Source: Microbulbifer pacificus (GTDB taxonomy: Bacteria; Pseudomonadota; Gammaproteobacteria; Pseudomonadales; Cellvibrionaceae). Taken from it: DNA of 64,000 nucleotides. The stretch's first letter is position 1; the number at the start of each line of letters is the position of its first letter. The notes under the pieces are model-generated. The model saw only the letters and a program-made list of their open reading frames with translations, did no database searches and was not told the DNA's origin. The position numbers and the translations under genes are program-made. The stretch covers positions 2,100,001 to 2,164,000 of the forward strand of contig NZ_CP137555.1 of assembly GCF_033723955.1 (NCBI RefSeq), given 5' to 3'. Positions 1 to 64,000 of this stretch are shown here, one piece after another.

Positions 1-1585
1 GCAGCCCCGCCACCGTGAACATTGGCCAGCTGCGAAGCTGTACGTCCGCCTTTGCCAGGCCACGCCCAACGAGCTGGCGCGGCAGCCAGAAAATCAGGTA
101 TACGACTCCCAGTAACAGGCACAGCAGCCAGGCGGCCAGCAGTATCACGGGGCCTATTGCTTCAACAAAGCTGATTTTCTTCAGAGTCATTGGCCCGTAA
201 TGGAGCACGGAACCAGCTAGTGGATCCTGGCCGAGCACCAGCGCCGTGCGACCAGTATCTTGCTGCAAGAATTTACCCTCGCCGCTCGACAGCAACCCTT
301 GTGGCTTACCACCCAAAACCGGCGACAGAAAAATGCTTCGCTCAGCAGCGGAAACCTTCCAGGGGATCAAGCTGGTCACAATCTCGTTTCTTTCCGCTAT
401 GGGACTAATCACCCGATAGTAACCGGCCACTGTCGACGGTACCGCGCCACTCGATCCAGTGACCGTATGCGATGTGGTATGGAAGTTTTCGGCCGCGTAG
501 CTGGCCAGCAGTTTATGAATCTGGCCTGCGGCGGGGCCATCGCCATTGGTGAGAACGATATGTCCAAGTGGCCCTTCCGGCTGGTAAGCGATTAAGGCGC
601 CGGCACCGGGTAAGGCCCCCTCATGCCCTAAGTACACCAGTCCTTCATGATGAAACGACGTAACTCCGATCCCCCAATCGATATCCAACCCTGCTGCGGC
701 AGCGCTGGAGCCTGTTGGGACTTCCATCTTACGCACACTGTGACCATCTAGCATTGCGCCATCTGGATGCTGCATAAAGCGGACAAATTGGATCATGTCC
801 TGCAGACTGGAATGCAAACCACCAGCCGCGCGGTTGGGGAGATGCCAATAGGGCTGCTCCCTCTGGCCGCGGTACATGGATGCGGCGCTACTGCGATATT
901 GATCGTCGTAGTAGTAACCGCTGTGCTCCATACCCAAGGGGCCCAAGAACTGCTCCTCAATATATGCCTCATACCCTTTGCCGGTTATTTTTTCGATGAT
1001 GTAAGCCGCTACGAGCGGCCCGGTATTGTTGTAGGCACTGCGCGTGCCGGGAACCCAACGGGAATACCGGGAGTGTGGATGTCGCTTTAGTGTATCGGCG
1101 ATCGATTGAGGCTCACCTGCCAGCCCCACTAGCTCGGGGGCATGGGGTGCATCCCAGCCAGTGCTGTGATTGAGCAGGTGCACCAAGCGGACCGGGTGCT
1201 CCGCTTCCCAAGGATTCTCGAATTCCACTTCCGGCGCGAGGTCCGCGAGGCGGTCATCCAGCGATAGCTCGCCGGAAGCCACCAGCTTCATGGTTGCCAA
1301 GCCCACAAACATCTTGGAAATAGAGCCGACACGAAAAATCGTATCGGGGTCTACCCTCACCTTTTGTTCAATGTCTTTCAGGCCCGGGGTATAACGCCAT
1401 ACGCTGCCATCCGGTTCGAATAACGCCACTGCTGCACCCGGTGTGTTGGTGCGCTGCAGTATCCCGTCTATTTCTTTTTCGAGTTGTTGATACCCTCCCC
1501 CGCTCGGCGGTGGGGCCTCTTGTGTATGTGCACCATTGATGGCCAAGAGTGCGATGGAAAATATGCTAATCAGCTTTCGGAACAT
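1..1585 (-). CDS. Serine beta-lactamase-like hydrolase with C-terminal membrane segment (partial, runs off the left edge)
   Basis: The reading frame opens at the ATG at 1585 and continues past base 1, so the C-terminus is missing. Residues 1-21 form a signal peptide (hydrophobic FSIALLAI core). The class C beta-lactamase/penicillin-binding fold is shown by the SxxK motif SISK near residue 88, YNN near residue 182 (GTRSAYNNTG) and an HEG in place of KTG in YLGHEGALPGAG. After the catalytic domain comes a hydrophobic stretch (VILLAAWLLCLLLGVVYLIF) that should anchor the protein in the membrane. Such proteins are usually esterases or peptidases rather than antibiotic-degrading enzymes, and the substrate cannot be told. 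It is transcribed divergently from the transmembrane regulator at 1793, its likely controller. Confidence 0.88.
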   Translation of the reverse strand, partial: MFRKLISIFSIALLAINGAHTQEAPPPSGGGYQQLEKEIDGILQRTNTPGAAVALFEPDGSVWRYTPGLKDIEQKVRVDPDTIFRVGSISKMFVGLATMKLVASGELSLDDRLADLAPEVEFENPWEAEHPVRLVHLLNHSTGWDAPHAPELVGLAGEPQSIADTLKRHPHSRYSRWVPGTRSAYNNTGPLVAAYIIEKITGKGYEAYIEEQFLGPLGMEHSGYYYDDQYRSSAASMYRGQREQPYWHLPNRAAGGLHSSLQDMIQFVRFMQHPDGAMLDGHSVRKMEVPTGSSAAAAGLDIDWGIGVTSFHHEGLVYLGHEGALPGAGALIAYQPEGPLGHIVLTNGDGPAAGQIHKLLASYAAENFHTTSHTVTGSSGAVPSTVAGYYRVISPIAERNEIVTSLIPWKVSAAERSIFLSPVLGGKPQGLLSSGEGKFLQQDTGRTALVLGQDPLAGSVLHYGPMTLKKISFVEAIGPVILLAAWLLCLLLGVVYLIFWLPRQLVGRGLAKADVQLRSWPMFTVAGL

Positions 1586-1681
1586 TGAGTCTCCCCTTTC
1601 GTTGATTTGCCACCGGCTCCGGTTCGCCATGTTGCGCGGCGGCTGTGTTTTAATGGCCTATCAATAAAGGGACGATTACTC

Positions 1682-1760
1682 GTTCACAAAGGAAGATTCA
1701 TGACGACTTGTGACCCGGTACCCTGGAGGACTGTTCACATACAGTCATAAGTCGTGACCC
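1682..1760. promoter_or_regulatory. Candidate operator region between divergent genes
   Basis: The 207-bp divergent gap contains two copies of GTTCACA (1682-1688 and 1733-1739). It also holds an imperfect inverted repeat, TGACGACTT at 1701-1709 against AAGTCGTGA at 1749-1757, with GTGACCC following both arms (1710-1716 and 1754-1760). Paired repeats in a divergent promoter suit binding by the winged-helix domain of the neighbouring CadC-like protein. This is inferred from position and symmetry only. Confidence 0.35.
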
Positions 1761-1792
1761 AATGAATTAATCAAAGATGGAGCCATAGCACA

Positions 1793-3826
1793 GTGCGAGA
1801 GAGCTATCAGGTAGGCGAGTTTTTATACGATAGCCAACGCGGAATGTTGACCAGTGAGGGTGAAGACAGAAGAGTCGAACCCCAGGTAAATGCCCTGCTG
1901 AAGCTGCTGGTTGAGCACGCGGGAACGACGCTCAGCCGGGACACGATCAATGCGCATATCTGGTCGGATCGTGTAGTGGGCGACGACGCACTGCGGGCAA
2001 CAATCAGAAAACTGCGCGACGCGCTGGGGGACAGCGCCAAGGCTCCTCGCTATATCCGCACCGATCCCCTGAAGGGGTATACGCTCATTGCGAGCGTGAG
2101 CACGAAGCGAGCAGCCACTCAGGAATCCACATTACTGCAACGCTACCGATGGCCATTCGCGTTTGCCGGACTCGCCGTCCTGGCAGGGGTGGTCACACTC
2201 GCTGCTTTCACTTTCGCGGCGCACACAGACAGTCCGCCCAAGATCGAGCTGCTTACCAGGATGAGTGGGTCTGAGGTTAGCCCGGACTATAGCCCTGCAG
2301 GCAACCGGTTGGTGTTCTCCCACCGCGCAAACAAGGATGACTACCTGCAACTTTATGTGAAAGACTTGCAGACCCGCCAAGTACAGCGATTGACCTGGGA
2401 ACCTGTGGATTACGCCAGCGCACTCTGGTCCCCGGATGGAAAGCAGATCGTTTATTCGCGCAGTTCCGGCGAAGAATTACAGCACTTCCTCGCCGCTTTC
2501 GATCCCGACCAAGGGATAGTGCATGAACAGCCCCTGCTAGTAGACGCCGATAACAAACGCTACCTTCTGGCCTGGTCTCGGGATGGGAAATGCATCTATT
2601 TCAAGGACAATGCTGATCCGGCTTTGCCATTTGGCATCTCAAAGCTTGATCTCGATTCCGGCAAGCTGATCACGGTAACCGCACCCAGTGTACGTGGTCG
2701 CGGTGATTTCTTTGCCCGCGAGTCTGCCAGCGGAAAAATGCTGGCGCTATTGCGAGAGGTTGAGCGCGGTAAGCAGGAACTGCTGATAATGGATATAGGG
2801 ACCGGCAGCCTGCTGCATACAAGGATCCTGCTGCAACCGGCAGACCGATTCGCCTGGGCAGACGACGACGCCAGCCTGGTCCTCTCCAACTTCTCAGGTG
2901 AGATGCAGGAGTTCGATCTGCAGTCCAATCAACTCACCATCCGTACCGCACTGGATGGCGGCATCAACGATATATTTTTCCACTGTGGCGATCAGTGCCT
3001 GTTCATGCGCCAACACAACGGGAACTTCCTCGATCTTCAGGAGCAACCCAATCCGTTTGAACATCGCCCACTGATGGCATCGCGGATTCTCGACCTGCCC
3101 GGTGCGGAAGATTTTCCGGTGTTCCATCGAGATGAGGCGGGCATATATTTTGTCGCCAGGGATAACACCGGCACATCTGTGCGCTACATGGATAAGCTCG
3201 GCGAGGCGCGAGTGCTTTTCAACTTGCCTGCCGGCGCAGAACTCGGATCACTGCAGCTGGACGCCAAGGGTGAACATCTCGCGGGCTTGCTGGAAGGACG
3301 AGTATTCCTGTTCAACCTCGCGCGCGGTGAGTTTGTCTACCTGACCAGTGGTGCCGACCTCGCCGGGTTCCCCCACTGGTCGCGGGATGGTAGCGGTTTG
3401 ATGTTTTCCAAAACCGAAAGAGGCAACCCCACTATTTACCGCTACTCTCTGGCCTCTGACACGCTGGAACCGGTGGTACAGGATTACATCGCGATCGTGG
3501 AAATAGACCCTGAGAATTGCATTCAAGTGGATGCGCGCAATAACGCCTGGCTTGTTACCCGCAATAAACATCCTGAACTGCTGGCAACGATCACCTCCAC
3601 CTCTCCCAACCGCTGGCAGGTGCGCGGGGACTGGCTGTACTTCACTGTACACGAAGGTAATCTCGCGGTAATGCAGCGAGTGAATTTTAAAACCGGAAGT
3701 CGCGAACGGCGCGAGCTTGCCAGGAATCGCTTTCGCCTCAACTTTGACCTGAATGCCCACGGGGATCGGGCACTGTTTGTGAAGTCCCTGCTGGCGGAGA
3801 GCAATCTTGTAAAAGTAACCTGGTAA
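1793..3826 (+). CDS. CadC/ToxR-like transmembrane transcriptional regulator with WD40/TolB-like sensor domain
   Basis: Residues 1-105 are an OmpR-type winged helix (recognition region DDALRATIRKLRDALGD). A single membrane helix follows at about 115-142 (WPFAFAGLAVLAGVVTLAAF). Residues 150-677 form a periplasmic beta-propeller with TolB/PD40-type repeats such as SPDYSPAGNRLVFS, LWSPDGKQIVYS and HWSRDGSGLMFS. This is the layout of one-component regulators that sense in the periplasm and bind DNA in the cytoplasm. The GTG start at 1793 is supported by GGAG at 1779-1782; nearby ATGs run straight into stops. The likely target is the divergent beta-lactamase-like gene. The ligand is unknown. Confidence 0.85.
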   Translation: MRESYQVGEFLYDSQRGMLTSEGEDRRVEPQVNALLKLLVEHAGTTLSRDTINAHIWSDRVVGDDALRATIRKLRDALGDSAKAPRYIRTDPLKGYTLIASVSTKRAATQESTLLQRYRWPFAFAGLAVLAGVVTLAAFTFAAHTDSPPKIELLTRMSGSEVSPDYSPAGNRLVFSHRANKDDYLQLYVKDLQTRQVQRLTWEPVDYASALWSPDGKQIVYSRSSGEELQHFLAAFDPDQGIVHEQPLLVDADNKRYLLAWSRDGKCIYFKDNADPALPFGISKLDLDSGKLITVTAPSVRGRGDFFARESASGKMLALLREVERGKQELLIMDIGTGSLLHTRILLQPADRFAWADDDASLVLSNFSGEMQEFDLQSNQLTIRTALDGGINDIFFHCGDQCLFMRQHNGNFLDLQEQPNPFEHRPLMASRILDLPGAEDFPVFHRDEAGIYFVARDNTGTSVRYMDKLGEARVLFNLPAGAELGSLQLDAKGEHLAGLLEGRVFLFNLARGEFVYLTSGADLAGFPHWSRDGSGLMFSKTERGNPTIYRYSLASDTLEPVVQDYIAIVEIDPENCIQVDARNNAWLVTRNKHPELLATITSTSPNRWQVRGDWLYFTVHEGNLAVMQRVNFKTGSRERRELARNRFRLNFDLNAHGDRALFVKSLLAESNLVKVTW

Positions 3827-3860
3827 AGGTCGCTTTGAATCCTTAAACATTAACCCAATA

Positions 3861-3896
3861 AAAAAGGCGCAGCGGATTTCTCCGCTGCGCCTTTTT
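3861..3896. terminator. Bidirectional intrinsic terminator
   Basis: A perfect 16-bp stem (3861-3876 with 3881-3896) has a TTTC loop. The GC-rich core is flanked by A5 on one side and T8 on the other, so it can stop both converging transcripts: the regulator and the fumarylacetoacetate hydrolase operon. Confidence 0.93.
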
Positions 3897-3909
3897 TTTG
3901 CTAGCTCGC

Positions 3910-4917
3910 TTAAGCCTGCTCTACGGTTTGCTCGATGCGCCCGAAGATAGACTGGCCTTTCTCATCCAGCATCTCGATCGCGATCTTGTCACCGAACTGC
4001 ATGAACGCTGTGCTCGGCTTGCCGTCCTGGATGGTTTCGATCATGCGAATCTCGGCGATACAGCTGTAACCGACACCGCCTTCCGCCACCGGTTTGCCGG
4101 GGCCGCCGTCGAGCTTATTGGACACGGTACCGGAACCGATGATGGTACCGGCGCCCAGCGGGCGGGTCTTGGCCGCGTGCGCGATCAGCTGGCCGAAGTG
4201 GAAGGTCATGTCGATGCCAGCATTCGGCTCACCGAATTTCTCTCCGTTCAGCTCGGACACCAGCGGCAGATGCAGTTTGCCCGCCTGCCAGTGCTCGCCC
4301 AGTTGCGCCGGGGTGACACAAACCGGGGAGAAGGCGCTGGACGGCTTGGACTGGTAGAAGCCGAAGCCCTTGGCCAGTTCATTCGGAATCAGGCCGCGCA
4401 GGGAAACGTCGTTCACCAGCATCACCAGGCGGATGTAGCCAAGTGCATCTTCCGGGGAAACACCCATGGGAACGTCGTCGGTAATCACCGCAATTTCCGC
4501 TTCAAAGTCGATACCGAAGCCTTCGCTCTGCGGCATTGTTACCGGCTCGCGCGGCGCCAGGAAGGTATCGGAACCGCCCTGGTACATCAGCGGGTCGGTC
4601 CAGAAGCTCTCAGGCATTTCCGCATTGCGCGCCTTGCGCACCAGCTCGACATGGTTGACGTAGGCACTGCCGTCCGCCCAGTGATAGGCGCGGGGCAGCG
4701 GCGAGTGGCACTGGGCCTGATCGAAGGCTTCGCCCGCGATTTCACCGCTGTTGAGTTTTGCATGCAGGGCTTCCAGCTGTACGGATTTTTCCGCCCAGTT
4801 GTCCAATGCATTCTGCAGCGTCGGCGCAATTTCTGCCGCAGACGCCATGCGCGCGAGGTCATCACTGACCACCACAAGATGGCCGTCGCGGCCGGATTTC
4901 AGGCTGGCTAACTTCAC
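3910..4917 (-). CDS. fahA: Fumarylacetoacetate hydrolase family protein
   Basis: The 335-residue protein belongs to the FAH superfamily. The metal-binding region has the E-x-E pattern in GIDFEAEIAVI (Glu139 and Glu141), with Asp170 in VNDVSLR and a conserved GSGTVSNK loop near the C-terminus. It would cleave fumarylacetoacetate to fumarate and acetoacetate, the last step of tyrosine/phenylalanine breakdown in the cytoplasm. The assignment rests on family plus operon position, as the third gene after hpd and the VOC gene. The start is GTG at 4917 with GGAAGG just upstream. Other FAH-fold activities (acylpyruvase) are possible but less likely here. Confidence 0.88.
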   Translation of the reverse strand: MKLASLKSGRDGHLVVVSDDLARMASAAEIAPTLQNALDNWAEKSVQLEALHAKLNSGEIAGEAFDQAQCHSPLPRAYHWADGSAYVNHVELVRKARNAEMPESFWTDPLMYQGGSDTFLAPREPVTMPQSEGFGIDFEAEIAVITDDVPMGVSPEDALGYIRLVMLVNDVSLRGLIPNELAKGFGFYQSKPSSAFSPVCVTPAQLGEHWQAGKLHLPLVSELNGEKFGEPNAGIDMTFHFGQLIAHAAKTRPLGAGTIIGSGTVSNKLDGGPGKPVAEGGVGYSCIAEIRMIETIQDGKPSTAFMQFGDKIAIEMLDEKGQSIFGRIEQTVEQA

Positions 4918-4956
4918 TGTGCCTTCCTCTTGCTCAATTCACGACCCACTGAGTGT

Positions 4957-5505
4957 TCAGGGATCTAAGGGTTTGAATTCTTGGTCGCCGTGCATCCACG
5001 CCGCGTGGCGCGGTGCCTTCTTGGTGCGCGCCCACTCGTCCAGCATCTCTTCGGCCACCCTCTTGAGCTCCTTGTGCATGCCGGGCTTGGCGGTGTTCGC
5101 GGCCAGCTCGATGCGGTGCCCGTTGGGATCGAAGAAATAAATCGATTTGAAAATGGTGTGATCGGTGGGGCCGAGCACATCGACGCCGGCATCCTCGAGC
5201 TTCTGCTTCATCGCCAGCAGCTCGTCCATGCTCTCCACTTCCAGCGCAATGTGCTGCACCCACTGCGGGGTGTTTTCATCGCGGCCCATATCCGGGGAAT
5301 TGGGCAGCTCGAAAAACGCCAGTACATTGCCCTGCCCTGCATCGAGAAATACATGCATGTAGGGATCCGGTGCGCCGGTAGAGGGCACCTTGTCTTCGGC
5401 GATGGCGAGCTGGAACTCCATGCCGAGGAGATCGCGATAAAACTCGACGGTCTCTTTGGCATCACGGCAGCGGTAAGCCACGTGGTGAATACGTTGAATT
5501 GCCAT
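4957..5505 (-). CDS. VOC (glyoxalase/dioxygenase fold) protein of the tyrosine-catabolism operon
   Basis: The protein has 182 residues and two beta-alpha-beta-beta-beta modules of the vicinal oxygen chelate fold. Candidate metal ligands are His8, Glu66, His85 (WVQHIALEV) and Glu133 (GHRIELAA), a His/Glu/His/Glu set closer to glyoxalase I than to extradiol dioxygenases. It sits 24 bp downstream of hpd and about 40 bp upstream of the FAH gene, where other bacteria often have hmgA or maleylacetoacetate isomerase. A role in processing an intermediate between homogentisate and fumarylacetoacetate is a hypothesis. The ATG at 5505 has a GGAGG ribosome-binding site five bases upstream. Confidence 0.85.
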   Translation of the reverse strand: MAIQRIHHVAYRCRDAKETVEFYRDLLGMEFQLAIAEDKVPSTGAPDPYMHVFLDAGQGNVLAFFELPNSPDMGRDENTPQWVQHIALEVESMDELLAMKQKLEDAGVDVLGPTDHTIFKSIYFFDPNGHRIELAANTAKPGMHKELKRVAEEMLDEWARTKKAPRHAAWMHGDQEFKPLDP

Positions 5506-5529
5506 TGCAGGCCTCCAGTGCGCTGCCGA

Positions 5530-6624
5530 TCAGGCCGCGTCTTCTTTGCCTTTGCCGCCGATCACACCGCGCTGCAACTGGTCGCGCTCGATGGACTCGA
5601 ACAGTGCCTTGAAGTTGCCTTCACCGAAGCCCTCATCTTCCTTGCGCTGGATGAACTCGAAGAATACCGGGCCCAGCATGTTGGCGGAGAAGATCTGCAG
5701 CAGCAGGCGCGGCTGGCCACCTTCGGTGGTGCCGTCCAGCAGGATGCCGCGAGATTTCAGCTCTGCGGTGGGCTCACCGTGGCCCGGCAGGCGCTCTTCC
5801 AGCATCTCGTAGTAAGTTTCGGGCGGCGGGGTCATGAACTGCATGCCCTGCGCCTTCAGGCGGTCCCAGCAGGCGACCAGGTCGTCACAGGCGAACGCGA
5901 TGTGCTGGATACCCTCGCCGTTGTACTTCATCAGGAACTCTTCGATCTGGCCGCCGCCACCGGCCGCCTCTTCGTTCAGCGGGATACGGATCTTGCCGTC
6001 CGGTGCAGTCATCGCCTTGGACAGCAGGCCGGTGTACTCGCCCTTGATGTCGAAGTAACGAATCTCGCGGAAGTTAAACAGGTCTTCGTAGTACTTGGCC
6101 CAGTAGTCCATGCGACCGCGGTACACGTTGTGGGTCAGGTGATCCAGGGTGTGAAATCCGCAGCCTTCGGGGTGCTTGTCGACACCTTCCAGCCAGTGGA
6201 AGTCGATGTCGTAGATGGTCTCGCCTTCTTTATATCGGTCAATCAGGTACAGGGTGGCACCACCGATGCCCTTGATGGCGGGCAGACGCAGTTCCATCGG
6301 GCCGGTTTCCACGTTTACCGGCTGCGCACCCTTCTTGAGCGCCTCGTTATAGGCCAAGGTGGCGTCCTTCACGCGGAAAGCCAGACCACAGGCGGAGGGG
6401 CCGTGCTCGCGGGCGTAGTAGTCGGCGTGGCTGCCTGGCTCGTAGTTGGTGATGAAGTTGATGTCGCCCTGGCGCCACAGCTCAACGTCTTTGGTGCGGT
6501 GACGGGCCACTTTGGTGAAGCCCATGGCCGCGAACACGGTTTCCAGGATGCCCTTCTCCGGCGCGGTGAATTCAACGAACTCGAAGCCGTCCAGGCCCAT
6601 GGGGTTCTCAAACAAATCGGCCAT
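5530..6624 (-). CDS. hpd: 4-hydroxyphenylpyruvate dioxygenase
   Basis: The enzyme converts 4-hydroxyphenylpyruvate to homogentisate using Fe(II) and O2. The 364-residue length matches bacterial HPPD. The iron ligands fit the known triad: His162 (TLDHLTHNV), His241 (GIQHIAFAC) and Glu323 (VFFEFIQRK). The C-terminal [15 protein letters not shown] motif is typical of the family. It is the first gene of the operon, starts at ATG 6624 with an AGGAGG site, and lies behind a large palindrome (6689-6729). No hmgA is present in this window. Confidence 0.97.
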
Positions 6625-6688
6625 GTGATCCTCCTAATAAGGAATTTTTATAGGACCTGCTACGCGGCTTTTGGCTGCGGAGGTCACC

Positions 6689-6729
6689 TTGGTTTCAGGT
6701 GCAACTAATTTAGTTACGCGTGTAACCAA
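6689..6729. promoter_or_regulatory. 41-bp palindromic operator candidate upstream of hpd
   Basis: Two 17-base arms (6689-6705 and 6713-6729) surround a 7-base AT spacer and match at about 13 of 17 positions. Inside are a perfect AACTAA-T-TTAGTT (6703-6715) and GTTAC-N4-GTAAC (6713-6726). It lies 65-105 bp upstream of the hpd start. Symmetry and position suggest a dimeric or tetrameric repressor or activator. No regulator gene lies next to it. Confidence 0.5.
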
Positions 6730-6894
6730 TGTCAAGGTCTGTGCGGCGGGGCTAGTTAGTAATAGGACCGGGGACAGGATGTCGCAGAGAAAATTGGTGA
6801 CCAGATACAGGATGCTGGTGCCCGTTATACAGATGGGATGAGAGACGGATAGAACGCCGGACCACCTGCGTGGCCCGGCAACATTAAAAAAGAA

Positions 6895-8589
6895 TCAGAG
6901 CTGGGGTTCAGTCATTTTGCTGAAGTCACCTACGCCGGCCTCTTTCAGCAGTGAATCCACCAGCGGCGCCATAGCGCGGTGCTTGAGCGCGCTGCCTACA
7001 AGTGCTTCCGGCAGGCTCTGGCCCCTGGATTCGCCATCGCTGTCGAGGATGCCGCCACTGGCGCGGCCGTCGATACCATTCAGGCCTTCCACGGAAATAA
7101 TCTTCATGCCTTCGATCTTCTCCATCGGGCGCACACTCTCGCGAATGATATTCGGCAGCGCGTCGTGGAGGCTGAGGATGCGCTTGAGGGCAATCTGCGC
7201 GTCACTCAGGCTGTTCAAAGCCTCGTTCATCAGGCGCTGACCCTCCGCGTCCACCGCATACTTCTCGCGATCAGCTTCCACACGGATACGCACCGCCTCG
7301 GCCTCTGCGGATGCCTGCAGGCGCAGGGCCTCGGCCTTGTCTTCGGCCGCAGCCTTTTCCGCTTCCGCCGCTACCTTGATGGCGGTGGCCTGACGCTCGG
7401 CCTCTTTCTGCGCCTCAATGATTTCGATGCGCTTGTCACGCTCGGCGACCTCCACATCCTTGGCAGTGCGCACCTGCTCTTCCGCCTTTACCGCCTCGGC
7501 GCGGGCGACGTTGGCCTGCTGGTCGGCAAGGGACTGCTCCTTGGATTTCTCGGCCACCGCGATAGCGCGCTCCTGCTCTGCCATTTCCAGAGACTTCTGC
7601 TTGGAGATGCGCTGCTCTTCGAGAATTCGTTCGCGCTCGATTTCCTGCTCCTGCAGGCGCTTTTCCTTTTCGATTTCCAGCAGGCGCGTGGCCTGTTCTG
7701 CAACAATGCGGGACTGGTCCACTTCGCGCTGGGCTTCGATTTCCGCCTGGCGTGCCGCCTTTTCCTGTGCGGCAAGTTCTTTCGCCATATCGGCTTTCTG
7801 GGCTGCCTCGCGGTTTTCTATCTCGCGCTGCTGCTCCAGATGCGCATAGCGCTTCTCTTTTTCGATTTCCAGACGCTGGCGCTCGGCTTCGAGGTTTTTG
7901 GTCTCGATCTGGACCCGGGTCTCCTGCTCGACGTCGTTCACTTCCTTGCGACGCGCTTCGATGGAACGGGTCATGCTGGCGAGACCTTCGGCATCGAACA
8001 CGTTGTCCTGGTTGAAGAACTCCTTGTGGGTTTGGTCGAGGCCGGTCAGCGACACGGATTCGAGTTCGAGACCGTTTTTCAGCAGGTCTTCCGATACTAC
8101 CTGCTGTACTTTCTGTACGAACTGGCTGCGCTGCTCGTGCAGTTCCGCCATTTCCATTTCCGCGGCCACCGAGCGCAGGGCGTCGACGAACTTGCCCTCG
8201 ATCATATCCTTCAGCGCATCCGGGTCCAGGGTGCGCAGGCCCAGGGTCTGGGCGGCGTTGGCAATGGCGTCGTTGTCCGGTTTAACCCGCAGGTAAAACT
8301 CGGCCAGCACATCCACTCGCATACGGTCCTTGGTGATCAGTGCCTGATGCTCCTTGCGGGAAACGGCGAGGCGCAGGGTGTTCATGTTTACCGCAATGAT
8401 TTCATGCAGCACCGGCAATACCAGCGCGCCGCCGTTCATGATGACCTTCTGTCCGCCCATACCGGTGCGCACAAAGGAGCGCTCCTTGGAAGCGCGGGTG
8501 TACAGGCGCGCGAAAATCGTGCCGATAACAATCAGGCCTACGAGAATTGCCCCCGCCATGATCGCTATGCTGGAAAGATTCTGAATCAC
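6895..8589 (-). CDS. yqiK: Flotillin-family inner-membrane protein YqiK
   Basis: The 564-residue protein has one N-terminal membrane helix (about residues 8-30), an SPFH/PHB domain (about 35-200), and a very long charged coiled coil (about 210-450) with dense E/K/A/Q heptads such as EKEKRYAHLEQQREIE. A C-terminal flotillin-like segment follows. Such proteins assemble in membrane microdomains and are linked to envelope stress. It is the last gene of an operon with YqiJ (15-bp gap) and PspA, an arrangement known from other proteobacteria. The direct biochemical function is unknown. Confidence 0.9.
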   Translation of the reverse strand: MIQNLSSIAIMAGAILVGLIVIGTIFARLYTRASKERSFVRTGMGGQKVIMNGGALVLPVLHEIIAVNMNTLRLAVSRKEHQALITKDRMRVDVLAEFYLRVKPDNDAIANAAQTLGLRTLDPDALKDMIEGKFVDALRSVAAEMEMAELHEQRSQFVQKVQQVVSEDLLKNGLELESVSLTGLDQTHKEFFNQDNVFDAEGLASMTRSIEARRKEVNDVEQETRVQIETKNLEAERQRLEIEKEKRYAHLEQQREIENREAAQKADMAKELAAQEKAARQAEIEAQREVDQSRIVAEQATRLLEIEKEKRLQEQEIERERILEEQRISKQKSLEMAEQERAIAVAEKSKEQSLADQQANVARAEAVKAEEQVRTAKDVEVAERDKRIEIIEAQKEAERQATAIKVAAEAEKAAAEDKAEALRLQASAEAEAVRIRVEADREKYAVDAEGQRLMNEALNSLSDAQIALKRILSLHDALPNIIRESVRPMEKIEGMKIISVEGLNGIDGRASGGILDSDGESRGQSLPEALVGSALKHRAMAPLVDSLLKEAGVGDFSKMTEPQL

Positions 8590-8604
8590 TTAACTTTCTC
8601 CAAT

Positions 8605-9264
8605 TTAATTGTTTTGTACCAGGTGCTGGCTGGTCGGGCGGGTTACGCGGAATTTGGCTCCGAGTTCTTCCACCAGCAACACCTTGTCTCCCTGTGAAAA
8701 TGTCTCTCCCGCGTCCGGCTCCACCATCACATAGTGCGTGGTGCCGAACTGGTCGCTGAAGCGCGCCTCTGCCGGTGAGCCTGCGGCGGCCTGGCCGATG
8801 GTGATCACCGCCACCCGGCCGATAAACGATTGCCGGCTCACCGCTTCCGTTTCATCGCCCACGGCGAATTTGCGCAGCAGATTGCCGACAAAGCGCACCT
8901 GCGGCAGCGCGAGCAGCAATACCGGGATGGCCAGCAGCCAGCCTGGCAGCAGCTTGCCGAACAGAGATTCCACGAACATCTGGATCAGCAGGCCTGTCAC
9001 CCCGAAGCCAACCAGAAAAGCCACCAGCAGGATCAGTGCGGGCACTTCGCCGAAACGCAACCAACCCAGCAGTTTGGTGAGTACACCACCGGCCTCGGTT
9101 TCTGGCCCGTCGAGGTCCACATCCACCTCGGGCAGCAGATTGTCGAGCATGTCGGAAATACCGACGCCGATCAGTGTCATCACGCCTTCGAGTACGGCAA
9201 TCATCAACATCAGCACCAGCGCGCCGGTGAACAACTGATTGCCGTCTTGCAGCAGGAACGCCAT
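8605..9264 (-). CDS. yqiJ: YqiJ-like membrane protein with C-terminal OB fold
   Basis: This 219-residue protein has several N-terminal membrane helices (near 12-38, 70-95 and 100-125). A soluble C-terminal domain (about 145-219) resembles the NfeD/OB fold found beside flotillins (AVITIGQAAAGSPAEARFSDQFGTTHYVMV region). NfeD-like proteins typically partner flotillins, which matches its place just before yqiK. Its start overlaps the pspA stop as ATGA at 9262-9266, indicating translational coupling. Confidence 0.85.
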   Translation of the reverse strand: MAFLLQDGNQLFTGALVLMLMIAVLEGVMTLIGVGISDMLDNLLPEVDVDLDGPETEAGGVLTKLLGWLRFGEVPALILLVAFLVGFGVTGLLIQMFVESLFGKLLPGWLLAIPVLLLALPQVRFVGNLLRKFAVGDETEAVSRQSFIGRVAVITIGQAAAGSPAEARFSDQFGTTHYVMVEPDAGETFSQGDKVLLVEELGAKFRVTRPTSQHLVQNN

Positions 9265-9932
9265 CAGGCCTCCGTCTGGGTTTTGATTTTCGCCAGACGC
9301 TCCTTGATGCGATTGGAGCGCGCCAGTTCTTCCAGTTCGGCCAGTTTGCTGGCATCGGCGCTGGACTCGGATGTGGGCAGGCCCGCATTTTCCAGTACGC
9401 GATTGAAGGCGCCGGATGCCTGCTCCACCTTGTCGGAAGTCGCGCGACTACTGCCGCTCTGATCGCTGGTGGTGCCGTTGCTCACGTGCTCGCTGGCCTT
9501 GATGAAATCGCGCAGCTGCTCGCGCATATCGCGCTTCTTGCCCTGCAGTGCACTGATGTACGAATTCAGCTCGGCAATTTCGCGGTCGGTTTCCGCAAGC
9601 GCTTTTTCCAGCACAGGAATCTGCGCCTCGATGTCCATCTGCTTGGCAATCGCCGCTTCCGCCAGGTCATCGCGGCCCTGCTGCACGGCTACCTCAATCT
9701 GCTCACTCAACGCGCTGTGACGGGCATTTTCGTCATTGAGGGTTTTGCTGCTCAGGTATTTTGCTGCTTCCGCCTTGCCGAGCTGGTCGCGCACATCGGC
9801 GATGGCGTCATCGATTTCGCGGATGGCCTGCTCCATGATGAGTTGCGGGGTGGCATTTTCCACCGAGTCCACCACGGCATTGGCGGATGCGGAAATAATG
9901 CGGGAAATACGCTTGATCAATCCTTCTTTCAT
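9264..9932 (-). CDS. PspA/IM30 family membrane-stress protein
   Basis: The 222-residue protein begins with an amphipathic helix (LIKRISRIISASANAVVDS) followed by the long coiled-coil hairpin of PspA/Vipp1 proteins (about residues 25-145). The C-terminal part is Ser/Thr-rich and then charged. The family coats and stabilises damaged inner membrane. It is translationally coupled to the YqiJ gene, so PspA, YqiJ and flotillin probably act together. The ATG at 9932 has a GGAAGG-type site upstream. Confidence 0.88.
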   Translation of the reverse strand: MKEGLIKRISRIISASANAVVDSVENATPQLIMEQAIREIDDAIADVRDQLGKAEAAKYLSSKTLNDENARHSALSEQIEVAVQQGRDDLAEAAIAKQMDIEAQIPVLEKALAETDREIAELNSYISALQGKKRDMREQLRDFIKASEHVSNGTTSDQSGSSRATSDKVEQASGAFNRVLENAGLPTSESSADASKLAELEELARSNRIKERLAKIKTQTEA

Positions 9933-9990
9933 TTTTTTCCTTCCTCTCGTTGTTAGCGAATTTTTCCTGATTTGATAATTTCTGATGGCG

Positions 9991-10446
9991 TCAGCGCTGC
10001 AGCATATCCGTCAGTCGCTGCCGGATTTTTTCCGCTGCCTGCGCTTCAATCAGGCGCGGTTCACTTTGCAGCGCGATCAGCACTATTTTTTCCATAAACG
10101 CCTCCGCTGCTGGCAGCGCCTTGCGCTCGAGTGCAGGACCGATCAACTCTTCATCGGCGCACACCTGGATTGCGGCGGCACCTTCGGTGACGAAATCCAG
10201 CAGCGCTTCCACCAGCAGGCTGCGCTGGTTTTCATCGCTGTATCTGGCTTTTACCGGCAGCATGGTTTCGCCGGCGGCGAGATAAGCGCGGGCGAAACCC
10301 TCCACACCCACGGATTCACGGGCCATGGCAATGAGTTCGCGAACCTTTTCACTCTGGGTGACGGCACCGTTGCGGTCGATGGACATGAGGTAGGCGTAAT
10401 CATCCGCGGAAAGGCGCGCCGATATGGACTGTGTCTTGTTGAGCAT
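9991..10446 (-). CDS. Unknown protein with ribbon-helix-helix-like N-terminus
   Basis: I do not recognise a named family. The first 45 residues (KTQSISARLSADDYAYLMSI followed by a short linker and a helix with TQSEKVRELI) look like the strand-helix-helix of MetJ/Arc-type DNA-binding proteins. The remaining hundred residues are predicted all-alpha. The start at ATG 10446 is preferred over an upstream in-frame one because AGGG lies just before it. It is the first gene of the PspA/YqiJ/YqiK operon (58-bp gap to pspA), and a near-perfect palindrome lies 20-37 bp upstream. It could therefore be the operon's own repressor, which is inference. Confidence 0.7.
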   Translation of the reverse strand: MLNKTQSISARLSADDYAYLMSIDRNGAVTQSEKVRELIAMARESVGVEGFARAYLAAGETMLPVKARYSDENQRSLLVEALLDFVTEGAAAIQVCADEELIGPALERKALPAAEAFMEKIVLIALQSEPRLIEAQAAEKIRQRLTDMLQR

Positions 10447-10465
10447 GGCAATCCCTGACTTGCGA

Positions 10466-10483
10466 TGTATACAAAAGTACACA
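10466..10483. promoter_or_regulatory. Palindromic operator candidate TGTATAC-AAAA-GTACACA
   Basis: The arms TGTATAC (10466-10472) and GTACACA (10477-10483) are complementary at six of seven positions around AAAA. The site lies directly before the ribbon-helix-helix-like gene, where an autoregulatory operator would be expected. Confidence 0.45.
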
Positions 10484-10863
10484 CGCTTTCTACGAGCCGT
10501 CAATTACAAACGCTTGCACCACCACAAATAGCACCGCAGCGGTAAATGAAAGTCACAAACGCATGCTTAAGCGGCGTTTTTACTCACCTAAAACGGACAA
10601 GCGACCGCGAAAATCACCTGTGAGCAGCGCCCAATTCCCGTGCGTTTGCCGCAGCGCGCGCCGCCGCGGTGCGCAACATCCCCTGTTCCCACAGCTCGGC
10701 TCCACCAGCCCTCCACTCAACGACTTGCCGCTTTACAAATGGGCGCAGGCGCGATTTGCTCTCAGGTTCATCCGCTGTGATCCAGCGGGCAAGACAATAA
10801 GCTATCGCCCGCCAGTACCCGGTTCCAACGCGGGGAAAACATCCGGGCGTCCCGGGGAGGACA
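10484..10863. other. Non-coding gap before the tld operon
   Basis: About 380 bp carry no convincing gene. A 140-codon frame through 10563-10985 has arginine-rich, low-quality composition and runs into the first tldD in another frame. The stretch must hold the divergent promoters of the PspA-type operon and of the tldD operon. The only clear element near the right end is a GGGGAGG ribosome-binding site just before 10864. Confidence 0.6.
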
Positions 10864-12495
10864 ATGAAGAGAAGAAATTTCCTCAAGATCGCCGGTGTCG
10901 GAACCAGCGGCATACTGCTGCCGGTCTATGGCGCACAGGTTTCCGCGGCCCAGCTCGCGGGAAACGCGATCGATGTCGGCCATAAGAAAACACTCGCCGA
11001 TGTTGCTCTGAATACCGCCCGCAAGGCCGGCGCCACCTACACCGATGTACGCATTGGCCGCTACCTGAATCAATTCGTGCTCACCCGCGAGACCAATGTC
11101 GAAAATATCGTCAACACGGAATCGTTGGGCGCCGGCATCCGTGTCATTGCCAACGGTACCTGGGGCTTTGCCGCAACCAACGACCTGAGCGCGGACGGCA
11201 TCGCCAGGGCGGCGCGTCAGGCAGTGGCCGTGGCCAGGGCCAACTCGAAATACCAGACCGAACCGGTGCAGCTGGCTCCCGTAAAAGGTGTTGGCGAGGT
11301 TTCCTGGCAGACGCCGATTCAGAAAAATGCGATTGACGTGCCCATCAGCGAGAAAGTCGACTTCCTGATGGAAGTCAACAACGGCGCACTGAAGGCCGGC
11401 GCCAGCTTCATCAACTCGTCTCTCTATCTGGTGAACGAACAGAAGTACTTCGCCTCTTCCGATGGCTCCTACATTGACCAGGATATACACCGTCTGTGGG
11501 CACCGATGCAGGTGACGGTGGTCGACAAGGACAGTGGCGTGTTCAAAACCCGCAACGGTCTGAGTGATCCAGTCGGACGCGGTTACGAGTATCTGGAGGG
11601 CCGCGAGGAAGACAAGATCCACGGCCAGACCACGCTGTACAAAAACTCCTACGACATGGCGGAGGACGCCGTGCTCGCCGCCGAGCAGGCCCGTGCCAAG
11701 CTCACCGCCAAATCCATTGAACCCGGCAAGTACGATCTGGTACTCGAGCCCTCCCACCTGATGCTGACCATCCACGAGTCCGTGGGCCACCCGCTGGAAC
11801 TCGACCGCGTGCTCGGCTACGAGGCGAACTATGCGGGCACGTCATTTGCAACGCTGGATAAGTGGCGCAGTGGCAAATTCAACTACGGCAGCGACAAGGT
11901 GAACTTGTTTGCCGACAAGGTTCAGCCGGGCTCCCTCGGGGCCGTCGGTTACGACGACGAGGGTGTGAAAACCAAGCGCTGGGATCTGGTCAAGGACGGC
12001 GTCCTGGTGAACTACCAGGCCACCCGCGACCAGGTGCACATGATCGACCAGAAGGAATCCCACGGTTGCTGCTATGCCGATAGCTGGTCAAGCGTGCAGT
12101 TCCAGCGCATGGCGAACGTGTCCCTGGCCCCCGGCGAAGAAAAATACAGCGCAAAAGAAATGATCAAGGATGTAGAAAAAGGTATCTACATTCTCGGTCG
12201 CGGTTCCTATTCCATCGACCAGCAGCGCTACAACTTCCAGTTCGGCGGCCAGCTGTTCTATGAGATCAAGGACGGGGAGATCGTTGGCCAGGTGGAAGAT
12301 GTCGCCTATCAGTCCAACACGCAAGAGTTCTGGAATTCCTGTAGTGCCATCTGCGACAGCAGCGATTACCGCCTCGGCGGCACCTTCTTTGATGGCAAGG
12401 GGCAACCGAGCCAGGTGAGCGCCGTATCCCACGGCTGTTCCACCACACGGTTCGACAAAATCAATGTAATCAACACCAAGCGCAAGATCGGCTAA
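10864..12495 (+). CDS. Tat-exported TldD-family metalloprotease, copy 1
   Basis: The 543-residue protein starts with a twin-arginine signal (KRRNFLKIAG, then a hydrophobic stretch and a VSA-AQ cleavage-like site). The TldD zinc motif HExxxH is at His304-Glu305-His309 (TIHESVGHPLELDRV). E. coli TldD also uses a cysteine in a CGK-type loop; the matching place here reads FFDGKGQPSQ with Asp510, while a Cys lies at 525 (VSHGCSTTRF). TldD normally works in the cytoplasm with TldE on peptides such as microcin B17 precursors or CcdA. The Tat signal suggests an envelope location. It is first in a nine-gene co-directional run, followed 32 bp later by tldE. The GGGGAGG site is just upstream. Confidence 0.88.
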   Translation: MKRRNFLKIAGVGTSGILLPVYGAQVSAAQLAGNAIDVGHKKTLADVALNTARKAGATYTDVRIGRYLNQFVLTRETNVENIVNTESLGAGIRVIANGTWGFAATNDLSADGIARAARQAVAVARANSKYQTEPVQLAPVKGVGEVSWQTPIQKNAIDVPISEKVDFLMEVNNGALKAGASFINSSLYLVNEQKYFASSDGSYIDQDIHRLWAPMQVTVVDKDSGVFKTRNGLSDPVGRGYEYLEGREEDKIHGQTTLYKNSYDMAEDAVLAAEQARAKLTAKSIEPGKYDLVLEPSHLMLTIHESVGHPLELDRVLGYEANYAGTSFATLDKWRSGKFNYGSDKVNLFADKVQPGSLGAVGYDDEGVKTKRWDLVKDGVLVNYQATRDQVHMIDQKESHGCCYADSWSSVQFQRMANVSLAPGEEKYSAKEMIKDVEKGIYILGRGSYSIDQQRYNFQFGGQLFYEIKDGEIVGQVEDVAYQSNTQEFWNSCSAICDSSDYRLGGTFFDGKGQPSQVSAVSHGCSTTRFDKINVINTKRKIG

Positions 12496-12527
12496 GCGAA
12501 CAACAATAAATTTTTGGAGCAGAAAAA

Positions 12528-13859
12528 ATGGCTATTTTATCCAGAAGTGAAGCCAAGCAGATTCTCGACAAGGTCCTGAAATACAGCAAGGCGGAAGGTG
12601 CGAGCGCACAACTTACCGGCGCCGAGACCGGCAATATTCGCTATGCGCGCAATAGTGTTTCCACCAGCGGCATCGTCAACGATATCGAACTGGCGGTGGA
12701 AGCGCGTTTCGGCAAAAAATCCGGCATCGCCACCATCAACGAATTCAGTGATGCGTCACTGGAAAAAGTCATGCGCCGCGCAGAAGAGCTGGCGAAACTT
12801 TCGCCTGACAACCCCGAGTCCATGCCGCTGCTGGGTGAGCAGAAATATCTCGCGGTAGACGGCTTCTCCAAGGTGACCGCCAATATTACTCCCGATCAGC
12901 GCGCCAAGGCGGCGGCCGACTCCATTATGGCGGCGAAGAAAAAAGACGTGGTGGCTGCAGGCTACCTGGAAGATGCGCGCTCCTTCGCCGCGGTGGCCAA
13001 CACCAATGGCCTGTTCGGTTACCACGCGTCCACTTCCGCCAATTTCACCGTCACCATGCGCACCGAAAATGGCCTGGGTTCCGGCTGGGCGCAGGCCGAC
13101 GTGACCGATTTCGGCAACATGAATACCGCCTCCAGCTCCGGTATCGCCATCGACAAGGCCGTGCTTTCCCAGGAAGCACGCGCACTGGAGCCCGGCAAGT
13201 ACACCGTGATCATGGAGCCGAGCGCCGTGTCTGGCCTGGTGGCGTTTATGATGGGCAGTCTCGATGCGCGCAGCGCCGACGAAGGCCGCAGCTTCCTCAG
13301 CAAGAAAGGCGGCGGCAACCGCATCGGCGAGAAGATGTTCGACAAGCGCGTGCACCTGTACTCCGACCCGTCAAACACCGATGTACCGGTACAGCCCTGG
13401 TCCGATGACGACTACATGGCGCTCGAGCGTATCGACTGGGTAAAAGACGGCGTGGTGAAAAACCTGCCCTGTACCCGCTACTGGGCGACCCAGTCCAAGG
13501 GCACCGCCATTCCCGCGCCCAACAACCTGATCATGGTTGGCGGCGACAAGTCCACCGAAGAACTGATCAAGAATACCCGTCGCGGCGTGCTGGTAACCCG
13601 CACATGGTATATCCGCATGGTGGATCCGCAATCCCTGCTGCTGACCGGCCTGACCCGCGACGGAACCTTCTTTATCGAGAACGGCAAGATCAAGTACCCA
13701 ATCAAGAACTTCCGCTTCAACGAGAGCCCGGTGATCATGCTCAACAATATTGAAGACATGGGGCGCCCGGAGCGCGTGAGCATGTGGGGTGGCCCGGCGA
13801 TGATTCCCGCACTGAAAGTGCGCGACTTCACCTTCAGCAGCCTGTCTGACGCCGTTTAA
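12528..13859 (+). CDS. TldE/PmbA-family protein without signal peptide
   Basis: The 443-residue protein has the PmbA/TldE fold: an N-terminal domain with RYARNSVSTSG, then a C-terminal half with EPGKYTVIMEPSAVSGLVAF where TldD has HExxxH, so no metal site is expected. TldE is the non-catalytic partner of TldD. The N-terminus (MAILSRSEAKQILDKVL) has no signal sequence, although both flanking TldD proteins carry Tat signals. Export as a folded complex with TldD is one explanation; the other is that TldE stays in the cytoplasm. GGAG lies ten bases before the ATG at 12528. Confidence 0.88.
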   Translation: MAILSRSEAKQILDKVLKYSKAEGASAQLTGAETGNIRYARNSVSTSGIVNDIELAVEARFGKKSGIATINEFSDASLEKVMRRAEELAKLSPDNPESMPLLGEQKYLAVDGFSKVTANITPDQRAKAAADSIMAAKKKDVVAAGYLEDARSFAAVANTNGLFGYHASTSANFTVTMRTENGLGSGWAQADVTDFGNMNTASSSGIAIDKAVLSQEARALEPGKYTVIMEPSAVSGLVAFMMGSLDARSADEGRSFLSKKGGGNRIGEKMFDKRVHLYSDPSNTDVPVQPWSDDDYMALERIDWVKDGVVKNLPCTRYWATQSKGTAIPAPNNLIMVGGDKSTEELIKNTRRGVLVTRTWYIRMVDPQSLLLTGLTRDGTFFIENGKIKYPIKNFRFNESPVIMLNNIEDMGRPERVSMWGGPAMIPALKVRDFTFSSLSDAV

Positions 13860-13888
13860 TTTACTGCAGCACTAATGAGGATCGAATA

Positions 13889-15520
13889 ATGGATCGTAGA
13901 AAGTTTCTGCAGTTGAGCGGCGCCGGTATCGGTGCCTCTATGCTGCCCCTCTCCGGCAACGTGATTGCCGAAAGCAAGCTGACCCAGAGCGGTATGGATG
14001 TCGCGGTGAAAAAAGAGCTGGCGGATGCCGCTCTGAATACCGCCACCAAGCTCGGTGCGTCCTATGCGGATGTGCGTATTGGTCGCTACCTGAACCAGTA
14101 TGTGGTCACCCGCGAGATGAAAGTACAGAACGTGGTGAACACCGAATCCATCGGTATGGGTGTGCGTGTGATCGCCAACGGCACCTGGGGTTTCTCCGCG
14201 ACCAATGACATGACCAGCGATGGTATCGCCCGCGCTACCGCGCAGGCCGTTGCCACCGCCAAGGCCAACTCCAAGTACCAGCAGGAGCCGGTGCAGCTGG
14301 CGCCGGTGAAAGGCCACGGCGAAGTCAGCTGGAAAACACCGATTCAGAAAAATGCCATGCAGATCCCGCTGGCGGAAAAAGTGGATCTGCTGATGGAGGT
14401 GAACAAGGCCGCACTGGATGCCGGTGCCAGCTTCGTCAATTCCATGCTGTATCTGGTGAACGAGCAGAAATATTTTGCCTCCACCGATGGCTCCTACATC
14501 GACCAGGACGTACACCGCCTGTGGTCCCCGTTCCGGGTTACCGCAGTGGACAAGAAAGACGGCGGTTTCCGTACCCGCGAGGGCCTGGGTATGCCGGTGG
14601 GCCGCGGCTTTGAATATCTGGATGGTCGCGCCGAGGACAAGGTGCAGTCACAGACCGTGCTGTACGGCAACTCCTACGATATGGTGGAAGACGCGCGCCT
14701 GGCGGCCGAGCAGGCCCAGGAAAAGCTCTCTGCGAAGTCGGTCACACCCGGCAAATATGATCTGGTGCTGGACCCATCGCACCTGTGGCTCACGATCCAC
14801 GAATCCGTCGGCCACCCGCTGGAACTCGACCGCGTACTCGGTTACGAAGCCAACTTTGCCGGTACTTCCTTTGCCACCATCGACAAGTGGAAAAGTGGCA
14901 AATTCAAATACGGCAGCGACAAGGTCAACCTGTTTGCCGACAAGGTACAGGAAGGCTCGCTCGGCGCCGTCGGCTACGATGACGAAGGCGTACAGACCGG
15001 CAGTTGGGACCTGGTAAAAAACGGTGTGCTCACCAACTACCAGGCAATCCGCGACCAGGTACATATGCTCGACCAGAAGGCGTCGCACGGCTGTTGCTAT
15101 GCGGACAGCTGGTCCAGCGTGCAGTTCCAGCGCATGGCCAACGTCTCGCTGCTGCCGGGCGAGGAAGAACTGAGCCTCGACGACATGATCAAGGATGTGG
15201 AAAAAGGCATCTATATCGTGGGCGACGGCTCCTTCTCCATCGACCAGCAGCGCTACAACTTCCAGTTCGGCGGCCAGCTGTTCTACGAAATCGAGAACGG
15301 TAAAATCACCGGCATGCTGGAAGACGTCGCCTACCAGTCCAACACACAGGAGTTCTGGAATTCCTGTTCGCAGATCTGTGACAAGCGCGACTACCGCCTG
15401 GGCGGCTCCTTCTTCGACGGCAAGGGCCAGCCGTCGCAGGTGAGTGCCGTTTCCCACGGCAGTGCCACCACGCGCTTTGACGGTGTGAATGTGATCAACA
15501 CCAAGCGCAAGCTCGGCTAA
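13889..15520 (+). CDS. Tat-exported TldD-family metalloprotease, copy 2
   Basis: This is a paralogue of the gene at 10864: the same 543-residue length, no gaps by eye and roughly three-quarters identity. It has a twin-arginine signal (MDRRKFLQLSGAG) and keeps HExxxH at 304-309. Asp510 is again in the loop where E. coli TldD has its zinc cysteine. Unlike copy 1, residue 525 is Ser (VSHGSATTRF) rather than Cys. It lies 29 bp after tldE. Two TldD copies around one TldE suggest alternative heterodimers with different substrates, or a duplication in progress of functional split. The ATG follows a GAGGATCGAATA leader. Confidence 0.88.
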   Translation: MDRRKFLQLSGAGIGASMLPLSGNVIAESKLTQSGMDVAVKKELADAALNTATKLGASYADVRIGRYLNQYVVTREMKVQNVVNTESIGMGVRVIANGTWGFSATNDMTSDGIARATAQAVATAKANSKYQQEPVQLAPVKGHGEVSWKTPIQKNAMQIPLAEKVDLLMEVNKAALDAGASFVNSMLYLVNEQKYFASTDGSYIDQDVHRLWSPFRVTAVDKKDGGFRTREGLGMPVGRGFEYLDGRAEDKVQSQTVLYGNSYDMVEDARLAAEQAQEKLSAKSVTPGKYDLVLDPSHLWLTIHESVGHPLELDRVLGYEANFAGTSFATIDKWKSGKFKYGSDKVNLFADKVQEGSLGAVGYDDEGVQTGSWDLVKNGVLTNYQAIRDQVHMLDQKASHGCCYADSWSSVQFQRMANVSLLPGEEELSLDDMIKDVEKGIYIVGDGSFSIDQQRYNFQFGGQLFYEIENGKITGMLEDVAYQSNTQEFWNSCSQICDKRDYRLGGSFFDGKGQPSQVSAVSHGSATTRFDGVNVINTKRKLG

Positions 15521-15615
15521 TCGTCGCCCCTGCAGTCGCCATGTCGTTACCGGCACGGCGATTGCTGGCGTTGGCAAATCAAAACCGCCCCTTAAGAAGT
15601 TTCAGAGCAGTACCC

Positions 15616-16329
15616 GTGTCACTCACCCGCAAACAATTTCTCCAGCGCCTGTTGCTGGCCGGTGGCGGCCTCGCATTGCCGGGTGCCGTGCGCGCGCAGA
15701 GTGACACAACACCGGCCTACGATTTTTATTTCACTCGCCTGATGTATGAATCCGGCGACTGGGATGTGGACCAGCGCATGCCATCGAATGTGCTGAACTC
15801 CCTGATCGAATACACCAACCTCAACGTCGACCCCAATGAACGCATCGTGCCCCTCGCCGATGCTTCCATGTTGCTGGCCCCTTTCTGCTACCTGGCCGGA
15901 CACAAGCTGGTGGAATTTACCGCGGCAGAGGAAAAAAATTTTCGCGATTACGTGAACCGTGGCGGTTTCGTGTTCGTGGACGACTGCAATCACGATATCG
16001 ACGGCCTGTTTGCCAAATCCTTTGAAGCGCAGATGACGAAACTGTTCGGCGAGGGCTGCCTGCAGAAGCTGCCGGACGACCACGATCTGTATCGCTGCTT
16101 TTTCCAGTTTGACGAATTGCCAGTGACCAGTTTCGAGCTGAACGGCTGGGGTGATGACCTGGTGCACGATTACCTCAAGGCCATCGTGGTCAATGGCCGT
16201 ATCGCCGTGCTCTACAGCAACAAGGATTTCGGCTGCGAGTGGGACTACGACTACCGCAACAAGCGCTGGCTGGCCATCGACAACACCAAGTTCGCCGTCA
16301 ACATTGTTATCTACGCACTTACAAGTTGA
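15616..16329 (+). CDS. DUF4159-domain exported protein
   Basis: The mature part (from DTTPAYDFYFTRLMYESGDW) matches DUF4159, a glutamine-amidotransferase-like fold of unknown activity, with features such as FVNRGGF-like YVNRGGFVFVDDCNHDI. The N-terminus SLTRKQFLQRLLLAGGGLAL resembles a Tat signal but has Arg-Lys instead of Arg-Arg. The GTG at 15616 places this signal at the very N-terminus; an ATG at 15541 in frame would bury it behind 25 residues and lacks a ribosome-binding site. DUF4159 genes usually accompany MoxR, DUF58 and BatA genes, as here. The protein starts about 95 bp after the second tldD. Confidence 0.8.
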   Translation: MSLTRKQFLQRLLLAGGGLALPGAVRAQSDTTPAYDFYFTRLMYESGDWDVDQRMPSNVLNSLIEYTNLNVDPNERIVPLADASMLLAPFCYLAGHKLVEFTAAEEKNFRDYVNRGGFVFVDDCNHDIDGLFAKSFEAQMTKLFGEGCLQKLPDDHDLYRCFFQFDELPVTSFELNGWGDDLVHDYLKAIVVNGRIAVLYSNKDFGCEWDYDYRNKRWLAIDNTKFAVNIVIYALTS

Positions 16330-16335
16330 ATCACC

Positions 16336-17337
16336 ATGTACACAGTAGACACCATTGAGAACCGAATCGAAGAGCAGCAGCGCGCGCTGGAAACACTGCG
16401 CGGGGAAATCGGCAAGGTCATTGTCGGCCAGCAGGATGTGGTGGAGCAGATGCTGGTGTGCCTGCTGGCGCGCGGCCACGTATTGCTGGAGGGCGTACCG
16501 GGCCTCGGCAAAACGCTGCTGGTGAAGATCCTGGCGGACGCATCGAGCCTGGCGTTCAAGCGAGTGCAGTTCACCCCGGACCTGATGCCGGGAGACATTC
16601 TCGGCAGCGAGATCCTCGAAGAAGACCACACCACCGGCAAACGCTTTTTCAAATTCCAGCCCGGCCCGATTTTCACCAACATTCTGCTGGCGGACGAAAT
16701 TAACCGCACACCGCCGAAAACCCAGGCCGCACTGCTGGAATCGATGCAGGAGTATTCCGTCACGGTTGCCGGCGAAACCATGGCCCTGCCGAAACCCTAC
16801 TTCGTGCTGGCAACCCAGAACCCCATCGAACAGGCGGGCACCTATCCACTGCCGGAAGCGCAGCTGGACCGCTTCCTGCTGAATATCCATATTGACTATC
16901 CGGATGAACAGGACGAGGTCGCCATCCTGCGTGCGACCACCGGGGCCTTCGGGGAAAAGCCGTCGCCCTGTCTCGACGCCACGCAACTGCTGGAAATGCA
17001 GGCGCTGGTGCGCGAGGTCTCCGTCAGCGACAGCCTGTATGAGTATGTGGCGCAACTGGTGCGCGCCACGCGCGCTCAGAACCGGGAAGACAACCTCGGC
17101 AAATGGATCAAGTGGGGCGCCGGCCCCCGCGCCGGGCAGGCGCTGATTCTCGCCGCCAAGGCGCGCGCCTTCCTGCACCGCCGCCTCGCCGTTACCCGCG
17201 CGGATATCCAGGCGCTGCTGCTGCCGGTACTGCGCCACCGCATCCTGCTGAGCTTCCACGCCCAGGCCGACGGCATCACCGTGCAGCAGGTGCTGCAGGA
17301 GTTGCTGAAGACCGTGCCGGAACCCGGTAGGGACTGA
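16336..17337 (+). CDS. MoxR-family AAA+ ATPase
   Basis: The 333-residue protein has Walker A GVPGLGKT (about residue 55), Walker B ILLADEINR (about 117), sensor 1 in LATQNPIEQ and the C-terminal lid with LLPVLRHRILLSF. MoxR ATPases act as chaperones for the maturation of metal- or cofactor-containing enzymes and work with VWA-domain proteins. Its gene begins six bases after the DUF4159 stop and precedes a DUF58/VWA gene, the standard MoxR arrangement. The protein it remodels may be one of the TldD/TldE or DUF4159 products, which is inference. Confidence 0.95.
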   Translation: MYTVDTIENRIEEQQRALETLRGEIGKVIVGQQDVVEQMLVCLLARGHVLLEGVPGLGKTLLVKILADASSLAFKRVQFTPDLMPGDILGSEILEEDHTTGKRFFKFQPGPIFTNILLADEINRTPPKTQAALLESMQEYSVTVAGETMALPKPYFVLATQNPIEQAGTYPLPEAQLDRFLLNIHIDYPDEQDEVAILRATTGAFGEKPSPCLDATQLLEMQALVREVSVSDSLYEYVAQLVRATRAQNREDNLGKWIKWGAGPRAGQALILAAKARAFLHRRLAVTRADIQALLLPVLRHRILLSFHAQADGITVQQVLQELLKTVPEPGRD

Positions 17338-17351
17338 CGGAGTAGTAGTCG

Positions 17352-18272
17352 GTGCAATTGATTGATCCGCTGACGCTGGCGAGTACCCGCGACCTGGTGT
17401 GGCTTTCGCGGCACATTGCCGAGGGCATGCTGCTGGGCATGCAACACAGCCAGCGCCGCGGTGCCGGTATCGAGTTCCAGCAGTACCGCAGTTACGAGCC
17501 CGGCGATGCCATCCGGTACATAGACTGGAAGCTGTTTGCGCGCTCCGACCGCTATTTTGTGCGCGAGGCGGAACAGGAGAGTCAGATGCATGTGTGCATC
17601 GTGCTCGATACCAGCGCGTCGATGGCGCAACCGAGCTTCATCGAGCCGCAACTCACCAAGTTGCAGTACGCGAAATGCTGGATTGCGACGCTGTGCTGGC
17701 TGCTGAAAAACCAAAACGACCGCTTTTCCCTGCTGGCACTGAACGATCGCGGCAACCGGCATGTGCCCGAGGGCCAGGGCGAAGGCCACCACCGACGCAT
17801 TGCGCTGGAACTGGAATCCCTCGAGGCCGCCGGCCACTGGCCGGACAGCACGCAACTGGCACCGGTGTGGGCGCGATTTGAACAGCCCTGCCAGGTGGTG
17901 CTGGTGAGCGACTTCTTCGAGCGCGATGCAAACGGGAATGGGAACGGAGAAGCCACCGGGGAACTCAGCCGCTTTGCCGCGCGCCTGCACGCTGCCGGCA
18001 GACCCTGCCTGCCAATGCAGATACTGGTGGAGGCAGAACAGACATTCCCGTTCCATGGCGACCTCCGAATCCGCGATCCGGAAGCGCCCGGTATTACCGA
18101 GCTTGGGGCATCACAACAGCGCAACGAATACCTCGCCGCCTTTGCCTCGGCACAGAGACAGCTCGCCGCGCACTTTGCCGCGCGCGAGTGTCCGCTGATT
18201 ACCACCACGGTGGAAACCCCCATAGAGCAGTCGCTGCGCGCATTCATCGGCGCACACGGGAGGATCGGTTGA
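17352..18272 (+). CDS. DUF58 / VWA-like protein
   Basis: The 306-residue soluble protein carries the DUF58 signature (FQQYRSYEPGDAIRYIDWKL) and a VWA-like fold with a MIDAS pattern DTSASM near residue 86. Proteins of this type are the obligate neighbours of MoxR ATPases and are thought to link the ATPase to its client. The GTG start at 17352 has GGAG at 17339-17342. It is followed with one base of spacing by the BatA-like gene. Confidence 0.92.
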   Translation: MQLIDPLTLASTRDLVWLSRHIAEGMLLGMQHSQRRGAGIEFQQYRSYEPGDAIRYIDWKLFARSDRYFVREAEQESQMHVCIVLDTSASMAQPSFIEPQLTKLQYAKCWIATLCWLLKNQNDRFSLLALNDRGNRHVPEGQGEGHHRRIALELESLEAAGHWPDSTQLAPVWARFEQPCQVVLVSDFFERDANGNGNGEATGELSRFAARLHAAGRPCLPMQILVEAEQTFPFHGDLRIRDPEAPGITELGASQQRNEYLAAFASAQRQLAAHFAARECPLITTTVETPIEQSLRAFIGAHGRIG

Positions 18273-18273
18273 G

Positions 18274-19449
18274 ATGCCCGTGAGCGAAACCTTGTTGCTG
18301 CAGATTCCCTCCTGGCTGTGGTTGCTGTGCGCCCTCGCCGTGCCACTGCTTATTCATTTGCTGCGCCAAAGCAACCCGCAGGAAATCACCTTTGCGGCCG
18401 TGCACTGGCTGCAGCAGCGGCGCCAGCGCCGCTGGAAGCAGTGGTTTGTACGCGACAAGCTTTTGCTGCTGTTGCGCCTGCTACTGCTCACCCTGCTGGT
18501 TCTCGCGCTGGCGCAGCCACTGTTGCTGCGGAATACACAGCCTTCGGCACAACGGTTATTGGTGGACCCCGAAGTAACCCCGGCGTATCTGCAGCAGTTT
18601 CTCGCCGATCACCCGCAGATTCGTGAGGGCTACTGGTTGCAGCCATCGCCGCAGCCTGTGACCGAGTCGCGCCCTGCCGCCCGTGATCTCTGGCTGACAC
18701 TGTCTCAGCTGGCGGATGCCAGCGAGTTTCGGCGCGCGCATATCCTGCTGGCGCGAGAAAACAATGCCAGCGGCCACGATAGCTTCCGCTACAGCCCGCA
18801 CTGGCAATGGCACGCCGCCAATAGCGGGAATGGTGCGGACACACCAGCGCTGCCGCGTATCGCAGTGCTCGGCGGTGAGCCAGCCTGGCTGCAACCGCTG
18901 ATACAACAACTGGCGGGATCCACACTGCCGCAACTTGTGCTGCAGCGGCTGCCGGCCGATGCAACTCCGGTTGTTGGCGATATCGACTGGCTGATCTACG
19001 ACACACCCGGCCCCTTGCCGCAGCGGATTGCAGAATTCCTGCGCGCGGGCGGGCTGCTGATTTCCGATGCGCGGGTAACCGCGGACAGCACATTCCGTTT
19101 TATCGATATTGATGCGCAAACAGGGCTGGAAACGGCGCCCGTCGGCCGCGGCAGCTGGCTGCGCTACCGGCGCGACTGGCACAGTGCGGCGTTTTCCCAT
19201 GATGCGAATTTGCCGCAACGACTGTGGCAGCAGTGGTCCACCCAGGACTGGCAGTGGCAGCACGCCAGCCGTGGCCGGTGGTCGATGGATGCGCTGCCGG
19301 GAACCGAGCTTGCGGACGAGCAGGTAATACACAGCCAACGCCAGCCTCTGCAACAGGCTCTGATATTTGCCTTTGCGCTGCTGTTGCTGCTGGAGCGCTC
19401 GCTGGCGCTGTGGCGACGTCCCGCGACGACCGGAGGTGATAAACGGTGA
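18274..19449 (+). CDS. BatA-like inner-membrane protein
   Basis: The N-terminus has the BatA (aerotolerance regulator) pattern: a first helix (WLWLLCALAVPLLIHLL), the positively charged RQRRWKQWFVRDK loop, and a second helix (LLLLLRLLLLTLLVLALAQPLLL). A periplasmic region of about 300 residues follows and a final helix is at about 358-380 (QQALIFAFALLLLLERSLAL). The middle part contains a GATase-like segment (DIDWLIYDTPGPLPQRIAEFL). Function is unknown beyond association with MoxR modules. The stop overlaps the next start as GTGA at 19446-19449. Confidence 0.85.
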   Translation: MPVSETLLLQIPSWLWLLCALAVPLLIHLLRQSNPQEITFAAVHWLQQRRQRRWKQWFVRDKLLLLLRLLLLTLLVLALAQPLLLRNTQPSAQRLLVDPEVTPAYLQQFLADHPQIREGYWLQPSPQPVTESRPAARDLWLTLSQLADASEFRRAHILLARENNASGHDSFRYSPHWQWHAANSGNGADTPALPRIAVLGGEPAWLQPLIQQLAGSTLPQLVLQRLPADATPVVGDIDWLIYDTPGPLPQRIAEFLRAGGLLISDARVTADSTFRFIDIDAQTGLETAPVGRGSWLRYRRDWHSAAFSHDANLPQRLWQQWSTQDWQWQHASRGRWSMDALPGTELADEQVIHSQRQPLQQALIFAFALLLLLERSLALWRRPATTGGDKR

Positions 19450-21662
19450 GTAAGCATCATCTTCTCGGGCAAGTTCTCGGACAAGCCGCGCGCCGCTGGC
19501 GCAAGCGCGCGCTGGCGCCCTATGCCTGGCTGGCCCTCGCCGTCGTTGCAGCGATGGCCGCAGCCCACCAATTTTTACCATTGCCACCTTGGGCCATGGC
19601 AGTCGCCGGTGCCTGCGTGGTGCTGGCAGTGCTGCTGGACCGCTGCTGGCGCCTGCCGCCGGCGGCGCTGTGTGCCCGGCTGGATGCGCGCTTTCCGCAG
19701 CTGGAGGATAGCTGCCATCTGCTGCTGGAAAATCCACAATCGCTGACCCCGCTCGCGCAACTGCAACGCCAGCGCACCGAGCGAGCTTTGCAGGCGTTGC
19801 TGGAACAGGGAGAACTCAAACAATTTGGCCCACGCCGTGTACGCAGCCCGTTGCTCAATGCCACCGGTGCCTGTATCGGTCTGCTGGTATTTTTTACCGT
19901 GAAGCAGCTGGGTACAGGCTCCGTTGCACAGGTACAACAGGATGCCATTGTCGACGCGCATGTAACCCAACAATCCACTGCGGCCATAATCGAGGCAAGT
20001 GCCCGCATCGAGCCGCCATCCTATACCGGCCTCCCCGCGTACTTAAGCAATCTGGAAATCGAAGCACCGGAACAATCACGTGTTACCTGGGATGTCACCC
20101 TGAACGCACCCGCCGACCGCTTGCAGATGCTCGCCGCCGAGGAGGTATTTGACTTCACACCGGTTGACTCGCTGCCGAGCAGCCGCTGGCAGCTGACGCG
20201 CGTGCTGTCGGCAACGGATTTCTACCAGCTCTCGCTAGTACCCACCACTGCTGTACCGACCGCCGCGGCCACGGAAACCACGCAACCGGTACTGTTACCG
20301 GATCTGCACAATATCGAGGTCAAGGCGGACCGGCCGCCGGAGTTTTCTTTCGATTACCCGCGGGACAATGTGACCGTGCTCGACGTACAGGGGCGCGCGC
20401 AGTCCGCGCTGCTGCAAGTCAGCGTGGCCGTGCAGGATGATTTTGCGATAACCAAAACAGATCTGCTGCTGACGCTTGCCAGTGGCAGCGGAGAGAATGT
20501 GCGCTTTCGCAATGAGCGCATAAAGCTGGAACCGCAGCGCGCACAGGGCACGCAGAAACACTACCGTTTTTCCATCCCGGTGGAGCGGTATGAAATCGAG
20601 CCCGGCGATGAACTCTACTGGTACCTCGAGGCGCGTGACAATCGCCAGCCGCAGGCAAATGTACAGAAAAGCCAGAACTTTATTTTGCGTTGGCCACAGG
20701 AAGAAATTTTCGGACTCAGTGACACCGAAGGCATGGCGATTAAGGTATTGCCGGAATATTTCCGCAGCCAGCGGCAGCTGATCATCGACACCGAAGCACT
20801 GCTCGCGGACCAGCAGACGATAACCGAGCGGGAATTCCGCAAACGCTCAGAATCACTCGCCTATGAACAAAATTTATTGCGTATGCGCTACGGGCGCTTC
20901 CTCGGTGAAGAGGATTCCACCATGGAGCACGGCGGCGACGCGCAGGGCGAAGATCACGATGGCGAAGAGCACGGCCAAGAGGGACACGGTGATCACCAGG
21001 AAGAACACACTACCAATCAGCAGTTCGGTGACGCCAGCGGTGTGATCGCCGCCGTCGGGCACGCCCACGACAGCTCCGACCACGCCACCCTGTTCGACCC
21101 CAAAACCAAGGAACTGCTGCGCAGTGCACTCAACGCAATGTGGAGTGCATGGCGAGACCTGTCGGTTGTGGAACCGCAGGCCTCCCTGCCCTATCAGCAC
21201 ACAGCGCTGCGTTACATCAAGGAAGTGCAGCAGGCGTCGCGAATTTATCTGCAGCGGGTCGGGTTTGAAATGCCGCCGCTGGACGAATCGCGGCGGCTTT
21301 CCGGTGAGCACGACAAAAAAACACCGCCGCCGGTCGACAGCCAGCGCGACGACGTCGAGCGCGCGCAACTACTCGCCCTGCTGGAACGGGTACAAAATAT
21401 CGAAGCCATCGACGAGCAGGCAGAAGCCGCGCTGCGACAATTGCCGGCCGTGCGCGATGACACCAATACCCAGATCGCACTGGCCAAAAACCTGCGTCGC
21501 TACCAACAGCAACCGGACTGTGTCGATTGTCGCCAACAGCTGTCGGCACTGCTTTACGCCCTGCTGCCATCGCCATCTGCGCGCCCTGCACTGCCCCATG
21601 CAAAGCCAGCGGTCGGCGCATTCAGTGAATGGATGCAAATAAACGCGGAGACGACACCGTGA
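19446..21662 (+). CDS. DUF4175-like membrane protein with histidine-rich segment
   Basis: This 738-residue protein has two N-terminal membrane helices (about 24-70) and a third near 138-155 (LLNATGACIGLLVFFTVKQLG). A large periplasmic part contains beta-sandwich-like domains (PDLHNIEVKADRPPEFSFDYP) and a coiled region near 435-480. Residues about 493-550 form a patch with nine histidines among many Asp and Glu (GEDHDGEEHGQEGHGDHQEE), a possible metal-binding or buffering segment. The domain family (DUF4175) accompanies MoxR/BatA genes. The GTG start overlaps the BatA stop; its own stop overlaps the next start. Confidence 0.78.
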   Translation: MSKHHLLGQVLGQAARRWRKRALAPYAWLALAVVAAMAAAHQFLPLPPWAMAVAGACVVLAVLLDRCWRLPPAALCARLDARFPQLEDSCHLLLENPQSLTPLAQLQRQRTERALQALLEQGELKQFGPRRVRSPLLNATGACIGLLVFFTVKQLGTGSVAQVQQDAIVDAHVTQQSTAAIIEASARIEPPSYTGLPAYLSNLEIEAPEQSRVTWDVTLNAPADRLQMLAAEEVFDFTPVDSLPSSRWQLTRVLSATDFYQLSLVPTTAVPTAAATETTQPVLLPDLHNIEVKADRPPEFSFDYPRDNVTVLDVQGRAQSALLQVSVAVQDDFAITKTDLLLTLASGSGENVRFRNERIKLEPQRAQGTQKHYRFSIPVERYEIEPGDELYWYLEARDNRQPQANVQKSQNFILRWPQEEIFGLSDTEGMAIKVLPEYFRSQRQLIIDTEALLADQQTITEREFRKRSESLAYEQNLLRMRYGRFLGEEDSTMEHGGDAQGEDHDGEEHGQEGHGDHQEEHTTNQQFGDASGVIAAVGHAHDSSDHATLFDPKTKELLRSALNAMWSAWRDLSVVEPQASLPYQHTALRYIKEVQQASRIYLQRVGFEMPPLDESRRLSGEHDKKTPPPVDSQRDDVERAQLLALLERVQNIEAIDEQAEAALRQLPAVRDDTNTQIALAKNLRRYQQQPDCVDCRQQLSALLYALLPSPSARPALPHAKPAVGAFSEWMQINAETTP

Positions 21663-23344
21663 TGTCCTGGTTTCCCCTGATTTGCCTGCTGGGTTTTGCA
21701 ATTTCAACGCCGCTGGTTTTGCGCCAGGGAACTTCCATTCTGCGGCGATTTGGCAAGATCGCACTGCAGGGGGCGATCTGGCTACTGGTGTGGTCGCTGT
21801 TTACACCGCCGGCGCTGCTGCCGGTCGAATCGGAGGCACAGCTCAAAGCCACATCGGCCGCGGATGTTAACCGTCAATTTTCCGCCGCACAGATACAGTC
21901 CGCAGACACCCTGCAGATTCCCGGTGATGGCCTGCTGCGCGATGGTCTGCGAGATCTGCCACCGGTGCGCCTGCAACCCGGGGAGACATCGCCCCAGCCC
22001 GGCTGGCAAGTACAGTGGACGCGGGAAATCAACCTGGGTGAACCGCTGCGGCTACAGGTCGCGCTGGATGACGGACAACAATTACCGGCAAAACTGGTGC
22101 TCGAAGACCCGTTCGGTAGCGACGCGGGTTCTGCGCTGCTCAGTACGGAAAACCGGGAGCTCATACTGCAGGCCTGGCCGAAGCTGGCGGGCAACTGGTT
22201 GTATCGGGTGCGGATCGAAACCGAGGGCAGCCCGGCCCGCATTGAAACGCTACCAGTCACAGTGCGCGATCCACAGAGTCCACACGTGCTGGTGTGGCTT
22301 GCGCGCCCCGGATTTGAATCCGCCGCGCTCGCGCGCTGGTTGCGACAGTCGGGCACACCAACCCAGGTGGTTACACAACTGGCGCCGGAAATACAGCGAA
22401 GCGAAACCTTCAACAACCAGTCGCCGATCAAAAATAATCTTTTGGACAGCGCACATCCTATTGACCTTGTGATTCTCGACAGTCGCCTGTGGTCGCAATT
22501 TACTGCCGCGCAGCGCAAACAACTGGAGAAGCTCGCGACGAATAAATCGCTGTTGTGGCTGGTGGATGACGACAGTTCACCGGCGTTTGTTTCCTATGCC
22601 ACCAGTCGCGGTATGCCGCTGGAAAAATCCGTCGCGAGCGCTGTTGCCTATGCTGAGCCGGCAGCAGACACCGAAATACCTGCCCTGCAGCTGACGGGTT
22701 TGCGACCGGTGCAGGTACACGACGGCGATGCCGCGATTTCTGCCGGCGAGCAGGTGATTTACTGGGCGCGGGTGCAGCCGCAGTCATCCATCGGTTTCGT
22801 TTTCTTCCGCAACAGCTACCGCTGGCAGACCGCGGGAAATGCCCGCGAATTCGCGCAACTGTGGAAGCAGCTGTTCGATCACCAACTGGCGCTAAGGGGT
22901 GAACACACAGGCGTCGCGGTCAGCACGGAGCTGCCGCGCGCCGGTGAACGGATCGGTTTGTGCAGCGAAGGCTTCGCGGAAAATCCGCCGCAGCTGCGCC
23001 GTGCTGCTGAAACGGGAAGCGGGATACAGCAGCCGGTTGCACTGGGTGGCGCGCCCGCCGCTAACAACGAACATGGACGCTGCTACAGTTTCTGGCCGCA
23101 ACAATCCGGCTGGTACCAGCTGGCGGAGTCCGATTTTGGCTTTTACGTGCATGGGATAGATGCCTGGCCAGAGTGGCGCGCGGCGATCGAGCGGCGAGAG
23201 ATACGGCTAATGGCCAGTGCGCGACTGGGCCCGCAGGTTGCGGACGACGGAGCCAGAGCGCCATTGCCGCGCTACTGGATCGCGCTCGCACTGCTGGCGG
23301 CGCTGGTGCTGAGCTGGTGGCGGGAACGCAGTAGCCTGCGCTGA
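21662..23344 (+). CDS. Membrane protein closing the tld/MoxR operon
   Basis: The 560-residue protein has two N-terminal helices (FPLICLLGFAISTPLVL and IALQGAIWLLVWSLFT) and one C-terminal helix (YWIALALLAALVLSWW), so most of it faces the periplasm. The middle contains a Rossmann/GATase1-like segment (PHVLVWLARPGFESAALARWL ... IDLVILDSRLWSQF), as in other MoxR-linked membrane proteins. ATG 21662 overlaps the previous stop (TGATG); GTG 21659 is an alternative, with GGAG at 21647-21650. No named family is recognised with certainty. It is the last gene of the run. Confidence 0.75.
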   Translation: MSWFPLICLLGFAISTPLVLRQGTSILRRFGKIALQGAIWLLVWSLFTPPALLPVESEAQLKATSAADVNRQFSAAQIQSADTLQIPGDGLLRDGLRDLPPVRLQPGETSPQPGWQVQWTREINLGEPLRLQVALDDGQQLPAKLVLEDPFGSDAGSALLSTENRELILQAWPKLAGNWLYRVRIETEGSPARIETLPVTVRDPQSPHVLVWLARPGFESAALARWLRQSGTPTQVVTQLAPEIQRSETFNNQSPIKNNLLDSAHPIDLVILDSRLWSQFTAAQRKQLEKLATNKSLLWLVDDDSSPAFVSYATSRGMPLEKSVASAVAYAEPAADTEIPALQLTGLRPVQVHDGDAAISAGEQVIYWARVQPQSSIGFVFFRNSYRWQTAGNAREFAQLWKQLFDHQLALRGEHTGVAVSTELPRAGERIGLCSEGFAENPPQLRRAAETGSGIQQPVALGGAPAANNEHGRCYSFWPQQSGWYQLAESDFGFYVHGIDAWPEWRAAIERREIRLMASARLGPQVADDGARAPLPRYWIALALLAALVLSWWRERSSLR

Positions 23345-23536
23345 GCCTGACCGAACACGGGAGTCGACACTTCAAAAACGCGCAATTCCTTTACTGTCCT
23401 TGCGCAATCCTTCACGCGGACATCCTCAAAGTACCGACTCCGGTATTCAGTCGCACTGGCTGCGGAATATACAGCGGCGGCGCCGATACCGGCGCCGCCA
23501 TCTGCATAGCGGGTGCAGTTGAACCGAACCCGAAAA

Positions 23537-24313
23537 TTATTTCTCTACAAACGCGCGCTCGATCACGTACTCGCGGGGCACGCCCGCGCGGGTTTCCTTG
23601 AAACCCCAGTCGTCGAGGATCTTGGTCAGATCCTTGAGCATGGAGGGGGAGCCGCACAACATGAAACGGTCCTCTTCCACATTCGGCTTGGGCAGCCCCA
23701 GGTCGCTGAACAGTTTGCCTGACAGCATCAGGTCGGTGAGACGACCGTTGTTGCGGTAGGCTTCGCGGGTCACAGTGGGGTAGTACAGCAGCCCCTGCTG
23801 GACCATCTCGCCGAAAAACTCGTGTTCCGGCAGCTCTTTTTCGATGTAGTCCTGATAGGCCAGCTCGGACTTGTACCGCACACCGTGGGTCAGGATCACC
23901 TGGTCGAAGCGTTCGTACACACTCGGGTCGCGGATAATGCTCATGAACGGCGCCAGACCGGTGCCGGTGGACAGCAGCCACAAGCGCTTGCCCGGCAGCA
24001 GGTGGTCGGCCACCAGGGTGCCGGTGGGCTTGCGCCCCACATAGATCTCGTCGCCGGGCTGGATTTTCTGCAGCTGTGACGTCAGTGGACCGTCCGGCAC
24101 CTTGATGCTGAAAAACTCCAGCTCGTCCTCGTAGTTGGCACTGGCAATCGAGTAGGCGCGCAGCAATGGGCGGCCGTTGGACTGCTCCAGGCCAATCATG
24201 GTGAAGTGGCCGTTTTCGAAGCGGAAAGCGGGATCGCGGCTGGTCTTGAAACTGAATAGGGTGTCGTTCCAGTGATGGACTTCGAGCACCGTCTCCTTAT
24301 TCAAATTAGACAT
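23537..24313 (-). CDS. fpr: Ferredoxin/flavodoxin-NADP+ reductase
   Basis: The 258-residue flavoenzyme carries the FAD motif RAYSIAS and its companion SIKVPDGPLTS, then the NADP site with STGTGLAPFMSI and LCGSPSML. The C-terminal AFVEK matches subclass I bacterial FPRs of Azotobacter and Pseudomonas type. It moves electrons between NADPH and ferredoxin or flavodoxin, and is important in oxidative stress and Fe-S repair. It is divergent from a FinR-like LysR gene, the known regulator arrangement in Pseudomonas putida. Confidence 0.95.
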   Translation of the reverse strand: MSNLNKETVLEVHHWNDTLFSFKTSRDPAFRFENGHFTMIGLEQSNGRPLLRAYSIASANYEDELEFFSIKVPDGPLTSQLQKIQPGDEIYVGRKPTGTLVADHLLPGKRLWLLSTGTGLAPFMSIIRDPSVYERFDQVILTHGVRYKSELAYQDYIEKELPEHEFFGEMVQQGLLYYPTVTREAYRNNGRLTDLMLSGKLFSDLGLPKPNVEEDRFMLCGSPSMLKDLTKILDDWGFKETRAGVPREYVIERAFVEK

Positions 24314-24386
24314 ATCAATAGAACCACTTATTCCTGAGCTTTTTGCTGGGTGAATTCTAGCTCTGGTTTATCCATAGGGAAAATGG

Positions 24387-24407
24387 GATATTTCGATATT
24401 CGTTATC
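24387..24407. promoter_or_regulatory. Candidate LysR-type binding site between fpr and finR
   Basis: An AT-rich stretch with GATA and TATC ends separated by 13 bases (GATATTTCGATATTCGTTATC, split here as 24387-24390 and 24404-24407) lies in the 121-bp divergent gap. Such imperfect dyads are typical of LysR regulators. Assignment to FinR is by position only. Confidence 0.3.
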
Positions 24408-24434
24408 TGTTTTATTGATTAACCAGGAGTGCCC

Positions 24435-25316
24435 GTGCGCTATTCCCTGCGCCAGCTTGAGGTCTTCCTCGCCTGCGCCCATCACGAAAATGTGAGCCGC
24501 GCGGCGGAGAGCCTGAACATGTCCCAGTCCGCTGCGTCTACCGCGCTCAAGGAGTTCGAGCAACAGTTCGACCTGCGCCTGTTCGAGCGCACCGGCAAGC
24601 GCCTGCGGCTCAATGAGCTGGGGCGACAACTGTGGCCGCGGGCGGAGGAGTTGCTGGAGCGGGCGCGGGAACTGGAAGCAACGCTACTGGCCCACGGCGA
24701 CCTGGGCCGGTTGAAGATCGGCGCCACCCTCACCATCGGCAACTATCTGGCGGCGGGGATTATGGCCCGCTATATGGAGGAGCAGCCGGGTGCGCGGGTG
24801 GAACTGGAAGTGGCCAACACCTCGGCCATTGCCCAGGGCGTGCTGAACTTCGAGCTGGATCTGGGGCTGATCGAGGGTGAGCTCAACCACCCGGACCTGG
24901 AGATGATTCCCTGGCGGGACGATGAACTGGTGGTGTTCTGCGCGCCGGATCACCCGCTGGCCAGGCGCGCCCGCCTGGACGATGAAGACCTGAAGGCGGC
25001 CACCTGGATCCTGCGGGAGACCGGTTCAGGTACCCGCCAGACCTTCGAGCGCGCGATGGCCGGCTTGCTGCCGGAGCTGAACATCCGCCTCGAACTCCAG
25101 CACACCGAGGCGATCAAGCGTGCGGTGGAGGCTGGTCTCGGTATCAGCTGCCTGTCGCGCGTCTCACTCACCGATGCGTTCAAACGCGGTGCACTGGTAG
25201 AACTGCCGGCGCCGCAGCGGGATTTCCACCGCGAGTTCTACTTCGCCCTGCACCGGCAGAAGTACCGCAGCGCCGGGATTGAGCGCTGGCTGGAACTCTG
25301 CCGGCAGATGGCGTGA
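24435..25316 (+). CDS. finR: LysR-family regulator, FinR-like
   Basis: The protein has an N-terminal winged helix (RYSLRQLEVFLACAHHENVS, then SQSAASTALKEFEQQFDLRLF) and a substrate-binding domain from about residue 90. In Pseudomonas FinR activates the divergent fprA gene upon redox stress, and this pair has the same arrangement. GTG 24435 is chosen because AGGAG at 24425-24429 lies five bases upstream; GTG 24429 would overlap that site. The regulated gene is therefore probably fpr. Confidence 0.85.
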   Translation: MRYSLRQLEVFLACAHHENVSRAAESLNMSQSAASTALKEFEQQFDLRLFERTGKRLRLNELGRQLWPRAEELLERARELEATLLAHGDLGRLKIGATLTIGNYLAAGIMARYMEEQPGARVELEVANTSAIAQGVLNFELDLGLIEGELNHPDLEMIPWRDDELVVFCAPDHPLARRARLDDEDLKAATWILRETGSGTRQTFERAMAGLLPELNIRLELQHTEAIKRAVEAGLGISCLSRVSLTDAFKRGALVELPAPQRDFHREFYFALHRQKYRSAGIERWLELCRQMA

Positions 25317-25352
25317 CCCGCCACTGCGTGAGCCCTCACTGTATGTGACGCT

Positions 25353-26822
25353 TTACTCCGCCTGCTGTCCCGCGCGCCTGGCCTCGAGGCGGCGGATAAA
25401 TTCCTGCAGGATCAGGCGGTAGAGTTCCTTGCCCAGATACTTGTCTTCCACGCTGCTGTCGATGGACGGGTTGTCGTTTACTTCGATGACGTAACCCTTG
25501 CCGCCGGACTCCTTCACATCCACACCGTAGAGGCCGCGACCAATCGGCTTGGTAGCCTTGATGGCCGCCTGCAGTACCGCCTTGGGTACTTCGAAGGTGG
25601 GCAACGTATCGAAGCCGCCACTGATGCTCTTTTTGTTGGTGTGGCTGTAGATCTGCCAGTGATTCTTGACCATGTAGTAGCGGCAGGCATACAGCGGCTT
25701 GTTGTCGAGTATGCCGATGCGCCAGTCGAACTCGGTGTACAGGAACTCCTGTGCCAGCAGCAGACTGGACTCCGCAAACAGCTCGTCGAGTTTGCCTAGC
25801 TCCGCTTCCGAGTTCACTTTCACCATCCCCTTGGAGAAGGCGCCGTCGGGGATTTTCACCACCATCGGCAGGCCCAACTCCGCTGCCGCCCGACGAACCC
25901 CTTCTTCGTCGCCGCGGCGCAGGATACGGGTGCGCGGCGCCGGCACCTTGTTGTTCTCGAACAGGTCGGCGAGGTAGATCTTGTTGGTGCAGCGCATGAT
26001 GCTGGTGGGATCGTCCAGCACCACCAATCCCTCCGCCTCGGCCTTCTTGGCGAAACGGTAGGTGTGGTGGTCGATAGCGGTGGTCTCGCGGATAAACAGC
26101 GCGTCGAATTCCGACAGGCGCATGTAATCCCCGGGGCCGATCAGCTCCACCGAAAGCCCGAGCTCGCGCCCGGCGCTGATAAACTTCTTGATCGCGGGTC
26201 CGTCCGACGGCGGCAGTTTTTCTTCCGGGTTCACCAGAATCGCCAGGTCGTAGCGGGTGTTACTCGGCTTCTTGTGCTGGCGCCAGACCTTGTTGCTGAA
26301 ATTGTCCAGCGCCTCGGCAAATTCGGTTTCCTCGGCCTCGTTCAGCTCCTTGTGGGAACAGACTTTCAGCTCGACGATTTCCCACTGGTGATCCGCGCGC
26401 AGGTGGATCTCCAGCACCGGGCAGGCGAAGCGGTCGAACAGTGCCCGCGCCAGCGGCTGCAGGGACGGCTCGCTGCAGCGGCCGAAGTAGGATTTCACCA
26501 CCCATTCGGCACCGGGCGCCGGCGGTTTCAGTTTCGCCAGCGACGGCATCGCCTGGGCCAGCTGGAGCTTGTATAGCTGCGGTTGCCCCAGGTCATTCAG
26601 GGTGCGCACGCTTGGCAGCACATTGTGGCTGCGCGCTTCGGCCAGCAGCGAACAGTAGTAGCCCTCACTGCGGTAGTCGTAACTGCCACACAGGTTAATC
26701 ACCCGCACCCGCTGCTGGCGCGCCGGCAGCGCGAGGTAATCGGCAAAAGTAATCACCCGCTCACTGGGGTAGTAGGGAGCCCAGTCTTCGGGCTGGTCGA
26801 TCACTATCAGGACTTGGGACAT
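25353..26822 (-). CDS. RimK-like ATP-grasp ligase with RLAN domain
   Basis: The 489-residue protein has an N-terminal RimK-like ATPgrasp N-terminal (RLAN) domain (about 1-165) and a linker with DLAILVNPEEKLPPSD. The C-terminal ATP-grasp domain (about 215-480) has the nucleotide loop KIPDGAFSKGMVKV and the metal-binding IEVNDNPSID. ATP-grasp ligases of the RimK group add amino acids to peptides or proteins. The divergent neighbour is a GNAT/C39-peptidase fusion, a pairing predicted in comparative genomics to make and trim a peptide or amide product. Substrates are unknown. The adjoining 221-bp gap holds both promoters. Confidence 0.9.
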   Translation of the reverse strand: MSQVLIVIDQPEDWAPYYPSERVITFADYLALPARQQRVRVINLCGSYDYRSEGYYCSLLAEARSHNVLPSVRTLNDLGQPQLYKLQLAQAMPSLAKLKPPAPGAEWVVKSYFGRCSEPSLQPLARALFDRFACPVLEIHLRADHQWEIVELKVCSHKELNEAEETEFAEALDNFSNKVWRQHKKPSNTRYDLAILVNPEEKLPPSDGPAIKKFISAGRELGLSVELIGPGDYMRLSEFDALFIRETTAIDHHTYRFAKKAEAEGLVVLDDPTSIMRCTNKIYLADLFENNKVPAPRTRILRRGDEEGVRRAAAELGLPMVVKIPDGAFSKGMVKVNSEAELGKLDELFAESSLLLAQEFLYTEFDWRIGILDNKPLYACRYYMVKNHWQIYSHTNKKSISGGFDTLPTFEVPKAVLQAAIKATKPIGRGLYGVDVKESGGKGYVIEVNDNPSIDSSVEDKYLGKELYRLILQEFIRRLEARRAGQQAE

Positions 26823-27043
26823 GAAACCGGAAAGTACCTCGGCAGGATGGAGGTGGGGAGAAACAGGGTCAGGAAAAGACCCCGGTAATTTTTCGAACGA
26901 TAGAAGAGTTTGGCCCCAGCGCCTACTGATTTTTTCGCGCCAACAGGTTTTTTTTTGATCAGGCGGGACTATCTTTTTTTAACCCATTTGCTAACTTTCT
27001 TGCGCCGCACTGTTGCGGTGTCCCCTCGGTAGTATGCCCGCCA

Positions 27044-28177
27044 ATGTCTGCCCCGATCCCCGTGCCCCCCGAACCCCTTTCATTTCAAATACGCCCCGCC
27101 GAAGAGCGGGACATCGACGCCCTGTCTGAGCTGGAACAGGCCAGCTTCAGCGGCGACCGCCTCAGCCGCCGCCGCTTCCGCCACTGGGTAAAAGCGGACA
27201 ACCGCGTGTTTCTGGTGGCCGAGCTGGACCAAACCCTGCTGGGTTATGTACTGGTACTGCTGCGCCGCGGCACTCGCCTCGCACGCCTCTACTCCCTCGC
27301 CGTCGGCACCGCCGGGCGCGGCCAAGGGGTTGGCAAGGCGCTGCTCACTGCGGCAGAAGATGCCAGCAGCCACAGCGGGCGCCTGTACATGCGCCTCGAG
27401 GTGGCCGAGCAAAACAGCGCCGCCATCGCCCTGTACAAACAGTTGGGTTACCGAACCTTCGGCAGCTACGCGAACTATTATGAAGACGCCGGCAATGCCC
27501 TGCGCATGCAGAAACGGATCCGCTACCGCCCGGAAAACCTACACACGGTAGCAGTCCCCTGGTACGGTCAGCGCACGGAATTCACCTGCGGCCCCGCCGC
27601 GGCGATGATGGCCATGGCCGGACTCGACCCGGGTTATGTCCCCAACGCCAGCGACGAACTCGCGCTGTGGCGCGAAGCCACCACCATTTTCATGACCTCC
27701 GGGCACGGCGGCTGCCACCCCATCGGCCTCGCGCTGGCAATGCAGAAACGCGGGTTCACCTGCGAGGTCTACCTGAACCAGAGCAGTACCCTGTTTATCG
27801 ACAGCGTACGCAACCCGAAGAAAAAAGCGGTGATGGAACAGGTGGATGCGGACTTTCGCCGCGAGGCGGAAAGCAGCGGCCTGCACATCGTCGAACAGGA
27901 CTTCACCCAGGGGCAGTGCCAACACTGGCTGGAGCAAGGTGCATTGGTATTACTGCTGATCAGTACCTATCGCCTGGATGGAAAAAAGGTACCGCACTGG
28001 GTGACGCTGACAGGAATGGACGCCGAGTGCTTTTACGTACACGACCCGGATGCGGACGACGAGGACAATCCACTGGACAGCCAGTATCTACCGATCGCGC
28101 GGGAAGAGATTTCGCTGATGTCGAGTTTCGGAAAGGAAAAGCTGCGCACGGCAATAGTGATAAAAAAGAAGCGCTAA
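27044..28177 (+). CDS. GNAT acetyltransferase fused to a C39-like peptidase
   Basis: Residues 10-150 are a RimI-type GNAT domain with the acetyl-CoA loop RGQGVGKALL. Residues about 165-377 resemble a papain-like/C39 peptidase: Cys in TEFTCGPAAAMMAM, His in HWVTLTGMD, and Asp in YVHDPDADD. Together with the divergent RimK-like ligase (25353-26822) this suggests coordinated acylation, ligation and cleavage of a peptide. No exporter is next to it, so a peptide-export role typical of C39 domains is not supported. The ATG at 27044 follows a CCTCGGTAGTATGCCCGCCA leader without a strong ribosome-binding site. Confidence 0.88.
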   Translation: MSAPIPVPPEPLSFQIRPAEERDIDALSELEQASFSGDRLSRRRFRHWVKADNRVFLVAELDQTLLGYVLVLLRRGTRLARLYSLAVGTAGRGQGVGKALLTAAEDASSHSGRLYMRLEVAEQNSAAIALYKQLGYRTFGSYANYYEDAGNALRMQKRIRYRPENLHTVAVPWYGQRTEFTCGPAAAMMAMAGLDPGYVPNASDELALWREATTIFMTSGHGGCHPIGLALAMQKRGFTCEVYLNQSSTLFIDSVRNPKKKAVMEQVDADFRREAESSGLHIVEQDFTQGQCQHWLEQGALVLLLISTYRLDGKKVPHWVTLTGMDAECFYVHDPDADDEDNPLDSQYLPIAREEISLMSSFGKEKLRTAIVIKKKR

Positions 28178-28200
28178 TGAAGTACAAAATCTGAAGCGAA

Positions 28201-28392
28201 GGCAAAGTGCCGGGGAGGGATTTTCAGGAGCGTCGGCGACATGGACGTCGCCGACGCAGCGTATATGGGTTAGGCAAACGTCTGCGAAGCTCTGCTTTGC
28301 GTGCTGCCTAACGACGCCAATCTGTGATTGGCGGCCGGGCCCGCTTGCGGGTATTCACAGCGGTCCTGAAAATCCCTCCCCGGTGCTTTGCC
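28201..28392. repeat. 192-bp nested palindromic element A
   Basis: Outer arms of 29 bases (28201-28229 and 28364-28392) are inverted with two mismatches. Directly inside is a perfect 11-bp stem (28230-28240 with 28247-28257) and a six-base loop ATGGAC. Next comes GTTAGGCA (28269-28276) pairing with TGCCTAAC (28305-28312), then CGCCAATC-TGT-GATTGGCG (28315-28333), then CCCGC-TT-GCGGG (28340-28351). The element lies between convergent genes, so it may also stop transcription. No flanking target duplication is visible. The second element at 61701 has the same plan. Confidence 0.85.
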
Positions 28393-28426
28393 GCCACAGC
28401 AGGTCAATCAAAGCACCAATCAACTG

Positions 28427-30133
28427 TCACTGAGCAGAATAAAGATCCCCAAAGAAATCCCCAGCATTCCAGCTCGGCTTCCGCTCCGCATCCGCCACCT
28501 CCTTCGCAATCGCAAAATTCACATCCGCAAACTGCTTGGCGGCGACATAGCTGATCTGTGCATCCGCTTCATCGCTGGGGCGGTGGTAGCGGGTCTTGAG
28601 GAATCCCTCCTGCGCCTCGGTACCGTTGATTTCCGGATCGACCGCCTCGCGACCGGTGATCAGGTAGATTGACGGCACGCCCTGGCGCACGAAACTGTAA
28701 TGATCGCTGCGCACGAAAATTACCTGCTCCGGCATCGGGTCAGGGCTCAGTTTCAGACCCGTGCTCGCCGCCGCATTTGCCGCGGTTTTACCCAGGCTCG
28801 AATGCTCTGCACCAAATGCAATCACATCGTGGAACGGGTACAGCAGCATCGGCATATCCAGGTTGATATTCGCCACCATCGCCTTAGGCGCTACCGGCGG
28901 GTGCTGGGCGAAGTAGTCGGAGCCCAGCAGCCCCTCCTCTTCCGCCGTTACCGCCACAAACAGCAGCGAGCGGCGCGGCGCCTGGCCCGCTTCCGCGAAC
29001 AGCCGTGCCACTTCCAGCATGACCGCAATGCCGGCGGCATTGTCCTGGGCGCCATTGTTGATTTGGTCGTGAGCGCCTTCGCCGTCTTTGCCGTGCGCTT
29101 GCTCGTTCACCCCGATGTGATCCAGGTGCGCGGAAAACACCACGTACTCATTTTTCAGCTTCGGGTCACTGCCCGGCAGCAGGCCCACCACGTTGGGGCT
29201 CATGACCTGCTTGTGGCTCGACTGGCTGGCGAGGCTTGCGCTGGCGGACAGTGCAAAGCCCTTTGGGGTCTCCCCACTGTCCATCTCGGCAAAAACGGCT
29301 TCGAGAGTCTTGGGTGAACCGGCGAAAAGCTTTTTCGCCGCCGGCATATCCAGCACCATACTCGGATGCATGCTGGCGACCGCACTGCCGGGTATGCCGT
29401 CGGCGCCCAGCCAGTCGAAACTGGGGTCTGCCAGATGCGCAGCAGAGCGGGCGAAGGGGCGGCGGGCTTCCCGCGCCGGCGTGTTCAGCGTGATGCTACC
29501 GACAGCGCCGTGGGCGGCGGCGATCTTGCGCTTGGTGCGCGCAGAGGAATAGTGGGCACCCACTTCGTTCGGCAGCTGCGGCGGGCGGCCATCCAGCATC
29601 ACCGCAATCTTGCCCTTGAGGTCGAGGCCGGCGTAGTCGTCAAGGCCGAACGCCGGCGCCTCGATACCATAACCCACGAACACCAGCTCGCCGGTTACTG
29701 ACGTGTTCTCGGCCGTGGTGGGCGGCCCGGCAATGAAGTCCTCGCCAAGCTTCAGGCTGACGTCGCCGTCGCGACCGTGCAGCACGAGGCTTGCACGCTC
29801 GCCGGCCCAGCTCGCTTCGCGGAATGGCACCGGCTGGAAATAGTCGTCACCGGTGATGGACTGGAGCCCGAGGGCCTTGAAGCGCGCGGCGACATAGTCC
29901 GCCGCCTGCTGGTAGCCGGCACTGCCGGTCTGGCGCCCAGCGAGGGCATCGGCCGACAGGAACTCCACGTCCTTGCGCACTCGGGCGCTGTCGGCGCCGG
30001 GCAGGGATTGGGTTGAGGGCTGCGGTGAAGTCGCGGATGCCGATTGCAGAGACTGGGGCTGGAGGTCGCCGTTACAGGCGGCGAGCAGCGCGCTGGCCAT
30101 CATCAGGCCGGTGGCGAGAGCGGTTATTTTCAT
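28427..30133 (-). CDS. Exported M28-family metallopeptidase lipoprotein
   Basis: The N-terminus has a lipobox (ALLAACNG; Cys at about 20), so the protein should be a lipoprotein. A PA-type inserted domain lies at about 110-320. The M28 zinc ligands are in FSAHLDHIG, GAQDNAAGIAVML, VTAEEEGLLGS, and RSDHYSFVRQGVPS. Such enzymes release amino acids from peptides, often extracellularly, or act on peptide substrates of the envelope. It converges on the GNAT/C39 gene across palindromic element A. There are 568 residues and no odd truncation. Confidence 0.93.
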   Translation of the reverse strand: MKITALATGLMMASALLAACNGDLQPQSLQSASATSPQPSTQSLPGADSARVRKDVEFLSADALAGRQTGSAGYQQAADYVAARFKALGLQSITGDDYFQPVPFREASWAGERASLVLHGRDGDVSLKLGEDFIAGPPTTAENTSVTGELVFVGYGIEAPAFGLDDYAGLDLKGKIAVMLDGRPPQLPNEVGAHYSSARTKRKIAAAHGAVGSITLNTPAREARRPFARSAAHLADPSFDWLGADGIPGSAVASMHPSMVLDMPAAKKLFAGSPKTLEAVFAEMDSGETPKGFALSASASLASQSSHKQVMSPNVVGLLPGSDPKLKNEYVVFSAHLDHIGVNEQAHGKDGEGAHDQINNGAQDNAAGIAVMLEVARLFAEAGQAPRRSLLFVAVTAEEEGLLGSDYFAQHPPVAPKAMVANINLDMPMLLYPFHDVIAFGAEHSSLGKTAANAAASTGLKLSPDPMPEQVIFVRSDHYSFVRQGVPSIYLITGREAVDPEINGTEAQEGFLKTRYHRPSDEADAQISYVAAKQFADVNFAIAKEVADAERKPSWNAGDFFGDLYSAQ

Positions 30134-30240
30134 GCTGGACTCTGGGAATAGATAACGGGTCGACTGGAGAACTGGCGCAGCTTAACACGCGCCGCCCGGT
30201 GCACGGACGCGGGGCACGGCCGGAGGAAGCAGTGGCGCGA

Positions 30241-30987
30241 TCAGTGCCTTACGGGTGTGTCGACAAAGCTGCTGGCGACGGCGCGCTCGGCGAGCTCGTG
30301 GGCGCGATCGGCACAGAAGTCGCCATGGGCACCGAGCAAATGGAAGAACGGCAGGTCCAGCAGTCGCTCGAAATCCACCGCCAGCCAGCGCTGGTTGTTC
30401 TCGTGCTCGGGGGTTGCGCGCCGGCACCAGGCCGGCACCACCTGCATCCCCTGGTGAACGCCACTAAACCGCAACATCCACTTGCCCGCCCAGCTGCAAC
30501 CGGTCCAGCCGTTCCAGTACTGCAGCGAGTCACAGGTGAGAAGCAGGCCGCCAGCCTGCGGTACCAGCAGTGCCGCTTCCGGCACCTGGCTGTGGCTGAA
30601 TTCGAACACGCGCCCGCCGCTCACAGGGCATTTGCCGCTGTCGCTCAGCAACTGGTCGGCGGGAGGCAATGGATAGTGGTCGGAGTGGGCCTGGCGCCAG
30701 AAAAAGGCATTGAAGCGGTCGCGGTAGTAGAGATCGTCGCAGCCGTGGTAGAAGCCGAGGCGGACCACCTGGCGCACCTGCCCCAGATCGCACAGCCGTT
30801 CCTCGGTGACCGGACAGAGTCGCACCGGGTTCACCAACAGCAGGTCATCCCCGCTGCGCACTATTCCCATGTTGCGATTGACCACGACCCCCGGAGCGAC
30901 CCGCGCCGTTCCCCGCACCACAAAAAAATCCGGCAGTAACTGGCGGATGCGGCCGTGGGGCAGCGGTGCGGGGTAGTCGATATGCAT
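30241..30987 (-). CDS. Unknown protein, possibly metallo-hydrolase-like fold
   Basis: I do not recognise a firm family. The pattern (ends in HGDFCADRAHELAERAV; middle with PVRLCPVTEERLCDLGQVRQVVRLGFYHGCDDLYY) resembles proteins of the DUF4336 type, remotely related to metallo-beta-lactamases, but the canonical HxHxDH motif is absent. The ATG at 30987 is used here; a GTG at 31014 in frame has GGGA before it and is an alternative. It lies between the M28 peptidase and a small ACT-like protein on the same strand. Confidence 0.6.
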   Translation of the reverse strand: MHIDYPAPLPHGRIRQLLPDFFVVRGTARVAPGVVVNRNMGIVRSGDDLLLVNPVRLCPVTEERLCDLGQVRQVVRLGFYHGCDDLYYRDRFNAFFWRQAHSDHYPLPPADQLLSDSGKCPVSGGRVFEFSHSQVPEAALLVPQAGGLLLTCDSLQYWNGWTGCSWAGKWMLRFSGVHQGMQVVPAWCRRATPEHENNQRWLAVDFERLLDLPFFHLLGAHGDFCADRAHELAERAVASSFVDTPVRH

Positions 30988-31068
30988 GGCCGACAGGGAG
31001 CTCCTTCGTGGCACTCCCTGCCGTCACTGCGATTTGTGTCGCTTCAGTTTAGTGTCGGCCGCCCGCAC

Positions 31069-31479
31069 TCAGCTGTACTGCAGGCGGTTACTGATCCCGT
31101 TCAGGATCTGCATGGCCTGAGCGGTATCGCGCTCGCTCACGAGGATGTGCTCGTGATAGTGGGCGGACTCCACGTTGGCCTGAATCCCCGCGTCGGCCAG
31201 TTCCCGCACCACATTGGCGATAAGTCCCGGCACCTGCTGGCAGGAGGAAAAATGCAGGGTGATCTGGCGGAAGTCGCCGAGTGTCGCCAGGCGTTCCCGC
31301 GCCGCGATCTGCCGCGGCAGCAGAGCAGACAAGCCTTCGCGCTCGCGGAATATACACAGGCAGTCGCCGAGCAATTCCCGCAGCTGTTCCTCGCTCAACT
31401 GGCACATCACCAGGTGTTCCCGATTGAGGATCGGGCTCAGGCGCTGCAGTAGCTGATCAATCTTTACCTGTGCATTCAT
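31069..31479 (-). CDS. ACT-domain-like small protein
   Basis: The 136-residue protein has a C-terminal ACT-like beta-alpha-beta-beta-alpha-beta pattern (about 70-136: DFRQITLHFSSCQQVPGLIA ... ERDTAQAMQILNGI), seen in regulatory ligand-binding domains. The N-terminal half (DQLLQRLSPILNREHLVMCQ) is helical. ACT domains bind amino acids or other small ligands. The gene lies downstream of the unknown exported protein at 31505-32491. No catalytic domain is fused to it, so it may be a small regulator. Confidence 0.6.
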   Translation of the reverse strand: MNAQVKIDQLLQRLSPILNREHLVMCQLSEEQLRELLGDCLCIFREREGLSALLPRQIAARERLATLGDFRQITLHFSSCQQVPGLIANVVRELADAGIQANVESAHYHEHILVSERDTAQAMQILNGISNRLQYS

Positions 31480-31504
31480 CGGCGGCCTCCGGGTTGAGCT
31501 GGGG

Positions 31505-32491
31505 TCAGTTGGAATTGCGTTTTTTGGGCTTGCGGTGTTGCTTGTCCGCCGGTTTGGCTGCGCGGTCTTTCACCCGCGCCTTGGCGCTGGGTTTTCGCTG
31601 TTGCGGCAGCTGGCCCTTGGGTTTGTCCTTGCCGGTATCTTCGGTGGGACCGAAACCCTCACCGGTGAACTCTTCACCTTCAAATTCCGGCTCGCCCTCC
31701 GCGGGGGTGGTATCTACCTGTTCTTGCTGGCGCACCGCCTCCATCTCCCAGCGGTCGAGGGCGAGATCGATATCTTTCTCAATGTCCATACGGGGAAATT
31801 CGGGACAGGGGGCGTCTTTTTCCGGGTTGTGCCATCCGGACAAGGGAGCGACGAATACCACCAGGGATTTCTGCAGGTAGTTGGCGCCGATGCTGGCCTC
31901 GGTCCAGGTGGTCTGCCACGCGTATTTGCCCCTCACCGCATAGTCGCTCTCATAGGATTTCAGGGTGAGGAAATAGGGATAGATCCGGCCGCCGCGGCAC
32001 ACGATGCGTCGCTCGGTCTTGATATTGGCCATCTGCGTGAACGGGTCGAAATACCAGCGGATGTCATAGCCGTAGGCAAATTTCATCGTGCCGCCCTGAT
32101 CGGAGAAGGCGTAGGAGCGGCCGGTGCCATCGCGCTTCAGGCTCCACACGTGCTGGGCTTCACCATCGCGCGAGATGAGCCAGTTGCCCACCCACTGCTC
32201 CGCTTGCAACCGGGACCTGGCCTGCCAGCCGCGGTACTCGGCCTCGCCTTCATCCTCGTTGTGTGGGGTAGCTTGCCCGGTCAACGGCTTTGGCCCGGGT
32301 GCACCACCCTTGTCGGCGGGGTCAGTAGCTTTTTGCGTGGCGGACGCGCTGCCCCTGTCTCTGGTTACGGGATTTTTGCTCCCGGCAGCGCGGCTCTGGC
32401 TAGATGGACCCTGGGTGACAGCGCCGGCGCTCAGGGCGAGCGCGGCGAGCATTGCCATTAGCACGGTGGGAATAAAGCGTTGCTGTATCAC
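31505..32491 (-). CDS. Exported protein with tandem-paralogue GNWL domain, Lys-rich tail
   Basis: The start is a GTG at 32491 with GGAG seven bases upstream (32499-32502); this puts a signal peptide at the N-terminus (QRFIPTVLMAMLAALALSAG). The core (about 105-250) begins QWVGNWLISRDGEAQHVWSL and ends GWHNPEKDAPCPEFPR; it resembles the next gene upstream (32672-33217). The C-terminal 90 residues are Glu- then Lys/Arg-rich low complexity. Upstream in frame, 58 residues lack a ribosome-binding site and are Arg-rich, so I reject them. The function is unknown; a small-ligand beta-barrel fold is plausible. Confidence 0.68.
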   Translation of the reverse strand: MIQQRFIPTVLMAMLAALALSAGAVTQGPSSQSRAAGSKNPVTRDRGSASATQKATDPADKGGAPGPKPLTGQATPHNEDEGEAEYRGWQARSRLQAEQWVGNWLISRDGEAQHVWSLKRDGTGRSYAFSDQGGTMKFAYGYDIRWYFDPFTQMANIKTERRIVCRGGRIYPYFLTLKSYESDYAVRGKYAWQTTWTEASIGANYLQKSLVVFVAPLSGWHNPEKDAPCPEFPRMDIEKDIDLALDRWEMEAVRQQEQVDTTPAEGEPEFEGEEFTGEGFGPTEDTGKDKPKGQLPQQRKPSAKARVKDRAAKPADKQHRKPKKRNSN

Positions 32492-32671
32492 AGCAGTTCT
32501 CCACTTGCGCTTTATTCGTCCCTGAAACTCGATTCGTCGATGAAGCTCGGTCCACTGCTTCACGCCGTCGGTGGGTAGCACCTGAACGCACGGGCGGCGA
32601 GGTGCTGGCCGCGGAGCCACTTTTGCCAATGCCCGCACGTTTGCCATTCGCCGCGTGGCCGGCACTGTAGA

Positions 32672-33217
32672 TCAGTTACCCGTGGATGCCGTCTGCTGGG
32701 TGTCCTTGCCATCGGCTTGGTAAAGGTTGGGGCACGCGGCGCCGTGGTTTGGGGTCTCCCAGTTCGGCAGGCGGCGCTGGAACGCCAAAATACCGCCGTT
32801 GTGCTGGCGCCAATGACGACCATCGATCACGTTGAAGTCTAGGGTGACGGGACTCCAGCCGGTAAATTGCGCGTACACCATACCGCTGTTGCAGTGCAGC
32901 GTGCCGCCGGTGCGGATGCGCACGGTGTCGCCCTCGATGCGCCAGGAAATGGCGAAACCGTGGGTGAGCTGGCCGTCGGCGCGGAAGCCGTGGGCAAACC
33001 CAGTGCCGTCGGCCTTGAGCTGCCACACCAGCTGTTCATCACCCTGCCCGACCACGAGCCAGTTGCCGGCCCACTGGCGGGTTGCGGCCTGGTCTTCGGT
33101 CTGTTCCTGGGCGGAGGCGATGACGGGGAGCAGGAAGAACACTGCGAGCACGAGAATGTAGGCTTGCAGCAGGGATAGGAGAACGGGACGGAAGGACAAC
33201 TGACGCAAAAACTTCAT
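32672..33217 (-). CDS. Exported small protein, paralogue of the downstream gene
   Basis: The 181-residue protein has a long signal or anchor region (VLLSLLQAYILVLAVFFLLPVIASA) and a core with RQWAGNWLVVGQGDEQLVWQ and ADGTGFAHGF. It shares GNWL, VW-x-LK-x-DGTG and a terminal A-A-CP region with the protein encoded at 31505-32491, so the two are tandem paralogues. The family is unrecognised; repeated beta-strand-like DGTG and W positions fit a small ligand-binding barrel. It starts at ATG 33217. Confidence 0.68.
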   Translation of the reverse strand: MKFLRQLSFRPVLLSLLQAYILVLAVFFLLPVIASAQEQTEDQAATRQWAGNWLVVGQGDEQLVWQLKADGTGFAHGFRADGQLTHGFAISWRIEGDTVRIRTGGTLHCNSGMVYAQFTGWSPVTLDFNVIDGRHWRQHNGGILAFQRRLPNWETPNHGAACPNLYQADGKDTQQTASTGN

Positions 33218-33343
33218 GCGGCACTCTTCTCTGTTGGGTTCTACGACTGGCGGTTATTTGCACAACCTAATTAAAAGCCTAGTCGTAAATCTCAACAGTG
33301 GCAGCGGAAACGACAAATTTCTTTGTTTCCGCGCCAAGTCACA

Positions 33344-34558
33344 CTAAGCGCTGCCGACGCGCCGACGGCGGAGCCGGTACCAGAGCGCTGCGCCAAGCGC
33401 GAGCGCGGCGATAAACAGTAGTGCGCCCCATCCGTAGATGCCGCCACCGGAGGTGGGTTGCAGCTGCTCGCGGGCGCGCACCACATTGCCCTGCAGGCGC
33501 TGGAATTTTTCGATTACCTCGTTGGTGGGAGCCTGATCGAGGATGGCCACCCGCAGTTCCTGCCACTGCTGGTCCAACTGCGCGGCCAGCGCGGGGTTGC
33601 TCTGCGCCAGCTGTGGGCGGGATTCGAGATAACCCTCGCGCAACCCCAGCATCAACTGGTGGTAGGTGCTGGCGATGTCGCCGCCGCGGTAGGCGTTCTG
33701 CGCCAGGTACAAAAGACCGGCGGCGCGCGCCAGAGGGTGCTGCAGGTGGCGCGTTTCCGCAGGGTGGGCGCGCCACCACAGAATTGCGTCGCGCGCTTCC
33801 TGCGGCAGTTCCGCTGGGCGCAGCACGGCAATGCCCGGGAGACCCACCAGTGCCGGGTATTTTTCAGCCAGCTGCGGCGCGGGGGCGATTTCCGGGGCGC
33901 TGAAGCCCGCCACCAAAATGGCGAGGGCCCAGCGCTGGCGGCTGCTGAGGTCACTGTCGACGGCGCTGTTGTGGGCGTCGTTGCGGGTGGGTTCCAGCAC
34001 ATTGTAGAAATCGTAGAGACTGAGGTTTGCCATGCGCACCGGGTCGTCCAGGCGCCGCTCCGGTTGCGCTGCGCTACCGCGCTCGCCGTGGCAATGGCTG
34101 CAGCGGTCCTGATACAGCGCCTGCGCCTCTTCCCCAGACGGCAGCGATTCCGCGGGCGAGCGCGGCAACTGGTAGAGCGCGGCAAAGCGGTCGGCGGCGG
34201 TGTTGGCCCGCCGGCGTACCAGATCCGGGGCGGCGCGATCGGCGATCAGTCGGGCGAGCTCCTTGAGGCTGTCCTGCAGCTGGGCGCGACCGGGCCTGTC
34301 CGGTAGTTGCCGCAGCAGCGCGCTGGCGACCTCGACGTTGCTCTGCTGCTGACGGTACAGCTTGCGGTCGCGCACGACACTGTCGTCCACCGACTCCGGG
34401 TAGTCGACCGCGACGAAAGACAGCAGGCTCACTGCCTTTGCGGCGATGTCCTGTTCACTTTTCTTGTCCGGGAGCTGTTGCTGGGACCACGCGGGGGCAA
34501 CCCAGGTCCACAGGGAGAGTAACAGGGCGATGGTGTAAAACGGGCGGTATCGGGTCAT
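33344..34558 (-). CDS. FTR1-like periplasmic cytochrome-domain protein lacking the iron permease
   Basis: The 404-residue protein has a signal peptide (IALLLSLWTWVAPAWSQ) and an N-terminal helical region typical of FTR1-type iron permeases (SLLSFVAVDYPESVDDS). A cytochrome c site follows, CSHCHG, with a distal Met candidate in RMANLSLYDFYNV. A second helical region is like the FTR1 linker (REGYLESRPQLAQSNPALAA). In place of the seven-helix REXXE permease domain there is one C-terminal helix (WGALLFIAALALGAALWY) and a basic tail. It might be a truncated relative with a redox role. No FTR1 permease is visible nearby. Confidence 0.78.
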   Translation of the reverse strand: MTRYRPFYTIALLLSLWTWVAPAWSQQQLPDKKSEQDIAAKAVSLLSFVAVDYPESVDDSVVRDRKLYRQQQSNVEVASALLRQLPDRPGRAQLQDSLKELARLIADRAAPDLVRRRANTAADRFAALYQLPRSPAESLPSGEEAQALYQDRCSHCHGERGSAAQPERRLDDPVRMANLSLYDFYNVLEPTRNDAHNSAVDSDLSSRQRWALAILVAGFSAPEIAPAPQLAEKYPALVGLPGIAVLRPAELPQEARDAILWWRAHPAETRHLQHPLARAAGLLYLAQNAYRGGDIASTYHQLMLGLREGYLESRPQLAQSNPALAAQLDQQWQELRVAILDQAPTNEVIEKFQRLQGNVVRAREQLQPTSGGGIYGWGALLFIAALALGAALWYRLRRRRVGSA

Positions 34559-34656
34559 GCGTAAAGGCGCGGAACCAAAGCTGGCGGAATTTTTGACGGT
34601 ACCCGGTTTCAGCGTAGCAGTGGCTGCGCCAGGTCAGCGGGTGATAGCGGGTAAGC

Positions 34657-34697
34657 GGATACAAAAAACCCCGCGCGAGGCGGGGTTTTTTGTATCC
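34657..34697. terminator. Bidirectional terminator with perfect 18-bp stem
   Basis: The arms 34657-34674 and 34680-34697 are perfectly complementary around a GCGAG loop. The GC core CCCCGC/GCGGGG is flanked by six A and six T, and the stem extends through GGATAC/GTATCC beyond the A/T runs. It terminates dsbA (minus strand, stop at 34705) and can stop opposing transcripts. Confidence 0.92.
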
Positions 34698-34704
34698 GGA
34701 GCGA

Positions 34705-35382
34705 TCAGCCCTTTTCGGCGCGCTCTTTCTCGACCAGGTAGTCCACCACTTCCAGCATCAACTGCTGGGCTTCGGCCTTGCCCTTGTAACCGGGCAGGGA
34801 GCTGCTCACGCGGTATTTGCCTGCCACTACCATCTCCGGAGTGCCGGAGAGTTTGTAGGCGCGCTGCTTCGCCTGGCCCTGCTTGATCTTGCTGTTGATG
34901 GCGAAGGAGTTCATCAGCTTCACGGCCTTGGCACCGTCGGCGCCGTTCTTATCGAACAGCTCGGCGATCGCCGCATCGTCCGCCACCCAATCGCGGCCGT
35001 CGCGGTTGGCAAACATCTTGCGCTGCTGGGCGATGGCACCGAAGATCGGGTCGTGCATCTTGTCCAGCACACCCATGGCGTCCGCCACGTAGAACAGGCG
35101 CGCGTGGATCTCCATCACCGGCTGCCAGATGGCCGGGATTTTCACCAGCGCCACGTCGGCGGGCATCTCTTTTGTCCATTTTTTCAGCGGCGCCTCAAAG
35201 TGGTAGCAGTGACCACAGCCGTACCAGAAGAGCTCGGTCACTTCGACCTTGCTTTTGTCATCCTGGGCCACGGCCTGCGGCAATACTTCGTAGTACTCAC
35301 CAGCGGCGAATTTTCCCGGGGTGTCCTGGGCGCAGGCCGCGAGGCTCAGCAGCATAGTAAAAAGGGCGACAACGGCTCTCAT
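34705..35382 (-). CDS. dsbA: Thiol:disulfide oxidoreductase DsbA
   Basis: The active site is CGHC in FWYGCGHCYHFEAPLKKW and the cis-proline loop reads LSGTPEMVV; the length of 225 is normal for DsbA. It introduces disulfides into periplasmic proteins. The signal reads MRAVVALFTMLLSLAACAQ; SLAAC would also fit a lipobox, so the protein could be lipid-anchored rather than cleaved after Ala-x-Ala. It lies beside cytochrome c4 as in pseudomonads. The start is ATG 35382. Confidence 0.93.
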   Translation of the reverse strand: MRAVVALFTMLLSLAACAQDTPGKFAAGEYYEVLPQAVAQDDKSKVEVTELFWYGCGHCYHFEAPLKKWTKEMPADVALVKIPAIWQPVMEIHARLFYVADAMGVLDKMHDPIFGAIAQQRKMFANRDGRDWVADDAAIAELFDKNGADGAKAVKLMNSFAINSKIKQGQAKQRAYKLSGTPEMVVAGKYRVSSSLPGYKGKAEAQQLMLEVVDYLVEKERAEKG

Positions 35383-35516
35383 AGGTACTTACTCCAAACT
35401 TTTATTCTGTTTACGGCGGGCATTATCGGCCTGGTTAGCTGACGCCAGCCTGAATATAGACCCCGCGGATTATTGAAGTTCCGCGGATGCGGTGCAACCC
35501 GGCGCCCGCAAACGAC

Positions 35517-35539
35517 AAGGCCGGTCATTGACCGGCCTT
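35517..35539. terminator. Weak hairpin after cytochrome c4
   Basis: AAGGCCGGTC (35517-35526) and GACCGGCCTT (35530-35539) form a perfect 10-bp stem with an ATT loop, 22 bases after the cytochrome c4 stop on the minus strand. The following T-run is interrupted, so termination may be partial or Rho-aided. Confidence 0.6.
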
Positions 35540-35560
35540 TACGCGTTGTTCGGCTACCGA

Positions 35561-36211
35561 TTACTCGGTCAGACCGGCGACGTAGTTGGCAACCGCCTTG
35601 ATCTCAGCATCGGACAACTGCTTGGCCACGCTGCGCATGATGCGGTTGTCGCCGTCGTTGGCACGGGTGCCTTCGCGGAATGCTTTCAGCTGAGCTTCCA
35701 CATACTCGGCATACTGACCGGACAGACGCGGATAGCCGGCGGGGGCATTGCCGCGACCGGTCGGGGAGTGACACCCCATGCACGCGGGCACGTTGGTGGT
35801 GCTGTTGCCGGCGCGGAACACCTTGCGACCCAGCGCCAAGCCGTCGACGTTGTCGCCGTTGTTCAGCATCACGGAGAACGCTTCGGAGCCGGACAGCTGG
35901 ATATTCTGGGAGGCAAAGAAGGCCGCCACATCCGCCATGTCCTGGTCACTCATGTTGTCCAGCAAACCGGCCATCTGCGGCACCTTGCGGGCACCACTCT
36001 TGATGTCGTGTATCTGCTTAAGCAGGTATTTTTCACCGAGACCGGCGAGTTTCGGAAAGGCTGGTGCCGGGCTGTTGCCATCCGCACCGTGGCAGGCAGC
36101 ACATACGGCAGCCTTACCCTGCCCCGCAGCGGCGTCACCGGCAGCGTACCCAACCTGGGCAAATGCCACCATCCCCAAAGCCAGAGCGGCCTTCTTTATA
36201 ATGCTGTTCAT
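35561..36211 (-). CDS. Diheme cytochrome c4
   Basis: The 216-residue periplasmic protein has a signal peptide (LGMVAFAQVGYAAGDA) and two heme sites, CAACHG near residue 38 and CMGCHS near 142, each with a downstream Met ligand, consistent with a duplicated class I cytochrome c. Cytochrome c4 delivers electrons to terminal oxidases such as the cox complex encoded further right. It is divergent from engB, with 136 bp between. Confidence 0.93.
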   Translation of the reverse strand: MNSIIKKAALALGMVAFAQVGYAAGDAAAGQGKAAVCAACHGADGNSPAPAFPKLAGLGEKYLLKQIHDIKSGARKVPQMAGLLDNMSDQDMADVAAFFASQNIQLSGSEAFSVMLNNGDNVDGLALGRKVFRAGNSTTNVPACMGCHSPTGRGNAPAGYPRLSGQYAEYVEAQLKAFREGTRANDGDNRIMRSVAKQLSDAEIKAVANYVAGLTE

Positions 36212-36347
36212 ACGTCGTCCTGTTGCGCGCTGAAGTTTTGCATCCGATCTTCGTTGCTGGCAGCAACCATACGCCCGGCAGCCATCAGCGACGATAAAAC
36301 CGCGGCATTATATACTTGCGCGCCATCTGAGTGTACCGGGAAGACTC

Positions 36348-37019
36348 ATGTCTGAATCCAATCCAGAACAAATCAATTATCGCCGCGCGCAATTCCTCAC
36401 CAGCGCGCCCACCCTCACCGAGTGCCCGGAAGATTCCGGTGCCGAAGTGGCCTTTGCCGGGCGCTCCAACGCCGGCAAGTCCAGCGCCATCAATGCGCTT
36501 ACCAACAACGGCAAGCTGGCGCGCACCTCGAAAACCCCGGGGCGCACCCAGCTGATCAATTTCTTCTCACTGGGAGAGTACCAGCGGCTGGTGGACCTAC
36601 CGGGCTACGGCTACGCCAAGGTCACCCGCACCATGAAGGACGAGTGGCAGCGCCACCTGGCCTTCTACCTGGAGCAGCGTCGCTGCCTCAAGGGCTTGGT
36701 GTTGCTGATGGATATCCGCCAGCCACTGAAGGAATTCGACCTGCAAATGCTGAATTGGGCGGTCACATCCGGATTACCGGCGCATATCCTGCTGACCAAG
36801 GCGGACAAGCTCAAAAACGGCCCCGCCAACAACGCCCGTTTTGCCGTGGAGAAAGAGCTCAAAGCCCTGAATCTCTTCACCAATGTTACGGTGCAGACCT
36901 TCTCCGCCCCCAAACGCCAGGGGCTGGAAAAGCTCGAGCAGCGCCTTAACCAGTGGCTGGCCCTGCCAGCGGCAGGGGGTGAGAGCGACGAATCCGGTGC
37001 GGACAAGGAATCAGAGTAG
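36348..37019 (+). CDS. engB: Ribosome-biogenesis GTPase EngB (YsxC/YihA)
   Basis: The 223-residue GTPase has the G1 loop [10 protein letters not shown]3 DLPGYGYA, G4 TKADK and a G5-like FSA. EngB acts in late 50S subunit assembly in the cytoplasm. Its location next to polA with an intervening small-RNA region is conserved in gammaproteobacteria. A short acidic tail ([14 protein letters not shown]) is unremarkable. Confidence 0.97.
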
Positions 37020-37193
37020 GCGCTCGGGGACGCCGGCGCCTGCCGGCAGATCTGCATGCAGGAAGCTTGCGCCGCCAGATTTCTACTAAACTGAAATTGA
37101 GCGCCCGATTTCCCGGCACTGAGCGGGAAGACGATGTGACCCGGAAGCTGCCGGCTAACACGGGGGGCGGATTGACCTGTCGGAACGACGGGC

Positions 37194-37225
37194 AAAAAAA
37201 AGCCGGCAGATTGCAGCTGCCGGCT
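37194..37225 (-). terminator. Intrinsic terminator on the minus strand
   Basis: The 9-bp stem AGCCGGCAG/CTGCCGGCT (37201-37209 and 37217-37225) has a 7-base loop. On the minus strand it is followed by T8 (A-run 37194-37201 on the plus strand). It would end a minus-strand transcript coming from about 37490. No protein gene lies upstream within reach except across the next terminator at 37527. Confidence 0.85.
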
Positions 37226-37490
37226 AGGGGTCAGTGCCCTTGGGGATGGGCACCTGGGGAATGCGCCCAGGGGGACGGGCGCATCCTTGGGTTCTCACCC
37301 AAATTCCACTGCATCCGATGCACTTCCTTCAGTACAAAGACTAAGCTCGGCGGCGAAGGTTCCCCACTTTTTTCGCCGCTTCGGATGCCGGAACTGTATC
37401 CCACAATCACCCCAATCGGGGGCAAATTATTTCCGTTCTGAGACTTTATTCCTCGCAGGCGGAGAAAAACCCCTGCGCCCGTGCAATTAA
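37194..37490 (-). ncRNA. Candidate structured non-coding RNA between polA and engB
   Basis: The minus strand from about 37490 to the terminator at 37194 has no credible coding frame but a chain of hairpins. These include CGCAGG/CCTGCG, CCCC-GATT-GGGG and GCGGCGAA/TTCGCCGC inside a GCATCCGA/TCGGATGC stem. Further on are TTGGGT-GAGA-ACCCAA, ATGCGCCC/GGGCGCAT and GTGCCC/GGGCAC, then the terminator. A TTGCAC box and TATTAA box with 19 bases between lie just upstream (about 37464-37500). I cannot match it to a known RNA family. It shares a 9-base AGCTTAGTC with the smaller RNA at 37527-37608. Confidence 0.5.
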
Positions 37491-37526
37491 TAGTCACACG
37501 CAGTGGCCGCTGTGCAAAATTCAGGC

Positions 37527-37560
37527 AAAAAAAAAGCCCCGATGGGGGTAGTCTCGGGGC
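37527..37560 (-). terminator. Terminator of the ErsA/Spot 42-position small RNA
   Basis: GCCCCGA (37536-37542) pairs with TCGGGGC (37554-37560), followed on the minus strand by T9 (37527-37535). It lies about 170 bp beyond the polA terminator, so it is more likely to end a separate transcript than polA itself. Confidence 0.85.
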
Positions 37561-37608
37561 GAGGGGCTTCTGACTAAGCTTTGGGGATGATGTTGCAATC
37601 CAACGATC
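37527..37608 (-). ncRNA. Probable small RNA at the ErsA/Spot 42 locus
   Basis: In enterobacteria the polA-engB gap encodes Spot 42, and in Pseudomonas aeruginosa it encodes ErsA, which depends on the envelope-stress sigma factor AlgU. Here an AlgU/RpoE-like promoter on the minus strand (37615-37642) precedes about 82 bases ending at the terminator 37527-37560. The 5' part has a C-rich single-stranded stretch (CATCATCCCC) suited to base pairing with mRNA ribosome-binding sites. I cannot align it to either known RNA by eye, so identity is by position, promoter and terminator. Confidence 0.6.
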
Positions 37609-37614
37609 TGCTTC

Positions 37615-37642
37615 TTAGAGAGCCCCTTTTTCGGGTAGTTCC
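37615..37642 (-). promoter_or_regulatory. AlgU/RpoE-like promoter of the small RNA
   Basis: On the minus strand GGAACTA (37642-37636) and TCTAA (37619-37615) are separated by exactly 16 bases, matching the GGAACTT-N16-TCTGA type consensus of extracytoplasmic sigma factors. The predicted start is near 37608. Confidence 0.6.
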
Positions 37643-37703
37643 GCCAACTTTGAAAAAAGACGAAAAAAATTTAAAAATTTTTTCGCCAGGCGAGCGAGTA
37701 AAA

Positions 37704-37727
37704 ACCGGTGGCGACACCGCCACCGGT
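37704..37727 (-). terminator. polA terminator
   Basis: ACCGGTGGCG (37704-37713) pairs perfectly with CGCCACCGGT (37718-37727) around ACAC. On the minus strand it is followed by TTTTTAC. It lies seven bases beyond the polA stop. Confidence 0.85.
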
Positions 37728-37733
37728 CCAGAT

Positions 37734-40481
37734 TCAGTGCGCCTCGTCCCAGTTCGCCCCCTCTCCCAGATCGGCAATCAGAGGCACATCCAGTTGCGCG
37801 GCCCCCTGCATCAACTCCGGAATCCGCTTCACCACCCGCTCGCGCTCGTCCGCCGGTACTTCCAGCACCAGTTCGTCGTGTACTTGCATGATCAAGCGGG
37901 TCTTGAGTTTTTCTTCCCGCAACCAGGCATCCACCGCGATCATCGCGCGCTTGATGATGTCCGCTGCGGTGCCCTGCATGGGCGCATTGATAGCGGTGCG
38001 CTCGGCGGCCTGACGCTGCATCGCGTTGCGCGAGTTGATCTCCGGCAGGTACAGGCGGCGGCCAAACAGGGTCTCGACATAACCTTTGTCTGCCGCCTGC
38101 TTGCGGGTGTTTTCCATATACGCGAGCACACCGGGGTAGCGCGCGAAATAGCGATCGATGTAAGTCTGCGCATCCGCGCGCGGGATATCCAGCTGCTTGG
38201 CGAGACCGAAGGCGCTCATGCCGTAGATCAGACCAAAGTTGATTGCCTTGGCGCGGCGGCGCTGCTCATCGCTGACTTCGTCCACAGGTACTTCGAACAC
38301 CTCCGCCGCGGTGGCACGGTGAATGTCGGCCCCCTCGGCAAACGCATCCAGCAAGCCCTTGTCGCCCGACAGGTGCGCCATGATACGCAGCTCAATCTGC
38401 GAATAGTCTGCGGCCACAATCACACTGCCACCGTTGATCGTTGGATCGGCCACGAATGCCTGGCGGATACGGCGGCCCTCTTCGGTGCGGATGGGAATGT
38501 TCTGCAGGTTCGGGTCCGACGACGACAGGCGCCCGGTGGCGGCCACGGCCTGGTGATAGGAGGTGTGCACGCGGCCGGTAGCCGGGTCGATCATCAGCGG
38601 AAGCTTGTCGGTGTAGGTGTTTTTCAGCTTGGCCATGCCGCGGTACTGCATGATCAGCGCCGGCAGCTTGTGGGACAACGCCAGTTCCTGCAGCACCGGT
38701 TCCGCGGTTGAGGGCGCCCCTTTCGGGGTTTTCTTGATCACCGGGATCTGCAGTTTTTCGAACAGGATGGTGCCGAGCTGCTTGGTCGAGCCCAGATTGA
38801 ACTCCTCACCCGCTTCCTCATACGCCAGCTTTTCCAGCTCACGCATTTTCTGCTCCAGCTCCACCGACTGTTTTTTCAGCATGGCCGCATCGATGTAGGC
38901 TCCGTTGCGCTCGATGCGCGTGAGCACTGGTACCAGCGGCATCTCGATTTCCTCGAGGACTTTCTCCAGGCTCGGCTCTTTGGCCAGGCGGTCACTCAGC
39001 TCCTGGTGCAGGCGCAGGGTGATGTCCGCATCTTCCGCCGCATAGGGGCCGGCCTTTTCCAGTTCGATCTGGTTGAAGGTGAGCTGCTTGGCGCCCTTGC
39101 CGGCGATGTCCTCGAACTTGATCGTGGTCTCATTGAGATACTGCTGGGCCAGGCTGTCCATATCGTGGCGGCCGGCGGTGCTGTTCAGCACGTAGGATTC
39201 GAGCATAGTGTCCCAGGCAATGCCGCGCAGCTCGATCGCGTAATTCGCCAGAATATGGCTGTCGTACTTGAGGTTCTGCCCGACTTTTTTGTATTGCGCA
39301 TCTTCCAGAATCGGCTTCAGCTTGGCCAGTGCGGCGTCGAAATCAACCTGTGCCGGCGCGCCCATATAGTCGTGCGCGAGCGGCAGGTAGGCCGCCTCGC
39401 CCGCTTCCACCGCGAAGCTCACCCCAACCAGTTTCGCCTGCATGTAATTCAGGCTGGTGGTTTCGGTATCAAACGCGAACAGCTCGGCCTTCTTCAGCTT
39501 TGCCAGCCAGCGATCCAGCTCCTGTTCGTCGGTGATCACGCTGTAGTTGCGCTCTACCGCCAGCACTTCTGCCGCCGACTCGCCGCCGTCGCTCCCGCTG
39601 CCCAGCTCGTCCACCCAACCGCGGAATTCCAGCTCGGTAAACAGCTCGCGCAGCTTGTCCGTGTCCGGCTCGCCATTGGCCAGCGCTTCCGGGCGGTAGT
39701 CCATGTCCACATCGGTCTTGATGGTGGCGAGCACGTAGGACATATCGGCCGCGTCCTTGTGCTCCTCCATTTTTTTCGCGAGGGTTTTTGAACCGCGGAA
39801 GCCCAGCGGCGCGATCGCATCCAGGTTCGCGTAGATATCTTTCAGGCTGCCCAGGTTCTGCAGCAGCGCCAGCGCGGTTTTTTCGCCGACACCGGGCACA
39901 CCGGGGATGTTGTCCACCTTGTCGCCCATCAGCGCGAGGAAGTCGATGATGAGCTCCGGGCCCACGCCAAATTTTTCTTTTACGCCGTCCACATCGAGCA
40001 CGGTGTTGGACATGGTGTTTACCAGGGTCACCCCGGGACGCACCAGCTGGGCCATGTCCTTGTCACCGGTGGAGATGATCACTTCCATCCCGTGCTCCGC
40101 GCCCTGTAGAGCAAGGGTGCCGATCACATCGTCCGCCTCTACACCGTCGATGACCAACCGCGGCAGGCCCATGGCGTCGATGATGTCGTGGATCGGCTGG
40201 ATCTGCGCACGCAGGTCGTCGGGCATCGGCGGGCGGTGGGACTTGTAGTGCTCGAACAGCTCGTCGCGGAAGGTCTTGCCCTTGGCATCAAACACCACCA
40301 CTACCGGACTATCCGGATGCTCCTTCAGGTGCTTGCGCAGCATGGAAATCACACCGCGCACGGCGCCGGTGGGCTGGCCCTTGCTGGTGGCGAGCGGCGG
40401 CAGGGCGTGGAAGGCGCGGTAGAGATAGGAAGAACCGTCCACCAGGATCAGCGGCGCGGTGGTGCTTTTGTCATTACTCAT
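37734..40481 (-). CDS. polA: DNA polymerase I
   Basis: This is the full-length 915-residue enzyme. Residues 1-295 are the 5'-3' exonuclease ([21 protein letters not shown]). About 310-520 is the proofreading domain with all acidic motifs present ([40 protein letters not shown]). About 530-915 is the polymerase with motif [17 protein letters not shown], motif [17 protein letters not shown] and motif [11 protein letters not shown]. It acts in Okazaki fragment processing and repair. It is monocistronic between its own terminator (37704-37727) and a 190-bp upstream gap. Confidence 0.99.
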
Positions 40482-40671
40482 AGGGAATCGGGGAATTCGG
40501 TTGCGGGTGAGTTGCTTGAGATTGGTTTAGCGTTGCTGGGCGACAGGATACCCGCGATCGGCATTTTGCGCTCGCTCCGCCGCCACCAGCGCGCCGGTCA
40601 CCGCACTGGCACCAACCTCTACCCACGAGCTTCTAGGCTTGTATCAGGGATATCGCACAGAGGTAATCACA

Positions 40672-41097
40672 ATGAAACCCCGCCTTTACCCCGCGGTGTC
40701 GCTGGCTGCGGTTATGGCCGCCGGCGCACGGGCCGAAGATCAAGCTATGGAGCATGTGGAAGTCATCGGCTATCCCACGCCGCAGGTTGCGGAGCGAGCC
40801 TCGGATAGCGAAAAGCTCGCTGCGAAGCAGGCCGAGCAATACCGCGAGGAGCTGCTGCAACTGTTGCGTGAAGCCCAGCGTAAACGACTGCAAGCGCTGC
40901 GTCTCGAAGGTGTCACCTCAAACAAGGAAACCCTAGCGGAGGAGACGCCAGCGGAACAGCAGCAACAACTGGCACCAGTGGGCGTGGAGACCGAGCCGGT
41001 CAAGCTCGAACAACCGCTCAGGCTGGAACAGAAAGCCGGCGAGGTGCAGCCGGCGCGGAAATCCGAAGGCGAACAGTCGCAGCAGGAGCCGTCCTGA
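40672..41097 (+). CDS. Small periplasmic protein of unknown function
   Basis: The 141-residue product starts at the ATG at 40672, where a clean signal peptide begins (MKPRLYPAVSLAAVMAAGARA). An upstream in-frame TTG would add eleven residues before it and is less likely. The mature part has a helical Glu/Gln/Lys/Arg-rich region (SEKLAAKQAEQYREELLQLL) and a Glu/Gln-rich tail. I do not recognise a family. It converges on znuA, twelve bases apart, and is divergent from polA. Confidence 0.6.
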   Translation: MKPRLYPAVSLAAVMAAGARAEDQAMEHVEVIGYPTPQVAERASDSEKLAAKQAEQYREELLQLLREAQRKRLQALRLEGVTSNKETLAEETPAEQQQQLAPVGVETEPVKLEQPLRLEQKAGEVQPARKSEGEQSQQEPS

Positions 41098-41109
41098 TTC
41101 GCAGCGCGA

Positions 41110-42054
41110 TCACCGGCTGTGATCAGGAACCTTACCCAGGCACTGGCGCGCATCCGCCAGCAGTTGCTCCATCAGCTGGCGAAAGTTAGCACCCGCTGGC
41201 AGGGTTGAGCCCAGGGGGTCGAGGGCCTGGTAACCCAAATTGAGATTCGCCGCAGTCTGGCGGTCGCGATCATTGGCGGGAACTTCACCGAACAGGCAGC
41301 CGCGCACCGCGTCACCCTCTTCCGTGTCGCCGTTATCCGCCGGCAGCGCTCCGTGCTTTTCCAGCATGGCGCGCGCGCCGTGCTGGTGGCTGGCGGAACC
41401 GCCAAGGCTCTCTACTTTTACCCCGGCCGGGCCAAAGAACTGTGCGTAGGCCTTGTGGGTGGAGACGATGGGCGTGTCGCGATAGGCCCACAGCGCGCGG
41501 TCCTGCACCTTCTGCAGGTTGGCCATGGCGCGAGAGAAATCCCGCGCGCGCTCGCGGTAGGCATCCGCCTGTGCCGGATTCAGTTGGGCAAGGCGGCTAG
41601 CGATATGCGCGGCCATCACCGCCGCATTGCGCGGGCGTAGCCACAGGTGGGGGTCGTCCTGATCCGCGCCGTCGAATTCGTAGCCACCCGCTGCCAGCAG
41701 CCCCAACTGGCGCGCCGGCGGCAACAGCGACATCTGCCGCGCCAGTACCGACTCCATCGCCGGTCCCATCCAGATCACCAGCTGCGCCTTTTCCATCGCC
41801 ATGCGATCGGTAACCTTGGGAGCGTAGTGGTGGGGATCCCCCCCCTGCACCAACTGCCGCACCGGAATGTCTTCGCCCACAATCTCACGGGTGATCAGTG
41901 CCAGTGGGCCGATGCTTACCACAATCTCGTCGCTGCCTGCCGGCTGGGTAGATTCCGGCTTGCCACAGGCCTGCAGGACCACCCCAAGCACAATGAAAGA
42001 CAGGCGGATGGCGACGGTGTTCTTGAATGATCGCGGCGACAAAAACTTCAACAT
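41110..42054 (-). CDS. znuA: Zinc ABC transporter substrate-binding lipoprotein ZnuA
   Basis: The family of cluster A-I metal-binding proteins is clear. Metal ligands are His in DPHHYAPK, His in DPHLWLRPRNA and His in STHKAYAQFF, with an acidic ligand late in the protein (LDPLGST). The ATG at 42054 begins a lipoprotein signal ending LQAC (FIVLGVVLQACGKPES), so the start further upstream is not used. It is divergent from znuC-znuB across a 132-bp gap with a 17-bp palindrome. No zur gene lies between the two, unlike in Pseudomonas. Confidence 0.9.
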   Translation of the reverse strand: MLKFLSPRSFKNTVAIRLSFIVLGVVLQACGKPESTQPAGSDEIVVSIGPLALITREIVGEDIPVRQLVQGGDPHHYAPKVTDRMAMEKAQLVIWMGPAMESVLARQMSLLPPARQLGLLAAGGYEFDGADQDDPHLWLRPRNAAVMAAHIASRLAQLNPAQADAYRERARDFSRAMANLQKVQDRALWAYRDTPIVSTHKAYAQFFGPAGVKVESLGGSASHQHGARAMLEKHGALPADNGDTEEGDAVRGCLFGEVPANDRDRQTAANLNLGYQALDPLGSTLPAGANFRQLMEQLLADARQCLGKVPDHSR

Positions 42055-42102
42055 GACTACCCGGTTCGACGCCGGGCAGTGGGCCCGGGTTGGCGAAAAA
42101 TA

Positions 42103-42119
42103 GTGCGATATAATCACAC
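42103..42119. promoter_or_regulatory. Zur-like palindrome in the znu divergent promoter
   Basis: GTGCGAT (42103-42109) and ATCACAC (42113-42119) are complementary at six of seven positions around ATA. The AT-rich core and the place between znuA and znuCB fit a Zur operator, although it differs from the common GTTATA-type half-site. Confidence 0.45.
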
Positions 42120-42185
42120 CCGGCTTACACTCGCCAGCCGAATTCACCCATCCTTTTTAAACGTTCACCCGATCTGGAGTCTCCC

Positions 42186-43007
42186 CTGAGCGCATCCGCA
42201 CCGCTTATCCGCGCCCACAATATCGGCTTGGAAATCGCCGGTCGGCAGCTGCTGCGGGATATTTCCCTGGAGCTGCAGCCGGCGGAAATCGTCACTGTCA
42301 TCGGCCCCAACGGCGCCGGCAAAACCACCCTGTTGCGCCTGCTGCTGGGCCTGACCAAGCCCACTTCCGGTACGGTGGAGCGTCGCCCCGGTCTGCGCCT
42401 TGGCTACATGCCCCAGCGGCTGCAGATTGACGCCACTATGCCGATGACCGTGGGCCGCTTCCTGCAACTGGGGATCGATGGGGTAAAGGTCGCGGACGCC
42501 CTCGCGCGGGTGGGCGCAGCGCAACTGGCGGGCGCGCGCCTTGCGGATCTCTCCGGTGGCGAGATGCAGCGGGTACTGCTGGCGCGGGCCGCCGCGCGCA
42601 AACCACAGCTACTGGTGCTGGATGAGCCCACCCAGGGCGTGGATGTCGGCGGCCAAAGCGAGGTGTACCAATTAATTGCGCAGCTGCGCGACGAACTGCA
42701 CTGCGGTGTGCTGCTGGTCTCCCACGACCTGCACCTGGTGATGGCCGCTACCGACCGGGTGCTGTGCGTGAACCAGCACATCTGCTGTCACGGCCACCCG
42801 GAACAGGTGAGCAAGGATCCGGTGTATCTGGAGATGTTCGGCGACAAACTCGCGCTGTATACCCACCAGCACAATCACCACCACGACCTGAGCGGCGAGG
42901 TGGTGGATGACGGTGGCTGTAACCATGGACATGATCACGACCATTCTCACGGGCACCATCACACCTCACACAGCACTGCAGACAAACTGGATCAGGACGC
43001 ACCGTGA
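42186..43007 (+). CDS. znuC: Zinc ABC transporter ATPase ZnuC, probable CTG start
   Basis: The ATPase has Walker [10 protein letters not shown], signature LSGGE and Walker [11 protein letters not shown]. The C-terminus is His-rich ([25 protein letters not shown]), typical of zinc-linked ZnuC proteins. The start is unusual: a CTG at 42186 has GGAG six bases upstream and gives the expected family N-terminus ([20 protein letters not shown]). A TTG at 42228 has no ribosome-binding site and would remove those residues. No in-frame ATG or GTG precedes the conserved part. It overlaps znuB by GTGA. Confidence 0.9.
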
Positions 43008-43813
43008 ACGAATTTTCCCAGCTGTTGCACAGCCAGTTTCTCTGGTTCGCCCTCGCCGCCGGATTGCTGGTCGCCCTGGTCAGCGGACCACTGGGCTGCT
43101 TCGCCGTGTGGCGGCGCATGGCCTATTTCGGCGATACCCTCGCCCATTCCGCGCTGCTCGGTGTAACCCTGGGCTTTGTTCTGCATATACAGCCCACCCT
43201 CGCAGTGGGTGCCACCAGCTGCCTGCTGGCACTACTGCTGGTGTACTTCCACCGCCACCAGAATCTGTCGGTGGATACCCTGCTGGGTATTCTCTCCCAC
43301 TCCATGCTCGCGCTGGGTATCGTTACCGTGAGCCTGCTGAACATCAATGTGGATCTGCTGTCACTGCTGCTCGGAGACCTGCTCGCGGTCTCCGGCCGTG
43401 ACCTGATCCTGATGGCGGCCGCTGCGTTGGTGATCGCCCTGTTGCTGTGGCGACTGTGGCCGAAATTGCTGGCGTTTACCCTGCACGAAGAACTGGCGGC
43501 GGTGGAAGGTGTGAAAATCGAGCGCGTGCGCCTGGCGCTGATGCTGATGCTGGCACTGCTGATTGCGATTGCGATGAAAGTAGTGGGTGTGCTGCTGATC
43601 ACCGCGCTGCTGATCATTCCCGCGGCCACCGCACGGCGGATTTCCTCCACACCTGAACAAATGGCCGGCTTCGCCTCATTGATCGGCTGCGTATCGGTAC
43701 TGCTCGGTCTCGCCTCCTCGGTGATCTGGGACAGCCCGGCGGGTCCGTCCATAGTGCTGGCAGCGGGTATCCTGTTTTTACTGGGACAGTTTTTTCACCG
43801 CGAGGCGGCCTGA
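43004..43813 (+). CDS. znuB: Zinc ABC transporter permease ZnuB
   Basis: The 269-residue inner-membrane protein has about eight helices, with the family segment [20 protein letters not shown] near the N-terminus. The GTG start at 43004 overlaps the znuC stop (43005-43007). With ZnuA and ZnuC it forms the high-affinity zinc importer. Confidence 0.95.
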
Positions 43814-43836
43814 TCCCCGGCCTCAATGTCCCGGAA

Positions 43837-44628
43837 TCAACCGGGATATTTCAGCAGCGTCATGTGCAGCAGGTTCACTCCCCAGTGGGTAAGCACGCAG
43901 GCCCAGAAGCTTCCACGTAGCTGCCATACCAGTGCGTACCCCAGGCCCGCGATACCAACCAGCGCCAGCAGGGATGGTGACGCGGCCCAGCTGGTATGCA
44001 GGCTGGTGAATACTGCCGCAACCATGAGCATGCCCACCCATTTCCATTTTTTCAGGCAGGTATCCAGCCCGCGCTGCAACACCCAGCGGAAAAATCCCTC
44101 TTCGGCAATGCACACCACCAGCAGGTTGATCAGTGCGGCAATGGCAATAGTGGCATTGAGCTTGAGATCGACGCCGATCAGGATGGCGCCGGCCACAATC
44201 GGCACGGCGATGACCGCCAACATCAACGGCAGGTCCGCGCGCTTTAGTGGCTGTGGCCGCATCAGCATGAACAACACGATGGTCAGGGCGATTACCGCCT
44301 TTGCCGGGCGGAAGCTCGCGTAAATCACATTGCCATCGGCATCACTGTAAGGTGGCAATGCAGTAATGTGCGCGTTTTCGGGAACCACACCGCTGTTGAC
44401 CACCAGCATCAAAAGACCGGTGATGAAAAAGCTCACCGCTTTTTTCCAGCGCGCGGTATTTTCAATCGCCACCAATCCCAGCCAGATGGCGGGCGCAAAT
44501 ACGCCAACCCAACCGAAGGGAATGGCGAGCAGACACAGGAAGGCGGCGGGCAGCCACAGGCTTTTGTTGTCGAAAGGCTCCGCCGTGCGAATTACCGGCG
44601 CGCCCTGCTGGACGTTAAGCGAAAACAT
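43837..44628 (-). CDS. CPBP-family intramembrane metalloprotease
   Basis: The 263-residue protein has about eight membrane helices and the CPBP (CAAX/Rce1-like) motifs: EE followed by R in CIAEEGFFRWVLQRGL, FTSLHTSWA, and HWGVNLLHM. CPBP proteases cleave membrane or precursor peptides, and some are immunity-type proteins. Substrate cannot be inferred. It stands alone between znuB (convergent) and the cox assembly genes. Confidence 0.9.
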   Translation of the reverse strand: MFSLNVQQGAPVIRTAEPFDNKSLWLPAAFLCLLAIPFGWVGVFAPAIWLGLVAIENTARWKKAVSFFITGLLMLVVNSGVVPENAHITALPPYSDADGNVIYASFRPAKAVIALTIVLFMLMRPQPLKRADLPLMLAVIAVPIVAGAILIGVDLKLNATIAIAALINLLVVCIAEEGFFRWVLQRGLDTCLKKWKWVGMLMVAAVFTSLHTSWAASPSLLALVGIAGLGYALVWQLRGSFWACVLTHWGVNLLHMTLLKYPG

Positions 44629-44750
44629 AGAAATTCCATTTTCGTCATTGAATTGATCGCATACACCATCTTAGCGCCAGTGATGGTTGATTTCAGAGTT
44701 GCTTGCCCGCGGTGAGACCTGCATCCATAAAACGACCAGAAATTTCTTTT

Positions 44751-45425
44751 CTAGCCGTTGAAGGTCGCACGCATCGAACGATAAGTCAGTTTCATTTTTG
44801 CGGGATCGAGAGGAGCTTTGAAGAAGCCGTGGTAGTGACCGCGGGGATTGATCAGCACTACTTGCGAGCCGTGATCGACGGTGTAATTACCATCTTCCAG
44901 GGGCACCTTGCTGAACGGCACATTCAGCTGATTAGCAAAGCGCTTGAGGTTGAGAAATTCACCGGTGACGGCGGAGAACTGCGGATTAAAGTAGCGCACA
45001 TAGTCGTGCAACTGTTGCGGCTGGTCCCGTTGAGGATCAACCGATACCAGCAATATTTCCGTATCTTTGCGCGTGTCTTCATCCAGGGTCTGGTAAAAAC
45101 TGCTCAGCGTCGCCAGGGTCGTGGGACACACATCCGGACAATGTGTAAAACCGAAAAACACCAGCGTCCAGCGGCCCGTCATTTGCGTTGTCTTGAACAC
45201 ATCGCCCGTGTCTGCAAGCAGCTCAAATTCATCCAGGATCCGCGGGCGTTCCAGCTTGATAGCACCATTGGCACGCAGTTCCGAATCCGTAATCACCCGC
45301 GGCTGCCCCATCTTGTGCAGGAAGCCTGCAAGCACCGCCAGCATAAACAGCACCATCACCGCGACGGTGATAAAAATACCGCGCTTCTGCTCGCGGGAGT
45401 GTTGTACGTTTTCGCCCATTGTCAC
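44751..45425 (-). CDS. SCO1/SenC copper chaperone for cytochrome oxidase
   Basis: The 224-residue membrane-anchored thioredoxin-fold protein has the copper motif CPDVC in GFTHCPDVCPTTLATL and a downstream His in TVDHGSQVV. It delivers copper to the CuA site of subunit II. Its start overlaps the ctaB stop by four bases (45422-45425). It closes the minus-strand cox cluster. Confidence 0.94.
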   Translation of the reverse strand: MTMGENVQHSREQKRGIFITVAVMVLFMLAVLAGFLHKMGQPRVITDSELRANGAIKLERPRILDEFELLADTGDVFKTTQMTGRWTLVFFGFTHCPDVCPTTLATLSSFYQTLDEDTRKDTEILLVSVDPQRDQPQQLHDYVRYFNPQFSAVTGEFLNLKRFANQLNVPFSKVPLEDGNYTVDHGSQVVLINPRGHYHGFFKAPLDPAKMKLTYRSMRATFNG

Positions 45426-46330
45426 ACTCCGCTGGTCGGCAGCGCGACCAGGTAGTGATCCAGCAGCATGACGCAGAAAAGCGCCATCAGGTAAACGATG
45501 GAGTACTTGAAGGTCTCCATCCCCGCCTTGGGATTCCTATCGCGCAACATTTCCACCGCCCAGTACAGGAAGCCGATACCGAGCACCACTGCACCGAGCA
45601 GATACAACCAGCCGAGCATGGCCGTGGCAAACGGCAACAGGCTGACGGCAAACAGGATAATGGTATACAGCAGGATATGGATCTTGGTGTACTGCACCCC
45701 GTGAGTAATCGGCAGCATGGGAATTTCTGCCTTGGCATAATCATCCCGGCGGTGCACCGCCAGCGCCCAGAAGTGCGGCGGCGTCCAGGCAAAAATGATC
45801 AGCGCCAGCAATAGCCCATGGCCGTGAATGTCCCCGGTGACGGCAACCCAGCCGAGCAACGGGGGCGCGGCACCGGCGAGACCACCGATTACGATATTTT
45901 GCGGGGTGGCGCGCTTTAAAAACATGGTGTACACCACGGCATACCCCAGCAGCGAAAACAGGGTGAGCCAGGCGGTCAGCACATTCACGAATGCGATGAG
46001 AATGGCCATGCCGATACAGCCAAGGACCAGTGCAAACAACAGAGCCTTTTGCGGTTCAACTCGGCCACGGGCAACGGGACGGTTGGTGGTTCGGGCCATT
46101 TTGATATCGATGTGGCGGTCAACCAGGTGATTCACTGCGGCCGCGGAGCCGGCACAAAGGGCGATACCGAGATTACCCAGCAACAGAATATCCAGCGGCA
46201 CCATGCCCGGCACCGCGAGCAGCATACCGATCACCGAGGTGAGGATCATCAGCATCACCACCCGCGGCTTGGTGAGCTCGTAGTAGTCGCGCCAGCCGGC
46301 ACGTTGAACACTGACTGCCTGTGTACTCAT
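45422..46330 (-). CDS. ctaB: Protoheme IX farnesyltransferase (heme O synthase)
   Basis: The 302-residue polytopic UbiA-family enzyme has the prenyl-binding motif NHLVDRHIDIKMARTTNRP and the second acidic region HRRDDYAKAEIPML. It farnesylates heme b to heme o for the oxidase. It follows ctaA and is coupled to the SCO gene, matching the order in pseudomonad cox clusters. The start is ATG 46330. Confidence 0.97.
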   Translation of the reverse strand: MSTQAVSVQRAGWRDYYELTKPRVVMLMILTSVIGMLLAVPGMVPLDILLLGNLGIALCAGSAAAVNHLVDRHIDIKMARTTNRPVARGRVEPQKALLFALVLGCIGMAILIAFVNVLTAWLTLFSLLGYAVVYTMFLKRATPQNIVIGGLAGAAPPLLGWVAVTGDIHGHGLLLALIIFAWTPPHFWALAVHRRDDYAKAEIPMLPITHGVQYTKIHILLYTIILFAVSLLPFATAMLGWLYLLGAVVLGIGFLYWAVEMLRDRNPKAGMETFKYSIVYLMALFCVMLLDHYLVALPTSGV

Positions 46331-46382
46331 GATGACACCTCGTTGTGCTTATTATTTTTCCCAAATTCCATTTGGCGATTTT

Positions 46383-47435
46383 CTAGGGGTAATTTTTTAT
46401 TGCTGGTTGCACCGTGTTGATGCGGTAACAAAACGTCAGCAGACTCAATAACAACAACGCTGCGCCGGCGTTGTGGGCTACGGCTATCGGCAGTGGTAGT
46501 GACAGCATTACGTTGGCAACGCCCAATGCCACCTGCAGCCCCAGCACCGCGAGCAGTCCCTGCGCCCATCGCGGCGAGCCCGCCTGCCATGCACGCAAGG
46601 CCACCAGGCATACCAACAAGCTGACAATGATGGCACCGATGCGGTGAGTGATATGGATCGCGGTGCGGGCATCGCTTTCCAGCGCGCCACCGAGGTAATT
46701 CGGGCCTATCTGTTGAGCAATATTGAAACCCTGGCTGAAGTCAGCCGCCGGCCACCATTGATTGTGGCAGGTGGGAAAATCCGGGCAAGCCAGTGCCGCA
46801 TAGTTGGAACTGGTCCAGCCGCCGAGGGCGATTTGCAGGGCAACAGCGACTACGGCGGCCACAGCCAACGGGCGGAGTTTCTGCAACGCGGTAAATTCGC
46901 GTGGTGGTATCAGTCGCCGACGGTAGCGAAGCCTTTCCGCCAACATCCACAGCACTGCCAGAGTCGTCATTCCACCCAGCAGGTGCGCGGTAACGACCTG
47001 TGGCCAGAGTTTGAGTGTAACCGTCCACATACCGAATGCCGCCTGCATCAGGATAATGCTCAACAGGATGTGGCTCTGATAAAAACCGCGGTGGCCGCGG
47101 CGGCGCCAGAACAGGTAAGTAAGCCCAACCACCAGCAACATCAGCGTGCCGGCAAAATAGCGATGCACCATTTCTGGCCAGGTTTTGTCGGTTTCTACCG
47201 GCGCGTGGGGAAAAGCCTGATTCGCGGCTTCAATTTCATGGCTTGCTGTCGGCCACATGAGATGACCATAACATCCGGGCCAGTCCGGACAACCGAGCCC
47301 GGCGTGAGACAGGCGGGTAAACGCGCCGAGCACCACCACCACCAGCGCGAGCCCGGTGCCGATCAGCGCAAGACGAAAGCGCCAGTCTTTCTTGTAGTTT
47401 TTCCTGAGTTCGGTGATATCGGATTCCACATCCAT
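46383..47435 (-). CDS. ctaA: Heme A synthase
   Basis: This is a 350-residue COX15/CtaA-type polytopic protein with the family start segment GAFTRLSHAGLGCPDWPGC and conserved histidines in MVHRYFAGTLMLL and HITHRIGA. It converts heme o to heme a. It lies 52 bp upstream of ctaB on the same strand, in the assembly part of the cluster. Confidence 0.95.
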   Translation of the reverse strand: MDVESDITELRKNYKKDWRFRLALIGTGLALVVVVLGAFTRLSHAGLGCPDWPGCYGHLMWPTASHEIEAANQAFPHAPVETDKTWPEMVHRYFAGTLMLLVVGLTYLFWRRRGHRGFYQSHILLSIILMQAAFGMWTVTLKLWPQVVTAHLLGGMTTLAVLWMLAERLRYRRRLIPPREFTALQKLRPLAVAAVVAVALQIALGGWTSSNYAALACPDFPTCHNQWWPAADFSQGFNIAQQIGPNYLGGALESDARTAIHITHRIGAIIVSLLVCLVALRAWQAGSPRWAQGLLAVLGLQVALGVANVMLSLPLPIAVAHNAGAALLLLSLLTFCYRINTVQPAIKNYP

Positions 47436-47486
47436 TGCGCTCTCCTCGCTAATCGACTCCGCCTTCCCGCGGTTATTTTTCTGACC

Positions 47487-48143
47487 TTATTTTTCGTAGG
47501 AGTACTTCAGTAGTCGCTTGATGTCTTTGAGCAACTGATTGCCGGTGTTGCGGTTGTCGTACACCATCATGGCGAAACCGTTCTGGTCTACCAGCAGTGC
47601 GTTGGGACCGGCAAGTTTCGGGTGATCGCTGTTTGCCAGCCAATTGTCCAGTTGTTGCCGGTCGACGGTGCTAAAGCGCAGGCGGGGGTGTTCGCTTTTC
47701 AGCTCACCCAGGCGCTGTTCACTGAGCGCGTCTGCCGTCACCAGCATGCGCTCCACGCGATGGGCCTTGTCCCCCAAACGGATGTGTACCTGGCGGGTGG
47801 TATAGAGCAGCTTCTCGCACTCGGCAGCACACTGTTCACCACCCAAAATCAGGTAGCGCCATTTCGGTGCCTCATCGGCGAGCAGGATTTTATCGCCGTT
47901 GTCGGACAACAGTTCAATGTCCGTGACATTTTTTGCAGGCGTGAGCAGCTCACCCTGATTGATGGTGCCTTTCGGCATGCCGAGGCCGGTATAGAACACG
48001 ATATACGCGGCCAGCATCGGCACAGCGACGGCACTGAAAACCGCGATTCCCGCCCAGCGACTGAGCCCGGCTCCCCTGCCCTGCACGGCGCCCTTGGTGT
48101 GTTCGGTAGCCCGGGCTGTTACCGGTTGAATATTTTCTGCCAC
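47487..48143 (-). CDS. Membrane-anchored cytochrome oxidase-associated protein
   Basis: The 218-residue protein has a cytoplasmic N-terminus, one helix at about 30-50 (WAGIAVFSAVAVPMLAAYIVF) and a periplasmic thioredoxin-like domain. That domain has two cysteines (GGEQCAAECEKLLY), arranged CAAEC as in SCO proteins. Conserved in the same place, between surf1 and ctaA, in pseudomonad cox clusters. A redox or copper-assembly role is likely, but no experimental function is assigned by me. Confidence 0.82.
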   Translation of the reverse strand: MAENIQPVTARATEHTKGAVQGRGAGLSRWAGIAVFSAVAVPMLAAYIVFYTGLGMPKGTINQGELLTPAKNVTDIELLSDNGDKILLADEAPKWRYLILGGEQCAAECEKLLYTTRQVHIRLGDKAHRVERMLVTADALSEQRLGELKSEHPRLRFSTVDRQQLDNWLANSDHPKLAGPNALLVDQNGFAMMVYDNRNTGNQLLKDIKRLLKYSYEK

Positions 48144-48247
48144 GACGTCTGCCTCGCTACGGCACTGCGCCCTCCGGATCGCGCCTCGCAGTTGCAGAGC
48201 AAGCTGCGGAATGACCGGCTGCGGTGCCCGTTATTGTTATGGATTGA

Positions 48248-49084
48248 TTATGTCTCTTTCGCTGATTTTTTAAACCACTTTTCTCGTACCAATTGCCTCG
48301 CGTTGGTCGCAGCCAGCAGCCATAGCACCACCAGCGATGCGGCCATGGCAAACCATTGCAATGCGTAAGCGCGATGCTTCTGTGGGTCGACATTGACCAG
48401 TGGCCAGTCGGTTGTGAGCGCTGTACCCGAGTCTGCACTCAGGCGGATATGCCATGACGTACGGGTTAGATTCAGTTGCTCGGCCAGTGCCGTGTCCAGC
48501 TGCTGGATACGGCTTTGGGGTGCGATAGGTTTCAAGTCTCGCTGGTCAGGCTCCGCCGGATCACTCGCGTAGAGAAAGCCGCTGATGACCGTGCCGTAGG
48601 TTGGATAAGTCACTTCCGGCAGCTGGCTGCGCAGCGAACCGGCCGGCATCCAGCCGCGGTTGATGAGCCAGCGTGTTCGGTCACCGTGAAGGCGGGATTC
48701 GAATACCTGCAGGATCTCGTAACCGACGCGGCCGCTGCGGGTGCGGTTGTCGAGGTAAAAATATTCGTCGGTGTAGAAACCTAGCAAGCGCACTGGGGTA
48801 TAGGGTTGCGCCTGTTGTAGCTCGGTTATGTTGATGGGCTGGGTACTCAGGCGCCCGTCAATGTTATCGAGAATTTGCTGCTTTTCCTGTGCACGCTGCA
48901 CTTGCCAATTGCCGAGCCCGAGCAACAGGGGGAAAAGACACCAACAGAGGATGCTGAGTGGCCAGCTGCGGATAAATGCTACACTGGCGGCTCGCGATGG
49001 TTCTCCGGTTTCCTTGGAGAGGTTGGCGGTCCCGTCTGGTATTGCGTTGTCGCGTATTGCCTGCGACTTTCTGGGAGCTGTCAT
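48248..49084 (-). CDS. SURF1-family cytochrome oxidase assembly protein
   Basis: The 278-residue protein has two terminal helices (ILCWCLFPLLLGLGNWQVQR and WFAMAASLVVLWLLAA) with a periplasmic domain between, the SURF1 topology. GxWQxxRAxxK near residue 60 (GLGNWQVQRAQEKQQIL) and WPLVNVDPQKHRAYALQWF near the end are family landmarks. SURF1 proteins help insert heme a into subunit I. It is divergent, by 33 bp, from the small DUF2909 gene. Confidence 0.92.
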   Translation of the reverse strand: MTAPRKSQAIRDNAIPDGTANLSKETGEPSRAASVAFIRSWPLSILCWCLFPLLLGLGNWQVQRAQEKQQILDNIDGRLSTQPINITELQQAQPYTPVRLLGFYTDEYFYLDNRTRSGRVGYEILQVFESRLHGDRTRWLINRGWMPAGSLRSQLPEVTYPTYGTVISGFLYASDPAEPDQRDLKPIAPQSRIQQLDTALAEQLNLTRTSWHIRLSADSGTALTTDWPLVNVDPQKHRAYALQWFAMAASLVVLWLLAATNARQLVREKWFKKSAKET

Positions 49085-49117
49085 GCCAATAACTACTTCT
49101 ATAAATGGCGTTTTATT

Positions 49118-49342
49118 ATGTGGCTAAAAGCAATAATCGTCTTGTTATTTCTCGCCGTGCTGGCCAGCCTGACCAGCGCCCTTTTTTTTCTGTTGCGCGA
49201 CATGGGTGCACCTGAGTCCAAGCGCACGCTCTACGCACTGGGTATTCGCATCACGCTCGCCGCGCTGTTGTTACTCGCTATCTGGTATGGGTTTTACAGC
49301 GGTATTCTTTCCAACACCGCTCCCTGGGCTGACAAGTATTGA
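49118..49342 (+). CDS. Twin transmembrane protein (DUF2909)
   Basis: The 74-residue protein has two helices (AIIVLLFLAVLASLTSALFFL and ITLAALLLLAIWYGFYSG), connected by a short loop with DMGAPESKRT. The family is a common passenger of cox clusters, here on the opposite strand between coxC and surf1. The ATG at 49118 is chosen because upstream in-frame sequence has no plausible start. Function unknown. Confidence 0.82.
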   Translation: MWLKAIIVLLFLAVLASLTSALFFLLRDMGAPESKRTLYALGIRITLAALLLLAIWYGFYSGILSNTAPWADKY

Positions 49343-49349
49343 GGACATC

Positions 49350-49389
49350 ATCGGTAGCGGGAGGGAGTGAATTACCTCTCGCTGCCGAT
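49350..49389. terminator. Hairpin between convergent DUF2909 and coxC genes
   Basis: ATCGGTAGCGGGAGG (49350-49364) pairs with CCTCTCGCTGCCGAT (49375-49389) at 13 of 15 positions plus GU-type pairs. There is no T-run on either side, so it may act as an RNA-stabilising or Rho-assisted end. Confidence 0.45.
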
Positions 49390-49397
49390 ACTGAAAA

Positions 49398-50291
49398 TTA
49401 CGCGCCCAATACGTACACGAAAATAAACAGCCCTACCCATACCACATCCACAAAGTGCCAGTACCAACTGGCCGCTTCAAAGCCAAAGTGATCGTTAGGT
49501 TTAAAGTGGTGGGCGATCACCGAACGCAGCAGCATGATCAGTAGCATGATGGTGCCGAGCGTGACGTGAGCGCCATGGAAACCGGTGAGCATAAAGAAGG
49601 TTGTGCCGTAGATACCGGATTCCAGCGTCAGACCGAGATGCTTATACGCCTCCATATATTCCTCCACCTGGAAGAACAGGAATGACGCACCGAGCAGGAT
49701 GGTAATACCGAGCCACAGGTTGAATGCCTGGCGCCTGTTCTTTTTCAGAAAGACGTGGGCAATGTGCACGGTGACACTGGAGGCGAGCAGCAGGAAGGTA
49801 TTCAGCAGCGGTAGATGCCAGGGATCAATAATGCCTTTCGGGCCGAGCACCTTGGCGGCATTGCCACTTACCGCCTGATCCGGGGTCACCATCAGCGGCC
49901 AGGTATTCTGAAACCCCTCCCACAACATATTGGACGATCCACGGTCGCCCTCACCGCCGAGCCAGGGTAGGGAGAAGGTGCGAATGTAGTAAAGAGCGCC
50001 GAAAAAGGCGGCGAAGAACATCACTTCCGAGAAGATGAACCAGCCCATCCCCCATACATAGGAGCGCTTCAACTGATCACTGTTGAGGCCCTGCATGTTT
50101 TCCCTGATGACCGTGGCAAACCAGAACCACAGCACCGTGGCGATGGTTAGTGCACCAGCGAAGAAAATATACGAGCTGCCACCGTTGACCCAGTTGGCGG
50201 CACCGAAGGCCGTCAGGAAAATACCAATGGTGGCGAATATCGGCAGCCGGGACTGCTCGGGAACATAGTAGCTGCTGCTTTCGGTGGCCAT
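49398..50291 (-). CDS. coxC: Cytochrome c oxidase subunit III
   Basis: The 297-residue protein has seven helices, including the landmark segments WGMGWFIFSEVMFFAAFFGA and FFMLTGFHGAHVTLGTIML, and HFVDVVWVGLFIFVYVLGA at the C-terminus. It is part of the aa3/caa3 oxidase in the inner membrane. It follows the Cox11 gene with a 42-bp gap. Confidence 0.97.
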   Translation of the reverse strand: MATESSSYYVPEQSRLPIFATIGIFLTAFGAANWVNGGSSYIFFAGALTIATVLWFWFATVIRENMQGLNSDQLKRSYVWGMGWFIFSEVMFFAAFFGALYYIRTFSLPWLGGEGDRGSSNMLWEGFQNTWPLMVTPDQAVSGNAAKVLGPKGIIDPWHLPLLNTFLLLASSVTVHIAHVFLKKNRRQAFNLWLGITILLGASFLFFQVEEYMEAYKHLGLTLESGIYGTTFFMLTGFHGAHVTLGTIMLLIMLLRSVIAHHFKPNDHFGFEAASWYWHFVDVVWVGLFIFVYVLGA

Positions 50292-50333
50292 ATTTAATTA
50301 TCCCTCTCGCTTGGTGCCTTTCTCAAATTGGGC

Positions 50334-50903
50334 TCAAATTGGGGAGGCATCCGCTTTCTTGTTTTGTGTCTGTTGCGCTATCCGGTCCGTGACATCAAAC
50401 AGCGTGTAGGAGAGCGTAATGGTGTTCACACCGGCTGGCAGATCCGGGTCGACGATAAAACGAAGGCCCAGCTCGGCGGTTTCGCCGGCGGCGAGTGTTT
50501 GCTGGTTGAAGCAGAAACACTCGGTCTTGTGAAAATAGTTGGCGGCCTTGAATGGCACCAGGCTAGGGATGGCCTGGCCGACCATGTCACGGTCTGTGGG
50601 ATTGTGCGCGTGAAACACCGTATCCACAGCCTCACCCGGGTGCACCTTCAGTTCCACCACCCCGGGCTTGAATTCCCAGGGCATATTTTCGTTGTTGCTG
50701 GCAATGAACTGTACTTTCACAGTCCGCTCGGCATCCACCATTGCGGGAACCGCTTCGTAGCGACCGCCGGTTTTGCCATTGAGGCCGGTGACTTCACAGA
50801 AGGCGTCGTACAGCGGCGGCATGACGAATAACGCAAAACCGAGCATGCTGACCGCGAGGGTCAGCAGCTTGGCTGTAGTTTTTGCATTTGCGCTCATTGC
50901 CAT
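50334..50903 (-). CDS. ctaG: Cytochrome c oxidase assembly protein Cox11/CtaG
   Basis: This is a one-helix anchored periplasmic copper chaperone (LLTLAVSMLGFALFVMPPLY) with the copper motif CFCFNQQ and FVDPDLPAGVNTITLSYTLF at its end, as in Cox11. It supplies copper to the CuB site of subunit I. The ATG at 50903 or 50897 is preferred; the frame extends 46 more residues upstream but overlaps the coxA stop and lacks Cox11 homology. Confidence 0.92.
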   Translation of the reverse strand: MAMSANAKTTAKLLTLAVSMLGFALFVMPPLYDAFCEVTGLNGKTGGRYEAVPAMVDAERTVKVQFIASNNENMPWEFKPGVVELKVHPGEAVDTVFHAHNPTDRDMVGQAIPSLVPFKAANYFHKTECFCFNQQTLAAGETAELGLRFIVDPDLPAGVNTITLSYTLFDVTDRIAQQTQNKKADASPI

Positions 50904-50931
50904 ATTTGCTGCCGCTAGCACCCCTGGGATT

Positions 50932-52482
50932 TCACTGCACCGCCGGTGGCGTGCTGAAGGTGTGGTAAGGAGCCGGCGAAGGTACGGTCCACTCCAGCCC
51001 CTGCGGGTTTTCCCAAACTTCATCGGTAGCTTTGCTGCCACCGCGCACAGTGCGAATCACGTTGAACAGAAAGATCAGTTGTGCGGCGCCGAACAGGAAG
51101 GCGCCTACACTGGCAATCTGGTTGAAGTCGGCGAACTGCAGGGCGTAGTCGGGAATACGGCGCGGCATGCCGGCGAGCCCCACAAAGTGCATCGGGAAGA
51201 AGGTGACATTAAGGCCGATAAACGCCAGCCAGAAATGCACTTTACCCATGGTTTCGTTGTACATATGACCGGTCCATTTCGGCAGCCAGTAGTACACGCC
51301 CGCGGTGATGGAGAAGATCGCACCGGGCACCAGTACATAGTGGAAGTGCGCCACCACGAAGTAGGTATCGTGATACTGGAAGTCCGCCGGGGCAATCGCC
51401 AGCATCAGACCGGAGAAACCGCCCAGGGTAAACAGGATCACGAAGGCGATAGAGAACAGCATCGGGGTTTCAAAGGTCATCGAACCACGGAACATGGTGG
51501 TCACCCAGTTGAACACCTTCACCCCGGTGGGTACCGCAATCAGCATGGTGGCATACATAAAGAACAGCTCACCGGCGATGGGCATACCCACGGTGAACAT
51601 GTGGTGCGCCCACACGATAAAACTCAGGAACGCGATACTCGCTGTTGCGTATACCATCGAGCTATAGCCGAACAGCGGTTTGCGCGCAAAGGTGGGGATG
51701 ATCGCCGACACGATACCAAAAGCCGGCAGGATCATGATGTACACCTCGGGGTGGCCGAAGAACCAGAACACATGCTGGAACAGTACCGGGTCACCACCGC
51801 CGGCGGCGCTGAAGAAGCTGGTGCCGAAGTGAATGTCCATCAGCATCATGGTTACCACGCCCGCGAGTACCGGCATTACCGCGATCAGCAGGTAGGCGGT
51901 GATCAGCCAGGTCCATACGAACAGTGGCATCTTCATCAGAGTCATACCCGGTGCGCGCATATTCAGGATGGTGGCGACGATATTGATCGCCCCCATAATG
52001 GAGGACGCACCCATGATGTGAATCGAGAAAATAAAGAAAGTTACGCTCGGTGGCGCATACTCGGTGGACAGCGGTGCGTAGAAGGTCCAACCGAAGTTGG
52101 GCGCACCGCCTTCCATGAACAGGGTGGATGCCAGCATCGTGAATGCGAAGGGCAGTATCCAGAAGCTCCAGTTGTTCATGCGCGGCAATGCCATATCCGG
52201 AGCGCCGATCATCATCGGTACCATCCAGTTGGCCAGGCCGACAAACGCCGGCATTACCGCGCCGAACACCATGATAAGGCCGTGCATGGTGGTCATCTGG
52301 TTGAAGAAGGCCGGCTGTACGATTTGCAGACCGGGCTGGAACAGTTCGGCGCGGATTACCAGCGCCATACATCCGCCAAGCAGGAACATCGTAAAACTGA
52401 ACCACAGATACAACGAACCGATATCTTTGTGGTTAGTGGTGTAGAGCCAGCGGGTTAAACCGGGTTTCGGACCGTGTGCCAT
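50932..52482 (-). CDS. coxA: Cytochrome c oxidase subunit I
   Basis: The 516-residue protein carries the heme-copper centre ligands in TTMHGLIMVF, FFGHPEVYIMILPAFG (CuB ligand and cross-linked Tyr), WAHHMFTVGMP and VVAHFHYVL. Twelve helices are expected. It follows coxB (24 bp) and precedes the Cox11 gene. It is the catalytic subunit reducing O2 to water and pumping protons. Confidence 0.99.
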   Translation of the reverse strand: MAHGPKPGLTRWLYTTNHKDIGSLYLWFSFTMFLLGGCMALVIRAELFQPGLQIVQPAFFNQMTTMHGLIMVFGAVMPAFVGLANWMVPMMIGAPDMALPRMNNWSFWILPFAFTMLASTLFMEGGAPNFGWTFYAPLSTEYAPPSVTFFIFSIHIMGASSIMGAINIVATILNMRAPGMTLMKMPLFVWTWLITAYLLIAVMPVLAGVVTMMLMDIHFGTSFFSAAGGGDPVLFQHVFWFFGHPEVYIMILPAFGIVSAIIPTFARKPLFGYSSMVYATASIAFLSFIVWAHHMFTVGMPIAGELFFMYATMLIAVPTGVKVFNWVTTMFRGSMTFETPMLFSIAFVILFTLGGFSGLMLAIAPADFQYHDTYFVVAHFHYVLVPGAIFSITAGVYYWLPKWTGHMYNETMGKVHFWLAFIGLNVTFFPMHFVGLAGMPRRIPDYALQFADFNQIASVGAFLFGAAQLIFLFNVIRTVRGGSKATDEVWENPQGLEWTVPSPAPYHTFSTPPAVQ

Positions 52483-52506
52483 AACTAAACTCCTTTCGGC
52501 TCCTGC

Positions 52507-53667
52507 TTACTTATTCTTGAAATTGAGAATGTCGATGGGCTGCACGGTGTCGCCCATATTGTTACCGAAGGCATTGCGCTGGTAGGTAATAACCGCAGCG
52601 ATATCCACTTCACTCAGTTGTGCTCCAAACGCCTGCATCGCGGGGTTCTTCGAGGAACCATTTACCACCATGCTCATGTGGCCGTTTAGTGGACCAGTAG
52701 CGACTTTTGAGCCGGCGATCGCCGGGAAAGTACCGGGTATGCCCTGGCCACCAGGCTGGTGGCACGCGGCGCAGGTACTGTTGTAGATTTTTTCTCCGCG
52801 CGCGTAGAGCTCGTCGAAGGTAAAGGTTTTGTTGGTGAGCTCTTTGATTTTGGCTGCCGCAGCCTCGCGGTCACTCAACCAGGAGTGGTATTCATCTTCC
52901 GGCACGGCCTTGACCACAATCGGCATGAAGCCGTGATCCTTGCCGCAGAGCTCCGCGCACTGACCGCGGTAAAGACCGGGTTCATCGATACGTGTCCAGG
53001 CTTCGTTCACGAATCCCGGGATCGCATCTTTTTTCACCGCCAGGTCCGGCACCCACCAAGCGTGGATTACATCGTTGGCGGTAATCAGAAAACGGATTTT
53101 TTTGTTGACTGGCACCACCAGCGGCTCATCCACTTCCAGCAGGTAGTGGTCGCTTTTCGGCTGTTGGTTATTGATCTGAGCGTGTGGGGTAGCAAGTGTG
53201 GAGAAGAAGGCAACATCGGAACCCAGGTAGTCGTATTTCCACTTCCACTGGTAGCCGGTGATCATGATATCGAGATCGGCCTCCTTGGTGTCGTAGATAT
53301 CGTAGAGGGTTTTGGTGGCGGGAATCGCCATGCCGATAAGAATCAGGGTGGGAACTATGGTCCACGCAAGCTCCACCAGGGTACTTTCGTGAAATTGTGC
53401 CGCCTGGTAACCCTTGCTCTTGCGGTGACGCCACATGCTGTAGAACATCACCCCGAACACCACAACACCGATCGCCACGCAGATCCAGAAAATCAGCATG
53501 TGCAGATCGTAGGTAGTACGGGAAACCTCGGTTACCCCTTGGGTCATATTGACCCCCCATCGCTCCACACTCTCACCGGTTTCCTGCGCAGTATCCTGGG
53601 CAAGAATTCCCGGTGCGATGGCCGAGAGGGTCAGGAAGGCGAACAGCCGTTTGAAGCCCATCAACAT
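52507..53667 (-). CDS. coxB: Cytochrome c oxidase subunit II with C-terminal cytochrome c domain
   Basis: The N-terminal signal (MLMGFKRLFAFLTLSAIAPG) and two helices (about 60-85 and 100-120) precede the cupredoxin domain with the CuA ligands in CAELCGKDHGFM. A class I cytochrome c (CAACHQPGG) is fused at the C-terminus, so the complex is caa3-like. ATG 53667 or 53661 is used; the frame extends to 53760 but those residues have no signal and no ribosome-binding site. It is the first gene of the cox operon. Confidence 0.96.
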   Translation of the reverse strand: MLMGFKRLFAFLTLSAIAPGILAQDTAQETGESVERWGVNMTQGVTEVSRTTYDLHMLIFWICVAIGVVVFGVMFYSMWRHRKSKGYQAAQFHESTLVELAWTIVPTLILIGMAIPATKTLYDIYDTKEADLDIMITGYQWKWKYDYLGSDVAFFSTLATPHAQINNQQPKSDHYLLEVDEPLVVPVNKKIRFLITANDVIHAWWVPDLAVKKDAIPGFVNEAWTRIDEPGLYRGQCAELCGKDHGFMPIVVKAVPEDEYHSWLSDREAAAAKIKELTNKTFTFDELYARGEKIYNSTCAACHQPGGQGIPGTFPAIAGSKVATGPLNGHMSMVVNGSSKNPAMQAFGAQLSEVDIAAVITYQRNAFGNNMGDTVQPIDILNFKNK

Positions 53668-54086
53668 CGCCTGCAGATCTCCATGTTTGTTATTCTCGCG
53701 AGCCGCTTTCCTGCGGTCACAATGCTGCGGAATGCCATGCAGAATCTGCATGATGTACACGCTCGCGGCACGCTAACCAACAAGATAGCAAAACCCTGTG
53801 ACAGCCGTTGGCTGCCCGGAGGACTGGAGTCTGCCCCGATCGTGGGATCGGGAAATATCCACACACTAAAATGTGGACATGCTGTAGTAAATCAAGACTA
53901 CATACACTGTTCGCACAACCGGGGAAGGCCGCAGCTGCGCGATACTGCTGTCAGTGCAACTTGTTATTTTTACTTCAGATGTCGTCGCCCGGAAGGTACA
54001 ACCAACAACCTGTGTCTTTTTGTCGCATCTAGCACTGACCAAAAGAAACACATCACTAGAAAAAAGTCAATTCACCGCCAGGTTGC
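53668..54086. other. Divergent promoter region of coxB and the MATE gene
   Basis: About 420 bp without a gene. An imperfect hairpin TCCACA/TGTGGA lies near 53860-53880, and the stretch is AT-richer than its surroundings around 53880-54060. Promoters for both cox (minus) and the MATE gene (plus) should be here, but no specific box can be assigned confidently. Confidence 0.5.
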
Positions 54087-55457
54087 ATGAAAAGATTTCC
54101 GGCGTTTTTGCGCCCACTCCCCAGAGGAATTTCGCGCCGCGCCGCTGCCCCCTATAGACGGGTCTGGTATCTCGCCTGGCCCATGATCCTGAGCAACATT
54201 ACTGTGCCTCTTCTCGGCGCCGTAGATACCGCAGTGCTCGGGCACCTGCCCAGCCCGGAATATCTTTCCGGCGTTGCCATTGGCGCGAGCGTGATTTCCA
54301 TGTTGCTGTGGGCCTTCGGTTTTCTGCGTATGGGGACCACCGGATTGGTGGCGCGAGCGGACGACTGCGGCGCGCGCTGGCTGCTGCGCTCGCTGTGTCT
54401 TGCCGCTGTGCTGGGCATTTTGCTGTTGCTGCTGGCTTCGCCATTGGTGCCGTTGTTCACCCACTGGATGAATGCCAGCGCGGAGGCCACTCCCCACGCC
54501 CGTGACTACCTGCAGATCCGCCTGCTGAGCGCACCCTTCGCACTGGTGAACTTCGCCCTGCTGGGGTTTTTTATCGGCCGCCAGGATAGCCGCACTCCGC
54601 TTGCCATTCTGGTCACGGCCAATCTGTTGAATATCCTGCTGGACCTGCTGCTGATCCTGGGATTTGGCATGGGCGCGCGCGGCGCCGCCTGGGCCTCGGT
54701 GTGCGCGGACTTGTGCAGCGTTACGCTGGGCTGGTGGTTACTGGTCAGGCGCCACGGCGACACACGGCGTGAAATGGCTCGGGTGTCACGGGAGCCGGAT
54801 TTCTGGCCGTGGCAGGGCGCTGCCCCGTGGCGGGAACTGCTGCGAATCAACAGCGACCTGTTCTTTCGCACCTGCCTGCTGTTGTTCACCCTGACATTTT
54901 TCACTGCCCAGGGTGCCGCCCTGGGTGACACCATGCTGGCGGCCAACGCGATCCTGCTACAGCTGCTGATGATGACCTCTTACGCCCTGGATGGCTTTGC
55001 TCACGCTACCGAATCGCTGGTGGGGCGCGCGGTCGGGCGCGGCTCCACAGCGCAGTTCCGGCGCACTACCACCGCCGCCGGTGTCTGGGCCCTGGGGTCG
55101 GCGCTGCTGATTACACTGGTGCTGATCTCAGGAAGAGCGTGGATATTGCCGCTGTTCACGAATATTCCCGCGGTATTGAGCGCAGCCGGTGCGTATTACC
55201 CGTGGCTCTGTGCCCTGCCCTTGATTGCGGTTTGGAGCTATCAGCTGGACGGGGTTTTTATCGGCGCCGGCAAGAGCCGCCAGATGCGCGACACCATGTT
55301 CGTCGCCACTGTGATGGTATTTTTACCCTGCTGGTGGATTACGCGACAATTCGATAACGCTGGCATCTGGCTCAGCCTTTTTTTGTGGTTTGTCGCACGC
55401 TCTGTCGGATTGATGGTCTATTTTTACAACTACACTAAAAACAACAATTGGCTGTAA
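54087..55457 (+). CDS. MATE-family efflux protein, DinF-like
   Basis: The 456-residue protein has twelve predicted helices in two six-helix halves. The first half starts RVWYLAWPMILSNITVPLLGAVDTAVLGHL, a DinF/NorM family landmark (here split at LAWPMILSNITVPLLGAVDT), and the second half includes FFTAQGAALGDTMLAANAIL. It exports cationic or toxic compounds using ion gradients. CAGG lies shortly before the ATG at 54087. Confidence 0.93.
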   Translation: MKRFPAFLRPLPRGISRRAAAPYRRVWYLAWPMILSNITVPLLGAVDTAVLGHLPSPEYLSGVAIGASVISMLLWAFGFLRMGTTGLVARADDCGARWLLRSLCLAAVLGILLLLLASPLVPLFTHWMNASAEATPHARDYLQIRLLSAPFALVNFALLGFFIGRQDSRTPLAILVTANLLNILLDLLLILGFGMGARGAAWASVCADLCSVTLGWWLLVRRHGDTRREMARVSREPDFWPWQGAAPWRELLRINSDLFFRTCLLLFTLTFFTAQGAALGDTMLAANAILLQLLMMTSYALDGFAHATESLVGRAVGRGSTAQFRRTTTAAGVWALGSALLITLVLISGRAWILPLFTNIPAVLSAAGAYYPWLCALPLIAVWSYQLDGVFIGAGKSRQMRDTMFVATVMVFLPCWWITRQFDNAGIWLSLFLWFVARSVGLMVYFYNYTKNNNWL

Positions 55458-55635
55458 TTGGAGCTACGCCAGATTCCTCTTCCAACGTTAAGCAGTTTTG
55501 TCCGCCCTATTGGACGCGGCCCATTTACGGGCCATCGCGCGGGTCCAGCAGGTATTGATCGGCCCGGGAAAAAGTGGGTCGAGCATATTCAGACAAAAAA
55601 ACGGGGAGGCGGTTTCGCCGTATTCGTTTTGATGT

Positions 55636-56295
55636 ATGCCTGACCATTACCAACTGATCCAACAATGCATCGACCGTGCAGTTGCCGCAGAACAGGCCAG
55701 GGGCCGATTCCGGCGCTCCCTGCACGACACCCTGCCTAATCTGCACCGCAGTATCCAGTTGCCGCAGCGGGATGCACCCCTCCACATTACCTGTTTCGTG
55801 ATCCGCTATATCCAGGTGATTCCGGCCTGGCTGCAGCGGATGGATCAGCTGTGCCAGGCCGGAGGCATCGATTTTTATCCGGTGCGCGAACTTATCCTGC
55901 ACAGCTTCAGCGAAATTCCCGAGCGCCAGCCGTACGAACACGGCCTCGGATCAATCCTCGATGAGGCCTATCTGGCCCACCGCACCATGGAAGAAATCAA
56001 TGATCTGCTACAGGCCCTGTGCGGCACCCCGCTGCTGCCCATGGACCCGCTGGTAGCGAATCTGGTGGTACGCGAACTGCTGGGTGAAACTCTGGGGTGC
56101 CAGCTGGACGATCTCACCAGCGTATTGCTGCAGCGGTTTGCGCCAGCGGAACTCGATCCCGCGAGACTGGTTTCGATGATTCTGTATAAACAGCGCTACG
56201 ACGATGCGCCGGGCGAATGGCCGGATTTTGCCAGCCACATGCAGATTGCCTTGCGCACTCAAACCATCGCGCAACAGGTTGACCTATCCCATTGA
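55636..56295 (+). CDS. Conserved hypothetical protein, all-helical
   Basis: The 219-residue protein is predicted mostly alpha-helical and soluble, with no signal peptide and no recognised motif. Segments such as LHITCFVIRYIQVIPAWLQR and DEAYLAHRTMEEINDLLQAL may form helical hairpins. It is downstream of the MATE gene by 178 bp on the same strand and converges on the membrane-anchored protein at 56355. I do not recognise the family. The GGGAGG at about 55607 is too far to be the ribosome-binding site. Confidence 0.65.
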   Translation: MPDHYQLIQQCIDRAVAAEQARGRFRRSLHDTLPNLHRSIQLPQRDAPLHITCFVIRYIQVIPAWLQRMDQLCQAGGIDFYPVRELILHSFSEIPERQPYEHGLGSILDEAYLAHRTMEEINDLLQALCGTPLLPMDPLVANLVVRELLGETLGCQLDDLTSVLLQRFAPAELDPARLVSMILYKQRYDDAPGEWPDFASHMQIALRTQTIAQQVDLSH

Positions 56296-56354
56296 TTGCT
56301 CTCGCCGCTGAGGCAACGGTGATTTTCCGCGGGAGATCAAACCACACTCCGTAA

Positions 56355-57203
56355 TCAGTGCTGGACGATCAGGCGCCAGTTACTGAAAAAATCCACTTCT
56401 CCCTGCAACAGCGCACGATTGAGATCGTCTGCCTGCCTGTGGAGGTTTTTATTGTAAAAATAAAGGCTGCCACCGCGCAGGGTGAACCCCTTGGGGTTGT
56501 CTGTCAGCAGTTGGTAAAACGTTTTCTGTCGCTCGAGATACTGCAAAACCCGGCTCTTGCTGAATTGCCCTTTGCGGTATTTTGCGAAAATGGATTCCTG
56601 CAGCTGCTGATCCGTGAGTGCGCGCGCCTCCGCTGAAATCCGGCTCACGTCCAGCAGGCTTTTCACGTCGGCCTGCAGATCGTCGAGATAGCGATCCGCG
56701 GCTTCAGCGGCGATCTTGGTGCGGTAAATTGCTCGTTTTCGCCGTTCCTGAAACTGTTCGCTCTTGGCGGTTTGCAGGCTCCAAATTTCTTTTTTTGCCA
56801 TCTCGGTGAGCGGCCGGAAAATGGTACGGTGCTGGCGATTGGAGTTGAGCGTGAGCTGTTCGCAAACTTCCAGGGCACCCTGCCAGTCAGTAAACGGCTT
56901 TTCCACGCCCACAGTTTCCGGCAGCGCCGCCACCCGCTGTTTCAGGCGCTTTTCTTCAATATCCAGCTGCCCGGGGTTGCTCTCCCAATCATTGGCCTGC
57001 AGTGCGAATAGCGATAACAAGCCCTGGTTTACACAGCGTGAAATGAGATAGGCGGTCTGCGCCTGCTGCTGCTCGCGCATCTTGCGGTAGTGATCCAGAC
57101 CGTAAAATCCGGCAATTACGAGCACGATCGTCAGCGCGATCAGCGGATAAAGTTTCTTCAAGGGAATCCGTTTCTGTGGATTATTTTTTATTGCCCGTCC
57201 CAC
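56355..57203 (-). CDS. Membrane-anchored protein of unknown function
   Basis: The protein has an N-terminal helix (YPLIALTIVLVIAGFYGLDHY) and a coiled, charged periplasmic region of about 240 residues. The GTG at 57203 gives 282 residues but overlaps the YheV gene by 23 bases without a ribosome-binding site. A TTG at 57161 would start at LKKLYPLIA and avoid the overlap, so the start is uncertain. No family is recognised. It forms an operon-like run with YheV and prlC. Confidence 0.62.
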   Translation of the reverse strand: MGRAIKNNPQKRIPLKKLYPLIALTIVLVIAGFYGLDHYRKMREQQQAQTAYLISRCVNQGLLSLFALQANDWESNPGQLDIEEKRLKQRVAALPETVGVEKPFTDWQGALEVCEQLTLNSNRQHRTIFRPLTEMAKKEIWSLQTAKSEQFQERRKRAIYRTKIAAEAADRYLDDLQADVKSLLDVSRISAEARALTDQQLQESIFAKYRKGQFSKSRVLQYLERQKTFYQLLTDNPKGFTLRGGSLYFYNKNLHRQADDLNRALLQGEVDFFSNWRLIVQH

Positions 57204-57450
57204 TGGACGGCAGCAGTATTTTTACTGCAGTTTCCTCCACTTCCCTGTCGGCGGTCTGGTTTACGCGGGTATCCAGTTCCCGCGGTGAGGCATGCAAGCG
57301 GATTTCATCCTTGAAGCCACAGGCCACACACTCGCGATAATTTTTATCGCCCAGTTTGTAATTTACGATCTTGTCCATTTCGCTGCAGCGCGGACACACA
57401 GCGCCAGCAATAAACCGACGCTTTACGGGTTTTTCAAATTCTTCGCTCAA
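57181..57450 (-). CDS. yheV: YheV-family zinc-ribbon protein
   Basis: The 89-residue protein has two CxxC knuckles (CPRCSEM and CVACGFK) around 25 residues of strands, matching YheV/DUF2387 putative metal-binding proteins. The start is TTG at 57450 with GAGG a few bases upstream. YheV is commonly next to prlC, as here (40 bp). Function unknown; a zinc-ribbon role in nucleic acid or protein binding is possible. Confidence 0.85.
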   Translation of the reverse strand: MSEEFEKPVKRRFIAGAVCPRCSEMDKIVNYKLGDKNYRECVACGFKDEIRLHASPRELDTRVNQTADREVEETAVKILLPSSGTGNKK

Positions 57451-57489
57451 GGTCTACCTCTATAAAAACCTGATTGGCCTGATCCCGAT

Positions 57490-59538
57490 TCACTCGATAC
57501 CGGAGTGACGCAGCAGCGCGTCTATTTTAGGGCTGCGCCCGCGAAAATCTGTGAACAGGTCCTGCGCGTCGCGACTGCCGCCCTGCTCCAGTATTGTGGC
57601 GAGAAATTTTTTGCCCGTTTCCGAATCGAAGATGCCCTTTTCCTCGAACAGAGAGAAGGCGTCTGCACTCAGGACCTCCGCCCACTTGTAGCTGTAGTAG
57701 CCAGCCGCGTAACCGCCGGCAAAAATATGGCTGAAGCTGTGCTGGAAACGGTTTTCCGGCGACACCGGCACCACCGAAATCTGTGAGCGCACATCGTTGA
57801 TCAGCCGCTGAATTTCTTCGGCATTGGCGCCTTCGGGGCGCGAGTGCAGCAGGAAATCGAACAGGGCAAACTCCAGCTGGCGTACGGTAAACATGGCGGA
57901 CTGGAAATTTCTAGCCGCGAGCATTTTATCCAGCAGTGTCTGCGGCAATGGCTCCCCGGTCGTGTAGTGCCCGGAAATCATGCTCAGCGCCTCCGGCTCC
58001 CAACACCAGTTTTCCAGAAACTGGCTGGGTAGCTCCACTGCATCCCAGGCCACACCATTAATGCCAGACACCGCCGCCACATCCACCTGGGTAAGCATAT
58101 GGTGCAGGCCGTGGCCAAATTCGTGGAACAGGGTGGTGACTTCGTAGTGGGTCAGCAGCGCAGGGGCATCCTTCGACGGACTGCTGAAGTTACACACAAG
58201 ATAAGCCACGGGCAACTGGAGTCCGGCCGCGGTCTGGCGGCGTACCCGGGCGTCATCCATCCAGGCGCCGCCGCGTTTGTTTTCCCGCGCATAGGGGTCC
58301 AGGTAGAAGCCGGCGATCGGCTCACCGCCGCGCTTTAACCAGTAGAAGTGCACGTCCCCATGGTAGGTGGCGACAGAGGTATCCGGTTCCGCGGTTACCC
58401 CGAACAGCTTTTCCGCCACCGCGAACAGGCCCTGCAGGACCTTCGGGTAGGGGAAATACGGACGCAACTCTTCCTCGCTGACCGCATAGCGGGACTGCTT
58501 GAGTTTTTCCGCGGCCCAAGCGGTATCCCAGGGCTGCAGGCGATCGATGCCAAGCTCCGCCGCAGCAAACGCCTGCAGTTCGGCGAACTCTTTGGCCGCC
58601 GCCGGTCGCGCGCGCTTGGCCAGGTCCCACAGGAAGGTTTCCACTTCCTCCGGGTCTCTGGCCATCTTGCTTGCCAGCGAGCGTTCGGCGTAGTTTTTCA
58701 TCCCCAGCAGGTGGGCCTGTTCGGCGCGCAGGGCGAGAATTTCCGCCATCACATTGGCATTGTCGAACTCACCGCCGTTCGGCCCCACATCGGATGCGCG
58801 GGTTATATACGCGGTGGACATCTTGCGGCGCAGCTCGCGATTGTCGGCATGGGTCATCACCGCGAAGAAACAGGGGCCATCCAGAGTCAGCAGCCAGCCC
58901 GTCTTGCCTTTCGACTCGGCGAGGGCCTTGGCGCTGGCGAGTGCGGTCTGGGGAATCCCGGCAAGCTCGGACTCGTCCTCGATTTGCAGAGTCCAGGCTT
59001 TGGTGGCATCGAGGACGTTGTTGGCAAAGGTGCTTTTCAGTTCTGCCAAGCGCTTGCTGATAGCGGCGAAACGCTCCCGTGCGGCACCCTCCAGGCTCAC
59101 CCCGCCCAGGTGCATATCCCGCAACCCGTGACGCACCGCCTGCTGGCGTGCCTGGGGCCAGCTGGCAAATTCAGGCGCCTTGGCCAGGGCGCGATATACC
59201 GCGTAAAGCGCCGGATCCTGCCCCACTTCGGTCCAGTACTCGGTCACCTTTGCCAGGCAGGCTTCGTAGGGCGCACGCCAGTCGCCGCTTAGTACACTGT
59301 TGAGGTGCGAAACCGGGTTGAACGCCTTGCCCAGCCGGTCCTGCACCTCTTCAAGCGGCGCCAGGGTCCCCTCCCAAGTCGGATTATCTCCGGCATTTTC
59401 CAGGCTATTTCTCAGCTGTTCGCGACACTTGTAGATCAATTCGACAATCGCCGGCTCCGCAAACTGCGGCTGGATGCGGTCGAAGGGCGGTAGTAGGTGG
59501 GACTCTAACAGCGGGTTGGACCACAGCGTGTCGGACAT
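57490..59538 (-). CDS. prlC: Oligopeptidase A
   Basis: This is an M3-family zinc metallopeptidase of 682 residues with the active site HEFGHGLHH and the downstream Glu region ENWCWEPEALSM. It degrades signal peptides and other oligopeptides in the cytoplasm. The ATG at 59538 has AAGGAA close upstream; an ATG at 59544 is only six bases away and less well spaced. Neighbouring YheV supports the assignment. Confidence 0.96.
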   Translation of the reverse strand: MSDTLWSNPLLESHLLPPFDRIQPQFAEPAIVELIYKCREQLRNSLENAGDNPTWEGTLAPLEEVQDRLGKAFNPVSHLNSVLSGDWRAPYEACLAKVTEYWTEVGQDPALYAVYRALAKAPEFASWPQARQQAVRHGLRDMHLGGVSLEGAARERFAAISKRLAELKSTFANNVLDATKAWTLQIEDESELAGIPQTALASAKALAESKGKTGWLLTLDGPCFFAVMTHADNRELRRKMSTAYITRASDVGPNGGEFDNANVMAEILALRAEQAHLLGMKNYAERSLASKMARDPEEVETFLWDLAKRARPAAAKEFAELQAFAAAELGIDRLQPWDTAWAAEKLKQSRYAVSEEELRPYFPYPKVLQGLFAVAEKLFGVTAEPDTSVATYHGDVHFYWLKRGGEPIAGFYLDPYARENKRGGAWMDDARVRRQTAAGLQLPVAYLVCNFSSPSKDAPALLTHYEVTTLFHEFGHGLHHMLTQVDVAAVSGINGVAWDAVELPSQFLENWCWEPEALSMISGHYTTGEPLPQTLLDKMLAARNFQSAMFTVRQLEFALFDFLLHSRPEGANAEEIQRLINDVRSQISVVPVSPENRFQHSFSHIFAGGYAAGYYSYKWAEVLSADAFSLFEEKGIFDSETGKKFLATILEQGGSRDAQDLFTDFRGRSPKIDALLRHSGIE

Positions 59539-59658
59539 GGGCATTCCTTGTCGGCAAGGCGGATACAAAAAACAAACGCAACCCCGAGACCGCGGACGCG
59601 ACAGACGGGGTTAACATATGCGCTGTATTTTAGTGGATTGCCAATCCGGAGGTCAGCC

Positions 59659-60237
59659 TTGTCCACAAACGCCCCCGCCGAAACCCCAAATGCCAACCTG
59701 CGTGAACACCGCGGCCAAGCCCCCAAGCTCGGCGCCCGCGTGTTCATTGACCCGATGAGCACGGTCATTGGCGACGTAGAACTGGGTGACGACTGCTCCG
59801 TATGGCCGATGGCCGTGATCCGCGGCGACATGCACCGGGTGCGCATAGGCGCTCGCACCAGCGTGCAGGACGGTTCCGTGCTGCACATCACCCACGCCAG
59901 CGCATTCAATGAAGGCGGCTGGCCGCTCACCATCGGCGAGGATGTCACCATCGGCCACAAGGCCTGCCTGCACGGCTGTACCGTGGGTAATCGGGTGCTG
60001 ATCGGCATCGGTTCGATCGTGCTCGACGGCGCGGTAATCGAGGACGAAGTGGTGCTTGCCGCCGGCGCGCTGGTGCCACCGGGCAAGCGCCTGGAAAGCG
60101 GTTATCTCTATGTAGGTTCCCCGGCGAAGCAGGCGCGCCCGCTGTCGGAAAAAGAGCGCAAGTTCTTTACCTACACTGCGGGAAATTACGTCAAGCTGAA
60201 GGACGAGTACCTGAACGACCAATCCTCCAGTCGCTGA
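59659..60237 (+). CDS. Gamma-carbonic anhydrase family protein (YrdA-like)
   Basis: The 192-residue protein is a left-handed beta-helix with hexapeptide repeats and the metal-ligand histidines in VLHITHASAF and TIGHKACLHGC. The start is a TTG at 59659 with a GGAGG ribosome-binding site six bases upstream. A frame beginning at 59548 would add 37 residues not seen in the family. It is divergent from prlC. Carbonic anhydrase activity in this subgroup is often weak or unproven. Confidence 0.92.
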   Translation: MSTNAPAETPNANLREHRGQAPKLGARVFIDPMSTVIGDVELGDDCSVWPMAVIRGDMHRVRIGARTSVQDGSVLHITHASAFNEGGWPLTIGEDVTIGHKACLHGCTVGNRVLIGIGSIVLDGAVIEDEVVLAAGALVPPGKRLESGYLYVGSPAKQARPLSEKERKFFTYTAGNYVKLKDEYLNDQSSSR

Positions 60238-60428
60238 GCTGCGCTGCAGTTACTGCACTTACTACCGGCGGAATCCGCAGGATTACCGTCGGATGACCGT
60301 GAGTTCGACAATCAGAAGTTATCGCCGGCTGCAAAATTACCAGCTGTATATGTACTAAACCTACCTAGCGGAACCGACCGTACGGAGTAGTACTGCAATC
60401 ACAATAACTTCAGCAATTGGACGACTCG

Positions 60429-61676
60429 ATGAGCGATTACCACCAACTGCGTATTAACGGCCAGCGCCTGGGGGACACCCTGATGGCCATGGCCGCCATC
60501 GGCGCCACCGACAAGGGTGGCTGCAACCGCCAGGCCCTGACGGATCTCGACAAACAGGGTCGCGACCTCTTCGTACAGTGGTGCGAAGACGCCGGCTGCA
60601 GCGTCACCGTCGACGCCATGGGCAACATCTTCGCCCGCCGCCCGGGCACCAACCCCGATTTACCCGCCGTGCTCACCGGCTCGCACCTTGACACCCAGCC
60701 CACCGGCGGCCGCTTCGACGGCGTCTACGGTGTGCTCGCGGGCCTGGAAGTGGTGCGCAGCCTGAACGACGCCGGCATCGAAACCGAAGCCCCGCTGGAA
60801 GTGGCGGTGTGGACCAACGAGGAAGGCGCGCGTTTCTCCCCCGCGATGATCGGCTCCGGCGTGTGGAGCGGCGAATTCGACCTCGACTACGCCTACGCCC
60901 GCAGTGACAAGGAGGGCAAAACCTTCGGCGACGAACTCGCGCGCATCGGCTACAAGGGCAAGGCCCCGGCTGTGGCGCGCCCGCTCAGCGCTGCGTTCGA
61001 AGTGCACATCGAACAGGGCCCGATCCTGGAAGCGGAACAGAAACAGATCGGCGTGCTCTCCGGCGTACAGGGCATGCACTGGTACGACCTCACCCTGATC
61101 GGCCAACCCTGCCACGCCGGCCCCAGCCCGATGGAAACCCGCCGCGATCCGTTCATGGGCCTGCACCGCATCCTGAGTGAGCTTTACCAGCTCGCCGCCG
61201 AACACGGCCCCTGGGCCCGCGCCACCTTCGGCGACATCCGCGTCGAACCGGGCAGCCGCAACACCGTGCCGGAAAAACTCGTACTCGCCGTCGACCTGCG
61301 CCACCCCGACCAGAAAACCCTCGACGCCATGGACCAGCGCTTCCGCGAAATCGCCGCCCGCGTCGCCGATGAAACCGGCCTCGAACACCAGATCCGCGAC
61401 GAATGGCGCTCCCCCGCCGTCGCCTTCGATCCCAAATGCGTCGAAGCCGTGCGTAGCTCGGTCGCCGAGCTCGGCTACAGCAACAAGGAAATGGTCTCCG
61501 GCGCTGGCCACGACTCCGTGTACATCTCGCGCGTGGCCCCCACCAGCATGATCTTCGTGCCCTGTGAAAAAGGCCTGAGCCACAACGAGGCAGAGAATGC
61601 CAAGGCGGAGGACCTGGAAGCCGGCGCCAATGTGCTGCTGCACGCCATGCTGAAAATGGCAAACAAGAGCAACTGA
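60429..61676 (+). CDS. M20-family Zn-dependent amidohydrolase (N-carbamoyl amino acid / ureidopropionase-type)
   Basis: The 415-residue protein has the M20/allantoate amidohydrolase signatures: GSHLDTQPTGGRFDGVYG, TNEEGARFSPAMIGSGVW, EVHIEQGPILE and SGAGHDSVYIS. Members cleave N-carbamoyl groups from amino acids, beta-alanine or allantoate. The next gene codes for an amidinotransferase-fold hydrolase; both could act on carbamoyl, ureido or guanidino compounds. The ATG at 60429 is used; a TTG twelve bases upstream is the alternative. It is separated from the next gene by palindromic element B. Confidence 0.9.
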   Translation: MSDYHQLRINGQRLGDTLMAMAAIGATDKGGCNRQALTDLDKQGRDLFVQWCEDAGCSVTVDAMGNIFARRPGTNPDLPAVLTGSHLDTQPTGGRFDGVYGVLAGLEVVRSLNDAGIETEAPLEVAVWTNEEGARFSPAMIGSGVWSGEFDLDYAYARSDKEGKTFGDELARIGYKGKAPAVARPLSAAFEVHIEQGPILEAEQKQIGVLSGVQGMHWYDLTLIGQPCHAGPSPMETRRDPFMGLHRILSELYQLAAEHGPWARATFGDIRVEPGSRNTVPEKLVLAVDLRHPDQKTLDAMDQRFREIAARVADETGLEHQIRDEWRSPAVAFDPKCVEAVRSSVAELGYSNKEMVSGAGHDSVYISRVAPTSMIFVPCEKGLSHNEAENAKAEDLEAGANVLLHAMLKMANKSN

Positions 61677-61700
61677 CGAAGCACAAAACTCAAATGCGAA

Positions 61701-61812
61701 GCGGCTGATGCCGGTACCCCTTCACGAGACCTTCCGCGAGAGGGACCTCGCGGAAGAGCCCCCAGGGATGGGTTCACGGCGTGTCTCGTGAAGGGGTGCC
61801 GGTAGCAGCCGC
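61701..61812. repeat. 112-bp nested palindromic element B
   Basis: Outer 30-base arms (61701-61730 and 61783-61812) are inverted with three mismatches. Directly inside is a perfect 10-bp stem (61731-61740 with 61747-61756) and a six-base loop AGGGAC. The spacer then contains AGCCCCCAGGGATGGGTTCA. The architecture, the xxGGAC loop and TGCCGG in the outer arm recur in element A at 28201, although most stem bases differ. Confidence 0.85.
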
Positions 61813-61863
61813 GCCAGCGGGCCTGAAACAGGGCCCGATAAAACAAGATTCGAGAGAGACGAC

Positions 61864-62775
61864 ATGACCGAATTCACTTACAAACACCGCAATGACAACG
61901 GCGATACTGCGCCACTCACTCGCTGGGGCATCGACTCCGAGTACGGCGTACTCACCGACCTGCTTGTCGGCCCCATCGACCACTACTCCTGGCAGATGGG
62001 CAACGCCGCCTCCCGCCGCTCCGTGCGCCTCGGCCGCGAATTCAATGCCGATGTCGCCAAACGCCAGCACCAGGAAATGCTCGACGCCTACAAACACGCC
62101 GGCGTCACCACCCACCTGCTGCCCGCCGACGCCAACCTCCCCTACCAGCTCTACGCCCGCGACAGCAGCGTCATGACACCCTGGGGCCCCATCGTCACCC
62201 AGATGTACTCCCCCTGGCGCCGCGGCGAATGGGTCGACGTGATCAAGACCTACCAAAAACTGGATATCCCGGTGTACGACATCATCACCGCCGGCAGCCT
62301 CGAAGGCGGCGACTTCATGGTGCTGGAACCGGGCGTCATCCTGTGCGGCTACAGCGGCGAACGCACCTCACCGCAGGGCTTCAACCAGATGAAAAGCTGG
62401 ATCGAAAAAGAAGGCTGGGAAGTGAAGGGCTACCAGTTCGACCCCTACTTTCTGCACCTCGATGTGCTGGTGGCCGCGCTCGCGGACAAATTAGTAGCCG
62501 TGTGTGTGGACGCGGTGGAGCCGGAGCTGGTGCAGTGGTTCAAGGCCCGCAACTTCGAGATCATCGACATCTCCTACCCGCAGGTGATGGAGCTGGGCGT
62601 GAACGTGGTGGCGCTCGGCAACGACCGCGTGATGCTGCCGTCCGACAATACCGAGCTGAAGGAAAAGTGCCGTGCGCGCGGACTGGAAGTGATCGACCCG
62701 GATATTTCCATGATCACCGCCGGTGGCGGCGGCGTGCACTGCATGTGCCAGCCGCTCGCGCGCAAGCCGGCGTAA
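61864..62775 (+). CDS. Amidinotransferase-family (ADI/DDAH fold) hydrolase
   Basis: The 303-residue protein has the pentein fold: acidic residues in LEGGDFMVL, His in YFLHLDVLVA and the catalytic Cys in GGGGVHCMCQPLAR. The family includes arginine deiminase, dimethylarginine dimethylaminohydrolase and amidinotransferases; the substrate is not clear. The leader GACGAC(ATG) is short with GAGAGAC nearby. It lies 187 bp after the M20 hydrolase on the same strand. Confidence 0.88.
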   Translation: MTEFTYKHRNDNGDTAPLTRWGIDSEYGVLTDLLVGPIDHYSWQMGNAASRRSVRLGREFNADVAKRQHQEMLDAYKHAGVTTHLLPADANLPYQLYARDSSVMTPWGPIVTQMYSPWRRGEWVDVIKTYQKLDIPVYDIITAGSLEGGDFMVLEPGVILCGYSGERTSPQGFNQMKSWIEKEGWEVKGYQFDPYFLHLDVLVAALADKLVAVCVDAVEPELVQWFKARNFEIIDISYPQVMELGVNVVALGNDRVMLPSDNTELKEKCRARGLEVIDPDISMITAGGGGVHCMCQPLARKPA

Positions 62776-62790
62776 GCTGCACAGAAATAA

Positions 62791-62820
62791 AAAAGGGGCT
62801 GCCATTGGCAGCCCTTTTTT
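62791..62820. terminator. Bidirectional intrinsic terminator
   Basis: GGGCTGCC (62796-62803) pairs perfectly with GGCAGCCC (62807-62814) around ATT, with A-run before and T-run after. It serves the amidinotransferase-like gene (plus) and the small membrane gene (minus). Confidence 0.92.
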
Positions 62821-62838
62821 ATCCGCGGAATCTACCGG

Positions 62839-63240
62839 TTATTTCCCCTGCGCCCGCAGCAGGCCGGAACCGGCGATGCCACCGGCCGCGCACGCCAGAA
62901 TTATCACCAGCGGCGTAAGGGTTCCCAGTGCCAGCGCGCCGATCCCCAGGCCGCGCATCGGCAACAGGATCAGCAGCAGGATACCGGCGGGAATCAGCGA
63001 CAGCAGGAAACCACGCGTCAGCCAGCTCTTCTGCCACGGCAGCATAAAAATCAGGCCGCAGATACCGCCCCACACCACCCGCTGATACACATAGGTACTG
63101 GAAAGATAGGGGGCGATATCCACGTGCAGGAAACGGCTGAAACCGTAGTGCCCCATCGCCCACAGCGCGAGCGCATACCCCAGCCCGGCGAAACAGCCGG
63201 CGGCAAAACAGAAGGACAGGTCTCTCAGAAATTCTCGCAC
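62839..63240 (-). CDS. Small polytopic membrane protein
   Basis: The 133-residue protein has four predicted helices: LSFCFAAGCFAGLGYALALW, VVWGGICGLIFMLPW, GFLLSLIPAGILLLILLPM and LTPLVIILACAAGGIAG. No family is recognised. It is alone between the terminator at 62791 and the purK gene, on the same strand as purK but beyond purK's own terminator. Confidence 0.72.
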   Translation of the reverse strand: MREFLRDLSFCFAAGCFAGLGYALALWAMGHYGFSRFLHVDIAPYLSSTYVYQRVVWGGICGLIFMLPWQKSWLTRGFLLSLIPAGILLLILLPMRGLGIGALALGTLTPLVIILACAAGGIAGSGLLRAQGK

Positions 63241-63382
63241 TTGCTACCTCCACAAATGGTGTCCGCGAAAACGCTATTTTTTTATTCGGGAACGTTTGGC
63301 AGAGGAGTATGCCAGAAGCACAGGATCGAATCGCAAACCCGTGTTCACTTTTGCTGTCCGCTGTGGACCGGCGTAAGTGCAG

Positions 63383-63435
63383 AAAGAAAAAACGCACCGC
63401 CCGGGGTGGCAAGGAAAAGTCCGGGGCGATGCGTT
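63383..63435 (-). terminator. purK terminator
   Basis: AACGCACCGCCCGGG (63391-63405) pairs with CCGGGGCGATGCGTT (63421-63435) with two mismatches. On the minus strand it is followed by a T-rich stretch (63383-63390). It begins 24 bases beyond the purK stop. Confidence 0.75.
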
Positions 63436-63458
63436 CAGAAAGGGATAACGACTTAGGT

Positions 63459-64000
63459 TCAGGCGGGACGTTTGGTTTCGCCGTAGAGTTCTTCCAGCAT
63501 GCTGTCGATGCGTGTGGCCAGCGCTTCCTGGGAATCATCCAGCAGGATCACATGGCCCATCTTGCGGCCGGGGCGCAGCTCCTTGCCGTAAGACCAGACA
63601 CCTTCGTTCTGCAGCGCCGGCTTTTTGTCCACGCCCAGCATGTTGATCATGACCGCCGGGCGCGCCGCTGCGGTATCACCCAGTTCCATGCCGAGGATGG
63701 CGCGTACGTGATTGGCAAACTGGCTGGTCTTGGCTCCAGCTAAAGTCCAGTGACCGCTGTTGTGCACCCGCGGTGCCAGCTCGTTGATCAGCAGGCCGTC
63801 GTCGCTAACGAAACACTCCATCGCCAGTACGCCCACGTAGTCCCAGGCATTCATCAGGGTGGCGAGATAAGTTTCGGCGGTGTGCTGCAGCTCTTCACTC
63901 ACGTGCGGCGCCGGTGCGGTGGAAACCAGCAGGGTGCCGTTGTAGTGGTCGTTTTCCGCCAGCGGGTAGGTCACGACTTTGCCGTCCGCGGTGCGCGCGC
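63459..64000 (-). CDS. purK: N5-carboxyaminoimidazole ribonucleotide synthase (partial, runs off the right edge)
   Basis: The C-terminal about 180 residues are present. The ATP-grasp active-site region MECFVSDDGLLINELAPRVHNSGHWTL (here broken up: MECFVSDDGLLINELAPRV, then HNSGHWT) is diagnostic for PurK, followed by NMLGV and the ending ILLDDSQEALATRIDSML. PurK makes N5-CAIR in purine synthesis. The frame remains open through base 64000 without a start. Confidence 0.95.
   Translation of the reverse strand, partial: ARTADGKVVTYPLAENDHYNGTLLVSTAPAPHVSEELQHTAETYLATLMNAWDYVGVLAMECFVSDDGLLINELAPRVHNSGHWTLAGAKTSQFANHVRAILGMELGDTAAARPAVMINMLGVDKKPALQNEGVWSYGKELRPGRKMGHVILLDDSQEALATRIDSMLEELYGETKRPA

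Follow-up and report, generated by a model that had tools for sequence, protein, structure and literature searches.

Background

Bat aerotolerance operons carry MoxR, DUF58 and BatA genes. In the mxa (mox) cluster, a MoxR-type gene and further genes lie beside an exported metalloenzyme, the periplasmic methanol dehydrogenase, and may serve in calcium insertion. What MxaR and MxaS do has been called unresolved (PMC9728263). For NorQD, a MoxR-vWA pair, the reported function is to drive the insertion of metal into NO reductase (PMC13036017); chaperone-like activity is another description given to MoxR proteins (PMC7688217).

The TldD/TldE (PmbA) pair of Escherichia coli, a heterodimeric metalloprotease, cleaves unfolded peptides with low sequence specificity and matures microcin B17 (PMC5810440); the same source mentions a Sulfolobus TldD homodimer reported to be catalytically active. 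TldD/TldE of Gluconobacter has been tied to PQQ supply (PMC8602642). Among Tat substrates, hitchhiking has been described for hydrogenases and formate dehydrogenases, and those bearing a cofactor are usually loaded before export (PMC10924467). In S. maltophilia, NIPOLPBK_01784-01792 is given as an uncharacterised operon of two TldD genes, a putative protease, MoxR, one membrane protein and three hypothetical proteins, some of whose genes showed lower RNA-seq expression in the biofilms of each of the seven isolates (PMC7688217); where that paper deals with the operon, it says nothing of Tat signals, conservation or mechanism. The passages of PMC4287336, PMC7074977 and PMC11508158 link TldD neither with MoxR nor with Tat.

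Results and Discussion

Layout of the nine-gene block

The window is a stretch of 64,000 nucleotides from Microbulbifer pacificus. From 10864 to 23344 it holds nine genes, all on one strand and all open in our ORF check, in agreement with the first-pass annotation:

10864..12495, +, TldD1, TldD metallopeptidase, putatively exported; residues 304-309 form HExxxH (Pfam)
10864..10947, +, TldD1 Tat signal KRRNFLK, putative cleavage site Ala-x-Ala near residue 28
11773..11790, +, TldD1 HExxxH zinc-binding motif, HESVGH (alignment)
12528..13859, +, TldE, without signal and without HExxxH (Pfam, motif test)
13889..15520, +, TldD2, paralogue of TldD1 (Pfam, tree)
13889..13969, +, TldD2 Tat signal DRRKFLQ, putative cleavage site
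15541..16329, +, DUF4159 protein, glutamine-amidotransferase-like fold (PF13709)
15616..15696, +, signal-like DUF4159 N-terminus TRKQFLQ, RK for RR, assuming a GTG start at 15616
16336..17337, +, MoxR-type AAA+ ATPase (AAA_3), without transmembrane helix
17352..18272, +, DUF58/vWA protein with DxSxS, without transmembrane helix (Pfam)
18274..19449, +, membrane protein with BatA N-terminal domain (Pfam); 3 helices and a large periplasmic domain predicted
19446..21662, +, membrane protein, DUF4175-like; 3 helices followed by a large periplasmic domain predicted
20949..21068, +, His-rich stretch, residues 502-541 of the DUF4175-like protein, predicted disordered
21629..23344, +, final membrane protein of the block; 3 helices and a large periplasmic domain predicted

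Membrane topology is derived from hydrophobicity throughout. The "several" 4-base overlaps first noted reduce to a single case, the BatA/DUF4175 junction (19446-19449); genes 8 and 9 share 34 bases, reduced to 1 should gene 9 begin at its second Met, and the remaining gaps are 32, 29, 20, 6, 14 and 1 bases. A GGAGG ribosome-binding-like site lies directly 5' of TldD1, and promoter and terminator scans gave counts not above those of shuffles. Pfam families match TldD1, TldE, TldD2, DUF4159 (161.7 bits against PF13709, cut-off 25.9), MoxR, DUF58 and the N-terminal domain of BatA, and PmbA_TldD domains above the Pfam gathering score place the peptidase-like proteins in the PmbA/TldD superfamily. 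No Pfam family matched gene 9. PF13779 (DUF4175) left gene 8 of the window unmatched, and the label "DUF4175-like" is fair because 8 of the 27 aligned family sequences do match it. A defence system was considered and rejected, PADLOC having returned weak ATPase matches alone. In the M. pacificus genome, the module adjoins flotillin, YqiJ and PspA genes, a PspA neighbourhood that varies even inside the genus.

Conservation of the gene order

The block is real and widespread. The order TldD-TldE-DUF4159-MoxR-DUF58-BatA-DUF4175-last gene recurs far outside the window, in Pseudomonadota, Bacteroidota and Acidobacteriota, so the refuting case named at first pass, a lack of synteny in other genomes, does not apply. 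Among 73 loci that extend over 5 kb downstream, DUF4159 and MoxR are each present in 68 and DUF58 in 67; where more than 8.5 kb is available, TldE, DUF4159, MoxR, DUF58, BatA and DUF4175 occur together in 53 of 59. The module is also cleanly missing from some Microbulbifer genomes, and this synteny together with the empty sites leads us to reject a chance neighbourhood. The surroundings of canonical TldD/PmbA genes (12 stretches) gave no match to DUF4159, MoxR, DUF58, BatA or DUF4175 at E 1e-5. The TldE of one module-bearing locus (L067) shares 99% identity with one from S. maltophilia, and the NIPOLPBK_01784-01792 operon is very probably the same module.

The association has limits. In a later sample, the whole module was found at 8 of 20 loci, all eight with a Tat-type TldD, and the other 12 carried TldD/TldE without it; in a separate sample of 24 Bacteroidota loci, TldD-TldE-DUF4159-MoxR formed one run in only 10. 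Because exported-type TldD/TldE without the module is common, the module is not needed everywhere: it is the usual partner within one TldE clade, not of every exported pair. The proposal that an exported pair tied to a metal-chaperone-type AAA+ module would be a new setting thus survives in part, in its synteny, its TldD Tat motifs, its signal-less TldE and its usual MoxR/vWA partner within that clade; it is qualified by the limited generality of the tie, by a DUF4159 signal that is present in some lineages only, and by the earlier mention of the S. maltophilia operon (PMC7688217).

Tat signals and the zinc site of TldD

Both TldD proteins begin with textbook twin-arginine signals (MKRRNFLKIAG... 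and MDRRKFLQLSG...), as had been proposed. Across 88 loci, a strict motif followed by an h-region is present in 107 of 113 TldD; in a similar test, 106 of 115 TldD ORFs carry motif and h-region, compared with 42 of 1015 among the remaining six-frame ORFs (250 aa or longer) at those loci. It is therefore very unlikely that these N-termini do not direct export and that the proteins all work in the cytoplasm like the E. coli pair, a reading that can draw on the sequence basis of the export call and on the RK that replaces RR in several Bacteroidota TldD; canonical TldD with a recognisable start, moreover, showed no near-start Tat-like motif. TatC is present in Mucilaginibacter (L152; G508), so its loss was rejected as an explanation of the RK motifs there. 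TatC was found in 52 of 53 module carriers and in 295 of 296 Bacteroidota sampled, and its presence is uninformative as a test because it is near-universal in that phylum. Judged by these N-termini, export of TldD via Tat is well supported.

The block proteins share Pfam domains with E. coli TldD/TldE, match the chains of its structure (PDB 5nj5) in sequence and, like them, have HExxxH in TldD and none in TldE. They differ from the E. coli pair in the Tat signal on TldD, in the attached MoxR module and in scores far under the NCBIfam equivalog cut-offs (69.5 and 81.1 bits for TldD1 and TldD2 against 513 for E. coli-type TldD; 40.9 for TldE against 438 for PmbA). They differ also in the zinc site: H304, E305 and H309 are invariant in 115 of 115 exported-type TldD, whereas Cys454, which E. 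coli TldD uses as its third zinc ligand, lacks conservation. The residue aligned to it is an invariant Lys512, where canonical TldD has Cys in 8 of 8, and the ligand could be replaced by Asp510 (an alignment shift of two), Cys497 or His523. The TldD tree places the duplication that gave TldD1 and TldD2 inside the genus Microbulbifer or shortly earlier.

TldE and DUF4159

TldE, noted at first pass to lie without a signal between the two TldD, indeed begins straight on its domain, and an export signal was found on 0 of 107 TldE across the 88 loci, all with anchored starts. With TldD-like domains, no HExxxH and an adjoining TldD, it has the features of TldE/PmbA and by homology is probably the catalytically inactive partner. 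A signal on one subunit alone is a feature of Tat hitchhikers, and because a TldD/TldE heterodimer is known, TldE may leave the cytoplasm in the same manner. That TldD is instead exported alone as a homodimer, TldE having another role in the cytoplasm, would suit the signal-less TldE, the activity reported for the Sulfolobus homodimer (PMC5810440) and the fact that these TldD score higher against the archaeal model than against the E. coli one (130.3 and 136.3 bits for TldD1 and TldD2, archaeal equivalog cut-off 635). We consider this quite improbable, as TldE adjoins TldD at all 78 loci whose upstream sequence exceeds 2 kb, the pairs are duplicated jointly in many Bacteroidota, TldE is highly conserved in sequence, and E. 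coli TldD requires TldE. One locus examined later (L160) has a TldE without TldD. Exported-clade TldE average about 1 Cys per protein (97 anchorable sequences) vs 4.3 in 13 canonical TldE; we dropped Cys depletion as a sign of export, since those loci encode MoxR and DUF58 proteins that are just as Cys-poor (0.31 and 0.30 per 100 aa, TldE 0.23).

The "near-Tat" start of DUF4159 proved genuine: a GTG at 15616 would yield MSLTRKQFLQRLLLAGGGLALPGAVRA, which resembles the relatives. A Tat-like signal is present on DUF4159 in 14 of 15 Pseudomonadota loci vs 2 of 83 others, both Bacteroidota, and is textbook in L164, L195, L198 and L213; it is absent from 81 of the 83 loci outside Pseudomonadota and also from L200. 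A restriction of this signal to Gammaproteobacteria was dropped as too narrow once more loci had been checked.

The membrane module and a proposed mechanism

MoxR shows the Walker A and Walker B residues in its AAA_3 domain and has 2r44 as its nearest solved relative, and the DxSxS metal site of DUF58 (D86, S88, S90) is kept in at least 95% of 70 sequences. The block thus resembles NorQ/NorD in pairing a MoxR AAA+ protein with a vWA partner, there acting on a metalloenzyme, and differs in that its vWA partner is a small DUF58 protein, that three additional membrane proteins are present and that the client would be an exported protease. With Bat operons it has in common MoxR, DUF58 and the N-terminal BatA domain; unlike Bat operon BatA, its BatA-like protein matched that domain alone and no Pfam vWA domain. 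As described, the mxa cluster differs from the block in enzyme, metal and membrane partners.

The DUF4175 profile matched none of the solved chains, and the structure model of the DUF4175-like protein reached a pTM of 0.39. Its conserved feature is the His-rich stretch, found in 65 of 66 DUF4175-like ORFs and mostly predicted periplasmic, although 15 of 63 have two helices rather than three before it by a crude helix count. It averages 7.0 His per 40 aa, whereas the remaining gene groups average 1.1-3.3 (at most 5-6, in single TldD, BatA and DUF58 ORFs), and H539 and H541 are invariant among 27 aligned sequences. This stretch, alone in the block, suggests metal capture and loading.

Our preferred reading, held tentatively at somewhat under even chances, is that the operon encodes a Tat-exported TldD/TldE peptidase, with TldE as hitchhiker, served by a metal-loading MoxR-vWA membrane machine. 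TldD1 and TldD2 would fold in the cytoplasm, each pairing with TldE, and each pair would exit through Tat on the TldD signal, the protease being kept inactive until outside; once periplasmic, TldD/TldE would trim unfolded peptides within its closed shell. At the cytoplasmic face, MoxR hexamers would work with the DUF58/vWA protein, and the BatA-like, DUF4175-like and last-gene proteins would relay this ATP-driven activity through the membrane to the exported enzyme, with the predicted-periplasmic His-rich stretch capturing and loading metal and DUF4159 serving as an accessory subunit. We infer that the machine loads metal or otherwise activates TldD/TldE. Because Tat cofactor substrates are usually loaded before export, metal loading outside would be unusual, and the fuller version, a promiscuous protease exported metal-poor and inactive as two-subunit Tat cargo and switched on outside by the MoxR-vWA motor through periplasmic His-rich metal hand-over, is somewhat unlikely.

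A general periplasmic TldD/TldE peptidase to which the MoxR module feeds or remodels protein substrates for envelope quality control, with no metal loading, would fit the unspecific cleavage of unfolded peptides (PMC5810440), the chaperone-like MoxR proteins (PMC7688217) and the flotillin, YqiJ and PspA genes beside the M. pacificus module. We regard it as unlikely, for it leaves the conserved His-rich stretch unexplained and the PspA neighbourhood is inconstant even inside the genus. By analogy with microcin B17 (PMC5810440) and PQQ supply (PMC8602642), the exported protease might strip the leader from a secreted peptide; since the module genes match no known peptide-modifying enzyme among Pfam and NCBIfam models, such peptide maturation seems highly improbable.

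Significance

The M. pacificus genome contains no TldD/TldE besides the block copies, and 23 of 23 Bacteroidota carriers gave no match in the canonical TldD/TldE score range. A periplasmic location would give TldD/TldE a second compartment, the sole one in M. pacificus and seemingly in these 23 carriers, and cells without a cytoplasmic pair would make TldD/TldE function testable. The widespread MoxR/DUF58/BatA/DUF4175 cluster would gain a concrete candidate client, and new Tat hitchhikers are predicted.

Module layout and genomic context

The module lies on a complete host chromosome of 4.19 Mb, where its genes are tightly packed on one strand:

10864-23344, + strand: nine ORFs, namely TldD1, TldE, TldD2, DUF4159, MoxR, DUF58, BatA-like, DUF4175-like (gene 8) and a last membrane protein (gene 9)

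Intergenic gaps measure 32, 29, 20, 6, 14 and 1 bases, and two ORF overlaps span 4 bases and 34 bases (1 if the second Met is used). Gene 8 is linked to DUF4175 through profile matches of its relatives. Searches with TldD1 and TldE return the window's own protein first, followed by top matches that are mostly Microbulbifer proteins; in the host genome PF01523 and PF19289 each match exactly the three TldD/TldE genes of the module and none besides. Divergent to the module, at 6895-10503 on the - strand, are flotillin, YqiJ-like and PspA/IM30 genes, a set of envelope-stress type, with one ORF lacking a Pfam match. At 24429-26822, next to the module, are genes for a LysR regulator and for a RimK-like ATP-grasp protein that carries an RLAN domain.

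Gain and loss as a unit

Across 96 genomes (48 of the genus, host included, 12 of other genera of the family and 36 of the order) the distribution of the module is patchy, since matches are present in some genomes and absent in others. Three TldD/TldE matches were found in 32 of the 48 Microbulbifer genomes, a fragment in one and none in 15. The 12 genomes from other genera of the family gave no match, and the canonical (E. coli type) pair was not found in the family sample; in the order sample, 11/36 genomes have matches, every one of them high-scoring (at least 195 bits) and canonical in type. Three gammaproteobacterial module carriers, two of them in the Stenotrophomonas family, also keep a canonical pair, and in all 23 Bacteroidota carriers examined every match scores within the range seen for the exported set. 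The Microbulbifer fragment (G025, C304:4955-5188) is a short TldD/PmbA C-terminal piece, all that is left in that genome and perhaps the remnant of a lost module.

The genes flanking the module, PspA and a FAD/NAD oxidoreductase, are 13.6 kb apart in the window. The oxidoreductase gene is present in all 16 genomes without the full set, accompanied by PspA in eight. Three of these (G024, G020, G007) have the two genes ~850 bases apart and a fourth (G041) 2.3 kb apart; by BLAST, both flanks at these four sites are collinear with the window, and nothing between them matches window 10.51-23.35 kb. For the other four, the two genes are separated by 4.0, 5.6 or 31.6 kb or sit on different contigs.

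Gene order across phyla

Scanning the TldE alignment against 84,980 species genomes confirmed at least 560 relatives; the best 80 by TldE score were kept and joined by 8 gammaproteobacterial loci. The full order TldD-TldE-DUF4159-MoxR-DUF58-BatA-DUF4175-last occurs in 35 of these 88 loci. Where more than 5 kb is available downstream (n=73), DUF4159 is present in 68, MoxR in 68 and DUF58 in 67; with more than 8.5 kb, 53 of 59 continue through DUF4175. Because the 80 had been picked by TldE score, further samples were drawn. In Bacteroidota (24 loci of 23 genomes, from 30 carriers with three left out and four already in the 80; L156 is the same place as L150), the same run is found in 10 loci and a rearranged run in 1; another 5 place DUF4175, the last gene or both upstream of TldD, and 8 have TldD and/or TldE alone. 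A further 20 loci came from Pseudomonadota (8 of the 9 new carriers) and from the Acidobacteriota sample (12 of 30 new genomes). All module parts are present in 8 of them, namely 7 Pseudomonadota loci, three belonging to other classes, and one locus of the Acidobacteriota sample; the other 12 have TldD plus TldE only. This split tracks TldE score in the 20 loci, the eight complete ones being the sole loci above 650 bits. No such link holds in Bacteroidota, where the run is missing from several loci that also exceed 650 bits. Close TldE (E 1e-60 or better) occurs in 14/398 Pseudomonadota, 30/296 Bacteroidota and 32/297 genomes of the Acidobacteriota sample.

Six loci of the Acidobacteriota sample (L203, L208-L212) combine TldE and a textbook-Tat TldD, with no MoxR module within the stretch read; judged from sequence, exported TldD/TldE appears to be more widespread than the module. 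In six Bacteroidota loci (L105, L107, L114, L128, L138, L139) two or three TldE with their TldD precede one MoxR module.

In a midpoint-rooted TldD tree, with TldD2 rows unresolved, Microbulbifer TldD1 and TldD2 group with each other and branch outside the remaining exported rows; the TldD pair of loci L067/L068 splits separately. There have thus been at least two duplications of TldD that did not include TldE, a pattern to be expected were a single TldE to serve both copies. A MAG labelled Rickettsiales (L089) falls among Bacteroidota, and its label is probably wrong.

Export signals and membrane topology

A strict Tat test was passed by 107/113 TldD, against a background of 42/1015 other ORFs. 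The six failures comprise one truncated ORF, two with RR and Asn after Phe, and three with RK (Mucilaginibacter). Seven Bacteroidota loci (L152, L158, L162, L165, L166, L168, L177) encode TldD with RK replacing RR and the remaining Tat motif intact. All 107 TldE checked were anchored on the domain; an in-frame start at least 12 codons upstream exists in 9, and none of these extended N-termini has a Tat motif or hydrophobic stretch. DUF4159 has a signal-like N-terminus in 14 of 15 Pseudomonadota loci, L200 being the exception (8 by scan, 7 of them over threshold, and 6 of 7 judged by eye), versus 2 of 83 other loci (L158 and L164), and is thus signal-bearing in some lineages only. Two more flagged outside Pseudomonadota were judged false because a start codon is found 3 residues away from the domain. 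The pattern would fit a signal-less DUF4159 leaving together with TldD/TldE.

The MoxR and DUF58 proteins of the window have no predicted helix; the BatA-like, DUF4175-like and last proteins have three each, and charge predicts that the large domain of each is on the outer side. In a crude scan of 63 DUF4175-like proteins, three helices precede a His-rich stretch in 45, two in 15, one in 2 and four in 1. At least 5 His per 40 residues occur in 65/66 DUF4175-like ORFs, the sole exception being one part of a split ORF, of which the other part contains 7 His; maxima in other gene groups average 1.1-3.3, single ORFs reaching 5 or 6. H514, H539, H541, E545 and T548 are conserved in at least 95% of the 63. 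The predicted model places the stretch in a low-confidence loop between long helices, and it is probably disordered. DUF4159 or DUF4175 was found named in one paper, in connection with a division protein of Acinetobacter for which two helices are predicted (PMC7481262).

TldD active site

Both HExxxH and Glu312, which follows it (TldD1 numbering), are invariant in 115/115 exported TldD. In E. coli TldD, Cys454 is a zinc ligand, according to PMC5810440; it aligns with Lys512 of exported TldD. H209, C402 and H523 are invariant in the exported proteins (n=115) and not in 8 canonical TldD, and C497 is present in 110/115. With Cys454 aligned to Lys512 and residues invariant only in this clade, the exported proteins seem to have a metal site unlike that already known.

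Implications

Among the matches listed, the only description of a TldD-MoxR operon is in PMC7688217, and none of exported TldD/TldE was found in the full-text literature, a scope with few subscription papers. We consider TldD very probably exported, and TldE, which the first-pass annotation suggested may ride out with TldD, likely to hitchhike with it. That the MoxR module acts on the exported pair is plausible, with metal as a tentative candidate for the means by which it would do so.
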